Source of the DNA: Tricholomella constricta
Taxonomy: Eukaryota > Basidiomycota > Agaricomycetes > Agaricales > Lyophyllaceae
Assembly: GCA_013368375.1 (NCBI GenBank)
Contig: JAACJP010000020.1
Span: 372,001-436,000, forward strand
Direction: 5' to 3'
Length of the DNA stretch: 64,000 bases
The position numbers and the translations under genes are program-made. This document shows, piece by piece, positions 1-64,000 of the stretch (its first letter is position 1; each line of letters opens with the position of its first letter). The notes beneath the pieces are model-generated. The model was not told the origin of the DNA and did no database searches. It worked only from the letters and a program-made list of their open reading frames with translations.

Positions 1-1
1 G

Positions 2-663
2 AAAGCTGTTGCTCTGGGTGCGAAGGGAGGTGTGAACTACAAAGATAGTAAGCGGCTCGATTTCGTTTGAGGTTTTGAGCTCCCCTGTTGAGCTCTCGAT
101 CTGCAGAGGACTGGCCATCACAGATCGCGACCCTACTTGCGAAGGACAAGAATGGAGGCGGGGAGCTGGATGTCGTCATCGACTCTGGAGGTGGCGAAAT
201 AATGGGTCAAACCAGCAAGATCCTCAAACAGGGAGGCCGAGTTGTATGCTACGGCATGTGAGTCTATCCATCGAAATCATCCCGCCTGGCATTTCTGATC
301 ATAGATGATATGAAGGACTGCCAATCCCAAGATCAGCTTTACCATGCGCGAGGTCCTAAAGAACCAACGCCTCATCGGTGCGTCTTCTTCATCCACCTCG
401 AGGGGTTCCTCCCCTGTCTCCCTTCATGTTAATCACATATCCTGTTCACAGGCTCCACGATGGGATCCCACCAAGACCTGATAGACGCAACCAACTTCCT
501 GGCTGAACACCGCATAGTGCCTATCATCTCCCACGTCTTCGAGGGGCTCCATTCGGCCGAGCATGGCTTCGAAGTCATGAAGCGTGGCGATCAGTTCGGG
601 AAGATAGTCGTCAGGATCAGTCCAGACCCGGACGGCAGTCCGAATCCCAAAGCCAAACTCTAA
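2..663 (+). CDS. Zinc-type medium-chain dehydrogenase/reductase, C-terminal part (gene runs off the left edge)
   Basis: Four exons splice cleanly: a short one reading AVALGAKGGVNYKD, then PSQIATLLAKDKNGGGELD with VVIDSGGGEIMGQTSKILKQ and GGRVVCYGM, then TANPKISFTMREVLKNQRLIG, then an exon from about 452 ending at TAA 661-663. The order is the second half of an MDR (alcohol dehydrogenase/quinone reductase) fold: a Rossmann beta strand with the substrate-side 'DSGGG', the 'GGRVVCYGM' strand, and the C-terminal helix 'HGFEVMKRGDQFGKIVV'. Such enzymes are cytosolic NAD(P)H-dependent oxidoreductases; the substrate cannot be told. The catalytic domain, start codon and zinc ligands lie left of the window. 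Intron borders are GTAAGC..CTGCAG, GTGAGT..GAAG and GTGCGT..CACAG. Confidence 0.85.
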
Positions 664-2631
664 ACGCATCATCACTGCCTTTCAAATGCCTATTGACACA
701 TCAGCACACATACGAGGAAGCCAAGCTGCATCTCCTCTCTCCTCCCACTGAACCCTACATACAACATCATCAAACTCTGTATTCACCGTCTAATCTTCAC
801 TGAAAACCACGATCTTCCCCACCTGACAGAAGCTGGAGGACTCGATCCGACTAATACCTTTCAAGGGAGTTTGAACGCCATGTCTCCCATTGCCAAATCC
901 CTGCCCCAACAAACTGGTATGTAAAGCCCCGTTAGGTGCGGCTTACAGTCCCCGGGTCGATCTCCGCAATCGAGCACTTCGATGGGAAATGCACCCATTC
1001 AGGATGCACAGCCCCGTACGCCCCCAATATGTTGCGAGATCTTCTTCATACTATGAAGGCAAGCCATTGCCTTCAAAGAACGCGTTCGAAAGCAGCATCA
1101 AAAACGCATAAATTGTGAACCAATTATCGGCGAACTGGTCTTGGCCTTGGTGAGAGAATCTACACATATAATGACACTGGTCGGACGCCCAAGTCTTGCC
1201 ACGCGAAGCTTCCAGCGTGCGTACTAACTGCGTATGCACGATGAGTTACATACAATTCGCGCCGACACCGTTATCATCTGCTTTCAGCCACACCGTGTTA
1301 TTCGTGGACAGTAGGCGTCAGCACCGCGACGGAACTCTCCAGCGCGATCTTAAGTTGTGCGAATCCAAAGTGGCGAATTTGTTGAGCAGCCGCAGCGTGA
1401 GGATCGAGCACTGGGCCTGAACGTCTGAACTATCCGGGGAGGCGCCGCGGCGGATGTTCGTTGGATGCGGGCGAGCCACGCAGAGCGTGAGGACGACTCG
1501 TAAAATGCTAGATACTTACCACATGCGCGAAGGAATGCCGGCGACGAGGCGTACCGCCACACGCTTTGATTGCGGATGAAGGACCCATCAGCCATCAGCC
1601 ATACCACAGCATCACAATCTGCCGAAAGAAAAACACAACAAGAAGCAACCACTTATCATTTCTGTACATTTATATACTAGACACCGCGAAGAAAATGCCA
1701 CAACAACAACATCATCATCAGCAGCAGCAGCAAAAAGGGGGCAGCAGGGGGCAGGAAGGAGGGGCCCGGGAGGCGGGGGCGGTCAAAAAGTAAAGTAAAG
1801 TAAGTAAGGTACTAAAGAAGAAAAGAAAAGCCTTTGCAAAGCGCGTCTCGAAAGGCTTTCAAAAAGATCGCCTCCGGGCGCCATCCCGGAGCCCCAGAGC
1901 CCCCTTTCGCAAGCTCCAAAGTCCAAAGAGTCCAAAAGTCCAAAAGTTCAAAAGTCCAAGAAAATTAAAGTACAGGACACAAGGTCGTCCATCAAACCAC
2001 GTATACGTATGTATATGTATATGTATATGTCAAAAAAACGAGCGTGCAGGGGCGTGTAGGGACAGTTGGCGATAACAATAACAAGCGAGGGGGGGGGGGG
2101 CGAGAGCGTTTACTATTACTTAGATTCAGATGCGTACTATATATAGATCCTAAGCGGACCGAGCGAGAGAGCGAGAGGGCGTGTGAGAGGCCGAAAGAGC
2201 GTGTGAGAGTGAGAGAGTGAGAGAGCGAGTGTGTGTGTGTGTTGGGGGGGGAGGGGGTGGATGATGGTCCCTGTGGAATGAACGACGATCATTCAGATGA
2301 TCCAGATGATAAAGAATGGAATGCATGATAGACAAGACAAGACAGCCGGGATCAGGCAGCGTTTCGCGGTGTGGTGCGGTGTGGTGTGGTGTGGTGTGGT
2401 GTGTGGTGTGACTGTCAAGATGTCGATGTCACTGCGCGTAGCGCGCCTATCATCAATCTCAGGCCTCAGGCGAGAAGAGGAAGGGCAAGGGGCGAGGGGG
2501 CGAGGGGTGGGAGCAGGACACTCGAACTTTGAAGCGGGGGTGGGATTCCGGTATCAGGTATCAGGTATCAGGTATCAGAGGCGTGAGGGGCGTAAGATTT
2601 TCAATGCAATGAAAATGGCAGGTCAATCGGA
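664..2631. other. Intergenic, rich in simple sequence repeats
   Basis: No gene is recognised here. ORFs of up to 100 codons occur but resemble nothing. The right half is low-complexity DNA: CAACAACAT/CATCAG/CAG triplets near 1697-1730, TCCAAAAG-type repeats at 1915-1960, TATATG at 2008-2030, G10 at 2090-2100, GAGAGCGA/GT repeats at 2160-2245, GGTGT repeats at 2367-2406, and four tandem GGTATCA units at 2550-2578. Confidence 0.7.
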
Positions 2632-5600
2632 TCAATATGAGAAGATCATGAGCCAGGGGTTGAGGACGATCTGTCAATTGTCAATGTCGGGTCAGCATTC
2701 ACCATTCACCATTCAGCGTTCAGCATGGTCAGGGACAGGGATAGGGAGGGTCGACAGGCACGGCACGGACGCGGACGCGAACACGGACGTGGACGGGTTC
2801 GGAGATAGCGGAACGGGGAACGGGGAGAATGACAGGGAAGGGGGGAAAGAAAGGGAAGGGAACGAAAGGGAAGGGAAAGAAAGGGAAGAAAAAGTAAGGG
2901 GCGAAGAACAAGGGAATACTCACGGGCAGCAAAATATGACATCCGACGGTAAGCGAGAGGGGGATGACAAGAGCCCAGTTCCAGCCCGGGATCTGGTACG
3001 TGTAGGGCACGGCGTCGGTGGTGAAGATGACCATCATGGCGATGCATGCGAAGCAGATGATGAAGGACAGCTTGAAGCGCTGCCAGATCCGGGGCACTGC
3101 AATGCGTGTGTGTTGTGGTGTCAGGATGCGTGCGTGACAAGAAACAAGAAACAAGAACAAGGGACATGGAAGCGGGAAGATAGAGGGGAGGTGCTGACCT
3201 TCGATCCAGAAAGTGGAGCGCTCGACTTCCTTGACGGTTGATCCCCACGTCCTGTCCACGCACGCACGCACATGAGTATTACATTCCCGAGTTAGCAGAA
3301 AAGAGAGAGACGCACATATCATAAGAAAACATATGCGCAAGCAGCGCAGTCGACAAATGTATGCTCAAGCCTCCAAAGAAGAACAGGCTGTCCCCCAACA
3401 TCCAAATTCAGTACAGGTAAAACCGAGACACGAAGGAGGAAAGGGGGGGGGGGGGGGGGGTTACGCACAAAAACGGCACCCATCTCAAATTCTCCACCAT
3501 CGCCCCGATAAAATTCCTATGCCCAAGTCTATACTCGAGGAGGGTGTACCCGAGGTTACCGACGCCGGGGAAGACGACGGTGCAGGCGAGGAGGATCTCG
3601 AAGGAGTGCAGGTAGAAGCGGTCGAGCTGGGGTGCGAGGCCTAGGAGGAGGTAGTTCAGGATTGAGCCGAGGGTTGCGGCTGCGATGCCGTCTGTATGAA
3701 GCGCGAAACCGAAATTAGCGATGAGGAGATGATCTTTACACATGGGACGTACAGTAGGAGAACATGTCTGCAGCGCGGAAGGGAAGACGGCTAGCGTGAG
3801 CACGAGTTTGTAAACAGGGAAGAAGGAGATGGTACGAACAGGACATCATGCCGATCTTGTAGTGCACCGGCGCCCTTGACCAGACAAAACCACGGAGCTG
3901 AGGGCTAATGGGTCCATCCTTCCACCACTTGACGAGTGGGTTAAATATAATCTCGTTGCATCCTGTACCCGCCGCACATATCCTCAGCAATTCGCAAAAA
4001 AAAAAAAGGAAGAAGGGGAAGCAAAAGCAGAAGACGACTGACCATACGCATACTTCTGCCACCGCGCAAGCTCATCCACCACAGTCAACGACACCCCCTC
4101 CTTGAACCCGCCCTCCGAATACGTCGCCCACCGCAGCGTATACCCCTTCAACAACAGCCTCAGCGCAAGATCAAAGTCCTCGGACACATTCGCCTCGCTC
4201 CACTGCTTCTTCCCCCCCTTGGGATCTATAGGGTCGACGAAGGCAGCGTCCTGCACGGCGGACCAGCGCAGGAAGGCGTTGTGCCCGACAAAGGGCGCGA
4301 CCTCGCCGTTGGCGCAGCCAAGGGAGATGCACTTGTTGATGCGCCGCGTGAAGTGCGTGATCCCGTTCTCGAAGTAGTGGTGTGCGACTTGCATCACGTC
4401 CGACTCGTGCTGGATGATGGCGACGTCCGGGGACTCGCCCATCTCGCGCGCTGCGTCCCGGAAGCAGTCCTGTGCGCAAATTCAGTTCGCGTGCCCCAAA
4501 AAGCGGAAACGGAAGCGGAAGGGGGAAGGAGGGAAGGGGAAAGGGATAGAGGGAGGGGGAAGAACGCACCTCGGGCACGATAGTATCCGAATCGATAATC
4601 AAAATAATCTCTCCCACCCGCATCGACTTTCCATTCGCGCACCACGGTTTCCAGCGGCGCCCCGTCTCCTCAAAGATCTCCTCCGCCGCCATGCGCATCG
4701 CCTTGTCCTCCAGCGGGTCCGCCGGGTCCTCCTCCGCGCCGTCCGCGATCAGCTGGGCGAGGAACCTTTCGAGCTTTAGGGAGAGGGCTGTTCGTGAGTG
4801 TTAGTAAGTGTGGAATATGTGAGGAGGGGAGGGGGGGGGGACGCACCAAGTCCGTAATTCATGCTACCACCGCCGAAAAAACTCATCAGCACCCCCCACA
4901 AAAAAAGAATCACAAACAAAAAAAAAAAATTCACTTTGAAGCCTTCTTAAACTTCCCCGCCCTCTTAAACCCCCCTTCCTTGCTCTCATGCCCGGGCCTC
5001 GCGACCCATCCAATATTATGGTTCGCATAGAACGCGATGCGCTCCTCGCGGTCCTCCTCCGAGATGAGCTGCAAGCCGTCGTCGCAGATGAAGATGGCGG
5101 AGGTGCCGCCTTGCCGGGCGTACGTCTGCATGGCCTTTTTTATGGAGAAGACGGAGGGGCCGCTGGCGGGGCGTCAGCGAGCGTTCAACAAGAGAACAAG
5201 AGCAAGAGAGGGGGGGAAGAGAAGGGAAGGGAAGGGAAGGGAAGGGGAGGCAAGAGACACGCACATGGTAAGCTCGAGCGACTCCTTGTACACGGGGAGC
5301 TGGATCGTGATGTGCGGGAGGTTATTGTCGATCTCGGGGTTGGGCTCGGGCTTGACGGCGGAGTAGTACATCGAGTTTTCGTGGTACTGCGCCACGGGGC
5401 CGAAGCTGTGCATGTCAAATGATAAATCAGATCAGATGGGAAAGAAACAAAAAGATAACTTGAAAGGGGAGGGGGAGATGAATAAATGTACTTACATGAG
5501 GGAGAGGTTTCCGATGAGTTGGAGGCAGAAGAACTGAGGAAGGGAATTAGTCCGAAAGATGAGAGGTAAGGGAGGGAGGGTACGCACGAGGGAGACACAA

Positions 5601-6680
5601 AAGATGATAGGGAGCGTTATAAGCAGCGCAAAGCGCCTGGGATCACCATCGAGCGCAAACTCTTGAAGAAGGACCGTGATACCGCCCGTCATGAAGTCTG
5701 TCCGATACAATGAAATGCAACCGTCAATCGAACAGGGAAAAAAAAAGGACGCGCGGACGCACAGGTAGAAAGAGCCGCCCCGCACCCAGCATAGAACGGG
5801 CCGAGGAGCATCAACTTCCTCTCCTTCCTCTTCCGTCCCTTCTCCGGGTCCGCAGTGGCCTCAGGCTGCCTGCTCGCGGGGGGCTGCAAGCGCCAGCTCC
5901 ACCACGCGCGTTTCTCCTGCTTTGGACTCGACTTGGTCTCTTCTTCAGGAGATACAGATGGTTTCTCGTTCAGGGCGACATCGGAGGCGGCAGGGGTGGA
6001 GGCGGAGGGGGGAAGCAGGGACTTGCGGACGACCTTGCGGGTGCGCCAGATGTGCTTGATGAGCTTTTCGTCAAAGTCTTTGCAGAGCGGGATCATGGTC
6101 TCCAGTGCGTAGCTCCAGAGGACGAGGGACCCTTCGTCGCGCTGTTTTGGGGGTTAGGGTGATGATGTAGTTACGGAAGGGAGGAGGCTTACGATGAATG
6201 CGCCACATTGGTCCTTTTCGGCCTGGGGGAGGTAGTCGATGCTTTCGAGGATCTGGATGCGCGTGCCGTGGTCGATGTAGATCGAGGCGTCGCTCGATTC
6301 TCTAATCAAATCAAAATTATATGAACAAAAGACGTAGAAAGCGCGGGGGGGCATCGTACACTTTTGCGAGGGCGGCGACGACGGCCGAGTTGCGCAATTT
6401 GACGGCGACGACGGGGTTGAGGCCGCGGACGGCGGCTTCAAAGGGCACGAGGGCGGGGTTCTCGTAGGGGAAGACGCGGAAGAAGCCGTTCTCGGCGCGC
6501 AGGCAGACACCGGTGGAGATGACATCTTCGGACGGCATGAACCAGTTATTTGTCTGGGTGCTCTCATCTGTGAGAGGGGTGAGTACTCGAAATCAGTGCA
6601 AATCAGAGACACGGACATATTTTGTGCAGCCATGCGTCAAAGAGATCGTAGTCGCTGTTGTGGAGAGTGATAGCGGACAT
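2632..6680 (-). CDS. Processive GT2 membrane glycosyltransferase (Glyco_trans_2_3 type)
   Basis: A many-exon gene read leftwards. The chosen start (ATG 6678-6680) gives MSAITLHNSDYDLFDAWLHK and splices into ESTQTNNWFMPSEDV. A regulatory N-terminal region follows, then a first hydrophobic segment (LMLLGPFYAGCGAALSTYF), a second (FALLITLPIIFCVSL) and a third (FFCLQLIGNLSL). The cytosolic GT2 domain starts at DNNLPHITIQLPVYKESLE and carries CDDG, IIDSDT (DxD), VSEDFDLALRLL (ED) and LARWQKYAYG in the place of the product-binding QxxRW box. C-terminal membrane spans include LSFIICFACIAMMVIF. The last exon encodes IVLNPWLMIFSY followed by TGA at 2632-2634. These enzymes extrude beta-linked polysaccharide while using a UDP-sugar. 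The product (mixed-linkage glucan, hyaluronan-like or other) is unknown. It is divergent from a GH16 gene 416 bases away. Confidence 0.85.
3442..3462. repeat. Poly-G run of about 17 bases inside an intron
   Basis: A long uninterrupted G run lies just left of the GT2 exon GAMVENLRWVPFL. Other C/G runs occur at 2090-2100 and 8385-8405. They fall in introns or intergenic DNA and are likely sites of length variation or sequencing error. Confidence 0.8.
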
Positions 6681-7096
6681 AATGGCTGGCGAATTAGTGG
6701 GGAGGGAATGTAGCTACGAGCCTGTATTAGGGCGGGATACGCGTAGGGAGAAGAGCAGCCGTCTCGCAGGGGGAAGAGGTCGAACATGGTTTTTCTTATA
6801 AGGAGTCCGGAGTCGGAGCGGACACATTGACGCGAGGCAGCGTGTGACACGGCGTGACGACCGTGCCTTCTCGCCGGTACACTTTGTTTTTGACGTTCCG
6901 TATCAGTGCCTCAGATGTCCGGTTTTCGACTGACACCTTGGACGTGTGAAGCGCTGCCACCGTAAGTACGCTGTATGCCCGCGTCTGGGCCCATCGAAGC
7001 ACGACATGCGTTCCTCCATCCAATCCGCCGCGTTCTACTGCCGTCGTATATAACTCTCGTGCCGGCTGTCCTTCCTTCTGAATCCTCCAGCCAGCC
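6681..7096. promoter_or_regulatory. Shared divergent promoter of the GT2 and GH16 genes
   Basis: Only 416 bases separate the two start codons, which point away from each other. An ATG at 6787 on the minus strand is out of frame with the GT2 start and would sit in its 5' leader. No factor-binding motif is called. Confidence 0.6.
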
Positions 7097-9300
7097 ATGT
7101 CCAGCGACGCCAAATCCCCTGCATCGGAGCCTACACAGGACCCCTTTGCCTCTCCCGCCTCCTCCCGCCCCTCCTCCATCCGACCCCGCACCGCCAGCAG
7201 CCGCGGCCCCAGCGAAGCACCCAGCTCCCCCATCCCCCGCTCTATCCTCATCCTCCCCTCCCCCACCCATGCCCCGCGCTTCTCCTCCACCACCTCCATC
7301 CCCCTGCGCCTCCCCCCGAAAAAGCTCCTCCCCCGCATGCGCTCCCATATGCTCACCGACGACCACCCCGTAGTTAAGCCCTGGAACGACCATCCCCCCG
7401 CTCGCGCGGTCTTTTCGTATTACCTTACATATGCTGTAATATTTATAGGCGCAGTCCTGGGCGCGGTGCAGACGTATTTCTCGTACAAGGGCGTGGTGCT
7501 CGATCGGAAACCGCTGTGTTTAGTTTTCGAAGAGAACTTTGAGAACCCGGAAAGAGTGTTTGGCGAGAACGGGACGTTTTTCCGCGAGGTCAATATGGAC
7601 GGCTTCGGGTGCGTCCTCTTTATTCCATCCATTCCATTCCGTTCCATCCGTACCGCGCCACCCAAGTAAGGCTAACCTCCCCCCCAGGAACGGCGAATTC
7701 TCCATGTCCACAGCCTCCACCAACAACTCCTTCATCCTCGACAACAAACTGCACATCGTGCCTACCCTCACATCCGACGCTCTCGGTCAAGCGGCCATAT
7801 TCGACGGGACGGTGTACAACATCACCGGCTGCACCTTCAACATCACGCGCCCGGACAACGGGCACGTCGTCCGCGACGGCCAGCGCGTGTTTGACGGGGA
7901 CGCGTACCGCCGCTCGTGCAGCATGGTGAGCAATGCGACGGCGGGGACGGTGATTAACCCGGTACAGAGCGCGCGCTTGACGACACGGTATAGTGCGAGT
8001 ATTAGGTATGGGAGGGTGGAGGTACGGGCGAAGATGCCGGAGGGGTGAGTCGTTAGGTTCCTCTGGTTTTCTCTACCCGCGGGACTTACGTTGGGTGTGC
8101 TTGTTTGTTTGTTACAGAGACTGGGTACGCGTCTCTCTCTATCTATTTCTTGTACATTCCCTCACACTCCCCCACTCTTGGCTTGCACATAGATGTGGCC
8201 TGCAATATGGATGCTCCCACGCGACGAGGTGTACGGGCCCTGGCCAATGAGCGGCACGTCCTCTTCCTCCCTTCCTCCCACTCCCTCCTTATGCTTATGC
8301 CCAATTGACCCTTCCCAGGCGAAATCGACATCGTCGAGTCCCGCGGGAACGGTATCCGGTACACCGCACAGTACGTCTCCCTTGCCCCCCCCCCCCCTCA
8401 CCCCCCCTTTTCTATCTCCCCACCACTCAAATTGGCTCCTGGCAGCGGCTCGAACTACGTGCAGGGCTCGCTGAACTGGGGCCCGGCGCCGAACCTGAAC
8501 GGCGTGTCCAAGACGTACAGCTGGTGGACGGACAAGCGCAAAAAATTCAGTGACGACTTCCATACGTACGCTTTGGAGTGGACCGAGGACTTTTTGTGCG
8601 TTGTTCCCCTCACTCCCTCCCTCCCTTCTTCCTTTGCCCTTCTCCCTTTCACTTCCGATTTTTAATGCGTGGAGTGTACGTGGGCTGACGAGAAGCGCTT
8701 GATTGCATGGGCAGGCGGATCTACGTCGACACGCGGCTGCACACGCTCCTGGACATGCGCTTCAACAAGCCCTTCTTCCAGCGCGGCGAGTTCCCGCAGG
8801 TCGTGTTTAACGGCTCCAGCCTCGTCGCATTGCAGAATCCGTGGATCAACGGCACGAACGCCACGCCTTTTGATCAGGGTGCGTCTTGCGTCTTCCCCCC
8901 TCCCTCTTCCTTTCCCCTCTTCCCCCCCCCCCTCCACCCCCCGCCCCCTACAGCACAAATCAAACTAAAGCTGATGCATACTCAGAGTTCTACCTGGTCC
9001 TGAACGTAGCCGTCGGCTCCACGAGCGGGTGGTTCCCGGAGGGGGAGGGGGACAAGCCGTGGCTTGACCGCGCACAGAACCCCATGCTGGATTTTGCAAA
9101 GGCGCAGGGGAAGTGGTATAAGACGTGGCCGGCGACGGCGGGGGGAGGGGGATGGTCGTGTACGTGTCTTTTCTTTGCTTTGCTTTCCCTTCTTTCTTTG
9201 TTTTTTCTGGATGTCTTTTGGGGTGAGAGGCTGATTGGGGTCGTTGTTGGCTTTTTTTAGGGATTATGTGAAGATGTGGAAGCATTGTGATGGGAATTGA
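7097..9300 (+). CDS. GH16 beta-glucanase/transglycosylase, type II membrane protein
   Basis: Cytosolic Ser/Pro-rich N-terminus (about 105 residues), one membrane anchor (VFSYYLTYAVIFIGAVLGAV), then a lumenal GH16 jelly-roll domain. Catalytic signature: WPAIWMLPRDEVYGPWPMSG followed by EIDIVESRGNG, with the two acid residues in ExDxxE. The GFG/NGEFSMST, RYGRVEVRAKMPEGDWMWPA and YVDTRLHTLLDM segments also fit the family. Several N-glycosylation sequons (NIT, NAT, NGT) agree with a secretory location. Exons join in frame through a 7-base micro-exon (AGACTGG, 8118-8124) and a GC-AG intron (8254-8318). The protein ends DYVKMWKHCDGN, TGA 9298-9300. Likely role: remodelling beta-1,3 (or 1,3/1,6) glucan at the wall; exact bond not determinable. 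Divergent from the GT2 gene. Confidence 0.92.
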
Positions 9301-11198
9301 GTTTGGGTATTGAGGGTGAAAGTTGGAGGTTGAGGGAGCGGTTTTTTGCTGTTAAAGAGGAGGTAAATGGAGCACGTATACACCCTCCCTTTCCCCTTCC
9401 CTTTCCCTTGCCTTCCTTGCGCACCCCACGTTCGTTTTTCCGCTCGCGCGAAATGCGTCCCCTGTCTCTCTGCCGCCCCTTTTGCTCCGAGGCTCGTCTG
9501 CTCTTATGCTCTCGAAATCTTCTCCTCTTCTCTGCTGTGCTGTGCTGTGCTCCGATTTTCTTGGGCTCGGGTATGGACGATGCTACTGTTATCTATTATC
9601 TATTACTATCACACACACTCTCTCTCATTGACACTCTCACTCTCACTCTCGCTCTCGCTCTCTTGCTTTCCTCCTGCCACCACTGCTACTCCATACTCCG
9701 TACTCCGTACTCCATACTCCATACTTCATCCTCCATACGCTATACTCTATACGCTATACGCTGTACGCTATTTCGAAGGGATAATCACAAAACGAAGCGT
9801 TATCATGTATGTATGTATGTACCGCCTTCCGCAGGTCTTATCTACATCTGCATCTACATTTATTGTTACATCTTTCGTAATGACATGTGCAAGGGTTTGG
9901 AGACTTTAGACTTCAGCTTCAGACTTGATGCTTGATGCTTGCTTCGGGACTTGATGCTTGATGCATGATGCTTGATGGTCGGGAGAGGAGGAGGGCCGAA
10001 GAGTTGGGAGTCGGCAATCAAGTCATATACGCACTTACTCTAAATTCCATTATAAATAGCCTGTCCACGGCATTGTCAGATATCGCGCAAGCCAGGGCCT
10101 GGGCCTGGACTGTCACATGTACAATGTGTGGAACCCAGCCCGAATGATGTGCACAGCAATTTGACACGATAATGATAGGTACTGTACGTACGTATATGAT
10201 TCAAACAGTGTTTGGAACGCTGCAACATGTAGTACAGGTCGGACTGGCAGTGTCATCGACACTCTGAATCCTGCGATCCCGGAATAGCGGCGCTTGTCAA
10301 TGCGGCTCTCGATCCAGATATTAGTTATTAGTTATTAGTTATTAGATATTGGTAGTGGTAGTGGTAGTGCCGACGTTCTCCGGAGTCCGCGAGGAGGAGG
10401 AGGAAGAGGGGCGGTCAATCGTCCATCAGCGCTTCGCGGTGCCGGTGATGGCGGGCCGGGATGCCTGTCTCTCGAACCAAAAGATAACGCACCCCACCCA
10501 TGCGCAGCAAGCACGGACCGTCACTGAGCAATCGGGCTATTCAGTGTCCTCTGAATCAGATTCATCATTCTGAGTATGGACAACGCCCAGGAACTCTAGA
10601 TCTGTAATCATCCTTTTTTCCTTGGGAGTCTAACTTGAAGCACCCCATGCATCAAGTCCACTGCCAACTTGAACGGCATCGCATTCGGCTCTTCTGTCAC
10701 TGGCACTGATCATGATTGGCGGCTGCCGGCCGACGTCTGAACCTGGGCCTGAAGTCTGAACTTCCAGTACAAATATGTGGCTCGGGCAAAACGCGGAGAG
10801 AAGAGAAGCAGTGATTAGATTCAGACACTGACAGGCCTTGGACCAGGCCCAGGACAAAGGACAAGAGACAAGAGACAAGGGCGCACCGATGGACTATATG
10901 CATGTAGCACAGACGTTTTGGGCGGGTCGATGATCGGCTCTGACTATCGCACTGAGTGTGTGGGCCCGGGCTTGGAATGTTTCCTTCAAGTTCCAGGCAA
11001 GCCCGAGCTTCCATAGGCTTTGACGGTATGTATCTCGACTTGAAATAGAGTTTGCGTCCGATTCTCGAATGACAGCGTTTTCGGCACGCAGCGTTTTTTT
11101 TCAATATCCACTTCTGCGCTGGTCAAAGAAAGCCCACAGCATATGTTGATCGGAAAAACGAACCTTCAGATATTGAAATATAGGTATCTGACCTCGCT
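9301..11198. other. Intergenic with microsatellites
   Basis: No gene recognised. Repeats seen: CACTCT/CGCTCT at 9627-9663, TACTC(C/A)(G/A) units at 9690-9770, GTAT at 9805-9820, CTTGATG units at 9923-9975, TTATTAG at 10319-10346, and GGTAGT at 10350-10368. Confidence 0.7.
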
Positions 11199-12753
11199 CT
11201 ACTGAAGAGTCCATACGACCACTGTGCCGTCTTGGGATGTCGAGATAATCTGCTTCTCGTCCGGCGAGAGCGCAACTGATAAGTCGGCTGAAGGATGTCC
11301 CTTGAGCGGCTTGGATTTTGGTAACCCATTCTCCACGTTCCACAACCGGACGCTTCCATCGCGAGAAGAAGAGACAATCCACCGTCCGTCGGCGGAAAAC
11401 ACGATGCGAGTGATCCAGGCTTCATGCCGCTGAAATGATCTTTCTCAGAGACCACATCCCCCGTCTCCGCATCGACGATCAGGATTTTCCCATCCTCGAA
11501 TCCCAAGGCGATACATCCCTTTTCAGATGAATATGCCACTGCCGTGATGGTAAAGTTGTGGATGCGAGTGTAGTGGCTCTGCAGAGCAGACTCGAACTCC
11601 AACGTCGTCGCGTCCGATGTATCCCAAACAATGATCCCCTTGAACCCTTCGCCAACAGAAACCAGCTTTGTGCCATTGGATGAGAAGGCGACTGGGTAGA
11701 TGGATCCGCCATGTCCCTCCCTCACTACACTCTCCCCCGATTGCAAGTCCCATAAGCGAAGACAGCAAATGAGCTTATGACAAGTTTCATCCCGTCGCTC
11801 GACCACGCCGCGTCGACGATTCGGTTATTGGATTCCTTGTGATGGGATATGATTCCCTTCTCCATGCACCATACCGATATTGTGGTTTCATCAGCGACTA
11901 TGTTGCCTGGGAAGTCGTACCGATCCAAGCTTTGACAGGGACCGATCGCAACGCACGAACCGTCCGGTGATAATTTTGCGAAAGCGGAACGGGTGCGTCC
12001 TTTTTGTTCAAATATTGGATGGCGGACGGGTGTCTGCAAGGAAGGTTTTATCTTTGCGTCCCAAATGACCACCGTTGGACGCTCAGCAGAGGCTAGAACG
12101 ATCCGCGAGCCGTCTTTTGAAAATATCGCTTCGTCGGGGAAGTAATCATTTTGCTTCATCACCGTGCTCTTTTTGAAGATGTGGGTTAAGGCAACCACGG
12201 GACTGCACTCTGACGCTGGGGAACGAACATTTTAATTATCCTCGAAGGTTATGGAGAACTGCCCATCATTGATTTCGAAATTTTGGGCATTTTCGAACAT
12301 CGACATAGGAAAGAGGTTGTTTCGAAGACCAGCGATAAGTCCGCATTGTGCACCTTGTAGTACGTTAAACATACCTGAAGCGCTCGAGAGTGAATGTATT
12401 CGAATGTGGAATGCTTCAAGAGCGTCAAGGGAGTTTTGCCAACCCAACGAAGCAAGTCAATATATCCCTGGCAGGTCCGTGACGGTCCCCGTCTTGGTAA
12501 TGCTCTCGAGGTGGCGTCTATGCAGAGGCAACGAGGTTGATCACATCAGTCAGCAAGTGGCATCGGGCGATTCGGAGAGAAAACGAAGTATGTTTGGAGA
12601 TGCAGTAAGATGGATGAGGCCTAAGGCCGAGAGGCCAGTTACAAATGTTTTTACTTCCTGTGCATAGAGAGCAGTATAGTGCCTTCCGCTTTCCGAGAAG
12701 CGTGCGCTCGGTTCAAGTGTCTCGACGAGCAATCGGAAACACAAAGCGCCCAC
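11199..12753 (-). pseudogene. WD40-repeat gene with two single-base frame breaks
   Basis: Seven WD40 blades can be read leftwards, each with a GS..WD-like pattern: PTVVIWDAK, TTISVWCMEK, CLRLWDLQSGE, GIIVWDTSD, GKILIVDAETG, GSVRLWNVENG and GTVVVWTLQ-stop (11199-11201). Seven blades make a full propeller. Reading is broken twice: near 11775 (ISS then CCLRLWD) and near 11430 (KDHFSG then HEAWITR). Each break is repaired by one extra base, and an intron does not explain either. Upstream, 12235-12310 encodes MFENAQNFEINDGQFS, which resembles the FxNAxxFxIxxGxF motif of mushroom NACHT-type NTPases, and 12550-12753 encodes a helical segment (ALYAQEVKTFVTGLSALGLI). No NACHT domain lies between them. 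Either a decaying NLR-like gene or base-level assembly errors. Confidence 0.6.
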
Positions 12754-13202
12754 ATGGGCGACAAGGAAATAATGCCGAATCGATGCTGACTGGGAGCCGG
12801 TAGATCGTGACTGAGCCCAGCGGAGCTCCTCCGAAGTGCCACTGTTGGGCTATCATGCCATAATGAAAACGTTGAGGGATTTAAGTCCTATGTAGATCAG
12901 TTGAGGGTGTGAGCAAGCGGCCAGCATAAGTCAAGGGCCAAGTCCGATGCGCAAAAATCCGGCAAGTATCTGTGCCACCGGCCCACCGACATCCCCGGCA
13001 CGCGCACTGGGTCTATCAACTCGCCTCTGTAGATCTACCTTGAAGACCGCGATAATATCTCCGAATTTCCCTTTCCTTCTCAACTACAGAGGACTATGGC
13101 ATTTGCAAATGCAGAAATAGGCATGTTCAAACTTCAAATGTCGTGAACAATATTTTCACATAACATGACTTGCTTACAGCAGAAACGGCTGAGCTGGCCA
13201 AA

Positions 13203-14753
13203 ATGTCGTTTCCTCAGGATGCGTTCAACGCCGCCACCGATGTCAAGATAGACGTCAGAGCATCCTCTCTTAACCACATCCTCTCCACCAACAACCCCCC
13301 CTCCGACATCGAAGTCATCGAACTTCAATATCTCCTTCGTGATGCGCAAACGGAACTTACCAGATTGTCACAACTTGGAATTCAAGAGAGTCAACCTCTG
13401 CATGGAGAGAGTCGAGTCTCCTGCACCGTACTCGAGGATCTCATTATGGCTATCAGGTCTGCATTATCCGTTATTCGTCGCATACCTGCAGAGATGCTTT
13501 ATGCCATCTTCTCCTATACCCTCCCGGATCGGAGTCCATCACATGTTTTTGCAGACGAGGAACGGAACTCATTGGATGCGACACGAGGACCTTTCGTGTT
13601 GGCAAACGTCTGCAGGTCCTGGAGGGCAGCTGCCTTGTCTCACTACGAGCTTTGGTCACGGATTCAGGTCAACCTGGAGAAGGTGGCAACTGATAAGAGC
13701 GTACTACCCAGACTATCGGTGTTGCAACTGTTCCTCCAGCGATCAGGCACTCATCCGTTAGACATCCATTTCGGGGACCTTTACGCACCACACCCTGCTG
13801 TGAGAGAACTGTTGGTCCTCCTGATGTCCCATTCCGAACGATGGAGAGAAGTGACATTCTTTATAGAATTTAGTCGCCTTCATTTAATGGAGAGGATACG
13901 AGGACGTGTCCCCCTGCTCCGCTATCTCGACATTTACGCCTTTGGTGCGCACACTTTTGGATCTGTTCGAGCGTTTGAGGAGGCGCCTGAGCTTAGGGAA
14001 GCTCAGCTCTCCGTTGGCCATCTGAATACTTTACCCCTTCCATGGTCTCAATTGACTGTCATCGGAGGCCATTTCGATGTCGCATTCGTTCTGCAACGCA
14101 TTCCGGGGCTCACAGAATGCATCATGAATAACAGTGACCGCTCTCTTCACCAAATTCCTGTTCTGTGTCATCTCAACCTCACCAAACTTCGTATCAATCA
14201 GCAAAATCCGCTTCATTGGCTGAAAGCACCAGGCCTGAAAGAACTGCAGATACATAATGTTCGTGGGTTTAGGCTGTACGGCAATGCGGATCATGGTGAT
14301 CTACAGTACATGGTCTCCTTTTTGCAGAGATCGTCCTGCGCCCTTCAATCCCTTTCTCTATCTGGGGTCAATCTACAGCACTCCGGCGTTTTAGAGCTTT
14401 GGAGGAGTACTCCATATCTTAGGAGACTCGAGATCACAGACTGCTATGTCGATTGGAAGGTGTTGGCCGACCACCTCCTGATCGCAGGTGACGCCTGCCT
14501 GCTACCGAATCTTCAGCATATCGTCTTTGTATTCGGCAGATCCGATATTTTCCCCATCATTCCTACTTCCGTTCTCGACCTGCTCGAATGCCGCAGACAG
14601 GAGACCCACTGCGAAGGCGTTGCCCGGCTAATGTCTGCAGGCCTGTTCAACGTGCATTTCTTACCGCAGCATGTTGCCCGAATTCATGAGCTAGAAGATC
14701 TGGGTCTTGAGGTAACACAAGGTACGAAAATGTTGAGGGCAGTAAGGAGGTGA
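13203..14753 (+). CDS. F-box protein with leucine-rich tail
   Basis: Single-exon frame from ATG 13203 (MSFPQDAFN) to TGA 14751-14753. The N-terminal part has a short helix (DIEVIELQYLLRDAQTELTRL), then the F-box (IRRIPAEMLYAIFSYTLPD..GPFVLANVCRSWRAAALSHYELWSRI) at roughly residues 95-165, followed by degenerate leucine-rich segments (LKELQIHNVRGF, LRRLEITDCYVDW). This architecture is expanded in Agaricomycetes. Such proteins link substrates to SCF ubiquitin ligases through Skp1; the substrate is unknown. A TTACAG at 13172-13178 suggests an intron in the 5' leader. Confidence 0.85.
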   Translation: MSFPQDAFNAATDVKIDVRASSLNHILSTNNPPSDIEVIELQYLLRDAQTELTRLSQLGIQESQPLHGESRVSCTVLEDLIMAIRSALSVIRRIPAEMLYAIFSYTLPDRSPSHVFADEERNSLDATRGPFVLANVCRSWRAAALSHYELWSRIQVNLEKVATDKSVLPRLSVLQLFLQRSGTHPLDIHFGDLYAPHPAVRELLVLLMSHSERWREVTFFIEFSRLHLMERIRGRVPLLRYLDIYAFGAHTFGSVRAFEEAPELREAQLSVGHLNTLPLPWSQLTVIGGHFDVAFVLQRIPGLTECIMNNSDRSLHQIPVLCHLNLTKLRINQQNPLHWLKAPGLKELQIHNVRGFRLYGNADHGDLQYMVSFLQRSSCALQSLSLSGVNLQHSGVLELWRSTPYLRRLEITDCYVDWKVLADHLLIAGDACLLPNLQHIVFVFGRSDIFPIIPTSVLDLLECRRQETHCEGVARLMSAGLFNVHFLPQHVARIHELEDLGLEVTQGTKMLRAVRR

Positions 14754-15019
14754 TGGCCTGGAGACTATAGGAAGTGCAGGTCAAAGTATTTCGTCCCCAT
14801 CTTGGTTCAGGCCAATCCTTTGATGATCTCAATACACCATATACATGGATTCAAAGGGATACTCGAGTATGCACCTGAGAATACACCAAATTGGCAGGGG
14901 TCGAGTAGCAGATAAGATAAGATCTAAGATCGTATGACAAGCTTAAGCAATCTGTACTTCTACCCGTTTCATCTCAGTTTTCTCGTCGAAAGACCTGCAA
15001 AGACCGAATTTCAGTCTAA

Positions 15020-18000
15020 ATGACCCGAACTCTGCGGCCCAGAAAATCAAAGCCTAGTTATGTTGCGATGGCAGGGGTTGAATTGGACGATGAACACGGC
15101 GAACCAGTGGCCGGACCCTCCAAGCGGGCTGTAGCCTTCGACGAAGATGCCGACAGTGGGAGCGATTTCGCACCCGAAAAAGACCCTGATGCACAGGAAG
15201 CCGAGGTAGAGAATGAGGAGGACGAAGATATGGAGCCCGACGTCGAGGAAGGCGATGACCCTGACTTTACTCAGCCCCGTTCACGTTCACTCAGCCGCCG
15301 AAGCACGTCCGTGTTCGAAACCAAATCCAAACTCGTCGTCGCGAAAGGTAACATCTGCCGTTTTCATCATGAGATAATCGTGCATCTGACGAAGGGACTT
15401 GAAAAGGTCCACCAAAACCCAGTCTATCGCGCGCGTCGAAACGCCAGATGTACGTCCTTCCGACACCGAGCGTGCACCACCGGCATCGAGCTGTGCCCTT
15501 GTACACCCGCACGGGACGCGCAGAACGCCTTGAAACGCGGCCGTCCCTGTTTAAGAAGCCCAAAATCACCATGTCGAACAACTTTACCCAGAATTCGAAG
15601 GTGGCCGATCGGGTGAACAAGTCGTGGGGATATAATGTTGGGTCTGGTCCTCTGTGGGAGATGGTTGAAGACAGAGGGTGGTACAAGGAGGCAGTGGAGA
15701 ATGTTCCTGATATGGACAGCGATGCAAACCGGCGACCGAAGGTGTACAGAAATATTCGAGTGAAGGCTGGTTGGGAGATTTTGAACCAAAGGTACGTGAG
15801 TTGATGATTTGACCGACACCCGAACAAAGTTGAGGTTTTTCCTCGCAGCGAAGCAGCTCCGTATCTACCAACTGATGTGATGATTACTGAAGAAGGAAAC
15901 CTCAAGCCACCACCTCCTGTTACCTGCTTGCTTGGGCCATTTGGAAGACAGACCGAACGGAAGCTGGAAATGTTTCAATCCCAGAAGATGTGTGCGTCCA
16001 CACCTATCTGCACGGTTCCTCGTACTCAGACATATCTCGTCCAGCCGAGTTCATGCCCGAAAGTCCGGCGCACACATTCAATGCTGGTGCACCCGTCTGG
16101 GGGATCGATTGGTGCCCCGTTCACTCAGATGATCGGGAAGGTGAGGTCGCGCAGCCCTTCTGTGTTTCCATCGATCACTAAGGACGTTTATATAGCCCAT
16201 TCGTTCAAGCAATACCTCGCCGTCGCTCCGTTCCCCACGAGTTCTCATTCCCCCGAGATAGGCGTGCGAGTCGCTCGGCCGTCGCATGCGTGCATCCAGA
16301 TATGGTCATTCGGTCCTACCCAGCCTCCTTTGGAAGAAGAGTCGGATCGCGGCGAGATGAAATGCGAGATGGTGCTCTGCCTCGAAGGCGGACCTGCTCA
16401 TGAGCTCAAGTGGTGTCCTTTGCCTGCTCATGACGATGTTTGTGCAGTCTATTTTTGGTAGGCGACAAATTTTTGACTGTGTTCTTCATCTATAGTTTTC
16501 GAGCCCCACGAGACCTCGGAAGCTGGGCCTTTTGAGCGGCGCCTTTGAGGATGGGTCTTGGTCGATTTATGCTGTCCCTGATCCTGCTGATGTGAAATCA
16601 GCCGAACATGAGCCCTCTCAACCAGTCTACGGTTCGTTCTCTCACATCCTCTATTGGCGTTGCTGACTTGAACTTTTGAGCAGTGAAGCTCCCTGAACCT
16701 TTGGTCAGAATAGAGGTGGAAGAAACCAATTGCTGGACGTTCGACTGGGCCAACAGTGAATTGGTTGCTATTGGAACTACAAATGGTGACTCCTTTCGAT
16801 TCTATTACTGTCTGTTGTTGCTGATGTATTGCCTGTCCAGGTATCATTGCTGTGTATGACATCGGCCCACATCTTAAAGCGATTGGTGGCCCAAGTACGG
16901 TCCGTCCTTTTACCGAGGAAAGTTCACATCTGATTTGCATTCGAATAGATTCGCCGCCAATCACCAATATCCTTCCGACGCACTATCTCACCGTGCACCA
17001 ATCCGCCATACGTGCATTAGCATGGATACGGGCACCACCTGCGACGTCGGCTGGTGCCCCTCGCACGGACGGTGACCCAACTGTCATTGCCAGCGGAGGC
17101 TACGATGGCATGGAATGTTTGACGGATATCCGAGAGGGCCATGGCTCGGTCATGAACAGGACGAGAGGTCTGTCATTTCAATGTGTCGTTCCACATATCT
17201 CTTTGAAGAGCTGACGGGGTCGGTTTTTCAGACGTTATCAATGCAATGGCGTTTTCTCCTTTCGGAGGTGGGCCCGTTACGATTGATCACGAGAATATCG
17301 TCAAGGCATATTCTGCTTCGCCGAGCATGTTGGGCAGGGGGCATACTTTGCTGGAGCCACAAGGGCCTGTGTGGGTGAGTTGTTGGGGAAGTTTGTGGCT
17401 ACGACTTTGCTAATGGGCGCTGTCCAGAGTGTCAATGCGTCAGACTTTCACCCACAGCTAGCTGTGGGATCTGCTGACGGGTCATGTACGACTACTAACT
17501 CGCTCAGATCCACACGAAGAGGGGGTTCAGTGGTCAGTTCTCAAATGCAACAAAACTACTCTTAGGGTCATAGCTCACTGACGACCATCACCAGCCCTTT
17601 TTCATTCACAAGGTCTATCAGCTGGATTACAGCCGCAATTTGGGTGTGTACAGGATGCTGGACCGATTCTTTCCACAGGTTCGTAGACACAAATCCATCG
17701 CATGAACGTTCGAAATTCTGATAAGCTCTTCCACGGTGCAGGAAACGCAAGACCGTCCTGCTGCCAAAGCTAAAAGTGCAAAGGAGAAGGCCGGCGAGAC
17801 GGATCCCGCGAAAGGACGCATCAAGGCAAACTCTGTGGGGACAGGTGCTTGGTCGCGCGAAGTTGGTGTGCACCGCGTAACGTGGAACAGCTGTAACGGC
17901 CTTGCGGCGTCAGGGCTGTTAGCATCGGCGACTGCGTCTGGGTTGTGCAGGGTCGATGAGCTGTGGGGGAGGTGGATCAAGGGGAAGGTGCCGTACGGTG

Positions 18001-18083
18001 GTATTGAGCATATCAGGAGGGAGCTGGAGGATGAGGCGATGGAAGTAGATGGCGATTCAGATGAATCAGCGGGGTCGTCGTGA
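15020..18083 (+). CDS. TFIIIC subunit of the Tfc6/Sfc6 WD40 type
   Basis: Starts MTRTLRPRKSKPSYVAMAG, an Arg/Lys-rich leader, followed by a strongly acidic stretch (EAEVENEEDEDMEPDVEEGD). A central region (FTQNSKVADRVNKSWGYNVG, WEILNQR) leads into a WD40 propeller: GAPVWGIDWCPVH, CIQIWSFGPTQ, AHELKWCPLP, NCWTFDWANSELVAIGTTNG, SAIRALAWIRAPP, DVINAMAFSPFGGGPV and VNASDFHPQLAVGSADGS. It ends VGVHRVTWNSCNGLAASG and an acidic tail (EVDGDSDESAGSS, stop 18081-18083). The order and acidic N-terminus match the fungal TFIIIC tauB subunit that helps bind the B box of tRNA genes. About ten short introns. The identification rests on architecture and recognisable WD motifs, so another nuclear WD40 protein remains possible. 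Confidence 0.7.
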
Positions 18084-20325
18084 GTGACTCTTTGGATGTT
18101 TGAGAGCGGGTCAAGCTGGTTGCTGTTTCTTGCTAATCTTATACGATATTGCCCCCGTCATGTCACTCTCAGCTTGCCCAATGAGCTTTGATGATCGTGT
18201 TCCTCGGTCGCGCTGGCGTCCGTCGAGCCGCAGATGAGGACAGTTCCCGGCGTTCAGTGTGTACCACCGCCACGTCCAGCTCATCATACTATGCTTAATC
18301 CATAGCCTTCTACGAAATAGTCAAGCTGGAAAATTTGTTTATCAATGAAACTCACCCTCTCCGAGCTCTCAAGTCTCCGAGCTGCAGCTACCCGCTTTCA
18401 GGCATGGACTCCAGGAAAACATATGCTGCAGCCCTCATCTGACTAACTTTTATAGAGGATGGGGCTTACAGCTCCTCGGTAAAACAGTAAACTCCAACGC
18501 CAATTCTTGGAAAAACAGCGACCGTATCGTGCACCCTGTCAGACTTGGTGGTGAACGACTACACTTGACTTGGTACGATCTTTGGCTTCCAAGGCTACTG
18601 CAGGTTCAACCTCGGGCTCCTCAACTCTCCCAGACGGACGTGTGCTTAATGGCGAAATCAGATCGGGATGCCGACATATCTGACGATGAAGCAGAGGGCA
18701 CGTCACTGCACGAACTAGATACAATACCTCAAATCAGAGGTCGCAGTGTTGGCACAAGTGCGTAAGTCACATATCTCGAGTACAGAGAGGTTGGGTCTGG
18801 TGCGGCGAGGGGTGCGTGCTGTGCAATTTCTCAAATGTTTACACATCTGGCGCAACCTTTTCTCGTACATCCAGTATACCCTTAACGTGAAGAATACATT
18901 TGATAATCTGAAACGAGTGAGCCAGGTACAACAAGTACTCCCAGATCACTGCCCGTGCAGTGCGTGCGTCGTTCAAGGAGGAGGAAAAGGAGGAGGAACG
19001 CCTGCTTGCTGAGCGGAGGGCGTCGGTGGCATTTAGGTGTGTCTGCACGCTCCTCATGAACTCCGAATCGTATAGACGCCCAACACTGTCACAGACCGCG
19101 CGGCTGACGAAGTCGCGAGGGAGAAGGAAACATCGGGCAAGTCCTCCTCGTAGACCCCACCCGGAACACAATGAAGGCCGCCTGTCGCATAGCTACCACT
19201 ACCCGTCTATTCTGTATGACAAAACACCCTAATTGGATCTCGCTCGGAGCACTTGCACATGGTGTGACGCTGTTCATTCGCGCAAGGCTGTTGAATAGGT
19301 TGTCAAACTGGAAAGAGGACGCAGTGGACTCAGTCTCCGGTTTTGGCACGACGTTGCTCTGCCACTGATGAGCCTGAGACGACGACAACGCCGACGGCTG
19401 CTCCGGACTGCATTATAACCGCCAGAATGCTCCTTTGGCTTTGTTTCTCTTTTGATAGGGTAAAGCGCATGCTGGCCTGAAGATCCAACTTCCGCCACCA
19501 TGTCGTATCGCGCTGCAAGTACCGGGTCCCTCGACCACTAAATTCTGATATTCAACAGAGACGTCAGTATTTTTGCGCCACTCGCGAACTTAGAAAGTGA
19601 AAGACTTGTCATTGAAACCTATGAACCTCGCCTCGCCGATGGTCACCAATGTCGACGACCCCTACATGAATTTCTGTTCACGATCGATGAAATCCCTAGT
19701 CCGACAACAACATATAGCTATCGTAGCCAGCGGTCAAGCTTGCGGACGCTACTAGGTCTTTTTGGAAGCGAGTTAAAGCCTTGAACAACGTTGTTTCAAT
19801 GCTTCTCAGCAAGTGTCGCAAGTGCCGTGGATAAGGATGGGCGGGCACCGCTGCGTAACACCCTGAAACGATGCGTAAATCCATAAGACGCATAGAGTTA
19901 CACAGACCTTGTACATAATGCTCTTGATAACCCTCTCAGGCTTGGAGAGCTGATACTCGGCGAACTTTGTTCCCGTTCGTCTACGCGAGTATTACTGCCC
20001 GGTTCATCTGGTCCCGACGTGTCACCCATTCCTTCCTAGCTTGCACATGCTCTCCGGTGGATGGACTTGTCGGGCTAAGGATGCAAGGGTGGCGATGCGT
20101 AACACGAGTGCGTGCAGGTATTTTAGTAGTAAAGAACGGCAGAGGAGGGCACTTGACAACGGTGGGGAGTCGGAGTTGTCAACAACATCTTGATCTTGCA
20201 CCTACACGATCCCAGCCATATCTGCTCTTCAGTTACGCAAAGAATAAACCTGTACGCCTTATCAAACTGGTCAGATTATGGCAGGATATTGATTACCTGC
20301 TCAGAGTCAAATACACTTACCCGTG
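18084..20325. other. No gene recognised
   Basis: Short ORFs exist on both strands. The most protein-like is a minus-strand stretch at 18840-19140 reading RDFVSRAVCDSVGRLYDSEF and YLLYLAHSFQII, but I cannot join it to a start or name it. Confidence 0.4.
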
Positions 20326-23300
20326 ATGTCTGAGAATGACTTGAGGAGGGGTGACATCCCTGCAGATGTTGCTGAACGTCTTCGGGCGCAAGTTGGGCGA
20401 TTCCGCATTCTCATTATCGGAAGAGCCAACGCCGGAAAGACGACGATACTTCAGAAAGTGTGCAACACTACAGAGGACCCAGAAATATTCAATAGTGAGG
20501 GAAACAAGGTGTGTGCGAGGCAACATTTCACCTTTGAGCTAAACCTTTGCTCACTGTTCATGGACTACATACAGGTTGATCTAGCTATCATTAATCCATC
20601 ACGAAAGGTTAATACCCCTAATTGCAAAAGGATGTGACCTGAGCTGGATATCTGTGATAGCGTGGCGTGCATGACATCAACCATGAATTGGTTTTCCGAA
20701 GCAACCCAGGATTCATTTTTCATGACTCTCGCGGCTTCGAATCTGGGGGTGTCGAGGAGTTGGATGCTGTGAAGAACTTCATTACGGAGCGTGCCCAGGA
20801 GGTCACACTTTCTGAACAGCTCCACATCATCTGGTGTGGAAACATAATCCAATTTTCTGATGATCTATGCTCAAACAAAGACAGGTACTGCCTCCCTATG
20901 GACAATGATCGTCTTGTCACAAGAGCAGAGGAATTTTTCTTTAATGAGTGTGGAACTGGAAAAGGTGTGTATTGTTATTATAATCCCTTCTACTGTGTCT
21001 AATACTTGGAATAGTTCCAGTGATTTTAGTTTTTACCAGGTTTGATGGGTTTGTTGTTTCTACATTTGGTAAATTGCTGAACCAGATCAACGATGTGCAC
21101 CAAGCATTTGCTTTAGCCCAAAACAAAGCTACTGCAGATTTTGAAAGGCTGCGGCCTGGCCTTGATGTGTATAAACACAAGTATCCTCCTAAAAGTTATG
21201 TCTGCCTTCAAGGTATATAATATTTGAGACTGATGAGTTCTTCAAATTGATGGCTTGGTTAACAGACATGACTAAGCCAGACACGACATGCAAAGATTTG
21301 ATCGAACAAAGTTCACTTGCTCTGGATGATAGGGCCCTCATCCAAGTATTTGTTTCTACGCAGCAAAGTATGTCAGAACTTTGTACCAAACATGGAATTC
21401 AGTGAGTGAATTTCAAAACAATATCAAAACAAACATAATTAGATTTAACAGAGAATCTCTTGAAAATATGCTGAAAACAAATGATGTTGAAACATCTCTA
21501 ACATATATGGCGAGTTGGTACACACATTCACTGGTATAAATTTGAACCATTGTATGTGAAGGTATTTGTGGCTGATTTCTGGAATGATAGGAGGTAAAAG
21601 CAATATAATCTAGCTAAACTGTGCTGCACTGAGTGTTTGGGGCTTTTTCTGACAGTCTGTGGGTGGTTTCAGTATTTTATATAAGGTGCAAAACTGACTG
21701 GCAGCTGTGATTTGGCCCACAACAGGTGAGTATCCACCCTAGCTAACCTGTGCCATGCTAAGTATCTGGGGCTATTTTTTATAGGATGTAAGTGGTGTTG
21801 GTTTTTGTATAAAGCACAATGCTGACCAGCAGCTATGATTTGGCCCACAACAGGTGAGTATTCACTCTAGCTAACCTGTGTCATGCTGAGTGTCTGGGGC
21901 TATTTTTGACAGCATGTAAATGGTGTTGATGTTCTGCATAAGGTGCAAAGCTGACCAGCAGCTGTGATTTGGCCCACATTAGGTGAGTATCCACCCTAGC
22001 TGACCTGTGCTATGCTGAGTGTCTGAGGCTATTTTTGACAGCATGTAAGTGGTGTTGATGTCCTGTGTAATGTGTAATGCTGACCAACAGCTATGATTTG
22101 GCTCACAACAGGTAAGTATGCACCCTAGCTAACCGAAGCCATGCTGAGTATCCGGGGCTAATTTGACAGGCTGTAAGTAGTGATGATGTGCTATGTAAGG
22201 TACAAGACTGACCAGTAGCTGAAATTTGGCCCACAACAGGTGAGTATCCACTCTAGTTAACTTGTGCCATGCTGAGTGTCGGGTTGTTTTTGACAGCTTG
22301 TAAGTAGTGTTAGTGTCCTGTGTATTGTGCAAGGGTGACCAGAAGCTGTAATTTGGCTTACAACAGGTGAGTATCCATCTTAGTTAAGTTATGCTGTACT
22401 GAATGTCTGGAGCTACTTCTGATAGCATGTAAGTGGTGTTGGTGTCCTGTATAAGGTGCAAAGCTGACCAGCAGCTGTAATTTGACCCTTAACAGGTGAG
22501 TATCTAACCAAGCTAACCTGTGCTGTGCTGAGTGTTGGGTTATGTCTGACAGTTTGTAAGTGGTGTTGGTATTCTGTGTATGGCGCAAGGCTGACCAGCA
22601 GCTGTAATTTGTCCTACAACAGGTGAGTGTTTACCCTGGCTAAGTTGTGCTATGTTGACCATCTGAGGCTATTTTTGACAGCGTGTAAGTAATATTAGTG
22701 TTCTGTGAAAGGTGCAAGGCTGACCAGCAGCTATAATTTGGGCCACAACAGGTGAGTATTCACTCAAGCTAACTGGTGCCATGTTGAATGTTTGGGGCTA
22801 TTTTAAAACAGTGGGTAGGTGTTGTTGGTGTTCCGTGTAAAGTGCAAGGCTGACTAGCAGCTGTGATTTGGCCCATAACAGGTGAGTATCCAGCCTAGCT
22901 AACCTGTGCCATTTTGAGTGTCTGGGACTATTTTTTACAGCGTGTAAGTGATGTTGGTGTCTTGTATAAAGTGCAAGGCTGACCAGCAGCCGTGATCTGG
23001 CCAATATCAGGTGAGTATGCACTGTAGCTAACCTGAGCCATGTTGAATGTCTTGAGTTATTTCTGACAGTATGTGAGTGGTGTCAGTGCCCTGTGTAAGG
23101 TGCAAGGCTGACCAGCAGCTGTGATTTTGGCGCCTACAACAGGTGAGTATCCACCCTAGCTAACCTGTGCTGTGCTGAATGTCTGGAGCTATTTCTGACA
23201 GAATGTAAGTAGTGTCAGCGTCTAGGAGTGTTTACCCTGGCTAAGTTGCGCTATGTTGACCATCTGGGGCTATTTTTGACAGCGTGTAAGTAATATTAGT

Positions 23301-24503
23301 GTTCTGTGAAAGGTGCAAGGCTGACCAGCAGCTATAATTTGGGCCACAACAGGTGAGTATCCACTCAAGCTAACTGGTGCCATGTTGAATGTTTGGGGCT
23401 ATTTTAAAACAGTGGGTAGGTGTTGTTGGTGTTCTGTGTAAAGTGCAAGGCTGACCAGCAGCTGTGATTGGGCCCGCAACAGGTGAGTATCATCTTAACT
23501 AACCTGTGCTGTGCTAAATGCCTGAGACTACTTTTGACAGACTGTAAGTAGTGTCTATGTGAGATTCAAATACCATTTTTATTTTTATACTAACATTATT
23601 TGATCTCAGGTAAGTGTTGTCTCTAATTGAACAAAGCAAGATCTACACAATCCTGAATGTTGTTGCATATAGATGGTAAGTTTTCTATTCTTTACTCTTG
23701 ATTTATTTCTTCTCTATTCCTGCACATTTGCCTTAAGCACAACTCATTTCCTGATCCCTTCATTAATGGTGTTTTTTTTTTCAGCTGGTATGTATGCCTT
23801 ACCTTAATTCTTGGTAGTCAATTCTCAACTTTGGCCATCACTGTAGGGAAATTATGTGAGCTTGCAAGTTACTCAATATTTCACTTCATACTCATTCAAT
23901 CATTCAGAACAAAGTGGGCTTTATTATGAATTTCAATTTTTTCTTGCCATACAAGTCGTGAACAGGCATCCTTCTATTTGGCCATAACACAACAATTATC
24001 TAGCACTGTAAGTGAAAGTGTTGTGACCACATTAATTGTTTTTTTCTTAATCTTTGGTAATTTCTCAGGCTGCATCTCTTCCATCAAAACAACAAGAACT
24101 CATTTTCCTTATCATGTGTACTGTTCATACACTCTTATTTTTGTGCTGCCATTTACTGAATTATTTTTCAGCACTTGCAATTGTTGCAGAACATTCATTT
24201 CCTATCTTTGGTTCCCACCGCTCCTTCCAACAGTCACTCAAAGTCTATTCTCAATCACTTCAATGTGAATCAGTGCTCAATGCTGTTCACCTCCTTGGCA
24301 GCAAAAGCAAAGCTATTCACATCCCTGGTGGTCAAAGCACCAACAAAAACTGGATCAGAAAGCTAAAGAACAAGATTACAAAGAAGAAGATCGAAGTGAT
24401 GCCAGAGACACTGATCAAAGTGTCACCAGAGACACTGATCAACATCATTAAAGAGAACACTTTGGGTATAGTTGCTGCTCTTACTTTATGTACAAATGAC
24501 TGA
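20326..24503 (+). CDS. P-loop GTPase of the mushroom-expanded G-domain family, split by a minisatellite
   Basis: Exons splice in frame from ATG 20326: RFRILIIGRANAGKTTILQK (Walker A/G1 at about residue 30), VDLAIINPSRKRGVHDINHE, FRSNPGFIFHDSRGFESGGV (DxxG, G3), DRLVTRAEEFFFNECGTGK, VPVILVFTRFDGFVVS (TRFD in the G4 position), PPKSYVCLQ, and ALIQVFVSTQQSMSELCTKH. The next exon ends SLTYMASWYTHSL at about 21536. The following 2 kb is a tandem array full of splice signals. Beyond it, 24160-24470 encodes ALAIVAEHSFPIFGSHRSF and QQSLKVYSQSLQCESVLNAV, which resembles the helical C-terminus of the same family. Placing that last block in this gene is inference. The role of these small GTPases is unknown. 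Confidence 0.65.
21600..23560 (+). repeat. Minisatellite of about 129-base units carrying splice donor, branch point and acceptor in every unit
   Basis: About 14-15 units. AG|GTGAGT (once GTAAGT) recurs at 21726, 21854, 21983, 22112, 22240, 22367, 22496, 22623, 22752, 22882, 23011, 23143, 23353 and 23483, mostly 127-132 bases apart. Each unit reads: GTGAGTATCCACCCTAGC, then TAACCTG (branch-like), TTTTTGACAG (acceptor-like), three bases, GTAAGT, then GGCTGACCAGCAG, CTGTGATTTGGCC and CACAACAG. One unit near 23220 is truncated. Units 22623-22882 and 23226-23483 are near-identical, so a block of two units was duplicated recently. AT-richer than the flanking genes. Confidence 0.9.
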
Positions 24504-24608
24504 ATATAACATACAGCAGCCAGTGATTGATCACATTCATGTAGTAATTGAGAAAAGTGTAATGATATTCAGACAGAAGAAGAACACAGAGATGTTGATT
24601 GCAATACT

Positions 24609-24830
24609 GTCAGAAGAACTCCCTTTCATGCGTACAATGCTCACTGGCTATCCTCTGACCATGTGCAATTGCCCTCAATTGTCAGAGAAACTCCTGTTCA
24701 TGCCCTTCGATGCTCACCAATCAGCCCCCCAACCTGTGTGATCACTCCTAACTGTCAGGAGAACTCTCATTCGCACCCTCCAATGCTCACTGACCGTCCT
24801 CCAACTTGTGCAATCGCTTCCAACTGATCA
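24609..24830 (+). repeat. Three tandem 72-base copies of an LTR 5' end
   Basis: Units begin TGTCAGAAGAACTCC (24609), TGTCAGAGAAACTCC (24681) and TGTCAGGAGAACTCT (24753). All match, with decay, the first bases of the outer Ty3 LTR read in its own sense (TGTTAGGGGAACACC). The third copy continues into a whole LTR. Confidence 0.7.
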
Positions 24831-25257
24831 TGATTTTGACCCTCAACACTCTGAACCAAGTGTTGGTGTACATATCTACATACTTCTGGTCATTTTCTAC
24901 CCTCCTCTGCATGCACCTGACACCAATCCCGACTACCTGACATCACGATGTTGGCCATCCCATCTCGTGCCCATACCCTGAGCCACGAGGATCAGACAGC
25001 ATCAGGAACATGTCTATACATGCACCGCAGACCACTCGCCATTATTACATGTACAGTATATGTAGAAGAGTCTGCCAGAAAGTGCAGTACTTGTATATAG
25101 TCAGCCTCCTGGCATCAGGAATTCTTTTAGTCCATTCTCTTCAGATTTCCCTTTGCCAGGTAGGCCCTCTTCTACTATATTCCTTACTGTACCTAATAGA
25201 ACTTCGGATTTCCTTTTGCCAGTGTGACTTAGCTCTGCTCATAAGGTTGCCCTAACA
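24753..25257 (+). mobile_element. Decayed Ty3 LTR, same family as the outer chromovirus
   Basis: Runs from TGTCAGGAG to GCCCTAACA. It shares landmarks in order with the LTR at 47066-47516 (opposite strand): AAGTGTTGGTGTACATAT, GACTACCTGACATC, ACTTGTATATAG (TATA), CTGGCATC, TTTGCCAG twice, and TAGCTCTGCTC. About 505 bases against 451 for the intact copy, with many substitutions. Confidence 0.75.
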
Positions 25258-25650
25258 GACAGAAAAAGTGAAAATGAGTTGGGCGCCAATGCATTGCGAC
25301 ACCTGCAAGGTTGAGGCTAAGGAGGAGCGGTGCTCGCACACCAAACCATGAGCCGCCATTCTGGCCTGTCAGGCAGATAGGATTCTGACCACCAAGCCTG
25401 AGCTGCGAGCCCCGACCAATCCCTACATTGAGGACAACTCTGATGCTGACAAGTTCCTCCCTTACACTCCAATCATAGAGGAACCCAATCCAGAGTCAGA
25501 CAACTTCTTTGTGAAGACCTTCCTGAACGGCGATCTTCGGAGTGGAGCTGAGTCGCACTGGCAAAGGGGAATCTAAAGTTAGATTATGTACAGTAACGAA
25601 GGTAGCTATGGCTTACGTGGCAAAGGGGAATCCAAAGAGAATACAGTCGA
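25258..25650 (+). mobile_element. Ty3 pol fragment joined to an inverted LTR fragment
   Basis: From about 25273 the plus strand reads MSWAPMHCDTCKVEAKEE, then ELRAPTNPYIEDNSDADKFL and PYTPIIEEPNPESDNFF with an internal TGA. This matches, with substitutions, the stretch after the protease of the outer chromovirus (SRCPMQCDTCK, LRAPTNPYVEDD, LPYTPILEEPDPES). gag is missing. At about 25548 the fragment switches abruptly to LTR sequence in the opposite orientation (GTCGCACTGGCAAAGGGG). Confidence 0.75.
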
Positions 25651-25950
25651 AGCTGTCATAACCCATAGCTGTCATAACCCATAATCTACGATAACTCATA
25701 GGTTTGGGCCATCCACAGACTTCGTTCACAGGAGGTTTTGTGAAACATCCCATATCCCATAATCCATAGCTCTTCGTAGATATTATAACCCATAAAAATC
25801 ACCATTTCACTTAAAATTGACCCTCAGGGTTCAATTTGAAGGCGAAGATGTCTTGGCGAGCTCTCAAGAAGACCATGAATGGTAATTAACGACGTCAGGG
25901 TCTACTCTAATATCTTAAATTCCGGTCACCTTGTCATGGTGGCACAACCT

Positions 25951-26945
25951 CAAATGTCAACAAAAGCTACTCTGAAAATGGGCCTCATCAAGCTTCAAGA
26001 GCAAGTAAAGACTCATCGAGAATCTCTCCTGGAGCACCTACATGAGAAAAAGCCGATCTCTGATGCCGATGAGCAGTGGTTAGACCATGAAGAGAATTTG
26101 GTTGATGAGGAGAAGGTTCTTGAAGTCCCCAAGAATGCCTCTGACTATAAACGCAGGCTGGAACGACTGAATACTCAGGATAAGACTCTTGTTGAAAAGC
26201 TCAAAGAGCTTGGAGAAGGGATTGCGAAGAAAGCTGCAGGAAACAAACAAAAGTGTACGTCACAACTTACAGCTGTTATAGAAACATGTGCAGACAAGGT
26301 TTTATTTTTACAAGCCCAGAAAACCAAAAGGTCGTTCTCCAAGCAGAGAAGAAGAAAGCACCACCAGTTTTCACCAAGAAAGAGAATGCAACTGTCAAGC
26401 AGAAGGTTGAGATCTTTGATTGGCATCATGCTCAGGGAGCAAAGTTCAGTCAAGGAAAGACTGCCGCACACTGGGACCAGACATATCCCAATCTCTGCAT
26501 GAACAACCTCTTGTATCAGCATGGCTAAAGGACGAGGATAAAATACGCAAGCAATACACCAAGGAGCAGTCACGGGGGCAGGAAGGAAACATCAAGCACA
26601 TGAAACAGACAGAACATCCTGAGATTAAAAAGATGCCCAAGCTCTGGGTCCAAAAGGCAATGTCAGATGAACTCCATGTCAATGGCAAAATCCTAAGGCA
26701 GAAATGGACTCGGTTTGCAGATATGAAATGCATACCAAAGGATGAGAGGCTCGAATTGAGTGATGATGGCTGGCAGCATTGAAGAAGCGATGTGATTTAT
26801 GGAACCTCAAGCACCATGGAGAGGCCACTTCAGTGGACTCTAACGAGATCAAGTATGAGCAACAGCACCTACGTGACCTCATTGCAAGGTATAATTATCA
26901 GCTGCAGGATATCTTCAATATGGATGAGACTGGTCATTTTTTCCT
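25951..26945 (+). pseudogene. Pogo/Tigger-type DDE transposase, broken and 3' truncated
   Basis: N-terminal coiled region (ISDADEQWLDHEENLVDEE), helix-turn-helix DNA-binding part (KQKVEIFDWHHAQGAKFSQG..AAHWDQTYPN, LVSAWLKDEDKIRKQY), second HTH (HVNGKILRQKWTRFAD), then the beginning of the DDE domain at DIFNMDETG. Frame changes occur near 26490 (YPNL to HEQPLVSAWL) and near 26770 (DDGW to LAALKKRCDLW). The coding match stops right after the first catalytic Asp, so the enzyme is dead. Confidence 0.75.
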
Positions 26946-27180
26946 TGAAGTACTCTGTTCCCTTTTCCATCTATAACATTACTCATATATACATATTCTC
27001 TCCCCTACTTACAATTGTTACATTCTGATCCCTGCGAGGTACTTTACCTGAGTTGCTGATGTAACGTAGTCAGGAATTCAATCTCATTTACCCGTTGTTG
27101 GGGTGCCCAGAGACCCCTTTTTTGTACTGGCCATGACAATTCTGTTTTCTATCTAATAAACTCGATTACAGGTAAGATGC
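26946..27180. other. Unassigned AT-rich spacer in the transposon graveyard
   Basis: Follows the break in the pogo relic. Contains pyrimidine-rich stretches and no coding match that I recognise; it may be a piece of another element. Confidence 0.3.
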
Positions 27181-28281
27181 AATAGTTACTGGCATTTAGG
27201 GGCAGCACAGGGTACAACCAGTGAATGGAGATGACTCCCCAAGTACATCCAAGAATTTGGAGGGAGATTACCAGCCAGTGTATCGGCCCTCAAACAACAA
27301 CACAATGCGGCCCTCAAGCACCGCTGGGGAGAACGATAGCAGAAGTACCCTTGTTACAACAAATACGCGGCCTTCAAAGAAGGCCTCCCCTTTCACAACT
27401 TTTGCCACGCGACAGAGAGCCTCACAAGGCAGCAGTACAGTCTGATAGTGCAGCTTCGAACTGGACACGCCTCAAACACCTGCACAGGCTCATGGTCATC
27501 GACAGCCCCAAATGTCAGTACTGCCCGGACAACGAGGAAACACTACGACACTTCCTGTACCAATGCAGCAACTACCGCCATGCCTGGATTGACATGACTG
27601 CAAAGCTTGGAAGAGACGCCTATGCCGCCGACACCCTCTACAGCACGAAGAAGGGTATCAAGGCCCTATTACAATATATAGTGGACACAGAATGCTTGAA
27701 GGACACATTCAGTGATGTTACCCCCTATAATCTCAGTGACGACGATAAGGATGACCCCGCACTGCGCACAGACAGACCTTGACCCATTCAGCGATGCAGC
27801 GAATGAAGACGGCGAGGGCGAATAAACTTCAAACACACCTCAAAGCTCGACCGACGGGAAGGCACAAAAGGACAGGTATAAGAGGAGGAAGGGGTCCCGG
27901 AATGGGGGTCATTCGACCTGCCAGGGAATTACTTACTAACTTCTCTCCTGTTAGCTACTGTTTCAGTGGTCCGCCTTCTCGTGAACGTCCCCTTCGGGGG
28001 CCGTGCACATTGCCAGCTGACCCATGCTACACCAGAAACTCACAAGTGGGACTAGAAACGGTACATCTCACAAGTCAGAGGGAGGTGTCTAAAACAGGGC
28101 CACTGGGCTCTGAGCAGTCGGGGGGCGTCGAGGATGGCCCGTCGACTTGCACATTCACTACCTCAGCAGGTGCAGGATTAGGGGGCAAAGGGGCTCCTTA
28201 TTATGTACATAGTATTGTAAGGACCGACATAAGGTTTCCACTAGCGGTCATTAAACAGGGATTCTAAATAATAATAATAAA
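27181..28281 (+). mobile_element. 5'-truncated LINE (non-LTR retrotransposon) 3' end
   Basis: Frame fragments read ALKQQHNAALKHRWGER, NFCHATESLTRQQYSLIVQL followed by RTGHA, and KCQYCPDNEETLRHFLYQCS followed by NYRHAW. This is the C-terminal CCHC knuckle (CxxC-x8-H-x4-C) found after the RNase H region of fungal Tad-like LINEs. Stops and frame changes show it is inactive. A 3' region without ORFs follows and ends in a TAA-type tail (AAATAATAATAATAAAAA, 28265-28281), as expected for target-primed insertion. Confidence 0.75.
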
Positions 28282-29085
28282 AAGCATTTGCTCCCACAAG
28301 GAATACTGTCCCCATGGTGTTTTGATATCTTCGTGGACGTGTCCCATATTGGTCATGACCATAGTCGGTGAGAGCTCTATGTTCTCTGTTATACACAATT
28401 AAGAATGCTGATCAGTTTCTTCTGAAGAGAAAAAGGATGCCTGTGCTGCCAACAAGCGCTCAAGCACTATCTTTGAAAGCTCGCTGCAGAGCGTCGTGCA
28501 GAGCAGATACTTAGCTCACCTGGATGAGTTATTTAGTTCGTGCAGGGAGTTGGCTAACATCGCCATTTCGCACCGCGGAATCATCCGAGCATCAATCCCC
28601 AGCTCTTATTCGCCTGTCTCAAGACACGTTGAAATTACCGGAGAAGGACGTAGTGCACCGATTGTATGCAATGGGTACTTCAAATCAGATCTGGTCCCCG
28701 ACACTGTCTGTCAGCGTGTTCCGATTCGGAGTTGGTACAATCAGCATTCTGTCGAGAGGCCAGGAAGTGACACAGCATAGACGCGCTCAATACAACCTTC
28801 CTTTAGTAGATTATTCATTTGTCATTGTAGGGACAAGCCAATTGACGGGGATGAGGTTTGGACACCAGGGTCCATTCCATTCTACGGTACCAGCATTATG
28901 GCAGGGGCTGCAGCAGAGGATAGTGATAGCAAGGGGGGGAGAAGGGGGGAGGGGCAAAATGCAAGGTGTAGGATCGGTGAAGTTGTTGTTGTCGTTGTTG
29001 TTGGGAAAAAATACGGGAGAGTAGTGTTTGCTTTTGTTCGTCCGGTGGTAACATACGTAAAACGTAACAGGACAAGAAACGACGA
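28282..29085. other. No gene recognised
   Basis: A plus-strand frame at 28524-28850 (LIRLSQDTLKLPEKDVVHRL) is moderately protein-like but lacks a recognisable domain. Otherwise spacer between the LINE and COX5. Confidence 0.4.
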
Positions 29086-29828
29086 CTCTACTTGCTTTGC
29101 ACAAATCCTTTGCCCGTGTAGCCCTCCGACGAGACACCTGGCACAGGCGCGAGTGTGGTGAGGTGAGGCGGCGTTCTCCAGAAGGAGGAAGGAAGGACGG
29201 GGGCTTACCGGTGATGGGGTTTATCTTCATCTCGCGCGCACGCTCGTTGGAGGCCTCCTCCCACTCTTTTGTGAGCGTCTTCGGTGCCGGCGGTGCTGCA
29301 CACAAACATCAGCAAGCGGGATCATAAAGCAGAAGGTAGGGGCACGGCACGGCACGCACCGAGGGCACGGGTGGTCGCGTAGAGTGCTCCGCCGGCAGCG
29401 ACGAGGGCAGCTGTCCAGAACAAGACCTTGACGGCGTCGCCGGGCTGGCTCGTTGGTGTGCGAGGGCCGTGCGGTCCAAACGCCACGTAGTACGCTGGGG
29501 GAATTTGGGTAGGGTCAAGGTGTCAGCACGGCTGTTTCGCTCCCGACACGGAAACGGCAGGGAGACGGAACGCACCGGCCTTTTTCTCGTCGATGGACAG
29601 AGTGGTCCAGTCCTTCTTCTGGATCTCCTCCAGCTGCTCCTGCACGGAGAGCTTTTCCTCACTGGAGAGCTTCGCCCACTGGGCCTCGACGTTGGAGAGG
29701 GGGATGGGGGCGACCTTGGAGGTGGAGGAGGCGGCGGGGGCGACGTGGGAGGGGTTGGCGGTGGTGGCGAGGCAGCGGACGGCGCGGGTTGGGGCACGGT
29801 GGCGCGCCAGGCGGAGAGCAGCTTGCAT
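29086..29828 (-). CDS. COX5: Cytochrome c oxidase subunit IV family (yeast Cox5)
   Basis: Starts MQAALRLARHRAPTRAVRCL, an Arg-rich mitochondrial presequence without acidic residues. The matrix part PLSNVEAQWAKLSSEEKLSV..EIQKKDWTTLSIDEKKA is characteristic of the family. Next comes YYVAFGPHGPRTPTSQPGD, one inner-membrane helix (VLFWTAALVAAGGALYATT), then KTLTKEWEEASNERAREMKI. The last exon ends GVSSEGYTGKGFVQSK, TAG 29086-29088, like the ...GYTGKGxVQS tail of fungal homologues. Four exons with short introns. Nuclear-encoded subunit of complex IV in the respiratory chain. Confidence 0.93.
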
Positions 29829-30159
29829 CGCGGATATAGCTCAGGAGAATGAATTAGTGGAAAGGGATTTTGTGGAAGTTGGGTGAGCGGGAAAGAAAAA
29901 GAAGGACAAACACGTCGGCGTTCGGATCCACCCGGGATTCGCCAGGACTCGCTTTCGGCCTATCGCCTTGCCTCAATGATTACTTTACTCACGCTCGTAG
30001 CCGTAGTCTGGGCATCGGGGCTGGACTCCGCTCTTACTACCATACTACATCTCTCATTCGCGCTCTTCAGTACGTATCGTGGTACAAGTAATCGGCTTTC
30101 GCTAGGTAAATGAAACGACGAGGAATATGTATACATCGGGTCACAAGCATCGCACAAGC

Positions 30160-31511
30160 TCAGGCGGCGGCATCGGTTGCACCAACTCCGGGGCAATCAC
30201 GGGAGAGGTGGCTAGAGCAACGGGATCAGCAACCCCATTATCGCTGAATGAAGAAAACGCTCACCCTTCAGCACCGCAGGTGTAACAAGCACGTTTCTGA
30301 GCCTGGGTACAATCCCTGCTGATGTGGCCCTAGAGCACAAAATAAATTCAACATCGATCCTCCATAGCCAACACCTATCATTGCTTACCACGCCGTTGCA
30401 GTTGTAGCACTTGGCGCCCTGGACACAGTCGCGGGACAAATGGCCAACGCCTCCGCAAGTGTAGCTGGCGACGCCCCGGTCATCAGTTCATCATCATCCA
30501 CGCCACCGATGGGAAGAGAAAGAACGCACCAAGTCTTCTGAGCGCCTCCGCCGCCGCTGAATCCACCTCCGTAGCTGCCGCCAGCAGCGGGGTCCGTGCA
30601 CGCACGCGCGATGTGGCCGATCTTGCCGCAGCGGTAGCACTCGGTGTTCCCACCGGAGAATCCAGTGGCTGAGGTATCGGGGCAATCACGCGACTAACGT
30701 ACAAGCAGGTCAGATTCTCGCCGGGATGTGGTGGGTGGGAGCCTCTGGTAGAACGTACGATATGGCCCTCCTGGCCGCACTTGTAGCACGATTTGGGCTT
30801 GGCCTCCATCGAGCAGTCGCGGGAAACGTGTCCCTCTGCGCCGCCTATCGCGGGTATATACCATCAAGACCCGCTTTTTAGATAAGATGGACGGGCAAAC
30901 TCACAGTTGTAGCTGGGCAGAACAAAGAGATCGTGATGTCAGTACTTCCACGATAAAGGCAACATGAACACGAGGGCAAGGAATGGGTGTTTACCATGTA
31001 GGGGTACCGGCCTTGGGGCAGTTAGCAGCTTGGTGGCCGACTGAATAGCGCAAAGGTCAGGGCAGTTGCGAGGAGTTGTACGGTTCGAGATGCGCGTGTG
31101 GACGATTCACAAGGGAGTATATTGGCACGAGCACGGGCACGGGCACGGACGCGATTGCGGGTGCGAGTGCACATGTTCATGTTTTCGATATCGATATTAC
31201 GAACCAAACACACCACCATCATCCCCGGATAGATAGATGGAGTATGGACGACGACGACGAAGGATTTCGGATAGGGGGAGGGAGGAGGGGGGAAAAAAAG
31301 CAGCGGCCCGTCAGCACCGCACCACACACGACACACGCACGAGACGAGAAAGCGAAGGAAGCGTAACTAGTCTTTGTAAGAAAAATGGCCAAAAAACCAT
31401 CCTCCCTACGCCAACAAGCACTGGCTATTCCAGGGGAATACTGGGGAGGGTAAGAAATTCGAGACACCACGCACAGCCTCCACAGTTAAAGCATCCACGG
31501 GCACCAGACAT
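30160..31511 (-). CDS. GIS2: CCHC zinc-knuckle nucleic-acid binding protein (Gis2/CNBP)
   Basis: Starts MSGARGCFNCGG (ATG 31509-31511). Seven CCHC knuckles are read across exons: CFNCGG-GHQAANC, CYNCGAEGHVSRDC, CYKCGQEGHI-SRDC, CYRCGKIGHIARAC, CFTCGGVGHLSRDC, CYNCNGVGHISRDC and CYTCGAEGHLSRDC, with a Gly-rich linker (GGSYGGGFSGGGG). It ends GVGATDAAA, TGA 30160-30162. Seven knuckles is the count in yeast Gis2. The family binds G-rich single-stranded RNA/DNA and acts on translation and stress granules. Introns repeatedly split knuckles. The first intron (about 31040-31476) is several times longer than any other in the gene and contains ACGGGC repeats. Confidence 0.93.
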
Positions 31512-31930
31512 TTTTGGATCGGTTCAGGAGATGTAAAGTTGACGAAAAGGTGCGATCTGCGGGAACAACAACAACCAAATCAGCGTGTTGCACTTGGATT
31601 TTGGAGGACGCGATCGGGAAAACGCACTGTTTTGGTGGATGGAGGAAGAGAGACAAAACTGAATGCGGCCGCGAGCGATGGAAAAAAAATTATGAGGCGT
31701 CGCGTTACGTAACGCCTTAGTCACGGCTTGGCTTGGCTGAATCCTGGGCGGATCCACAGAACGCGTTCAAAGGGGCGTGCCCCCTCCTCATGTCGCCGTT
31801 CCCACCACAAATTTATCTCTACAATACAGATGACTCGACCTGAGTCGGCGGGTATGCATGAGGCGCTAAGCGTGTAGCGTGCCCGCCGAGCCTGCGTACA
31901 AGAGAATATACTGTCACCGCTGAAGTATAC

Positions 31931-33199
31931 TTAGAGCCCCTTTTGATCCCCGTCCGATTTACTCGTCTCCTTATCCTTCTCCTTCCCGTCCTTCTCAGCC
32001 CCCTTCTTCTCCTTCTCCTTCTCTTTCTCCTTCTCCTTCCCCTCTTCAAGCTCCGCCCGCCCGATCGTCGACTTGTTATCCACCAGGCCATGCAGCGCAA
32101 TCACCGCGCGGAGCAAGCTGCTAAGATACACCACCAACATCTGGTCGTTCGTGCTCGTCGCAAAGCTCTGCGTCGTCGCCGCGTCCGACAGGTCCGGGAG
32201 CAGGTTCAACGCGTCCTGCAGGTGGTACACGATCTGGTGATTCACCGGCATCGTCCCCGCCGCCACGTCCACGAGGTACTTTTGGACGTCTCCCAGCCGC
32301 GACTGCAGCCCCCGCAGCGACGCCAGCTGCTCCGACACCCGCGTCGCCAGCGTCGTCGTTGTCGAGTCCTTGATGTCCCGCAGCAAGTGCTCCACTCCGA
32401 TCTCCTCGGCCTCTTCGGCCTCGATGGCGGACGGAACGTGCAGGAAGGTTTTTCGTGTTTCCGTGCCGTCCTATATGTACACGATGTGTAAATATACCAA
32501 AAGAATGTCAAAGGGGAAAGGCTGGGACGTACGTCTTTGATCTCCTCGACAGCAAAGTAAGCGTCCGTCGGGATACCGACAGTTTGTGGCCGCACATCCA
32601 CAATGACCATCACCGGCCGTGCCACGAACCGTTTAAACAACTCATTAATCTCCTGGTCCGACGCCCGCATCTTCGGTCCCGTGTGATACCACCCTATCAT
32701 CCGTTCCCGAGCTACGATTCGCCCAGCCCATCATCAGCCTTTACCGCAACGACCGCAGACAGATAGACAGCGGCATCGCAGCCAGACGCACCGTTGACCT
32801 TCTTGAACATCTCGTACATGCCCTCAATGTAGTTGTGGTCAAGGAACCACGTCTTGCTGTCCTTCTCGTCCTCCTCGAACGGGATGCCGAACGAGTTGGC
32901 GACGTTCACGGTCTTGCCGTTGTCCTGCCCAAGCAGCACGCCGATGACGCGCTTATGCGAATTGCGCATGATGGACCGGGCATGGTGGTCCGCGACCGAG
33001 AGTAGGACCAACGGGTGGACGACTGGAATTTACACAAAAGAGCCTATTTTTGAGTACTTGGCTCTTCGGGAAAGGCTGACTTGGGAAGAGAAAACGTACT
33101 GACGGTCGTGGCTGCGAGCGCTGTTAGCTGGAAACATAGTCAGATTATGCGAATGGGCGAGGTTTTGAGGCGCACCTGTTCTGTTGTCGTTGCGACCAT
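31931..33199 (-). CDS. RPN8: 26S proteasome regulatory subunit Rpn8 (MPN domain)
   Basis: Starts MVATTTEQ, then a short second exon LTALAATT, then [17 protein letters not shown] and the MPN core [40 protein letters not shown] and [20 protein letters not shown]. The metal-binding HxH of the JAMM motif is absent, as expected for Rpn8 (the inactive partner of Rpn11). The C-terminal helices ([39 protein letters not shown]) fit too. It ends in a long Lys/Glu tail ([20 protein letters not shown]), stop 31931-31933. A lid subunit that scaffolds Rpn11 deubiquitinase. Confidence 0.95.
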
Positions 33200-33595
33200 G
33201 GTGGAGGAGGGGAAGGGACGATGATGGTGTGCAAGTGCTCTTCGCGCTTCTGGAGGACGCGTACGTTGTTTGGGCTTGTTGTCCGACGCCTTGTGCCTCA
33301 TTGAGAGATCACGGAAATCCTTCAATGACATGTCCTTTTCGAGTCCCTTCGTCCGTACAAGATTGCCGGGCCCTCGCCCTAGGCCTTCTTCTCCATCATA
33401 GGTTGCAAATAACGGGTACCCATCCGACAACTCATCAAATTTAACTCCCTCGCCCGTGCCATCGCGCGAATGATGAGTCGATGTCGCTTTCACAAACAAT
33501 CACTCATATTACATGCTGTCGTAACATGGGAAACAAGCAGAGCGACACGCAGGCCGGAAAAGAAAACATGTCCATACAGCAGCGACAGCCCAGAA

Positions 33596-36500
33596 TCACT
33601 TTCTTTTCTTCTTGACCTTGGCATTGAAATCGACAACCTGTCGGAGACCAGCTAGAGAGTGAGAAAGAGTTTCCGTAAGGCCTGCGAACAGTCACAACTC
33701 CTCACCTTCTTCTGTACGACGACAACGTGCGTCTCAGGCACCGGACGCGAAGCAGTACCACGCTGTACACGCAATCGACGACCAGTAAGTCAGCAATTCA
33801 AGAGGAGATTTTAGGAAAGGGAGCATCAGTTAAATGAAAATAGAGCTACCAAGCGCCGAGCATGAGAGGAGCCTGCGGTCTGTGGCTTCGGAGGCGACGC
33901 CGTCCGTTCCCTCTTCCCGAGAACGGACGCAGACATCTCCGAGAGGGGGATATCATCCTCCGAATCCGATTCTCCTAGGCTAGAAAACGTGTCAAATGCA
34001 CGGACGGTGCTCTTTGGAGCCTGCGGTTTTGGGACGCCCCTGGTCTTCGCGGGGTCCTCTTTTGCTGCCAAACCTAGAGCTGCATCTTGAGATGGGGCAC
34101 CCCCTCTGACGAAGGCGGAACCAGACGAAGTACAATGACCTGGTGCATTATTATCAGCGGTGGTTATAATCGGCGGGCCTGCGGTCGCGGAGGTCATCGT
34201 TATATCGGTCGCTGAATTTGCGGCGGCGGGGGGGTCGGCGATCGGTACCTGTAATTACAGAGGACCATTTCAGCCTCTAATGACTGAAAGAGAGAGGAAT
34301 GATAAACTGTTACGTGGGAGTTGGACACGTCCGGGCTCGATGTCATCCATGCGTTGAGGTCGATCATAGACTTAGACGTGGCACCGGAATCTTTATCTCT
34401 CTGCTTGAGGAGGCGAGCGAGCGTTGACTCAAGCTCGCGAATCTTAGCTTGCAGCTTGACGATCATGTTTTCGCGCTGTTTGTCCAGAGAGATCAGCAAT
34501 TCGAGGCTGAGAAGGAATAAAAGCGGTTACACAACGCAGTTCATTATCCTTCGCGACGTCCTCTTGTTCATGCAAAGAGCTAGAGAGCTTCATCAACCAG
34601 TCCACGAAGTCTCTCTCATCATCCGCCTGATTTAAAGAAAAAGTCAACATCGAGATCCGACAGTCTCTGAATTTGGTATACGTACCAAGTCATTTGCCTC
34701 ATACCTCAGCCTCAGATTTCCCGCCCTCTCCATCAACTGGCGATTTACGCCCTTGAGCTGCTCCACTTGCTCCGCAAGCTCCCGTACCCGTTCAGCTTCA
34801 ACGCTCTTCCCCTCTATTACATTCCTCGACTTCTCCTCCTCCAAACGCACGATTCTCTGCTCGAGCTTCTCCACCAGGTCCACAAGCTTCGCAGTGCGGT
34901 CTGCCTCCAGAGCTCGCTTCTCCGCAGATTCTACGAGCCTTTTATTCTCCTCGCTCTGCTCCAGCCTTTTCTCCCAATCGAGCGAAACGTTGATAAGGGC
35001 CGCACGTCCTTCCAGCAGATCCTGCCGCGCATCGGCCAAGGCAGCCTGCGTAGAAACGAGCGCCGCTTCGAGTTTCGTATTCGCATTCTGATCCCAGGCG
35101 GCTATGTTAGTACGACACTGAGCGACAGACACAGAAATTAACCTGCAGCTCCCGAGAATGTTCTTCCGCCTTCTTGAGTGAGATAGCTTGTGCATTGAAC
35201 TGTTCTTGAAGTTTCTAGATGGTACGGACGGGTCCGACAATGGGCAAAGTTCTGCTTGCCAAAGTCATGTACGCACCACTAACTGAATTTCCGCCTGTCG
35301 CAATCTGAGATAGTAAGGATCTCATTGAGTCGAAAGGATTATTCGGACGGTTAAAGAAGCGCACTCTTTTGACTTCTGCCTAGCATCCTCATTCACCGCT
35401 GCGAGTTGCTCAGTTTTCCCTTTTACTGCGCTTCGAGCCTGTCCCAGCGCCGCTTCAGATACCTGCAACCGTTCCTGAGCATTTATCAGCATAAAACTAA
35501 GACTGTAAAACGAAAACAGACCTGCAGCTTCCCACTTTGCTCTTTAGTCAGACTCCGTGTAATTGCCTGTGCGTCGAAGCGCTCTTGAAGTATCTATCCC
35601 ACACGCATGCACAGGCAAAAAGTCATGGTCAGCTTCCGTCTGCGTATGAAGGGGATCAGAGGAAGGTGGAAGCAGGACTCACTGCCATCTGGAGCTCGGC
35701 CAGGCGTCGTCTATGTACACCCGTCAAGATCAGCACGTCCAAACAGGAGGATAAATGGAATACGCACGCTTCTTCCGCCTCCATCACCTCCTTCTTTACC
35801 CCTGCAAGTTCCGTGTCGAAAGCCTCACGCTGAGACTTCGCCCCCGTAGCTTGAACTTGTATCATCTCGGTCATAGAAGTCTGTGAATCTAAGAGCCTGT
35901 AATGCAACATTGAGAAACGCGATTAGTTAGCCGAGGTGGAGAGAGAACACGTACTGTGCCTGGAGAGCGGCATTCTCGGACTTGAATACTGCGCATCCGG
36001 TCTCAAGCTGGAGAAGGGTGGTCTGCGCAGCTCTCAGGTCAGCAGTCGTCCTGAAATGGCGTCAGGATCAAGCACGCAAAAATAAACCGAGACTGGGTCG
36101 AATATACCTGGAAAGCGACTCCTCGAGGCTCGTCGTCTTGCCCAGCAGGTCTTCCACGCGCAGCTCGAGTAAACATTTTCTATGCCCGATCAACAGTGAT
36201 CAGCACCGCCGAACAAGCAGGAACAGCGGATCAAGGGGAGGTACGCACGCGTCTTTGCAGTCACGCAGCACGTTGAGTTCTGTGTCCATGGCTTCGATCC
36301 TACATCGCAGAGCGCATATCAGCGATCTCCAACCAAAATGACATGGAGCAAGGGAGCGCACTGCGCATGAGCGACGCCAAGCCGTGACTCCAGCATTGCC
36401 GCCTCCGCCAGCGCAGTGATCGTTTCCCGCTCCCGTATTATGAGCCGCTCGAGCAGCGACTCCATCTTATCCGCTGCATACCCGACAGATGAATCTCAGT

Positions 36501-38297
36501 CGAAAAATCAGAAGAATAGATCTGGAGTTACTTACCGAGTGCCTCTTGTTTCGTCGGAGGCTGGTTCTCGTGTCCGTTCTCTCCGTTGATGCGTCGCAAA
36601 GAGTCGAGCAGTGTGGAGCGCTCGTTCCCCTCTAGTTCACGCACGCGGCCCTGTGCCTCCGCAAGCTGCGTTGAGACGTGGTGCAGCTTATCGCGCAATA
36701 AATCAACGACGCGATGCGCTATTCAGAGGTGCAAAGTGAGAACTCTGGGCTACTTCGAATGATCAGAAGGGGGGCAAGGCACTTACAGTTCTGGAGCTCT
36801 TCCTGCAGCTCGCCGACGAGGACCTTGACCTCTGCAGCACGTCCATAGCGGCCTTCGTCGTTGAGAAGGGGTTCGAGGACTGAGAAGGGGAAGAGCATCA
36901 TGGAAAACCGATGTGCAGGTGAAAGAAGCCAGCCCCACCTTGAAGTCTATCGGCAGCCCATTTACGTGCCTCGCGCAGTTCTGTGATCAGCTTTTGCGAG
37001 CTATCGTATGAAACTTTTAAGTCTTGAAAAGAGGCAAGCAGGGTGGAATAACTAGATGAAAGGAGATGTGAGATGGGTTCAAGTATAAATCATCCGAAAG
37101 CGTACTTTTCGCCCAGTTCACCAACGCCCTTCTTGATGCGCTCCAGCTTCGTCTTCGTGCGCTCCTCCTCAACCGCCAACTTGAGCTGGAAGGATTCGCG
37201 GTCTGCATTGGCAGTAACGAGCTCCTGTTGTGACGAAGCAAGGGCTCCTTGTGTCGAGTGAAGGGTGTCACAAGCAGCCTTGAGTTCGTCCCTGATGTCC
37301 GAGAGCTTATGGCCTTGTTCCACACTGCGCTGTCGAAAGGAAACGATGTCTTGTTGAGAGGACTCGTGCTGGAGTTTAAGTGATTCGTGGGCCGAGTTGA
37401 GAGCCGTCATTTGAGCCTGAAGTCCCTTGGTTCGGCGCCGCTATATACAAAAGAGGGTGAGCGGATAAACAGACGAAGTAGGAAATGCAGAACATCAAAT
37501 ATATGCCTGGAAGATTCATAGATGCGACGAACCTCCTCTGCCAATTCAATGTGCAATGCCTGGACTTCTTTAAGGGCCTTAATCGCAATATCCGGGAGAT
37601 CTGTGGACGATTCCCTGCTAGAGACGAAGCCTCCGTCAATGTTGGGGTTTATCGGCCGTTCGTGAGAGTGATTAGGTATTGAGCGAGATCTAGACCTCTC
37701 CCTGGAGCCAGAACGGGATATTGGGCCTACTGGAGGTGAACGTGGTGGAAGCATTTGACGTGGCTGGGGCTGGTCGTCCTGGGTGGGTATATGCGCGTTA
37801 CTTGACGATTGGGGCGGAGGGGAAGAAGGTGATCGTTCGGCTGGAGATAAATGTACGTCGGTAACTCTGTTACAGTGGGCGTAAAAAAGCTACAAACAGA
37901 GCTCCTCGAGTTTCAAGCTACGATTCGAGCTATCGTACACATTCTGCGCAGAATCCTGAGCAGGCGGTAAGGTCGTTGACTGTAGCAAGCTGAAAAAGGG
38001 TCTAGATGCAGGCTTCTGCAGCTGCGGTTGAAGAAACGCTTGTTTCTGGTTCTGAGGCTTCTGAAATCGCTGCAAAGCAGGGAAAATGGGAGGGCGTCTT
38101 GACGGGTCCGTTTGGCCACGCGAGGGTCTGAACGCGTGAAAACTGTCAGCATATCCAACTATTCCACGTCCATGAATCTGAGGATGGTTGAGATCCTCCA
38201 ATTGGTTCATGCTCTGGGTCAGCGAAAAAAGCTTGGAGGGCGTCGATTTCGGCTCGTGAAGGCCACGAAGTGCATCGTAGTTGATTCCGGTATCCAT
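33596..38297 (-). CDS. Large coiled-coil protein with basic C-terminus, probably nuclear
   Basis: Start taken at ATG 38295-38297 (MDTGINYDALRGLHEPKSTP). A Pro/Gln-rich N-terminal part (PIFPALQRFQKPQNQKQAFL) and a Ser/Arg-rich segment (SGSRERSRSRSIP) are followed by more than 20 small exons that encode almost only heptad coiled coil: LKEVQALHIELAEEVRRIYE, LKLQHESSQQDIVSFRQRS, VEERTKTKLERIKKGVGEL, EERRAALINVSLDWEKRLEQ-like repeats, and KIRELESTLARLLKQRDKD. The tail has an acidic patch (LGESDSEDDIPLSEM) and ends VVVVQKK/VVDFNAKVKKKRK with a nuclear-localisation-like KKKRK; stop 33596-33598. I cannot assign a named family. Spindle, chromosome or scaffold roles would all fit. Confidence 0.7.
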
Positions 38298-39468
38298 TGG
38301 AAAAGTACTATTAGCCAAGGTACTATAAGCCAAGAAAGAATAAAGAGGTCAAGAAAACGATAGCGAGTGGTGGAGCTGATGGTGGTCAAGAAGCAGGAGG
38401 CGAGCTGAATTAAATCAGGTGAAGTGTCCGACGCGTCACGGTCACGTGGCAAGTTTCCTGTACACGTCTCGTCGTCTACCGGGAACCGGATCGGTCGTCA
38501 CGGTCTGGTGAGGTACTCCACTACAAGCCATGGCATTACGGTTCTCATCAAGCCCTGGTGTAGTCGTCTGGACCAGGCTTGAGCTCGCCAACGTCGGGTC
38601 AAGGTCAAGAGTAAATTCGCATATCTACAGTAGTATCTAGCCCAGCATTACACTGCATTACACTGGCGCTAACATCGTTGTCTCCAGACCCAGAATTCGG
38701 AAAATGTCACAGGTTGAAAATTTGTACATGACACTGACAAGTGGCCTCGACAGAGTTCACTTGGGGACTCGGTATCCTTCGTCCTTGTGTTCTGCAATCA
38801 TTGACATGTCATGTACTAACAAGAAACACAGGAAACACTGCAATTGGGGCCATGGTCTCCGACTTGTTTCTCAGCGTCAATATCTTTGCGATTTCTTCCT
38901 CTGAGGCTGGAAAGGAACATCTTCTCAAGAGTCTAATTCTACGCGTCATTAATACTTCCACATGCCCCATCCACAACGTCAGAGTTTGATGATTTGAGCC
39001 ATCCTATAATGGGCAAACGTCATTTATCAGTCCTTGGATTACAAACAGGTACATATGTTGAACATTTGCAGTACTTTTGGTTGATTCCCGGAAAGGCTCA
39101 TCCTTCTGATTATTTTTTTGTGGTCGTAATCTGACTTTTCACAACCAGGCTGACCTTTCACTCAGCAACGGTGACGGCGTTTATCATTGAAAGCTACATA
39201 CTGCTCAAGCAATTTAGTTCAGGCGATGCGACACATCCCTTAAGCAGATCTCAGCTGTTCAGGCGGGGTGGCTTCTGCTCATGATACTAATGTCTGTTAA
39301 CCCCTTCCCAGTATGCTTGGGAAGTGGACTGGCATAAAATGGGAGCATGTGTCACGACGACGCCTATGAAGAGTGAGTATCTTTGAATCTCCGACATCGG
39401 TTCTCATTGATTGCGTTGGCCAGATAAATACACGTACACCCTGTCTACGTATTTGTCCATCAGTTGAA
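38298..39468. other. Intergenic, no gene recognised
   Basis: A plus-strand frame at 38741-38989 (SDLFLSVNIFAISSSEAGKE) is unassigned. Nothing else stands out between the coiled-coil gene and the end of TYR1. Confidence 0.5.
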
Positions 39469-41164
39469 CTAATCTGCCTCTTCCTCCTCTCTCTTGATCT
39501 CCGTCTCCATAATTGCTTTTATCATTTCGGTACCCAACTTACCGGCTTCCTCGAACCTGCCCTCAAAGAACAATCTCGTCTCCTCAAATCTCCGCCTGTA
39601 CAAATCAAAGCTCCCGAAACTGACGCATTGGCTCCAGCCCCGCGCGGCGATCACAAACTCAAGGTCATCTGAACGGTGCCAAGTATCAGACAGGGCAGAT
39701 TGGATTGCACCGCCGAGCAAAGAGGGCGACAGAAACAGATGCTCCGCCACACCGAGGAACAGCCTGAATATCGGCGTTGCTGCCAGCGCAAGGTGCTCGT
39801 ACGGCTTGATCCCAAGGTGGGCCCAACAATCGACCATGGCGAGGAGCGACAGGTGTGAGTTGGGACGGTATTTGGACGGAGGCGCATTGGACGAGGTCTC
39901 TGAGGGAGATGCTGTGAGTGATTCCTGCGGTGCAGGGAGCACTAATCCGAGACTAAATCGGTCTAGTATCTCTTGAGACAGCAGAATCGGCTTGCGCTCC
40001 TTCTTGCCTGCACTTCGATTTCCAAAGACAGTCTCGCGCCCCCATTCGACCCGCTTGCGGAGTTTGGCTACCTCTTCCTCAGAGCCGCTGCCGCCTGCAA
40101 GCATTAGTTTGAAGAGCTCCGTGGCGCTCTTCGCATACTGGTCGATCTGGATGCGCGCGCTTGGGTTAAGAATCGCAAGGCCAGCGTAGACGTGCCACGC
40201 GTTGGAGTATATCCGCAGTGTCAAATTGACTTTGACTGTTTCGATGCCGCCGACGTAAAGTCCCTGTTCCCATGGGTAGGAGAGAGAGTTGGTCCAGGCG
40301 GTCCCCATGCTGATAAAATATCAACATGAATGCAAAAAGGAGTGGTACTAGATCAGCTTACCTGAGGAAGGCGGCGTGAGTGACTGCTTGAGTGTTGGCC
40401 GTGACGAGATCGTGGTCTTCGTAGGAGAGATAGACGTAGCGGGACCGGAAGCAGCTGAGTATGTTTTCGACAAGAGCAAGAGCCTCTGGCGGAGCGCGGT
40501 GTTGGATCAAGACCTGCGTGGGGTCATCAGATCTTTGAAATCATAGGGAGGGCATGGGAACGGATAGGCTAAGTAACCGTCGTTGGTGCATGTCAGGTAT
40601 ACAATTGACACTCACCAACGGCTGTCCAATAGGGTTGACGCCTGGCCCATGCAGGGAGTGGCATGAGACAATGTGTGTATCGGGTGGGAGATACTTCTCG
40701 AACGCTGCTCGTTCCGGAGCTTTGACAGACGTCTGCCCCGCCACTATTGCATTGAGCTTGGTCGCTACGTTCCGCATCGCAGTCAAAACAAAGCATCCAG
40801 AACGAGAAAAAGAGACGCACACGGTCCAAACTGCTGCACAACGCGATCAATGAACTCGGCTTCAATCGAATACATGATGAAGTCGGACGAGCGGGAGACA
40901 GCATGGCCATCGATCAGAGGTGTAATGTTCGGTGTAGAGGCATAGTCGCGCAATAGATCCCCGTATTTCGATGGAAGGTCGCAAACGTTGATCCTGCTTC
41001 AGGCTGAAGACTGTTCCGCGTTCACAATGCAAGTGCAACTCACTTCTGCCAGCCTGCTTCGGATAGATACTTTGCGTACATCCTGCCCATGGCACCCATG
41101 CCTATTAGTCCAATCGTTGGTTGAGCATCGCGCGGAGAGGACGGGGACACATTAGGGTCGATCA
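39469..41164 (-). CDS. TYR1: Prephenate dehydrogenase, tyrosine biosynthesis
   Basis: Exon 1 from ATG 41162-41164 encodes MIDPNVSPSSPRDAQP then TIGLIGMGAMGRMYAKYLSE, a Rossmann GxGxxG NAD(P) site at about residues 20-30. Exon 2 continues INVCDLPSKYGDLLRDY..EAEFIDRVVQQFGPS. Exon 3 has TKLNAIVAGQTSVKAPERAA and FEKYLPPDTHIVSCHSLHGP followed by GVNPIGQPL, the conserved active-site stretch. It then reads VLIQHRAPPEALALVENILS, and the last exon is the long helical dimer domain ending KREEEEAD, TAG 39469-39471. Converts prephenate to 4-hydroxyphenylpyruvate with NADP+. The whole transposon nest begins 40 bases upstream of its start codon, so its original promoter has been pushed away. Confidence 0.93.
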
Positions 41165-41199
41165 TGATCGTAGCGTCCAGGAAAGTTTGTACACCGCGT

Positions 41200-41207
41200 G
41201 ACTCCTG
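41200..41207. repeat. hAT target-site duplication, left copy (ACTCCTGT)
   Basis: The same 8 bases follow the element at 45312-45319. The last three (TGT) are the first bases of the copia LTR. Confidence 0.95.
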
Positions 41208-44200
41208 TTAAGGCTCCAACCGTTTAGTTTGTTTACCGTTTTTAAACAGTACCACCGTTTAGTTTTTTTGTTTAGTTTAGGGCATCAGCAAAATGGTAAA
41301 CAAACGGTTTGTAAATGGTAAATGGATGACATAAGGTGACCACCATCCAAGCGTTCAATGTTCAACGTCCAGTGTTCATTGTTCACGAAGGCTTCCCTAG
41401 CACGATATGCTCCAAATACATCCTTCACAATGGTTCATCTCAGACATACTCGTTTTACCTTCAAAAGGCTCCCATGCGAAGCGTTATAGTTTCCCAGTCT
41501 GCAACGATGACTTCTGTGAGTGAGATCCTTGGTCTAATCACGAACCTCTCTACGCTTTCTGCAACTCTTCCTTCAAATGTTCCTATATGCACCAAGGAGG
41601 ACAAGATGTACCGAGTCCTCAACCTTCCGGAAGGCGAGACAGCCTATTTTACCCTCAACCGATGCTTTGATCTTCTGTTCAAGGAGGACCTCGAATGCCG
41701 CAAAGATGGACGGCTGCACTACTTGCGGCGTGGCAAGGACGGCATTGATAAGTTCTGTCTGTATCTCCGCAGCATTGACTGGGCAAAGGACGACATGCCG
41801 TTGGACATTGTCAAATTGAGACTGGATCGGCTCGTCGAAGAGGTGATACACTTGATGTGAGTTCTTTTGCCTTTTGTTTCTTCCTGAAGCATTCTCATAA
41901 AGTCCGGCAGTGCCAACGCTCCTGAAGATGATGACACATCGACTGCTCAAGCTGCTCCAAGGCCTAAGTTCAGACTTAATCCTCCAAGGCCCAATGTCGA
42001 CTCCTCCAAGGACAAATATCAATCGAACAGCGTGCGCGGTCAGAACAGTGAGTTTCGAGCCTACCGTCATTCATCATTAGATAGACCAACTCATTCTTCT
42101 GAATAGATTCCACTACAAAGCCCACCAAAGCACCAGCCAAGGCCGATAAGCCCGACACCGACTATGTTCCTCCTCGACGTCGACGGGTTTCTGAGGACTC
42201 CATTGACTCGTTTACGGTAGATACCGATGGGTTCGAAGTTGTACCCGGCCATGATGAACCACTGAAGCGGAAGAAAGTAGTCCGTGATAGCCTTTCCTCG
42301 GAGGACGCTGATATGCCTTCGGTAATTTTTTCATAATCGACGAGTCGTTTGTCAAATTCTGACTATATGCCTAGAAACCAGCAAAGAAGAGGAAGACGGT
42401 CAAACAGTTCCGAGTGGGGACTTCCACCAAGCGCACTCAGACTACGGTAAGCACGTTTTCGGCTATTTGATCGGCGCTCATCATTTTTTTAGACTGCAAA
42501 AAAGAATTCACCCGAGATCATTGTTACAGATGTCGACACTGATGACGATGAAGGTGACAACATAACTACAGGCTCATTCAGCAAGAAAGGACCCGCAAAC
42601 AATAGTCGCCAACACTTCGAGGATCCTGTTCCCAGTGTAAGAAATGGAGACCGACGCTGGCTTTTTCGGTGCAAGCACTGTTCAAGGTACGTAATGATTG
42701 TTTTCTCAAAAGGTATGCTAGATGACAAGTCGTTCTTTAGCTCCTTCACATTTCCCCGAACCGTTGCTAAGGGAAAAGCTTTCACCGACGAGCCTAAACA
42801 GCCACCACTTGGAAATCTCGCAACTCACGTCAAAGGCTCCCACCCCAATGTTGCGGTTCCGAAGACAATCACCGACATCCCTGGGGCGTCTCGAGGCATC
42901 AGCGCGGCGTCACTCAAGATCATGGGCGAATTTTTGAAGGAAGGTGTCCTCAATCCAGAGCTTGTTCGTACGCAGGGTGGCTTCCACAAAGTCTTCGCTG
43001 CATGGATTCTCGAAGACGACCTTCCCTTCACCACTGGCGAGACCCCCGGAATTCATCGCTTGTTTCTGTACATGGAGTCTCGTTTTCTGCTTCCGACGGA
43101 TACCACAGTGCGAAACACCTTGGCCAAGCTCTTCGCGGAGCTATACAATATTGTAAGTGCGGAACTCAAGGCAAGTGGTCATATATATTTCACTTCTATG
43201 TCCGTTAACCTTTAATATAGAATGTGAAATCAAAAATTGCGCTGTCTACTGATACCTGGACGACGAAATCAATGATGTTCTCATTTGCAGGAACCATCGC
43301 CTCATGGATAACCGATGACTGGGAACTTATCGAGCGTGTAATCGACTTTCACCCGCTGGAGGATAAGGAGCACGAGGGTGAATACGCCGCCAAAGGACTG
43401 GCAAAATTATTATCAGATCTCGGAATCTTGGAAAAGATAAGTTTTTGTTTACTCTTCTTTTCAGACATTTATTTATCTCTTTCTACCTCATAGCCGTCTC
43501 TCTAGATAACGCTGCACCTAACAATGTTCTTTTAGCAACTCTTTCTCGTCTGCTCATCGAGAAATTTGACATACAATTCGTCCCCGAAAATAGTCAAATC
43601 CGATGCCTGGCCCACGTCGTCAACCTCGTTGTGCAGAAGATTCTTTCGGTGCTCGAGGAAGCTGATGATCCAGATGTTATCGACTATTACGACAAGGCCC
43701 TTCCTTTCCATTATGAACCAGAGGATGACGACTATGGTGATGACGATGATCTTGATGGAGATGGAGCGGATGATGACGAGGACTGGGAGGAAGACTTCAT
43801 GCGAGACTTGATCAGTAGGAAGGTGGGCGAAGATGGTGAAGAAGGACTAAGTGCTTTGCAGAAGGTATGCCTCTTTGCCCAATGTTGACACCTTACTTAT
43901 TGGTGTGATGATAGTTGCGCGCGATTTGTACAAAAATTGCCTCATCACCGCAGCGACGCCAGCGCTTCCGCAGAACCGCCAGGCGATGCCACCCAGATGA
44001 TCTTTCGGAAGTCGGCACTCCTATCGCCAAGCTCATGGTTGTCCGTGACGTGCGAACACGATGGAACTACACACATGCCATGATCAAACGGGCACTGATG
44101 CTCCGGAAGGTATGTTGTGATTTACATCAGATCCACGCGAATATTCTAATCGGCCTATTAGGCTATCGATGCCTGGGTCAAAGATCGTCTCGAGCTCCGT

Positions 44201-45311
44201 CCACTCCACATCAAAGCATCGGAGTGGGATCTTCTGCGAGACCTTGGTTCATTGCTTGAGGTGATTGCCCTTTTTTGTCTATTCCAACCATGCTGACTTC
44301 TTTCAGATTTTCACCCAGGTTACTCTTCAGATGTCGCGCACGGGGACCCCTACGCTATCGTGGGTGTTACCCATGTACGAACACATGATCAAGCACTTGA
44401 ACAGCTTCATCAACAATGCCGGCGTACTTCCGGCACTTGCAACGGCAGCTCGCGCGGGCTTAGAGAAGCTGAACACATATTACACGAAAGCCCGCGGCTG
44501 CCAGTACAATGTGATTGCGACAGGTACATTTTTTTTCGTTGCAATACCCTCAATGCTCATGTTTAATTGTTCCTTAGTGCTTCATCCTTGCCTCGGAATA
44601 TCCTGGTTCCGCAAACTTGGCGGTGACCGTGCTGAGAAAGCAGAAATTCTTTTCAAGCACGTTTACGAACAGTACTGTAAGGCGCGCCCAGCTTCGAGTC
44701 AAGCTCCGGTCCAAAAAACGAATTCCTCCTCAAGTTTTCTCGACGACGTCTGTATGTTTGGGGTTGCAGATCCAGAACCAACTTCGAACACTCAGGTCGG
44801 AGAGGTCGAACGCTTCTTTGCCTCGGCTAAAACTTTCGGTGTGGGTGAACCAAATACACCGTTGCTATGGTGGAAGGTACGGTTTTTCACGGTGATGCAG
44901 CAATGATGACATTTGATCATTGACATCACCTCTTCAGCACAACGAGCGCGAGTTTCCTATCATTGCGAAGATGGCGCGCGACTTTCTGGCAATACCCGGC
45001 ACAAGTGTCTCCGTCGAGCGACTTTTTTCGAAGTCTCGTCATATCTGTACTGACCTACGGTCATCTCTGAAGGCTCGAACTATCATGCAGTCGCTACTTA
45101 CAAAGGTTTGGATTAAGAGTGGACTTCTTAAATTCGGACCTCCCAAGCCTGTGAGACAGAAAAACTAAATTATGTTTCAATGTAATGCCCTTATCAACAA
45201 GTAGAAAATTGCCAATGTAAACAGTTTATAAACGGTTTGTAACCATTTGTATACTGACTACTGTTTTGTTTACCTGAGATTGTAAACGAAAACTAAACGG
45301 TTGGAGCCTTA
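41208..45311 (+). mobile_element. hAT DNA transposon, 4104 bases, complete
   Basis: Perfect terminal inverted repeats TAAGGCTCCAACCGTTTAG.. and ..CTAAACGGTTGGAGCCTTA, flanked by an 8-base duplication, which is diagnostic of hAT. Subterminal zones carry many copies of AAACGGTTTGTAAA-like and CCGTTTAGTTT-like motifs (41208-41330 and 45215-45300), as expected for transposase binding. One transposase gene inside. It sits exactly at the 5' edge of the copia LTR. Confidence 0.95.
41474..45168 (+). CDS. hAT transposase
   Basis: Multi-exon gene (start at 41474 or the downstream ATG 41507). N-terminal helical part and basic linker (YVPPRRRRVSEDSIDSF, KPAKKRKTVKQFRVGTSTKR), then a BED-like zinc finger (WLFRCKHCS..LATHVKGSH). 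The RNase H-like core has the first Asp in KIALSTDTWTTKSMM, the second in SLDNAAPNNVLLATLSRL with the insertion-domain CLAHVVNLVVQKI, an acidic insertion (DDDYGDDDDLDGDGADDDED), RDVRTRWNYTHAMIKRAL, and the Glu in QVGEVERFFASAK. The C-terminal dimerisation domain reads HNEREFPIIAKMARDFLAIP then GTSVSVERLFSKSRHICTDL. All three catalytic acids are present and exons splice without frameshift, so it may be active. Confidence 0.88.
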
Positions 45312-45319
45312 ACTCCTGT
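45312..45319. repeat. hAT target-site duplication, right copy (ACTCCTGT)
   Basis: Matches 41200-41207 exactly. Confidence 0.95.
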
Positions 45320-45808
45320 TGGGATTGCAATCGGCCCGAGCCCTTGCGACCCTGACGCGCATCCCTGATGCGCATCGTCCACGCGCGCGCTCGTGGCGCA
45401 CGGAACATATCTCGCTACCAGTATACATCTCTACACCCTTGTCTCATGTTTCATACCTTACCAGGTTTGTACCACTCTATGATACGAGCCATCGGGCTCT
45501 TTTACCTCTCCATTACTGTACTAACCACTTACTGAGAGTTCTCCTGGAGAACTGTCTCTTTTGTTCACCCATATGTAGTTTAGATACTTATCTCGTTACA
45601 TATTTATATGAACCCGAATCGCCATCTTGCCTCAGCTGTTGCTCCCGCTATCGCGCGCATACACTGAGGTAAGATCACTACTTATATTCACATTACCATT
45701 ACTTACAGAATACCTAGCTTTCATTCTAGGTAAATATATCCAGCTGTTGCTCCCGCTATCGCGCGCATACACTGAGCTTTCATTCTAGTGACTTCGTAAA
45801 CTCTCACA
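45317..45808 (+). repeat. 5' LTR of a Ty1/copia element
   Basis: Begins TGTTGGGATTGCAATCGG and ends CTCTCACA just before a primer-binding-like site. Its first three bases were duplicated by the hAT insertion. Contains a 36-base direct repeat (45633-45668 and 45741-45776, from CAGCTGTTGC to ACACTGAG) and a second one of 14 bases (AGCTTTCATTCTAG at 45716 and 45775). The end is inferred from the PBS and the CA terminus, because the partner LTR is outside the window. Confidence 0.7.
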
Positions 45809-45825
45809 GGTTATTGGGCCCCGCG
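45809..45825 (+). promoter_or_regulatory. Copia primer-binding site, initiator-Met half-tRNA type
   Basis: GGTTATTGGGCCCC directly after the LTR resembles the complement of the initiator tRNA-Met anticodon arm (GGTTAT-GGGCCC), the primer used by many copia elements, with one extra T. Confidence 0.55.
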
Positions 45826-45858
45826 TTACCTCTGCGCTGACCCCGTACTGCTGCTCTT

Positions 45859-47130
45859 ATGTCTACCTCACTCTCGGATACTCTCCCGTCGTCTGTTCCG
45901 AAGCTCGACGCTTCCGGAATGAACTGGCCGATTTTCTCTGTGCGTTTTCAAGACGCAGTCGAGGCGAAGGGCTTCTGGGGCCACTTCGATGGTTCCACCG
46001 CGAAGCCCGTCCCAGCCCAGTCCCCTGCTACTACGGCCGAAGAGATTGACATTGCCCAATGGGAGAAGAACGAGCGCGCGGCCAAGTCCCTGCTGACGCA
46101 GAAGATCCCTGACTCCGCGCTAATCCAGATTCGCAACAAAATGTCCGTCAAAGAGCGTTGGGACGCGATCAAAGAGGACTTCACAGATAAAGGCGCGTAT
46201 GCGCAGGCCGATCTGCGCTCGCGGTTCATGGAGTCGAAGTGTCCCGAAAAGGGCAACGTTCGCGACTTCTTACAAGGCTTACGCGTCAAGAAAGAGGAGC
46301 TCGCGACCTACGGTGTCGCGATCGATGACAAGGACTACAGGTCCACGATTATCTCATCCCTCCCTGTCTCCCTCTCCAATTTCGCGTCAACCCAGCTCGC
46401 TGCCGCGAAAATGTGGGCTCCTACGAAGACCATCGACCCCAGCACCCTTATCCTCATGATCTCCGAGGAGGCAGACCGCCAGCGCAGCCAGCGGTCTCGG
46501 CGCGGTGGCGCTGTGAAGGGGAAGGACGAAGATCGCGATGAAGCGATGGCCGCGACGTCCAACAGCTCCGGGAAAGGCAAGAGCAAATTCAGTAAGCCCC
46601 GCGGCGCATGTTGGAACTGCGGCAAGATCGGGCACTACAAGCACAAGTGTCCGGAGCCCCCGAAGACGGATAAATCGGAGAAGACAAAGACCAGCGGCAC
46701 CGCAAATGCTGCTGAGTCTGACTCCGAAGACGACGCCTTTGCAGTCCATTTTGAGGAGAGCGATGAGGAGGACAGCGTGCCATCCCTGCAAGCTGTTTCT
46801 GACTCGTCCAGCTGTGCGGGCGACGAAAGCGATAGTGACGAGGATGACTGGTTCTCAGAGGTCGGCAGCGACTGTAATGACCTCCAGGACAGCGCCTGGG
46901 ACTCAACTGAGACTGCGGGGAGTGGCGCGAGCGATGCTGGCTCGTTCTCCCTGGTAGATGGCTCTGATACCTCGAGTTCCATGCACGGCGATGATTTCGC
47001 GGTCGAAGTCGAGTCTTTTGATGCCGCGGCGCATGTCAGCGCGCGTGGCGACGCTAGCCAGTCAGTGTTAGGGCGACCTTTAGAGCAGAGCTTAGTCGTA
47101 CTGGCAAAGGGGAATCCAAAGTTATATTGA
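45859..47130 (+). CDS. Copia Gag, interrupted; frame runs on into the Ty3 LTR
   Basis: Starts MSTSLSDTLPSSVPKLDASG then MNWPIFSVRFQDAVEAKGFW: the UBN2/Gag capsid domain (KEDFTDKGAYAQADLRSRFM, NVRDFLQGLRVKKEELATYG), then a CCHC knuckle CWNCGKIGHYKHKC at about residue 250, then an acidic Ser-rich tail. The element's own sequence ends at 47065. The last 21 codons (from SVLGRPLEQ) are translated Ty3 LTR. Protease, integrase, RT and RNase H should continue beyond the far end of the Ty3 element, outside the window. Confidence 0.9.
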   Translation: MSTSLSDTLPSSVPKLDASGMNWPIFSVRFQDAVEAKGFWGHFDGSTAKPVPAQSPATTAEEIDIAQWEKNERAAKSLLTQKIPDSALIQIRNKMSVKERWDAIKEDFTDKGAYAQADLRSRFMESKCPEKGNVRDFLQGLRVKKEELATYGVAIDDKDYRSTIISSLPVSLSNFASTQLAAAKMWAPTKTIDPSTLILMISEEADRQRSQRSRRGGAVKGKDEDRDEAMAATSNSSGKGKSKFSKPRGACWNCGKIGHYKHKCPEPPKTDKSEKTKTSGTANAAESDSEDDAFAVHFEESDEEDSVPSLQAVSDSSSCAGDESDSDEDDWFSEVGSDCNDLQDSAWDSTETAGSGASDAGSFSLVDGSDTSSSMHGDDFAVEVESFDAAAHVSARGDASQSVLGRPLEQSLVVLAKGNPKLY

Positions 47131-47516
47131 TGTACTGTAACGAGGTAAATAAGGCTTACCTGGCAAAGGGGAATCCAAAGAGAATAGTGTAAAGGATTCC
47201 CAGATGCCAGGGGGCCGGCTATATACAAGTGTGATACATGAGGGCAGGCTCTCCATAGTGTACTGTACATGTGATAATAACGACATGTGATAACCATGAC
47301 AGGTGATAATGATGAGCGGGTTCCGGATGCTGTCTGATGGTAACCGTCGTCGGGATGTCAGGTGATCGGGAATATGAACAGGGAGACGAGGGGAATGACA
47401 GGAAGTGAGTAAGGTAAATATGTACACCGACGCTTGGGTCAGAGCGTCGGGGCGAGCGCACGTGTCGGGGAACAGTTGGTGAGCGTCGGAGGTCGTGAAC
47501 GGGTGTTCCCCTAACA
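47066..47516 (-). repeat. 3' LTR of the outer chromovirus (451 bases)
   Basis: Starts TGTTAGGGCGACC on the plus strand (same as at 63935) and ends CTAACA. It contains a TATATA (47220-47225) and, about 31 bases downstream in the element's sense, ACACTATTCT (47181-47190), complementary to the putative primer-binding site. Confidence 0.93.
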
Positions 47517-48185
47517 TCACCCCCCCTTTTGAATCGCAACGACTCGGTGCGGGGTAGCGGTGGCGAAGATGGCCGGGGATAATGTGAACATGCCACGAAT
47601 GTGGCGGGCAGCGTCGGGGTTGTCGCGGTGGAACTTGCGTACCAGATCGGGGGCGGTGACATTTTCGCGAGGTTCCCATGAAGCTTCTTCGTAACCATAG
47701 CCTTTCCACAGGACCTTGTACTGTAGTTTTTTGCGGAAGGTTCGGCTATCGAGGATCTTTTCAACTTCGTAATGGGGTTCGTCGTCGATTATGTCGGGGG
47801 GAGGAGGAGGATTGGACCGACGACCTTCGATCGGATCAGCGACGGCGGGGATGAGTTTCACGACGTGGAAGACTGGGTGGATGTGCTTCATGGACTGAGG
47901 CAGCAGGAGGCGGTATGCGAGCGGGCCGACTCGCCTTTGCACGACAAAAGGGCCAAGGTAGCGATGCGACAATTTCTTAGATGGTCGGGTCGTAGAAATG
48001 TCGGTCGCGTCCAAGTACACCTTGTCGCCAGGCTGGTAGTCGGGTGTTGGGGCGTGTCGCTGGTTGTAGTACCGCTCCATGTCGTCTTTGGCCTTTGAGA
48101 GCGCTGCCTTGGCTTCTTCCTGTGCTTCCTTCATGCGCTCCACAAACTCGTCGGCCGACTCATTCTTGGAAGCGCCCCGACGTGG
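47517..48185 (-). CDS. Outer chromovirus Pol, C-terminal part: integrase end and chromodomain
   Basis: Reads EPRRGASKNESADEFVERM then KEAQEEAKAALSKAKDDMER, the post-core integrase helix, GPFVVQRRVGPLAYRLLLP (SH3-like/GPY-F module), MKHIHPVFHVVKLIP, then a chromodomain YEVEKILDSRTFRKKLQYKV, LWKGYGYEEASWEPRENVT. It ends about 60 residues later at a stop next to the polypurine tract. Chromodomains direct such elements to heterochromatin marks (H3K9me for the family). Separated from the rest of Pol by the inner element. Confidence 0.92.
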   Translation of the reverse strand, partial: PRRGASKNESADEFVERMKEAQEEAKAALSKAKDDMERYYNQRHAPTPDYQPGDKVYLDATDISTTRPSKKLSHRYLGPFVVQRRVGPLAYRLLLPQSMKHIHPVFHVVKLIPAVADPIEGRRSNPPPPPDIIDDEPHYEVEKILDSRTFRKKLQYKVLWKGYGYEEASWEPRENVTAPDLVRKFHRDNPDAARHIRGMFTLSPAIFATATPHRVVAIQKGG

Positions 48186-48190
48186 CTCAA
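48186..48190. repeat. Target-site duplication CTCAA, left
   Basis: Identical CTCAA at 59202-59206 on the other side of the inner element. Confidence 0.95.
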
Positions 48191-48414
48191 TGTAACGGAG
48201 TTACAAGTTGGGCGACCTTGCTGTTCACGCTGCACGTAAGCTTGACTAGTCGTCTATTTGCTACGTGTAGGTGGTGTACAAGGTCTGCTCTATACTTATG
48301 TAATATAGTTTATTAAATAGGCAACACCAGACGGTGTTGCCAAACAATAACATAATCGTGTCGATAAGATACGATTAGATAAGATTAATAGATAAGATGG
48401 TAAGCGCCCTTACA
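48191..48414 (-). repeat. 3' LTR of the inner element
   Basis: 224 bases, TGTAACGGAG..GCGCCCTTACA. Contains a 9-bp perfect hairpin GGCAACACC-AGAC-GGTGTTGCC at 48320-48341 next to TATTTAATA, a possible promoter or R-region structure. Confidence 0.97.
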
Positions 48415-48852
48415 TACCCCCCTTTAAGATCGCTAATAGCGATCTTTACCAAGGAGTAAAGCAAGAATATAGGGGAACAATGAGGGTATAGGTCCCGGCG
48501 ACCTATACCCACTAATCAAATACATATATGCGTAGCATTGCTACGTGTGTCGGTTAGAACCAAAAAAGACGAGGGTCTAGGTCCCGGCGACCTCTACCCA
48601 GTAATATACTTGCAGGAATACGTATTGATGATACGTATTTCTGGCTTATACCATAGTGGATACGATAGCTCCACTGCCCGGCCTCACTGTGCCGTGCGAC
48701 GATTCCCAGAACGGAGAACAACCGGTGTTGCGTTTTTGTTGAATACGCCACCTGCGGGTTGCTTCTCGAGAGTCAGGGGGTTCGCCCCTGACAATGGCGG
48801 TCGTCCCGACGGTGATCCCTACGTGTCGCGGATCGGTTCGTTGACGGGGGGA
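48415..48852 (-). other. Hairpin-rich untranslated 3' region of the inner element
   Basis: No ORF. Inverted repeats in quick succession: AAGATCGCT-AAT-AGCGATCTT (48426-48446); GGGTATAGGTC-CCGGC-GACCTATACCC (48484-48510, 11 bp); CGTAGC-ATT-GCTACG (48531-48545); a second, imperfect copy of the CCGGC-loop hairpin near 48573; AATACGTAT-TGATG-ATACGTATT (48617-48639). Confidence 0.85.
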
Positions 48853-51771
48853 TTAAGTTGTCTCCCCGACCACTGGCTCCATCACGGTATCAAAGTCGGT
48901 GGAGTTGGGATCCACCGGACCCGGGCTGGTGGTAATCACCGCCTGTGATAGAGGACCTGTTAGGTCCGACACGGGGTCCACTGGGGTTTCGACAGCGTCA
49001 ATTGACGCTGCCGCGACTGTGGATAATGTCGCGGGGGCAGGATTAGCTGCCGCCGGGTCCGCCATTTCGACGTTATTAAACGTCGATCCCGATGAAGCGG
49101 GAGTGTGCAGGTCCGGAGGGGGAAATTCCCCCGTCCGAACACGGAGTTCTCGGAAATGTGGGTCTTCGCCCACAAGCATCCATTCCGAGCTTACTAGACA
49201 GTCTAGCAACTCGTTCTGGAGTTCCACGTGCATCAGCGTTTGGATGCGCGTGATGTCGTCGGTGGTAGGATGATACCACCCATCCCACTCCGGAATGGCG
49301 GGGGGAACGCCCAATTGGTCGAGACGACGTACTCGATCGTCGTCGGCGCTGCGGTACAGTTCCTTGAGAGGACCTGAATTAATGTAGTTATGGTCTAAAA
49401 AGTGTAGACCATAGGTGTAGCTGTGGTGTATCCAGCTAATTGGGATACCGCTATTGATAAGGTGTTGGATAACACCTTCTTGCGTGACCCGTCCCTCTGG
49501 GGCGCTCACTTGGATGCGAGGGATAATAACCTCGGGCCCTACGATCGGCGTGAAGGGCCGATCCGGATTGGCCTCGTTGTGAGCCGCCACTGCCTCTGAA
49601 TAAAGGTATGGGCGGGCGGTGATGGTTGCGAATATGCGCATAAACCATGCCCGCAAACTGTTCGGTGTTGGCGCAAGCGCATTGGCCAACAAGTATCCCC
49701 AAGTTCCGCGACGGTGAACGCGGAACCGGTAATCCATGACAATACCTCTGTATTGGTTTCTGGAACCAATACGACCATGGTGAATCATGTGTCGACACCA
49801 ATGCTCGACATCAAATGCATGACCAGGACCTGGCTGTGGCAGTCCGGCACCGCGCGTTGGCTTATCAGGCCGGTAAATGAAGGCCTTTCCAGGCCTCCTA
49901 ATCGGGCCGGCCTGCCAGATGGGCGACCGTCTATCGAACGGTCGGGCGACGTCCTTGAACTCCTCCATGGCGATACGCGCCATAGCCCGGTCGCGCAAAT
50001 GGGGCGCTACCATCAAGGACAATCGCCGAAATTCCCTAAATAGCTGGAAGGCTTGAGCCAGCTCTTCGTCCGTCACTCCACGCGGCCGGGTGACTACCAG
50101 CGTATGGAGCTGGTCTACTTCACGAGGGTTCATTGGGAACCCGCGTGGTACGACAGCGTATAGCCGCCCAGTTGGGGGACGGGAGTTTTGTCCCGTCCCC
50201 AGTTCGCTTTCTGAAATGCGAACTGCTGGGGCCAGTGCAAAAGCCCGGTTCTGGGCGGACGATACATATATCGTCCGCGATACCATGTCCCAGAAGCGAT
50301 TATCCCTCTCGTGGCGGTTGTCTATAAAAACCACCCCGAGCTCGTCGGGAATCCGCCCTGTCGCTTCTTTCTCCGCCTTGCGAGCCAAATTCTCGCGTTG
50401 TTTCTTCTTCCCGGCAGCCTTTTTCTTGCTGACGGGCTTGTCGTCGTCTGACGACTCGCCCCAATCCGACTCCGCCATAGCCTCGGCATAGGGGTCGGAC
50501 GCTTTCTGCTTGCCTTTGCTAGGAGGCGGCGATGGGGGTTGCACCATCGTAGTAGGTGGTGCGGGGAATGGCGCCGGCAACGTATATTTGCCGATAGGCT
50601 CCTTTTTCTGGGAGCCTCGTTCTGGATTCCGCACCCGGCTGTCTCCCGGGGGCGGTAGGGGGCGCGCTGCGGAGTCCTGCGGCGTTACTACCGCGGACAT
50701 CGTTGACGTCGACCCGCTCCCCTCGGGTTCTCGGCCAGGTAAGGGGCGCACTTGGCGCGACCCTCGGTCCTCATCCCGTTGGACACCATAATCAAGTGGG
50801 CGTTCATCACGCCTCACTTCCTGGTCGGGGTGTCGTCCCTGGCGGCGCCTGGGCTCACTCCATGCCTGCCGTGTTGGTTCGTACGAGGTGCGTTCTTCTC
50901 GACGCACCTCCGTTTGCTGTCTCTTCATGGGTCGGGATGATGGTCCCTCCCCTCGATCCGGCGACGCTACAGCCGGCCGTTTTCTTGCCAGGCTGAGTTG
51001 CTCAGCCATGGCCGTCTCTCTCGCCTTTACACGTGCCAGCTCCGCGCGGGCTCCCTCGTATCCATCTAGCAGCTGGGTAATGACCAGCTGCACCATTCCG
51101 TCGTCCAAGAAATCACAGAATTCGCGGTGAATACCCGCGTCTTCCAGTCGGTCCAAGATGGAGTTGAGGAGACCATCGTTTTCGGATGGTCTCCGCGAAC
51201 TTGATGCAGACGACGCTCTTCGGTCGTCTGTCGGTCGTCGCGAACTCGATGCAACTGCGTTCTGCGCCACGGGACGTCGCGACGATTCGCCACGTGGCGC
51301 CTGCGCCGGAGGAGTCGGTGCCCGTAGACGACTCTGGTCGTCTACCTCCATCTGCTCCGATTCATTGTACCGCGTTTGTTGCGGTACCGGTGGCATGGAC
51401 ATCTGGGGATACCACATCGACTGCGGGTACCCCATCTGGCTCGACATTGATGGCATCTGTTGAAATGCCATCGACGGTTGATAAGAACCACCCATAGGTG
51501 GTTGTTGCCCTTGATGGATCTGTTGGCTCATGTGGCCAACCGGCGAGTATGGTTGGTGCCCCTGATGGGGCGGTTGGCTCATCTGGCCAACCGACGGGTA
51601 CTGGTATATATGGGGCTGCGGCCCCATGTAGGTAGGATGCGGGGGCGCGTTTTCCGCGCGCCCCTGCAGTTCCCCCCCACTTGAACTCGTTCCCGGGTTC
51701 AAATTTTGAAATTCGGTGCGGCTGTCGCCGCCCCGAGTCGCGTCGTTGCTTGAGCTTTGGTTGGGGTTCAT
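48853..51771 (-). CDS. 972-residue accessory ORF of the inner element, function unknown
   Basis: Intact frame from ATG 51771, between pol and the 3' LTR, where env or accessory genes sit. Residues 1-150 are Gln/Pro/Met-rich with a repeated YxPVGxMSQ..HQGxQP motif. Residues 150-220 are Ser/Arg-rich (SSRRPTDDRRASSASSSRRP). Next is a helical stretch (LLNSILDRLEDAGIHREFCD, AELARVKARETAMAEQLSLA), then charged disorder with KKKAAGKKKQRENLARKAEK. From about residue 480 there is a folded-looking domain (GVVFIDNRHERDNRFWDMVS, IVMDYRFRVHRRGTWGYLLA, IPISWIHHSYTYGLHFLDHN). No signal peptide or membrane segment, so not an envelope. No known fold recognised. Low-complexity head plus basic patch could suit RNA or particle binding, but that is speculation. 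Confidence 0.85.
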   Translation of the reverse strand: MNPNQSSSNDATRGGDSRTEFQNLNPGTSSSGGELQGRAENAPPHPTYMGPQPHIYQYPSVGQMSQPPHQGHQPYSPVGHMSQQIHQGQQPPMGGSYQPSMAFQQMPSMSSQMGYPQSMWYPQMSMPPVPQQTRYNESEQMEVDDQSRLRAPTPPAQAPRGESSRRPVAQNAVASSSRRPTDDRRASSASSSRRPSENDGLLNSILDRLEDAGIHREFCDFLDDGMVQLVITQLLDGYEGARAELARVKARETAMAEQLSLARKRPAVASPDRGEGPSSRPMKRQQTEVRREERTSYEPTRQAWSEPRRRQGRHPDQEVRRDERPLDYGVQRDEDRGSRQVRPLPGREPEGSGSTSTMSAVVTPQDSAARPLPPPGDSRVRNPERGSQKKEPIGKYTLPAPFPAPPTTMVQPPSPPPSKGKQKASDPYAEAMAESDWGESSDDDKPVSKKKAAGKKKQRENLARKAEKEATGRIPDELGVVFIDNRHERDNRFWDMVSRTIYVSSAQNRAFALAPAVRISESELGTGQNSRPPTGRLYAVVPRGFPMNPREVDQLHTLVVTRPRGVTDEELAQAFQLFREFRRLSLMVAPHLRDRAMARIAMEEFKDVARPFDRRSPIWQAGPIRRPGKAFIYRPDKPTRGAGLPQPGPGHAFDVEHWCRHMIHHGRIGSRNQYRGIVMDYRFRVHRRGTWGYLLANALAPTPNSLRAWFMRIFATITARPYLYSEAVAAHNEANPDRPFTPIVGPEVIIPRIQVSAPEGRVTQEGVIQHLINSGIPISWIHHSYTYGLHFLDHNYINSGPLKELYRSADDDRVRRLDQLGVPPAIPEWDGWYHPTTDDITRIQTLMHVELQNELLDCLVSSEWMLVGEDPHFRELRVRTGEFPPPDLHTPASSGSTFNNVEMADPAAANPAPATLSTVAAASIDAVETPVDPVSDLTGPLSQAVITTSPGPVDPNSTDFDTVMEPVVGETT

Positions 51772-51899
51772 TGTGTTGGTGGTGGTGGTTGAAGTTGATT
51801 ACGCGTACTAGCGCGAAAAAACATATTTACCCTCCTGTCATACCTTTTGATGGTTATGTAATTGTCTTGATCGCCGTGGTCACATGATCGCGCCACAGT

Positions 51900-54800
51900 C
51901 TAGACTCGTCGCGGCAACTTAGACGCGCTCCTTACTCCCTGCAATTCAAGATAGCGGTCGAGTGCCGCTAGCTTGTTGCAGTTCGCGTGCGGTTCCCAGG
52001 TGGTGTCTCCTAGGCTCCACCGAACTTGGTATTCGATAGTGTTATCTGGGGTCCATCTATGGCCCAAGATCTCTTCCACAAACCATTCATGATTATCCGG
52101 CGCCCCAAAATCATAGGGCTCCGGATGGGTTCGATTTGGAAACATTGTATCATTCGTTGCGTAGTAGGGACGCAACAGAGAAATGTGAAACGCTGGATGT
52201 ATCCGGCGCTCCATAAGCGCCATCGGCAATTCCAACGTGTAGTTCGAGGTTTCTGGCATGGCTTTCAAGACTTTGTAGGGCCCGACAAACTTCGGGCACA
52301 GTTTTCGGGCACGTCCCTTGGGGAGATTCAGATTCTTGGTTGATAGATACACCAAGTCACCCCCATTTATATCAGGGCCGACCGCGCGACGCCTGTTAGC
52401 CTCGCGCGTTTGAAATACGCGCGCCTCGATGATAGCGTCATGCGCCTCCGCTATGTTTTGCAATGTGCGCTCGGCATATTCCCGAATTCCCTTTGGAATT
52501 ACGCTGTCTGAGCGTATCTCCTTCAACATGGATGGCATATAGCCACTATTGAGCTCGAATGGAGCGAACTTGGTAGTGGCCGATACACTTGCGTTTATCG
52601 CAAATTCGGCCATGGGTGCACGGTCTACCCAATCCTTCTGGTCATGCCTCACGACGGCGCGAAATATTTGTCCAATGCTACGATTGGCCCGCTCCGTCTG
52701 TCCATCCGTTTGAGGGTGGAATGAAGTCGACATTAGGAGCTTAGCTCCTAATAATTTATGTAGTTCTCGCCACCAGCGCGATGTAAACTTAGAGTCTCGA
52801 TCGCTTACAATCGAACTCGGTAGGCCATGTAGCCTAACAATCTCCCGTAGATATACCCAAGATAATTGGGCTGCGGTCATAGTCGTATGTATAGGTATCA
52901 GATGCACCATACTTGTCATGCGACAAATTACTACCCAAAGGTAGTTAAATCCCTTAGATTCTGGGAATGGACCGATAAAGTCCATTCCGATGGAGTCCCA
53001 GGGCTTCGTTGGTACGGGCAGAGAATGTAATTTCCCTGACGGCTTCTGGTTGGACGTCTTGATCTGCTGGCAGTATTCGCACGTTTTACAAAACGTACGC
53101 ACGGTAGTGGCTAACGAGGGCCACCAGTACCATCGTCGGATATATTCCGTTGTTCGTTCCGCACCGAAGTGGCCCATAGTTTTATGGGCTTGCTCAACGA
53201 TTGGTGTGATGAGCTTCGGCTCTCGCGGTATGCATAGAACGCTGTCATTGGCAGTGTTCTTGGTCCATATCAGCTTGTCTTTCGTAGTAAAGTTACGAAA
53301 GTCTTTGGGGGTTTCGATAATAGCCGAAAATAGTTTATCCTTTGGGTAACCGAGGATAACTTCACGGAGGATATTCGCATCCGTCTTATCTGGAGGAGGG
53401 ACAACTGTATCCCTCCCTAACACAATATCTCCAACAGTGCGTTCACGCTCGGTTGGACTTATACTCTCCTGAGGGTGAGATGATGGTCGAGATGCAACAC
53501 TTGGTGCCGCCTCTTCCATAATTTGGGCTTCAATATCCCGGTCCTCCTGGCGTTCTTGAAGCCGCTTGCTGCGACGTATCTCTACGTCCTTCATTGCTCG
53601 AATTTCGACCACTTTCTCCACGATCTCATGGTATCGTGGAACTGGTAGATCTTCTCCAGTGGGGTCGATTCTTGCATCGGCGGCTACGAAGTCGTGGACA
53701 TCGTATCTATCTTGCGGATTATCGCTCTCAAAGTATCGCGATAAGCAGTCGGCGACTTTATTCAGTTCGCCTTTCACATACGTGATGTCGAAGTTAAATC
53801 GCGACATATACTCCATCCAGCGACGCTGCCTAGGTGATAAGTTCACCTGGGTCTTAAAGAACTCGAGGGCTTTGTGGTCGGTAATAATGTGGATTTTATA
53901 TCCCACAAGTTTATCCTCCCACTTTAATAGCGCCTCAAGAATCGCCAACATTTCTAATTCGTGCACAGCATAATTTTGCTGCGCATTAGTAAATTTTCTA
54001 GACATGAATCCCGCCGGTTGAGCTTGGATCCATGTAGGTCCTTGCCCATACATCGCACCGACGCCTGACTTCGAGGCGTCACATATGATCCAAATTGGTT
54101 CGCCTGTCTTCGGTTGTATAGGCCGAATTATTGGTGTCGTGCAACATATATGCTTGATCATCTCAAAGCATCGTTGGTGAATAGGCCTCCAGTAGAATGG
54201 CGACCCATTTTCGGTCATCGCCATTAATGGTCCAGTGTACGCTGATATATCTGGGAGAAATTGTCCCAGATAATTCACCAGTCCAACAAATCGTTGGATA
54301 TCATTGTAGTTCCGAGGTATTCTCCATTCACGGATCCGTGCCAATTTATCCGCGTCGGGATGAATTCCTTGGTCGTCAATTATATGACCAAGGCAGTCGA
54401 CGCGATCCGAATACAGTTCGCATTTCTTCCACTTCAAATATAGGGATTGTTCGCGTAATCGCTCGAACACTACTCGTAGATGATCTTCATGCTCTTCGAT
54501 GGAATTTGAAAATATGAATATATCGTCCAAGTATACATGCATAAACTTCCCAATGACGTCCCGAAAAACGGACATCATTAACCGTTGAAATGTTGCGGGG
54601 GCATTACAGTCCCCGATTTGCATTATGTTGCTAACGTACGTTCCCGCTATTGTTGCAAAGGCGGTCTTGTGTACGTCCTTCTCGAGGATGCGTACTTGTT
54701 CATACGCATCCGTTAAATCGATCTTTGACCGTATCTTTCCCCGGGCAACATCCTCACGGATGACTTCCTGGTCCGGCAAGGGCGTAACGTCCTTTATAGT

Positions 54801-55797
54801 ATTATCGTTACGTTGCCGTGCGTCTAAAGGTGTTCTCAGGGAGCCGTCCTTTTTCGGGATACATAGCAGCGGCGCTGCTTGCTTCACCGATCGCGGCTCC
54901 CACCACTTGGAGTCCGTATACCGGTTAACCTTCGCGTAGAATTCCTCGCGAAGGGACATTGGACACCTCGGTGCATGATACTGGTATTGTTTCTCGTCGT
55001 CGACGAGGGTTATCTCGTGGTTGACTTCTCGCCAGGGTGGTAACTGTTGTTTCGTACCACCCACCATATCTTCAAATTCGTCATGCCATTGCTGACGAAG
55101 TCGTGGATAATCTTCTCTGGTAAGGCCTCCATTATGTGCCTTATCCTTTCCTTCTACAATTCTTACAGCACGGATATACACTGTGTCTTTATTGCTAGGT
55201 TTATCATCATACCTAGCCCGTAGTTTTACGAGAGCAAATTCACTCTCGTCCTTCACTGGCAACCGATATAACGGCCGTTTCGCCCGTTGTGTATTCACCG
55301 GAAAGTTCATTTCCGTTGGCTCGGACACTTCCTCAGGCCGAGGATTTCGGTACGCTTTTCCTAGCGTGCCTACATTCCGTCCTTCGTGTGCCCGCATGGA
55401 CGCTATTACTGCATTCCATTCTTGTGGCATTCTCGGATCGAACATCCACTCATATTGTGGATGTGGGTTGGGTCGGTCCCAAAATGATCGATTACTTGTA
55501 TTAGAACACGGTTCTGATCCCGTATCCTTGTCGGCTTCGTTCGTCTTTAGCGCTTCATCGTCGCACTGACGTTCTTCGCATGGCTTGTTAGCCTGTTCTT
55601 GTTCCTTCGAAGGCTCCGTTTGTGCCTTCTGCTGTCGTCGTTGATTTTTCTTCGTCTTCGGAGGTGGCTTATCCCCCTCCTTAAGAGTTTCTTGAAACTC
55701 TTCATCGGATAGTAGAAGTGCTGGGTGATCCTTTGGTAGGCTATTTATCGGCCTACCCTCATCCTCAGGATTGTCGTCATCCTCTACTGTTACTTTG
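51900..55797 (-). CDS. Inner chromovirus Pol: RT, RNase H, integrase, chromodomain
   Basis: Open from just after a UGA (55800-55802) with no ATG until 55445, in the same frame as the upstream protease ORF. From the ATG: linker; RT (LLCIPKKDGSLRTPLDARQR, KIDLTDAYEQVRI, CNAPATFQRLM, MHVYLDDIFIFSN with the YLDD catalytic box at about residue 305); RNase H (WIICDASKSGVGAMYGQ, ELEMLAILEALLKWEDKL, IITDHKALEF); integrase HHCC finger (HKTMGHFGAERT..CKTCEYCQQIK); core DDE (DSIGMDFIGPFPE, IVSDRDSKF, HPQTDGQTERANRS); GPY/F region (KFVGPYKVLKAM); chromodomain (WFVEEILGHRWTPDNTIEYQ, VRWSLGDTTWEPHANC). It ends KLPRRV, stop 51900-51902. All catalytic residues present. Confidence 0.93.
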
Positions 55798-55799
55798 AG

Positions 55800-56960
55800 T
55801 CATTCTTTTCGTTTTTCCAACGAGCGATGGCGCCTAATACGGCCATCGGTATCTTCCACTTTGACTCTCGTCGCTGGTGTAGCGACTCCGTTGACGATTA
55901 CTTCGTCACGGTTGAAGTCCAGCACGACTTTATTAGCGCGCATAAACGGCGTGCCTATGATCACGTCGTATCGATCAAAGTTAGCCAGGTCCATGTAAAT
56001 CTTGCCTTTAAACCCTGGAAGGGCGGTTTCCACTGTCGTGCCAAAGTTTACTGTGGCTCGACTTCCTTTCGTTCCGAGCTGTAGGATTAATGGGTCCTCC
56101 AGTGGGAACACTCGAATGTCGGCCACTTGAGCGAACGACGGTGTAAGTCCGGTAGTCGTACTTCCGGAGTCCCATAAGGTCCAGGCTTGATGGCCACCTA
56201 CGTTAATGTAGGTGACAAGGCACTCCTTGTCCTTTATCAATACTACTGGACGAGCGATCTTGTCTCTGCCCGTCCGCACTTTCACTTTGCGAATTGGTGG
56301 CTTATCATTGCGTTCTTCTGACGCAATGACTTCCGTCATCGCAAACATACGCTCGGTTTCATCGTCCCGAGCATAATATTCATTCTCGTAGACATCCATG
56401 TCTACGAATTCATCGTCCGCTTCTTCTTTGTCCGCCTCTGTATCGGGGCGTCCAGTTTCTCGTCCATCCGGCTCCTCAGGCGAAGTATCTTCGTCGTCCG
56501 CCTCGATCGCTGCGTCAATTGCCGCTGTATGAGCGGCCCTTAGGAATGCTCGGGGTTGCTTCTTGGGCTTCTTGCAATCCTTTGCGAAATGCCCTAGTCC
56601 TCCACAATTAAAGCACACCTCGCCAGGTGGGTGATTGTGGTGGCCATGATTTTTCGTATGATCGTGTAGCGGACGATCTCCAGTCTTTACTGCTAGTTTC
56701 TCGACGTGGGGCTTTTGTTCTCCGCGTCCTTGTGGTTCCTGAAACGTCGGTTTGGTATATGGCTTCGCGTTAGCTGCGCCAGGACGTCGAAAATTGATAA
56801 AGTTATTTTGTGGGACGTTCACTCGCCCCCCGTCTGGTTTCCTCAGCTGGCTCGGTTGAACCCGTTGAGCGGTTATATTCCGCTCGAAGTAATCAGCCGT
56901 TTTCTGGGTTGCTTGGTGTGCTAATCCCACCGCTAGGAACTCTTGTGCTGTGTTGATTTC
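55800..56960 (-). CDS. Inner chromovirus zinc knuckle and aspartic protease
   Basis: Frame is -1 relative to gag and has no ATG at its head (the first in-frame possible start is GTG). Reads INTAQEFLAVGLAHQATQKT, joining gag logically, then knuckle CFNCGGLGHFAKDC, acidic linker, then retropepsin WTLWDSGSTTTGLTPSFAQV (DSGS active site) and VIIGTPFMRANKVVLDF. It stops at UGA 55800-55802 (context GAA UGA CUC), with the Pol frame continuing directly. Confidence 0.9.
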   Translation of the reverse strand, partial: EINTAQEFLAVGLAHQATQKTADYFERNITAQRVQPSQLRKPDGGRVNVPQNNFINFRRPGAANAKPYTKPTFQEPQGRGEQKPHVEKLAVKTGDRPLHDHTKNHGHHNHPPGEVCFNCGGLGHFAKDCKKPKKQPRAFLRAAHTAAIDAAIEADDEDTSPEEPDGRETGRPDTEADKEEADDEFVDMDVYENEYYARDDETERMFAMTEVIASEERNDKPPIRKVKVRTGRDKIARPVVLIKDKECLVTYINVGGHQAWTLWDSGSTTTGLTPSFAQVADIRVFPLEDPLILQLGTKGSRATVNFGTTVETALPGFKGKIYMDLANFDRYDVIIGTPFMRANKVVLDFNRDEVIVNGVATPATRVKVEDTDGRIRRHRSLEKRKE

Positions 56961-58873
56961 GGGTGATACCCGTCATCAAATAGCGCCTTCCTCATTTCAC
57001 GCGGAAGTGTCTTGAGGAATTTCTCCAAGAACGTCCAATCATCCGTTCTTGCTGCCATGTTCATGGCATGATCAACAAGGTCATCATGCAAACCTTGTAT
57101 GCCTTTGCTCGCCGAGTAAGTAACGGCATTGAAGTCGTTACGGGCGTCCTGCATGGTTGACGGTAACACGAATCGATCATATAATCCTAGTATGACGTCT
57201 TCAAACGTCCAGTACTGCTTATCGCGGTTCACGTGAATAACGTGGCGATTGTACCACTTCCGAGCTTCACCGTCGAGGAACTCGGATGTTATCAGAACGC
57301 GCTCTTGGTCGCGTTCTGCTCCTCCAAATTGGCTCACAGCCAACATAACTACAAGGCTCGACAACCATTCTTCCAAGTCGCCGAACTTCGCACTTCCGCT
57401 ATACGTGCCCACGGACTTTGCGTCCGCACGGCGGGACTTCATCCCGTCAGGTAGCGATAGTCGTACTGATAGTCGCTCGTGCATCAGTTGATGCAGCCGT
57501 TCGTGCATCTTCGTTTTATGCTGCTCTCCTGCAGCATGAATTCCGTCCGCGATGGATTGACTCCGCCGGATCGGTGCAGGCATAGAGTAGCCTCGAGTCT
57601 GAGCTCGAAGCGGTGCCGATGCCGAGGGTTCGCTAATGCGAACCCGCATATCTTGACGGCCGTTAGCCATCGCCGTCGTAGGATTTCCTCCGACGGCCCC
57701 AGTTCTCATTCCAATCTCTGAACCCTGAGTTTGCGAGGCCCATTGCCGCGCCATCTCGTCGACGGGCATATGCCCCTCAAAGACGACCCCCTGATCGTCG
57801 TACTTCGTGAATTTGCTCTTTGATAAATCAGCGTTTCTCAATCGCTGATATACGACCCGCGTGTCCCACTCCTTGGCCAAAGGAGTCCGATCCCTAGGGT
57901 CTTTAGGGACTTGAATAACTGGCGCACTTTCGTTGCCAGCTGCCTGCGCGCTTGGTTCATTGCGCACAGTTGGTGGTTCTAGTGTAGCTTCACTAGTCGG
58001 AGCTCCTTTAGAACCCTGTGGTTGCGCATAATGCCCTTCCAGGGTCATTCTCTCGCGTTTCGCGGCAGCCGCTCGACGACGATAATTGTCGTCGGATTCT
58101 CCTGTTTGCCGCGCTTGATGCAGCACTGATACTGCCATAGCCGCCTCATCCAGGGGTTGATTTGATCCCGAGGCTATTGCTTGAGGCGTGAATAGGTCGA
58201 TTACTCGACCTTTTCCTTTGTCGATTGGGACACTCGTAATTCTGGGTGTCCCGGCAATTGAACTGCCTGCCCCGGTTGAAGTTCCCTTAGGGTACTTCCT
58301 TCTATATTCCGTGAATACTACGGACAACGCCTCCATGTATTGGTCGGCATATGCTTGCGCGACCAATTCCTTAACCGTGTCTACTCCGGTGAATCGCAGA
58401 ACGATCCTATCCGCTCGTTCCTCCAATCGCCTTCGCCGATGTTCGCTTAGAACATCGGTGGTCTTCCAGAATCGCGTCACACGCACGGCCAGCTCTACGT
58501 GGTCGATAGTTTCTTCTTCAACCTCGTCGGGGTCAGATAAATCGTCCTGGTCCGCTTCAACCTTCACGATGGTCGGGGTGATCACCCCGCGCGATCGACT
58601 TGATAGGCGGCTGCCTGGCCATCTCGCGGATGCCGCCCCAGGTCGGTGTGACCTGGCCAGTTCGTCGGCCAGGTTCCCAGGCATATTGCTGCGCGAGCTC
58701 GGCCGGAATTCTCCAGATTCTAGTCCTAAGAGATTCTGAGCTGGTGGGCTTTGGCCACCAGCTACCAGTCCGACTTCCACTGGGTCCAGTGGACGTTGTG
58801 ATGGAGGATGCGCTGTGAGTGCATCCTCGTGGTCCGGAATTCGGTCTTTTCCGGGTGTGGAATTTGGTGTCAT
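56933..58873 (-). CDS. Inner chromovirus Gag
   Basis: Starts MTPNSTPGKDRIPDHEDALT. A long disordered N-terminal region is followed by the retrotransposon capsid domain near the C-terminus: FGDLEEWLSSLVVMLAVSQF, ARKWYNRHVIHVNRDKQYWT, FEDVILGLYDRFVLPSTMQ, GIQGLHDDLVDHAMNMAART, FLKTLPREMRKALFDDGYHP. The frame ends STQHKSS, stop 56933-56935. The knuckle is encoded only after a -1 frame change into the next ORF. Confidence 0.9.
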   Translation of the reverse strand: MTPNSTPGKDRIPDHEDALTAHPPSQRPLDPVEVGLVAGGQSPPAQNLLGLESGEFRPSSRSNMPGNLADELARSHRPGAASARWPGSRLSSRSRGVITPTIVKVEADQDDLSDPDEVEEETIDHVELAVRVTRFWKTTDVLSEHRRRRLEERADRIVLRFTGVDTVKELVAQAYADQYMEALSVVFTEYRRKYPKGTSTGAGSSIAGTPRITSVPIDKGKGRVIDLFTPQAIASGSNQPLDEAAMAVSVLHQARQTGESDDNYRRRAAAAKRERMTLEGHYAQPQGSKGAPTSEATLEPPTVRNEPSAQAAGNESAPVIQVPKDPRDRTPLAKEWDTRVVYQRLRNADLSKSKFTKYDDQGVVFEGHMPVDEMARQWASQTQGSEIGMRTGAVGGNPTTAMANGRQDMRVRISEPSASAPLRAQTRGYSMPAPIRRSQSIADGIHAAGEQHKTKMHERLHQLMHERLSVRLSLPDGMKSRRADAKSVGTYSGSAKFGDLEEWLSSLVVMLAVSQFGGAERDQERVLITSEFLDGEARKWYNRHVIHVNRDKQYWTFEDVILGLYDRFVLPSTMQDARNDFNAVTYSASKGIQGLHDDLVDHAMNMAARTDDWTFLEKFLKTLPREMRKALFDDGYHPKSTQHKSS

Positions 58874-58977
58874 CGGGTCTCGGAAATTGGTGGGTTCTTT
58901 GATGTTGATAATAGAGTTTTGATTTTGACGTGGCTGCGTGGGTACGCAGCAATAAGAAGCTAGGTAGCTTAAAAAAA

Positions 58978-59201
58978 TGTAACGGAGTTACAAGTTGGGC
59001 GACCTTGCTGTTCACGCTGCACGTAAGCTTGACTAGTCGTCTATTTGCTACGTGTAGGTGGTGTACAAGGTCTGCTCTATACTTATGTAATATAGTTTAT
59101 TAAATAGGCAACACCAGACGGTGTTGCCAAACAATAACATAATCGTGTCGATAAGATACGATTAGATAAGATTAATAGATAAGATGGTAAGCGCCCTTAC
59201 A
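58978..59201 (-). repeat. 5' LTR of the inner element
   Basis: 224 bases, no difference seen from 48191-48414. Hairpin copy at 59107-59128. Confidence 0.97.
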
Positions 59202-59206
59202 CTCAA
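59202..59206. repeat. Target-site duplication CTCAA, right
   Basis: Matches 48186-48190 and lies in the integrase codons of the outer element. Confidence 0.95.
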
Positions 59207-62200
59207 AGCCCATGCGTGGATGCCGACCAGTGTCGAGCAGGAAGGGGGTCTGCTGCGTCGCCGAATGTACATGGTTGTTGTAACTGAATTCGGCGTCGGG
59301 CAAGAGGTCCTCCCAGTCGTTCTGACGCTCATTGCAGAAGACCCGCAAGAACTGTTCCAGCTCCTGGTTGACGCGTTCGGTCTGTCCGTCGGTCTGCGGG
59401 TGGTACGCCGTCGAAGCCGACAGCTTGATACCCAGGAGTCGGTACAGTTCGCGCGTGAATTCAGCGACGAACTGTGGACCTCGATCGGAGACAAAGGCAT
59501 CTGGGAGACCGTGGAGCTTCCAGACGTGGCGCCGGTAGAGGTTCGCAGCCCCCAAAGCCGAACAAGTCGTGTGCGACGCAATGAAGTGCGCGCGTTTTCC
59601 GACCGAATCCACGACGTTCATGATCGCGTCGTGGCCATTGGACTCGGGGAGTTCGGTGATGAAGTCGACCGACACGACATTCCATCGACCTTCGGGAATG
59701 GGGAGCGGCTGCAGCTGTCCGACGGGGAGTTGGCGGCGGGGTTTCGTGCGCAAGCACATGTCGCAGGTGCTGGTGTAGGAACCGATGAAGCGCGACATCT
59801 GGGGCCACCAGTAGTTGCGCGACACCAGCTCTAACGTCTTCCAGCGACCTGGGTGACCGGCGACCTTGGAGTCGTGGTGGTGCTCCACGATGCGTCGGCG
59901 GAGGTCAGGAACGTTCGGGACATAGATCCGTCCACAGAACGTGAGCAGACCGCCTTCCTCTCCCCACTCGCCAAAGCGAAGGGAGCGACCGGCGATCTTA
60001 GATGCCCTGACCAGTTGCGCCGCTTTCGCGACCGCATCCTCCTGTGCGCCATCGCGGTTGCCTTTGCGAATTGCCTTCAGCACGTCATCCTCTTCTCCGA
60101 CCAATACAAGACCTTCAGTCGCACGAACCGCGAAGAACTCGGGTTTGAGCAGTACGATGTCGGCGTTGTCAGCACTTCCGTCGCCATGGTCGGAGCGGCG
60201 CGATAACGCGTCGGGCTTGCCCATGCTACGGCCAGGACGGTGGTGGAGGGCGAAGTCGAAGTTAGCGAGGTAGAGCGACCATCGGGCTTGACGCCGATTG
60301 AGTTTCTTCGCGGTGAGGAAGTACTCAAGGTTCTTGTGGTCGGTCCAGATCTCCACCTTGTGCTTTGCGCCTTCTACGAAGTGTCGCCACTCCTCCAGAG
60401 ACCGGATGATCGCTAGCATCTCCTTGTCATGGATCTCGTAGTTCCGCTCGACGGCGTTCAAGCTCTTTGAGTAGAACGCGACGGGGTGCCATTTACCGTC
60501 GGACGGCGACTCTTGCGACAGGACCGCGCCCGTCGCGAAGTCAGATGAATCGGCTTTGATGCGGTACGGTCGGTCGTCGTCAGGGAACATGAGAACGGGC
60601 CCCGATGTGATCGCCGACTTCAGAAGGCCAAAGGCCGACTGCTCCGACTCTCCCCATCGCCAGGCGACGTCCTTGCCCGTCAGATCAAACAGGGGTCGGG
60701 CGTGATGCGAGAAGTCCTGGATGAACCGTCGGTAGAAGTTAGTGAAGCCTAGGAATGCTTGCACTTCCTTCTTGTTCTTCGGCGCTGGCCATTCCAACAC
60801 TCCGGCGACCTTAACAGGGTCCATCTCCGCTTGCCCTTGCGAAATGATCAGCCCCAGATACTCGATCTTGGTCTGTTCGAATTCGCATTTCTCGGGCTTT
60901 AAGAACAACTGATGTTCGCGGAGTCGGTCCAGTACTAATCGCGCGACCCGACGGTGTTCCTCTAGAGTCTTGGTATAAATCAAGATGTCGTCGAGGTACA
61001 CGCAAACAACACCTTCGGCGATCAGATCGCGGAAAATATCATTTATCATGGTCTGAAATGTGGCGGGGCTGTTCGTGAGGCCGAAGAACATGACGAGCGG
61101 CTCGAAGAGACCGCGGTTCGTCCGAAACGCTGCCTTCCACTCGTCGCCTTCCTTGATCCGAACATTGTTGTACCCCCATCGGACGTCCAGCTTGGTGAAG
61201 TACCGCGCGCCGCAAAGGTTATTCACCAGTTCGCTAATGAGGGGCAGCGGGTATCGGTTCTTCACCGTGAGCGCATTGAGCGTCCGATAGTCCTGTACCA
61301 GGCGGAGCGACCCGTCCTTCTTCTTGATGAAGAAGACCGGTGATGCCATGGGCGACTTGGACGGTCGGATACGACCCGTCTCGAGATTCTCTTTGAGGAA
61401 CGCGTCGAGTTCAACCTGTTCCGCCGGTGACAGCGGGTAGACCTTCGTGCCGGTTGGTGACGCGCCCGGCTCTAGTTCGATCGCATGGTCCCATTGCTTG
61501 CGCTCTGGGAGCTCATCGAACGCAACTTTGGAGAAGACATCTTCGAAGTCGTGGAGGTGGGTGGGTACGGCATCGCGGAACGTTTTGGGCACGGAGTTAG
61601 CAGCGTGCGCTTCTGCAAGTCGCTGCGATGTCGTTTGGCTGGCCCGAATATGTTCGGCGGTCGGGGCCGGATGGATCGCGGTCGCGAAGATGCGATCGCC
61701 ATTCAGGAAGGTCTCCGTCAGGAAGTCGTCGGACTCTGGGTCGGGTTCCTCCAGGATCGGAGTGTAGGGGAGGGACTCGTCGTCATCAGAGTCGTCCTCC
61801 ACGTACGGATTGGTCGGGGCCCGCAGGTCAGGCTCAATCGTCGGGATGCCATCGGCTCGACAGGCACGGATTGCTGCGCGCACTTTGGTACGTGCGCGCC
61901 GATCGGCTTTGACCTCATCCTTGCAGGTGTCGCACTGCATCGGACAGCGACTCATCTTCACCTCTTTGGTCTCCCAGTCGATCTCAGGGTTGTGGTTTTT
62001 AAGCCAGTTGAACCCGAGGATCATGTCGTGCTTGCCTAACTGGGTGACCCCGAAGACGGCTCGTTCGGTATGACCATTGTATCGCAAGACAGCTTCTACG
62101 ATGCAAGAGACCGAACCGCCTTCGTTGAGGGTGCCGTCTACGTTGTAAACTGGGGATGGCCGACTAAGCACCTTGGTCGTGAGTTTGTGTTTCTCGACGA

Positions 62201-62563
62201 AAGCGATATTGAGAAAGCTGCCGGTCGCTCCGCTGTCCACTAGCGCAGTGACGGCGTGCGACTCCTGGGTGTCGGTGGTCTCCAGTTCAACGTTGAGCCA
62301 CAGGGATCTGGGGCAGGGGGAGGCAGCGGCGATGAAGCGACTAGGAAGTCGCTTTTCCCAATGGGGTAGGCCACGACGCGACGGAGCGATCGGCTTTGCG
62401 ACTGCGATCGGTGTCGTCGGGTCGGAGGGGTTTTGTACGTCTTTGTCGGTCGGTGCACTCGTAGGAATAGCAGCAATAATAGGTGTATTGGCATATTCTA
62501 CGGACAGTGGAGCGAACCGATTATGACTAGACAACGGGGGCGTACGTTCCACCCGTTGTGCGA
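59207..62563 (-). CDS. Outer chromovirus Pol, N-terminal part: protease, RT, RNase H, integrase core
   Basis: Entered by -1 frameshift from gag (no ATG near the head). Protease ALVDSGATGSFLNIAFVEKH (DSGA) at about residue 105; a linker with CPMQCDTCKDEVK; RT FFIKKKDGSLRLVQDYRTLN, FTKLDVRWGYNNVRIKEGDE and VCVYLDDILIYTK at about 530; RNase H KADSSDFATGAVLSQ, IHDKEMLAIIRSLEEWRHFV, IWTDHKNLEYFL; integrase finger HHDSKVAGHPGRW..CDMCLRTK; core VVSVDFITELPESNGHDAIM, FVSDRGPQF and YHPQTDGQTERVNQELEQF. It stops at HPRMGFE where the inner element begins. No internal stop or missing catalytic residue seen. Confidence 0.94.
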
Positions 62564-63808
62564 TTAAAAACCCTCCTCAGCGTCGGAGGTGCCCGCGTCG
62601 GCCGACGATGGAGTCTGGTCGGCAGGAACTGCGTCTTTGCGGGCTAGACGCTCCATGATGAGCGCCTCCAGCTCGTCGTCGAGCATGTGGCGCACATCCC
62701 AGCGCAAGGGACAGTCACGCGAGTAGTGACCCTTCTTCTTGCACCGGAAGCAGTGGTCGTCGGCAGGTGCGACCCGGTCGCGCATCCGATCGACATCCAT
62801 TGGGACGCCCTGGGGGAGCGGCCTAGGGGCTGGTGCGATGGAAGCGCGAGGGGCGGGAGGGGCAGAAGCGGGAGTGGGAATGGGAGTGGGGGCAGTAGCG
62901 AACGCCCATCGTGCGGCTACGGCGGTGGTTGGGCGGCCGTCCGGCGCCTTTGTCGGGACCATCCGACGGTGGAAGTCGTCCTCCGACCTCATGATGAAGT
63001 CTTGAGAACGGGCGATCCTCAGCCACTCCTCAATCTTCTCGTCGTGCGGGCGACCCGTGGTGATGCTCCCAAGTCGCCTCGAAAGCTTTGGGTCCATGCC
63101 CCGACGGAATTTGAGGACCAGGTGGCGCCCATCGGGGTAGCCTGCCTTGACCCACAGGGATCGGAACGAGTCGATGTACTCGTCGATCGACCGACCGTTC
63201 TGGAAGTACGCCGTCGACTCCAAGATGAGCGCGGCGTCAGCGACTTCGTCGAAGAGGAAGAACTCGCCGCGGAAGGTGTCTTCGAAGTCCTTCCAGGCGG
63301 GAAAGACGTCCTTGGCGGTTCCGAACTGGAACACCCGACTGACGAAGTCGGCGGCTCGTCCGTGCTGCATGTACGACAGCACCCATACGATTCGGGCGTG
63401 GTCGTCGGCGAAACTTCCCCCGCACAAGGAGAAGTAGAGGTTGCAGGCGTTCCAGAATGCGCGACCGCCTGACCGGGCGCCGTCGTAAATGGGAGGGGGC
63501 GACGGTCGGAGGTGGTGCGATCCTGATTGCGGAGCGCCTGGCAGCAGAGGGGTCGTCGCAGGCGACGGAGGGATCGTCTCAGGCGGCGGAGGGGTCGTGT
63601 CCGCTTCGGGAGCAGCGGGGGTGGGATTGGGGGGTGTCCCCGACATGAGTTTTTCGAAAAGAGCGGAGAGGCGGTCCATAGAGGCCGAGTTGGATGTGTT
63701 GGAGGCGGAGAGAGCCGAAATCGTGGCTTCCATATTCGCCAACCGCTCCTCCGTCGTGAGGAAGGGAGAGAACGGTCGTTCGAGCGGCATGTCACCAAAT
63801 TCGGACAT
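62564..63808 (-). CDS. Outer chromovirus Gag
   Basis: Starts MSEFGDMPLERPFSPFLTTE, a short coiled coil (ERLANMEATISALSASNTS), Pro/Thr-rich linker, capsid domain (GRAFWNACNLYFSLCGGSFA, WVLSYMQHGRAADFVSRVFQ, WKDFEDTFRGEFFLFDEVAD, YIDSFRSLWVKAGYPDGRHL, VLKFRRGMDPKLSRRLGS), and a CCHC knuckle CFRCKKKGHYSRDC near residue 350. It stops at TAA 62564-62566 right after the slippery heptamer GGGTTTT. Confidence 0.94.
   Translation of the reverse strand: MSEFGDMPLERPFSPFLTTEERLANMEATISALSASNTSNSASMDRLSALFEKLMSGTPPNPTPAAPEADTTPPPPETIPPSPATTPLLPGAPQSGSHHLRPSPPPIYDGARSGGRAFWNACNLYFSLCGGSFADDHARIVWVLSYMQHGRAADFVSRVFQFGTAKDVFPAWKDFEDTFRGEFFLFDEVADAALILESTAYFQNGRSIDEYIDSFRSLWVKAGYPDGRHLVLKFRRGMDPKLSRRLGSITTGRPHDEKIEEWLRIARSQDFIMRSEDDFHRRMVPTKAPDGRPTTAVAARWAFATAPTPIPTPASAPPAPRASIAPAPRPLPQGVPMDVDRMRDRVAPADDHCFRCKKKGHYSRDCPLRWDVRHMLDDELEALIMERLARKDAVPADQTPSSADAGTSDAEEGF
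62567..62573 (-). promoter_or_regulatory. Programmed -1 frameshift site GGGTTTT at the gag/pol junction
   Basis: In the gag frame the codons are GAG GGT TTT TAA, so the heptamer G GGT TTT fits X XXY YYZ exactly. Slipping back one base avoids TAA and continues into the pol frame (TTA ATC GCA CAA CGG GTG). Confidence 0.8.
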
Positions 63809-63922
63809 CTCGAAACGGGACTGGGCGGGCGATCAGAGCGAGCGCGCGTTGGACGGTCGCGTGTAGCAGACGCGTGTTTCGGCGCGGAAGCTGGTTGGCC
63901 GGCTTCGTCGGGTTTCTAAGAG

Positions 63923-63932
63923 ACACTATTCT
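63923..63932 (-). promoter_or_regulatory. Putative self-priming binding site of the outer chromovirus
   Basis: Two bases after the 5' LTR the element's sense strand reads AGAATAGTGT, the exact complement of ACACTATTCT in the LTR (3' LTR copy 47181-47190), located about 31 bases after TATATA where transcription should start. Confidence 0.6.
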
Positions 63933-63934
63933 GC

Positions 63935-64000
63935 TGTTAGGGCGACCTTTAGAGCAGAGCTTAGTCGTACTGGCAAAGGGGAATCCAAAGTTATATTGAT
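63935..64000 (-). repeat. 5' LTR of the outer chromovirus, cut by the window edge
   Basis: TGTTAGGGCGACC onward equals 47066 onward. Only about 66 of the expected 451 bases are inside the window. Confidence 0.95.

Follow-up and report, generated by a model that had tools for sequence, protein, structure and literature searches.

The window analysed in this work is a stretch of 64,000 nucleotides from Tricholomella constricta, and it contains a whole Ty3-type LTR retrotransposon of about 11 kb, the hairpin-dense unit described here, at 48189..59201 on the minus strand, where all its features given below also lie. The 5' LTR (226 bp; 58976..59201) and the 3' LTR (48189..48414) are 100% identical and carry two hairpins each. 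ORF1, a stop-to-stop open frame of 684 aa at 56936..58987 with 22 hairpins, gave a weak match to Ty3_capsid, under the curated cut-off. ORF2 (390 aa; 55803..56972; 5 hairpins) encodes a CCHC knuckle and an aspartyl protease, and pol (1299 aa; 51903..55799; 24 hairpins) encodes reverse transcriptase (RT), RNaseH, integrase and SH3 domains. Both share one frame and are separated by a single UGA at 55800..55802, followed by the triplet CUC in this element and by CUA in 28 of 30 pol loci. ORF981 (981 aa; 48856..51798; 29 hairpins) had no match in a search of Pfam, and the 3' non-coding region (48415..48852) has four hairpins, each of at least 8 bp. Membership in Ty3/gypsy is supported by a gag-pol between two LTRs with the order RT-RNaseH-integrase, and by the CCHC knuckle and aspartyl protease of ORF2 upstream of the RT, both over their curated cut-offs. 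The chromodomain that marks a chromovirus is only weakly matched at the integrase C-terminus (PF00385, E=3.4e-4, 20.9 bits, under the curated cut-off of 25.1). No Rfam family matched at E<=0.1 in 48100-59300.

Defining a hairpin as a perfect stem of at least 7 bp with a loop of 2-12, a full scan of the element found 88 (44 of 7 bp, 22 of 8, 17 of 9, 4 of 10 and 1 of 11), or one per about 125 nt, and 44 with stems of at least 8 bp. The density of perfect short stems reported in the earlier note is therefore real, and all 19 hairpins that it listed are present, the one at 51324-51345 having 9 bp and not 8. In 20 dinucleotide shuffles of the element the mean was 5.35 (maximum 9) for stems of at least 7 bp and 1.30 (maximum 4) for those of at least 8 bp. 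Codon-preserving shuffles, 200 per ORF, which the same note had proposed as a check, did not reproduce the density either, giving 0.8-2.9 hairpins of at least 7 bp per ORF against 5-29 observed: mean 1.49 and maximum 6 for the 22 of ORF1, 0.81 and 4 for the 5 of ORF2, 2.31 and 8 for the 24 of pol, and 2.88 and 8 for the 29 of ORF981. The excess runs across the four ORFs, the 3' non-coding part and the LTRs, and stops at the element borders. Window positions 1-48190 have 26 hairpins against 22.2 in five shuffles, which is chance level, and positions 59202-64000 have 5 against 3.65 at 7 bp or more and 3 against 0.70 (maximum 3) at 8 bp or more, in 20 shuffles. L045 and L046, two further Ty3 elements in this genome, have no hairpin in 4 kb each. 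The outer element, in whose pol the earlier note saw no such density, does have a hairpin count close to chance (pol 5 against 3.12 and gag 0 against 0.65 in codon-preserving shuffles), but its folding too is slightly above expectation, 5-8% better than that of its codon shuffles. Both kinds of shuffle, the neighbouring sequence and the other Ty3 elements thus refute the idea that chance, base composition or codon use makes the hairpins, for which we found no support and which we regard as having practically no likelihood.

The excess lies almost wholly at loops of 3-12 nt. A small residue was seen for 8-bp stems with loops of 13-40 in five representatives (6 vs 3.2, 6 vs 1.2, 7 vs 1.2, 6 vs 2.4 and 4 vs 2.5). 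Sense-strand loops are A-rich (36-40% vs 28-29%), and inspection of loop ends by eye showed no shared loop motif. The 7-bp hairpins were counted and are not itemised here. Among the longer ones, 9-bp stems with a loop of 4 stand in the 3' LTR (48320..48341) and the 5' LTR (59107..59128), and one with a loop of 3 (48426..48446) stands directly before a purine tract. Further 9-bp stems have loops of 3 (52732..52752), 5 (48617..48639, 58436..58458), 7 (49389..49413, 56305..56329, 58739..58763) and 8 (50885..50910, 57293..57318), and 10-bp stems have loops of 2 (56386..56407) and 6 (50175..50200). Stems of 8 bp have loops of 2 (58776..58793), 4 (49067..49086, 49459..49478), 7 (51571..51593, 51642..51664, 53279..53301, 55442..55464), 8 (49703..49726, 51207..51230, 51449..51472, 53617..53640) and 10 (54929..54954, 57026..57051).

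The array recurs in relatives within the same genome, since all 30 pol loci fetched have 42-62 hairpins of at least 7 bp per 6.9 kb. Four hairpins have identical arms in 32 matched loci: 51069..51091 (8 bp, loop 7; the window copy is among the loci), 54367..54393 (8 bp, loop 11), 54686..54711 (9 bp, loop 8) and 55035..55062 (8 bp, loop 12). Window pol shares 17 of its 24 hairpin positions with subfamily L013. A relative with 55% protein identity, family E, has 18 hairpins against 1.9 expected, and the window hairpin at 54248..54272 (9 bp, loop 7) coincides in position with one of them; at this distance the sharing of positions is near chance (window 3 vs 1.05, L013 5 vs 1.36, L035 1 vs 1.18). 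Perfect hairpins are few in family D (4 vs 1.0), which is a nearer relative of the window element than E is, and the window hairpin at 52964..52988 (9 bp, loop 7) has a counterpart at the same position there. The folding excess of D is nevertheless equally high.

Synonymous sites in pol stems change less than those outside. Between the window subfamily and L013, four-fold sites differ at 6 of 65 in stems, 154 of 436 outside and 5 of 13 in loops (9% in stems, 35% outside), and third positions differ at 0.092, 0.339 and 0.206, respectively. The contrast is weaker between L013 and L035, two subfamilies that are closer to each other (8/87 in stems and 68/431 outside; 5/75 and 70/444 in the reverse direction), and loops in this comparison are no freer than stems. 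The related copies were also examined for compensatory changes, as had been suggested earlier, and double changes at stem pairs of ORF1, pol, ORF981 and the 3' non-coding part proved mostly compensatory, 32 of 41 over eight distinct copies (compensatory/not: L013 2/0, L035 1/1, L032 1/1, L042 7/3, L044 7/2, L041 1/1, L009 7/0, L010 6/1). By arithmetic from the change counts, independence would give about 1.6 doubles for L042, 2.0 for L044 and 1.6 for L009. Examples are an A-T/G-C change in L010 in the longest stem (48484..48510; 11 bp, loop 5), transversions in one copy, covered by overlapping loci L007/L042, at 48772..48792 (8 bp, loop 5) and in L042 at 55683..55702 (9 bp, loop 2; A-T to C-G, plus one A.C), a compensatory change with one A.C in L007/L042 at 48993..49010 (8 bp, loop 2), and compensatory changes in L042 at 50200..50225 (8 bp, loop 10) and 50255..50278 (10 bp, loop 4). 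A C-G pair became U-A in L044 at 51324..51345 (9 bp, loop 4) and in one copy (overlapping loci L008/L041) at 57626..57645 (8 bp, loop 4), and G-C became A-U in one copy (L006/L044) at 58804..58828 (8 bp, loop 9). Wobble states are seen at 49750..49772 (9 bp, loop 5; in L009 and L010, where A-T replaces G-C and G.U also occurs), at 51168..51194 (10 bp, loop 7; C-G, U.G and U-A at one pair) and at 58651..58674 (8 bp, loop 8), where relatives show two G.U.

Most stem changes are one-sided, and of the 30 pairs that differ between the window element and L013, just 2 are compensatory. We found no preference for G.U over A.C, either among one-sided changes (GU/AC/other by stem source: window 62/51/49, L013 52/54/54, L044 63/55/55, L041 9/12/9, L010 5/14/10) or in stems with one mismatch (GU/AC: window 5/12, L013 2/4, L035 4/5, L044 1/7, L042 4/4), which speaks against a simple RNA model. 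When several wobbles are allowed, sense stems with G.U are slightly above codon shuffles and those with A.C are not.

Such perfect Watson-Crick stems without G.U preference could also have a mutational origin, in which reverse transcriptase or repair switches template to the nascent strand, turning quasi-palindromes into perfect ones and letting hairpins pile up without benefit. The confinement of loops to short distances is what local strand switching predicts, and an 18-nt indel in ORF981 spans the inner part of a predicted hairpin. Under this explanation, however, the two members of a pair formed by third codon positions would be expected to change jointly near the neutral rate, and they rarely do: third positions outside stems differ at 23-41%, whereas compensatory doubles at third-third pairs number 1/41 in L044, 2/26 in L013, 2/35 in L042, 1/26 in L035, 1/23 in L032, 0/15 in L041, 1/9 in L009 and 1/9 in L010 (counts that carry no significance value). 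Unchanged third-third pairs make up 36/41 in L044 and 23/26 in L013; the 30/35 of L042, taken alone, are compatible with neutral correction. The protected four-fold sites in pol stems, the mostly one-sided stem changes and the folding excess of family D with its few perfect hairpins point the same way. Template switching, one of three causes proposed in the earlier note, is therefore disfavoured as the sole cause and seems improbable to us, although it could still help to create stems.

In folding predictions with 350-nt fragments, a step of 175 and 8 dinucleotide shuffles, the MFED of the element is 22.3% for the sense and 19.2% for the antisense strand, and 61 of 61 fragments are positive, so that folding energy is well over that of shuffled controls along the whole element, as in GORS. 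The two other Ty3 elements and two 10-kb stretches of the window range from -4.1 to 2.4%. Compared with codon shuffles, the sense strands of the four ORFs are predicted to fold 18.0-22.5% more stably. In pol, predicted pairs spanning 61-100 nt are depleted and the paired fraction is 0.585 vs 0.556, which suggests that local pairs would replace long ones with hardly any gain in pairing.

Strand comparison bears on the possibility that the main target of selection is single-stranded DNA or the two strands alike (cDNA intermediates, antisense RNA) and not sense RNA. The equal standing of G.U and A.C would fit this, as would antisense folding that is nearly as strong in most families and the lack of significant strand bias in family E (sense higher in 5/11 fragments, p=0.58) and L013 (p=0.20). 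Nevertheless, perfect stems necessarily fold on both strands, and the sense strand is higher in 22/31 fragments of the window element (p=0.006), 19/26 of L044 and 10/11 of family D (p=0.005); the slight excess of sense stems with several G.U, not matched by A.C, and the A-rich sense-strand loops also argue for the RNA. We consider selection on DNA or on both strands unlikely, if a little less so than a purely mutational origin.

The best reading is probably that a genome-scale array of minimal hairpins has been selected on the RNA of the element. Neither chance nor codon content comes near the observed density, the array occupies coding and non-coding sequence, and it is missing from the two other sampled Ty3 elements and almost so from the outer one. 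Among the causes proposed earlier, selection on RNA structure agrees best with the data, because stem synonymous sites in pol change less, double changes are mostly compensatory, folding is predicted to be more stable (about 22% over shuffles for sense RNA) and some families have a modest sense bias. Along the RNA genome the stems would range from 5 bp upwards and be clearest at 7-11 bp, and their loops would measure about 3-12 nt. Since close subfamilies largely share the positions, whereas at 55% protein identity most positions have been replaced and the density persists, we infer that the full-length RNA is under selection for separate local hairpins and not for fixed cis-elements. As to function, our first choice, a tentative one, is that the hairpins may offer dispersed Gag/nucleocapsid contacts that condense and package a long RNA; shielding from antisense or silencing machinery may be slightly less likely, and insulation against long-range misfolding would be the least likely of the three. 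More broadly, it is conceivable, at somewhat short of even confidence, that in one clade of LTR retrotransposons a code of >100 minimal hairpins has arisen that spans the genome, including each ORF, both LTRs and the 3' non-coding part, and demands near-perfect Watson-Crick pairing. Such a code would serve packaging or the evasion of silencing in a distributed manner and not as fixed cis-elements, and, as far as the literature was searched, no ordered architecture of genome scale, in RNA or in RNA plus cDNA, would have been described before in a mobile element.

Synonymous sites of transposons of this kind should not be read as neutral clocks: in pol stems they show about four times fewer differences when the window subfamily is compared with L013, and about half as many for L013 against L035. 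Whole-genome ordered RNA has been discussed mainly for RNA viruses. The reason for its presence is not settled in the literature considered here (PMC7642675). In the present case it belongs to a chromosomal mobile element of which dozens of close copies exist, and because Ty3 elements with and without the array co-occur in one genome, packaging, silencing evasion and folding hygiene become testable against each other.

The likeness to GORS of RNA viruses lies in a whole-genome folding excess built from many local stem-loops. Values given in part of that literature are about 15% MFED for SARS-CoV-2, 7.5-10.7% for HCV and 12.5% for human pegivirus, with a maximum of 23.4% among the vertebrate RNA viruses analysed earlier (PMC7642675); the predicted 22.3% is similar or higher and near the top of these, bearing in mind that theirs were obtained with step 15 and another shuffle program and ours with step 175 and 8 shuffles. 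The difference is that GORS refers to positive-strand RNA viruses with host persistence and ours is a retrotransposon with short, perfect stems. Dispersed packaging signals of RNA viruses likewise comprise many short stem-loops over a genome, whereas here inspection of loop ends showed no common motif and capsid contact is putative. The genomic RNA of yeast Ty3/Ty1 is also an LTR-retrotransposon RNA with structured regions within coding sequence, described in sections of one report as a mosaic that is A-rich (~36% A in Ty3) with a well-folded core over ~19.4% of the sequence (PMC11381356); these sections do not mention a dense array of perfect hairpins, a comparison made at the level of description.

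The Ty3-type element of the window (48189-59201) was found to contain 88 perfect hairpins with stems of at least 7 bp and loops of 2-12 nt, 44 of them with stems of at least 8 bp, whereas dinucleotide shuffles of the same sequence gave 5.35 and 1.30, respectively, in agreement with the excess that an earlier note had claimed for this retrotransposon. The codon shuffles proposed there, which retain the protein and the codon use, did not reach similar counts either (0.8-2.9 per ORF against 5-29 observed), and chance and base composition are therefore ruled out by both kinds of shuffle. Density by segment ranges from 4.3 hairpins per kb (ORF2) to 11 (ORF1), the LTRs and the 3' non-coding region having 8.8 and 9.1, and a known Rfam RNA was ruled out by a comparison of 48100-59300 with Rfam that gave no match at E<=0.1. 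Outside the element, the 48 kb to its left contain 26 hairpins vs 22.2 expected and the 4.8 kb to its right 5 vs 3.65, including 3 vs 0.70 with stems of at least 8 bp. In the outer Ty3 element (59202-64000), perfect hairpins exceed expectation slightly at most, and there is a small fold excess over shuffles (MFED; 5.9% sense, 24/26 fragments positive). The neighbouring sequence and two other Ty3 elements of the genome, L045 and L046, rule out a trait that the entire region, or all Ty3 elements of this genome, would have in common.

Comparison of the window subfamily with L013, a copy from the same genome (85.5% identical over 6.9 kb), revealed fewer differences in stems than outside. In pol, to which these tests were confined, four-fold sites differed at 6/65 positions in stems, 154/436 outside and 5/13 in loops, and third positions at 0.092, 0.339 and 0.206, respectively, with no conservation of the stem-adjacent flanks (0.41-0.46). 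The closer pair, L013 and L035, showed a smaller four-fold contrast (8/87, 68/431 and 1/20). Across loci, both arms were constant around varying loops at stems 55035, 54686, 54367 and 51069, and both arms co-changed at stems 58804, 57626, 55683, 51324, 51168, 50596, 50255, 50200, 49666, 49750, 48993, 48772 and 48484, with a G.U intermediate among the loci at 51168; only matches spanning the entire hairpin were compared, with at most six arm pairs shown per hairpin, and one of the stem analyses left out haplotypes in which three or more pairs were broken. The compensatory changes that the earlier note proposed to look for among copies were present, since 32 of the 41 double changes at stem pairs, pooled over eight distinct copies, were compensatory, the copies being related and the events not independent. 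Relative to the window element, compensatory and other double changes numbered 2/0 in L013, 1/1 in L035, L032 and L041, 7/3 in L042, 7/2 in L044, 7/0 in L009 and 6/1 in L010. For this count the base of the relative was taken from the best-scoring match, gapped pairs were omitted, and any base shared by two overlapping frames was assigned to the non-coding class. Because duplicate loci were present, copies and not rows were counted: L006, L007 and L008 are L044, L042 and L041 fetched twice, and several of L001-L005, plus L011 and L012, lie in the window copy or a near-identical sister. Template switching, also put forward earlier, would make hairpins by correcting one arm from the other. Arm-to-arm correction alone, however, does not predict just 0-2 compensatory doubles per copy at pairs of two third codon positions when third positions outside stems differ by 23-41%, which argues against it as the sole cause.

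Folding was compared in 350-nt fragments against dinucleotide shuffles. The MFED (sense/antisense) was 22.3/19.2% in the window element, 25.4/22.5% in L013, 22.9/19.9% in L035, 21.9/12.9% and 20.9/20.9% in the more distant families D (L048) and E (L049), 5.9/4.0% in the outer element, -1.0/2.4% in L045 and -4.1/0.4% in L046. Sense exceeded antisense in 22/31 non-overlapping fragments of the window element (p=0.006), 10/11 of family D (p=0.005) and 19/26 of L044 (p=0.01), the last not independent of the window result; L013 gave 12/19 (p=0.20) and family E 5/11 (p=0.58). RNA is more likely than DNA to be the selected molecule. Against this reading, G.U was not favoured over A.C, either in evolving stems (62/51 for stems from the window element, 52/54 from L013, 63/55 from L044, 9/12 from L041 and 5/14 from L010) or in one-mismatch stems of the window element (5 vs 12), and the missing preference is a standing puzzle.

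With loops of 3-12 nt, the excess starts at stems of 5 bp (113 vs 63) and continues at 6 bp (64 vs 15), 7 bp (42 vs 3.5) and 8 bp (21 vs 0.9); with loops of 13-40 nt it is nearly gone, 8-bp stems in the window element still numbering 6 vs 3.2. L013, L035, L044 and L042 have the same geometry, with 8-bp residues at loops of 13-40 nt of 6 vs 1.2, 7 vs 1.2, 6 vs 2.4 and 4 vs 2.5. Sense-strand loops are A-rich (36-40% vs 28-29%). In predicted pol folds, pairs spanning up to 20 nt are increased (z ~5) and those spanning 61-100 nt decreased (z ~-3), the paired fraction moving from 0.556 to 0.585. General compaction with longer loops was rejected, given the small 8-bp excess at loops of 13-40 nt and a pairing in pol that hardly rose. 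In ORF981, the fourth ORF, an 18-nt indel (51150-51360; L044:8102-8330; L035:5960-6188) spans the interior of a predicted hairpin; the segment is missing in the window copy and L012, and hairpins near it have common GACGAC/GTCGTC arms. Hairpin gain or loss through indels is hinted at by such sequences. Two similar hairpins, both closing on a GCCGG loop, lie in the 3' non-coding region (48415-48852): a perfect one of 11 bp and another interrupted by two neighbouring A/G mismatches. In one copy (L007/L042) the mismatched form aligned to the site of the perfect hairpin, a match that may be the neighbouring look-alike.

Families D (67.7% at the amino acid level) and E (55%) were represented by one copy each, with codon tests on their longest open segments only (3417 and 3327 nt). 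Pol hairpins against codon shuffles were 24 vs 2.9 in the window element, 31 vs 2.5 in L013, 27 vs 2.9 in L035, 4 vs 1.0 in D, 18 vs 1.9 in E, 0 vs 1.4 in L045 and 0 vs 1.1 in L046. The corresponding fold excess (sense/antisense) was 22.2/19.0%, 25.1/21.1%, 22.8/18.9%, 20.5/11.8%, 21.8/22.4%, 3.7/2.6% and -4.2/0.2%, and that of the outer element 5.1/6.2% for pol and 8.3/4.9% for gag. Strong predicted folding is common to all five sampled members (window element, L013, L035, D and E), with perfect hairpins most prominent in the window lineage and family E. Fold excess in family D is as high as in the window element, but it is strongly biased towards the sense strand and perfect hairpins are few. 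This family instead gains pairs at spans of 26-40 nt (z 5.4 and 3.6; weaker rises at these spans in L045, z 2.5 and 3.2), a different route to the same folding property. Hairpin centres in common with the window element numbered 17 in L013, 16 in L035, 2 in D (chance 0.23) and 3 in E (chance 1.05); positions are largely retained over short times and mostly turned over across long ones.

Fixed cis-signals do not fit this turnover, and an RNA coverage shield is not well supported because total predicted pairing is hardly raised. Discrete local hairpins would suit dispersed Gag contacts or insulation against long-range pairing. Since L045 and L046 lack the feature, silencing pressure, if any, does not force it on all Ty3 elements.

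The element is coded on the minus strand and its LTRs (48189-48414 and 58976-59201, 226 bp each) are identical, so the insertion is young. The sense order is LTR, ORF1, ORF2, pol, ORF981, about 440 bp of non-coding sequence and LTR. ORF1 (684 aa) has a weak Ty3_capsid match, ORF2 (390 aa) a CCHC knuckle and an aspartyl protease, pol (1299 aa) RT, RNaseH, integrase and an SH3 domain, and ORF981 (48856-51798) no Pfam match, all four lengths being measured stop-to-stop; the pol and gag frames of the adjoining second Ty3 lie at 59175-63832. The genome (44.1 Mb, 118 contigs) holds at least 36 pol copies at 92-100% identity (36 of 1212 candidates scored). In 30/30 pol loci (L011-L040), pol is in the same frame as ORF2 behind a single UGA (55797-55802 region), the context being UGA CUA in 28 and UGA CUC in 2; L042, L044 and family D have UGA CUC, and family E UGA CUA. 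UGA CUA is a strong context for stop-codon readthrough, and pol is therefore probably made by readthrough of this single in-frame stop. The window copy has an uninterrupted ORF981, whereas of the 46 further copies listed (76-79% identity; 47 of 214 candidates scored) 45 have one or more stops within the matched frame, mostly a TAG. In L013 and L035 its first 465-468 aa are open up to the locus end, so the stop is located further on; it may be a recoding site or give a shorter protein. Behind an ORF1 part, L041:1922-10000 carries a second stretch rich in hairpins (9 of them in 1967-2875, 8 in 7515-8490) with a 260-aa frame that has a weak FW-TTDV-S-RRRRL motif in common with ORF1 (E=0.037). This stretch is split by a block that has inverted ends and in which CCGCGGA-NN-TCCGCGG palindromes recur, many of them at distances of 79-89 bp. 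At 21549-23491 the window contains diverged tandem repeats, spaced at about 129 and 257 bp.

Protein searches gave 1602 pol relatives, the few named ones among the 120 listed being fungi, and 2 relatives of ORF981, the closest named being from Lyophyllum atratum (61%), which points to an agaric host; hairpin density was measured on the DNA of this genome, relatives elsewhere being known as proteins only. Scans of viral contigs, using either the pol protein or an alignment as query, yielded no relative, and searches of the open-licence PMC literature, read as titles and abstract openings, brought up no LTR retrotransposon described as carrying such a hairpin array. The available text on yeast Ty3 RNA describes a mosaic with a folded core (PMC11381356). 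The nearest known concept is genome-scale ordered RNA structure (GORS), a term from RNA viruses, for which the available text of PMC7642675 gives MFED values of 15% in SARS-CoV-2, 7.5-10.7% in HCV and 12.5% in human pegivirus. The window element, with 22.3% in sense, compares with the highest value given there for a vertebrate RNA virus, 23.4% (PMC7642675).
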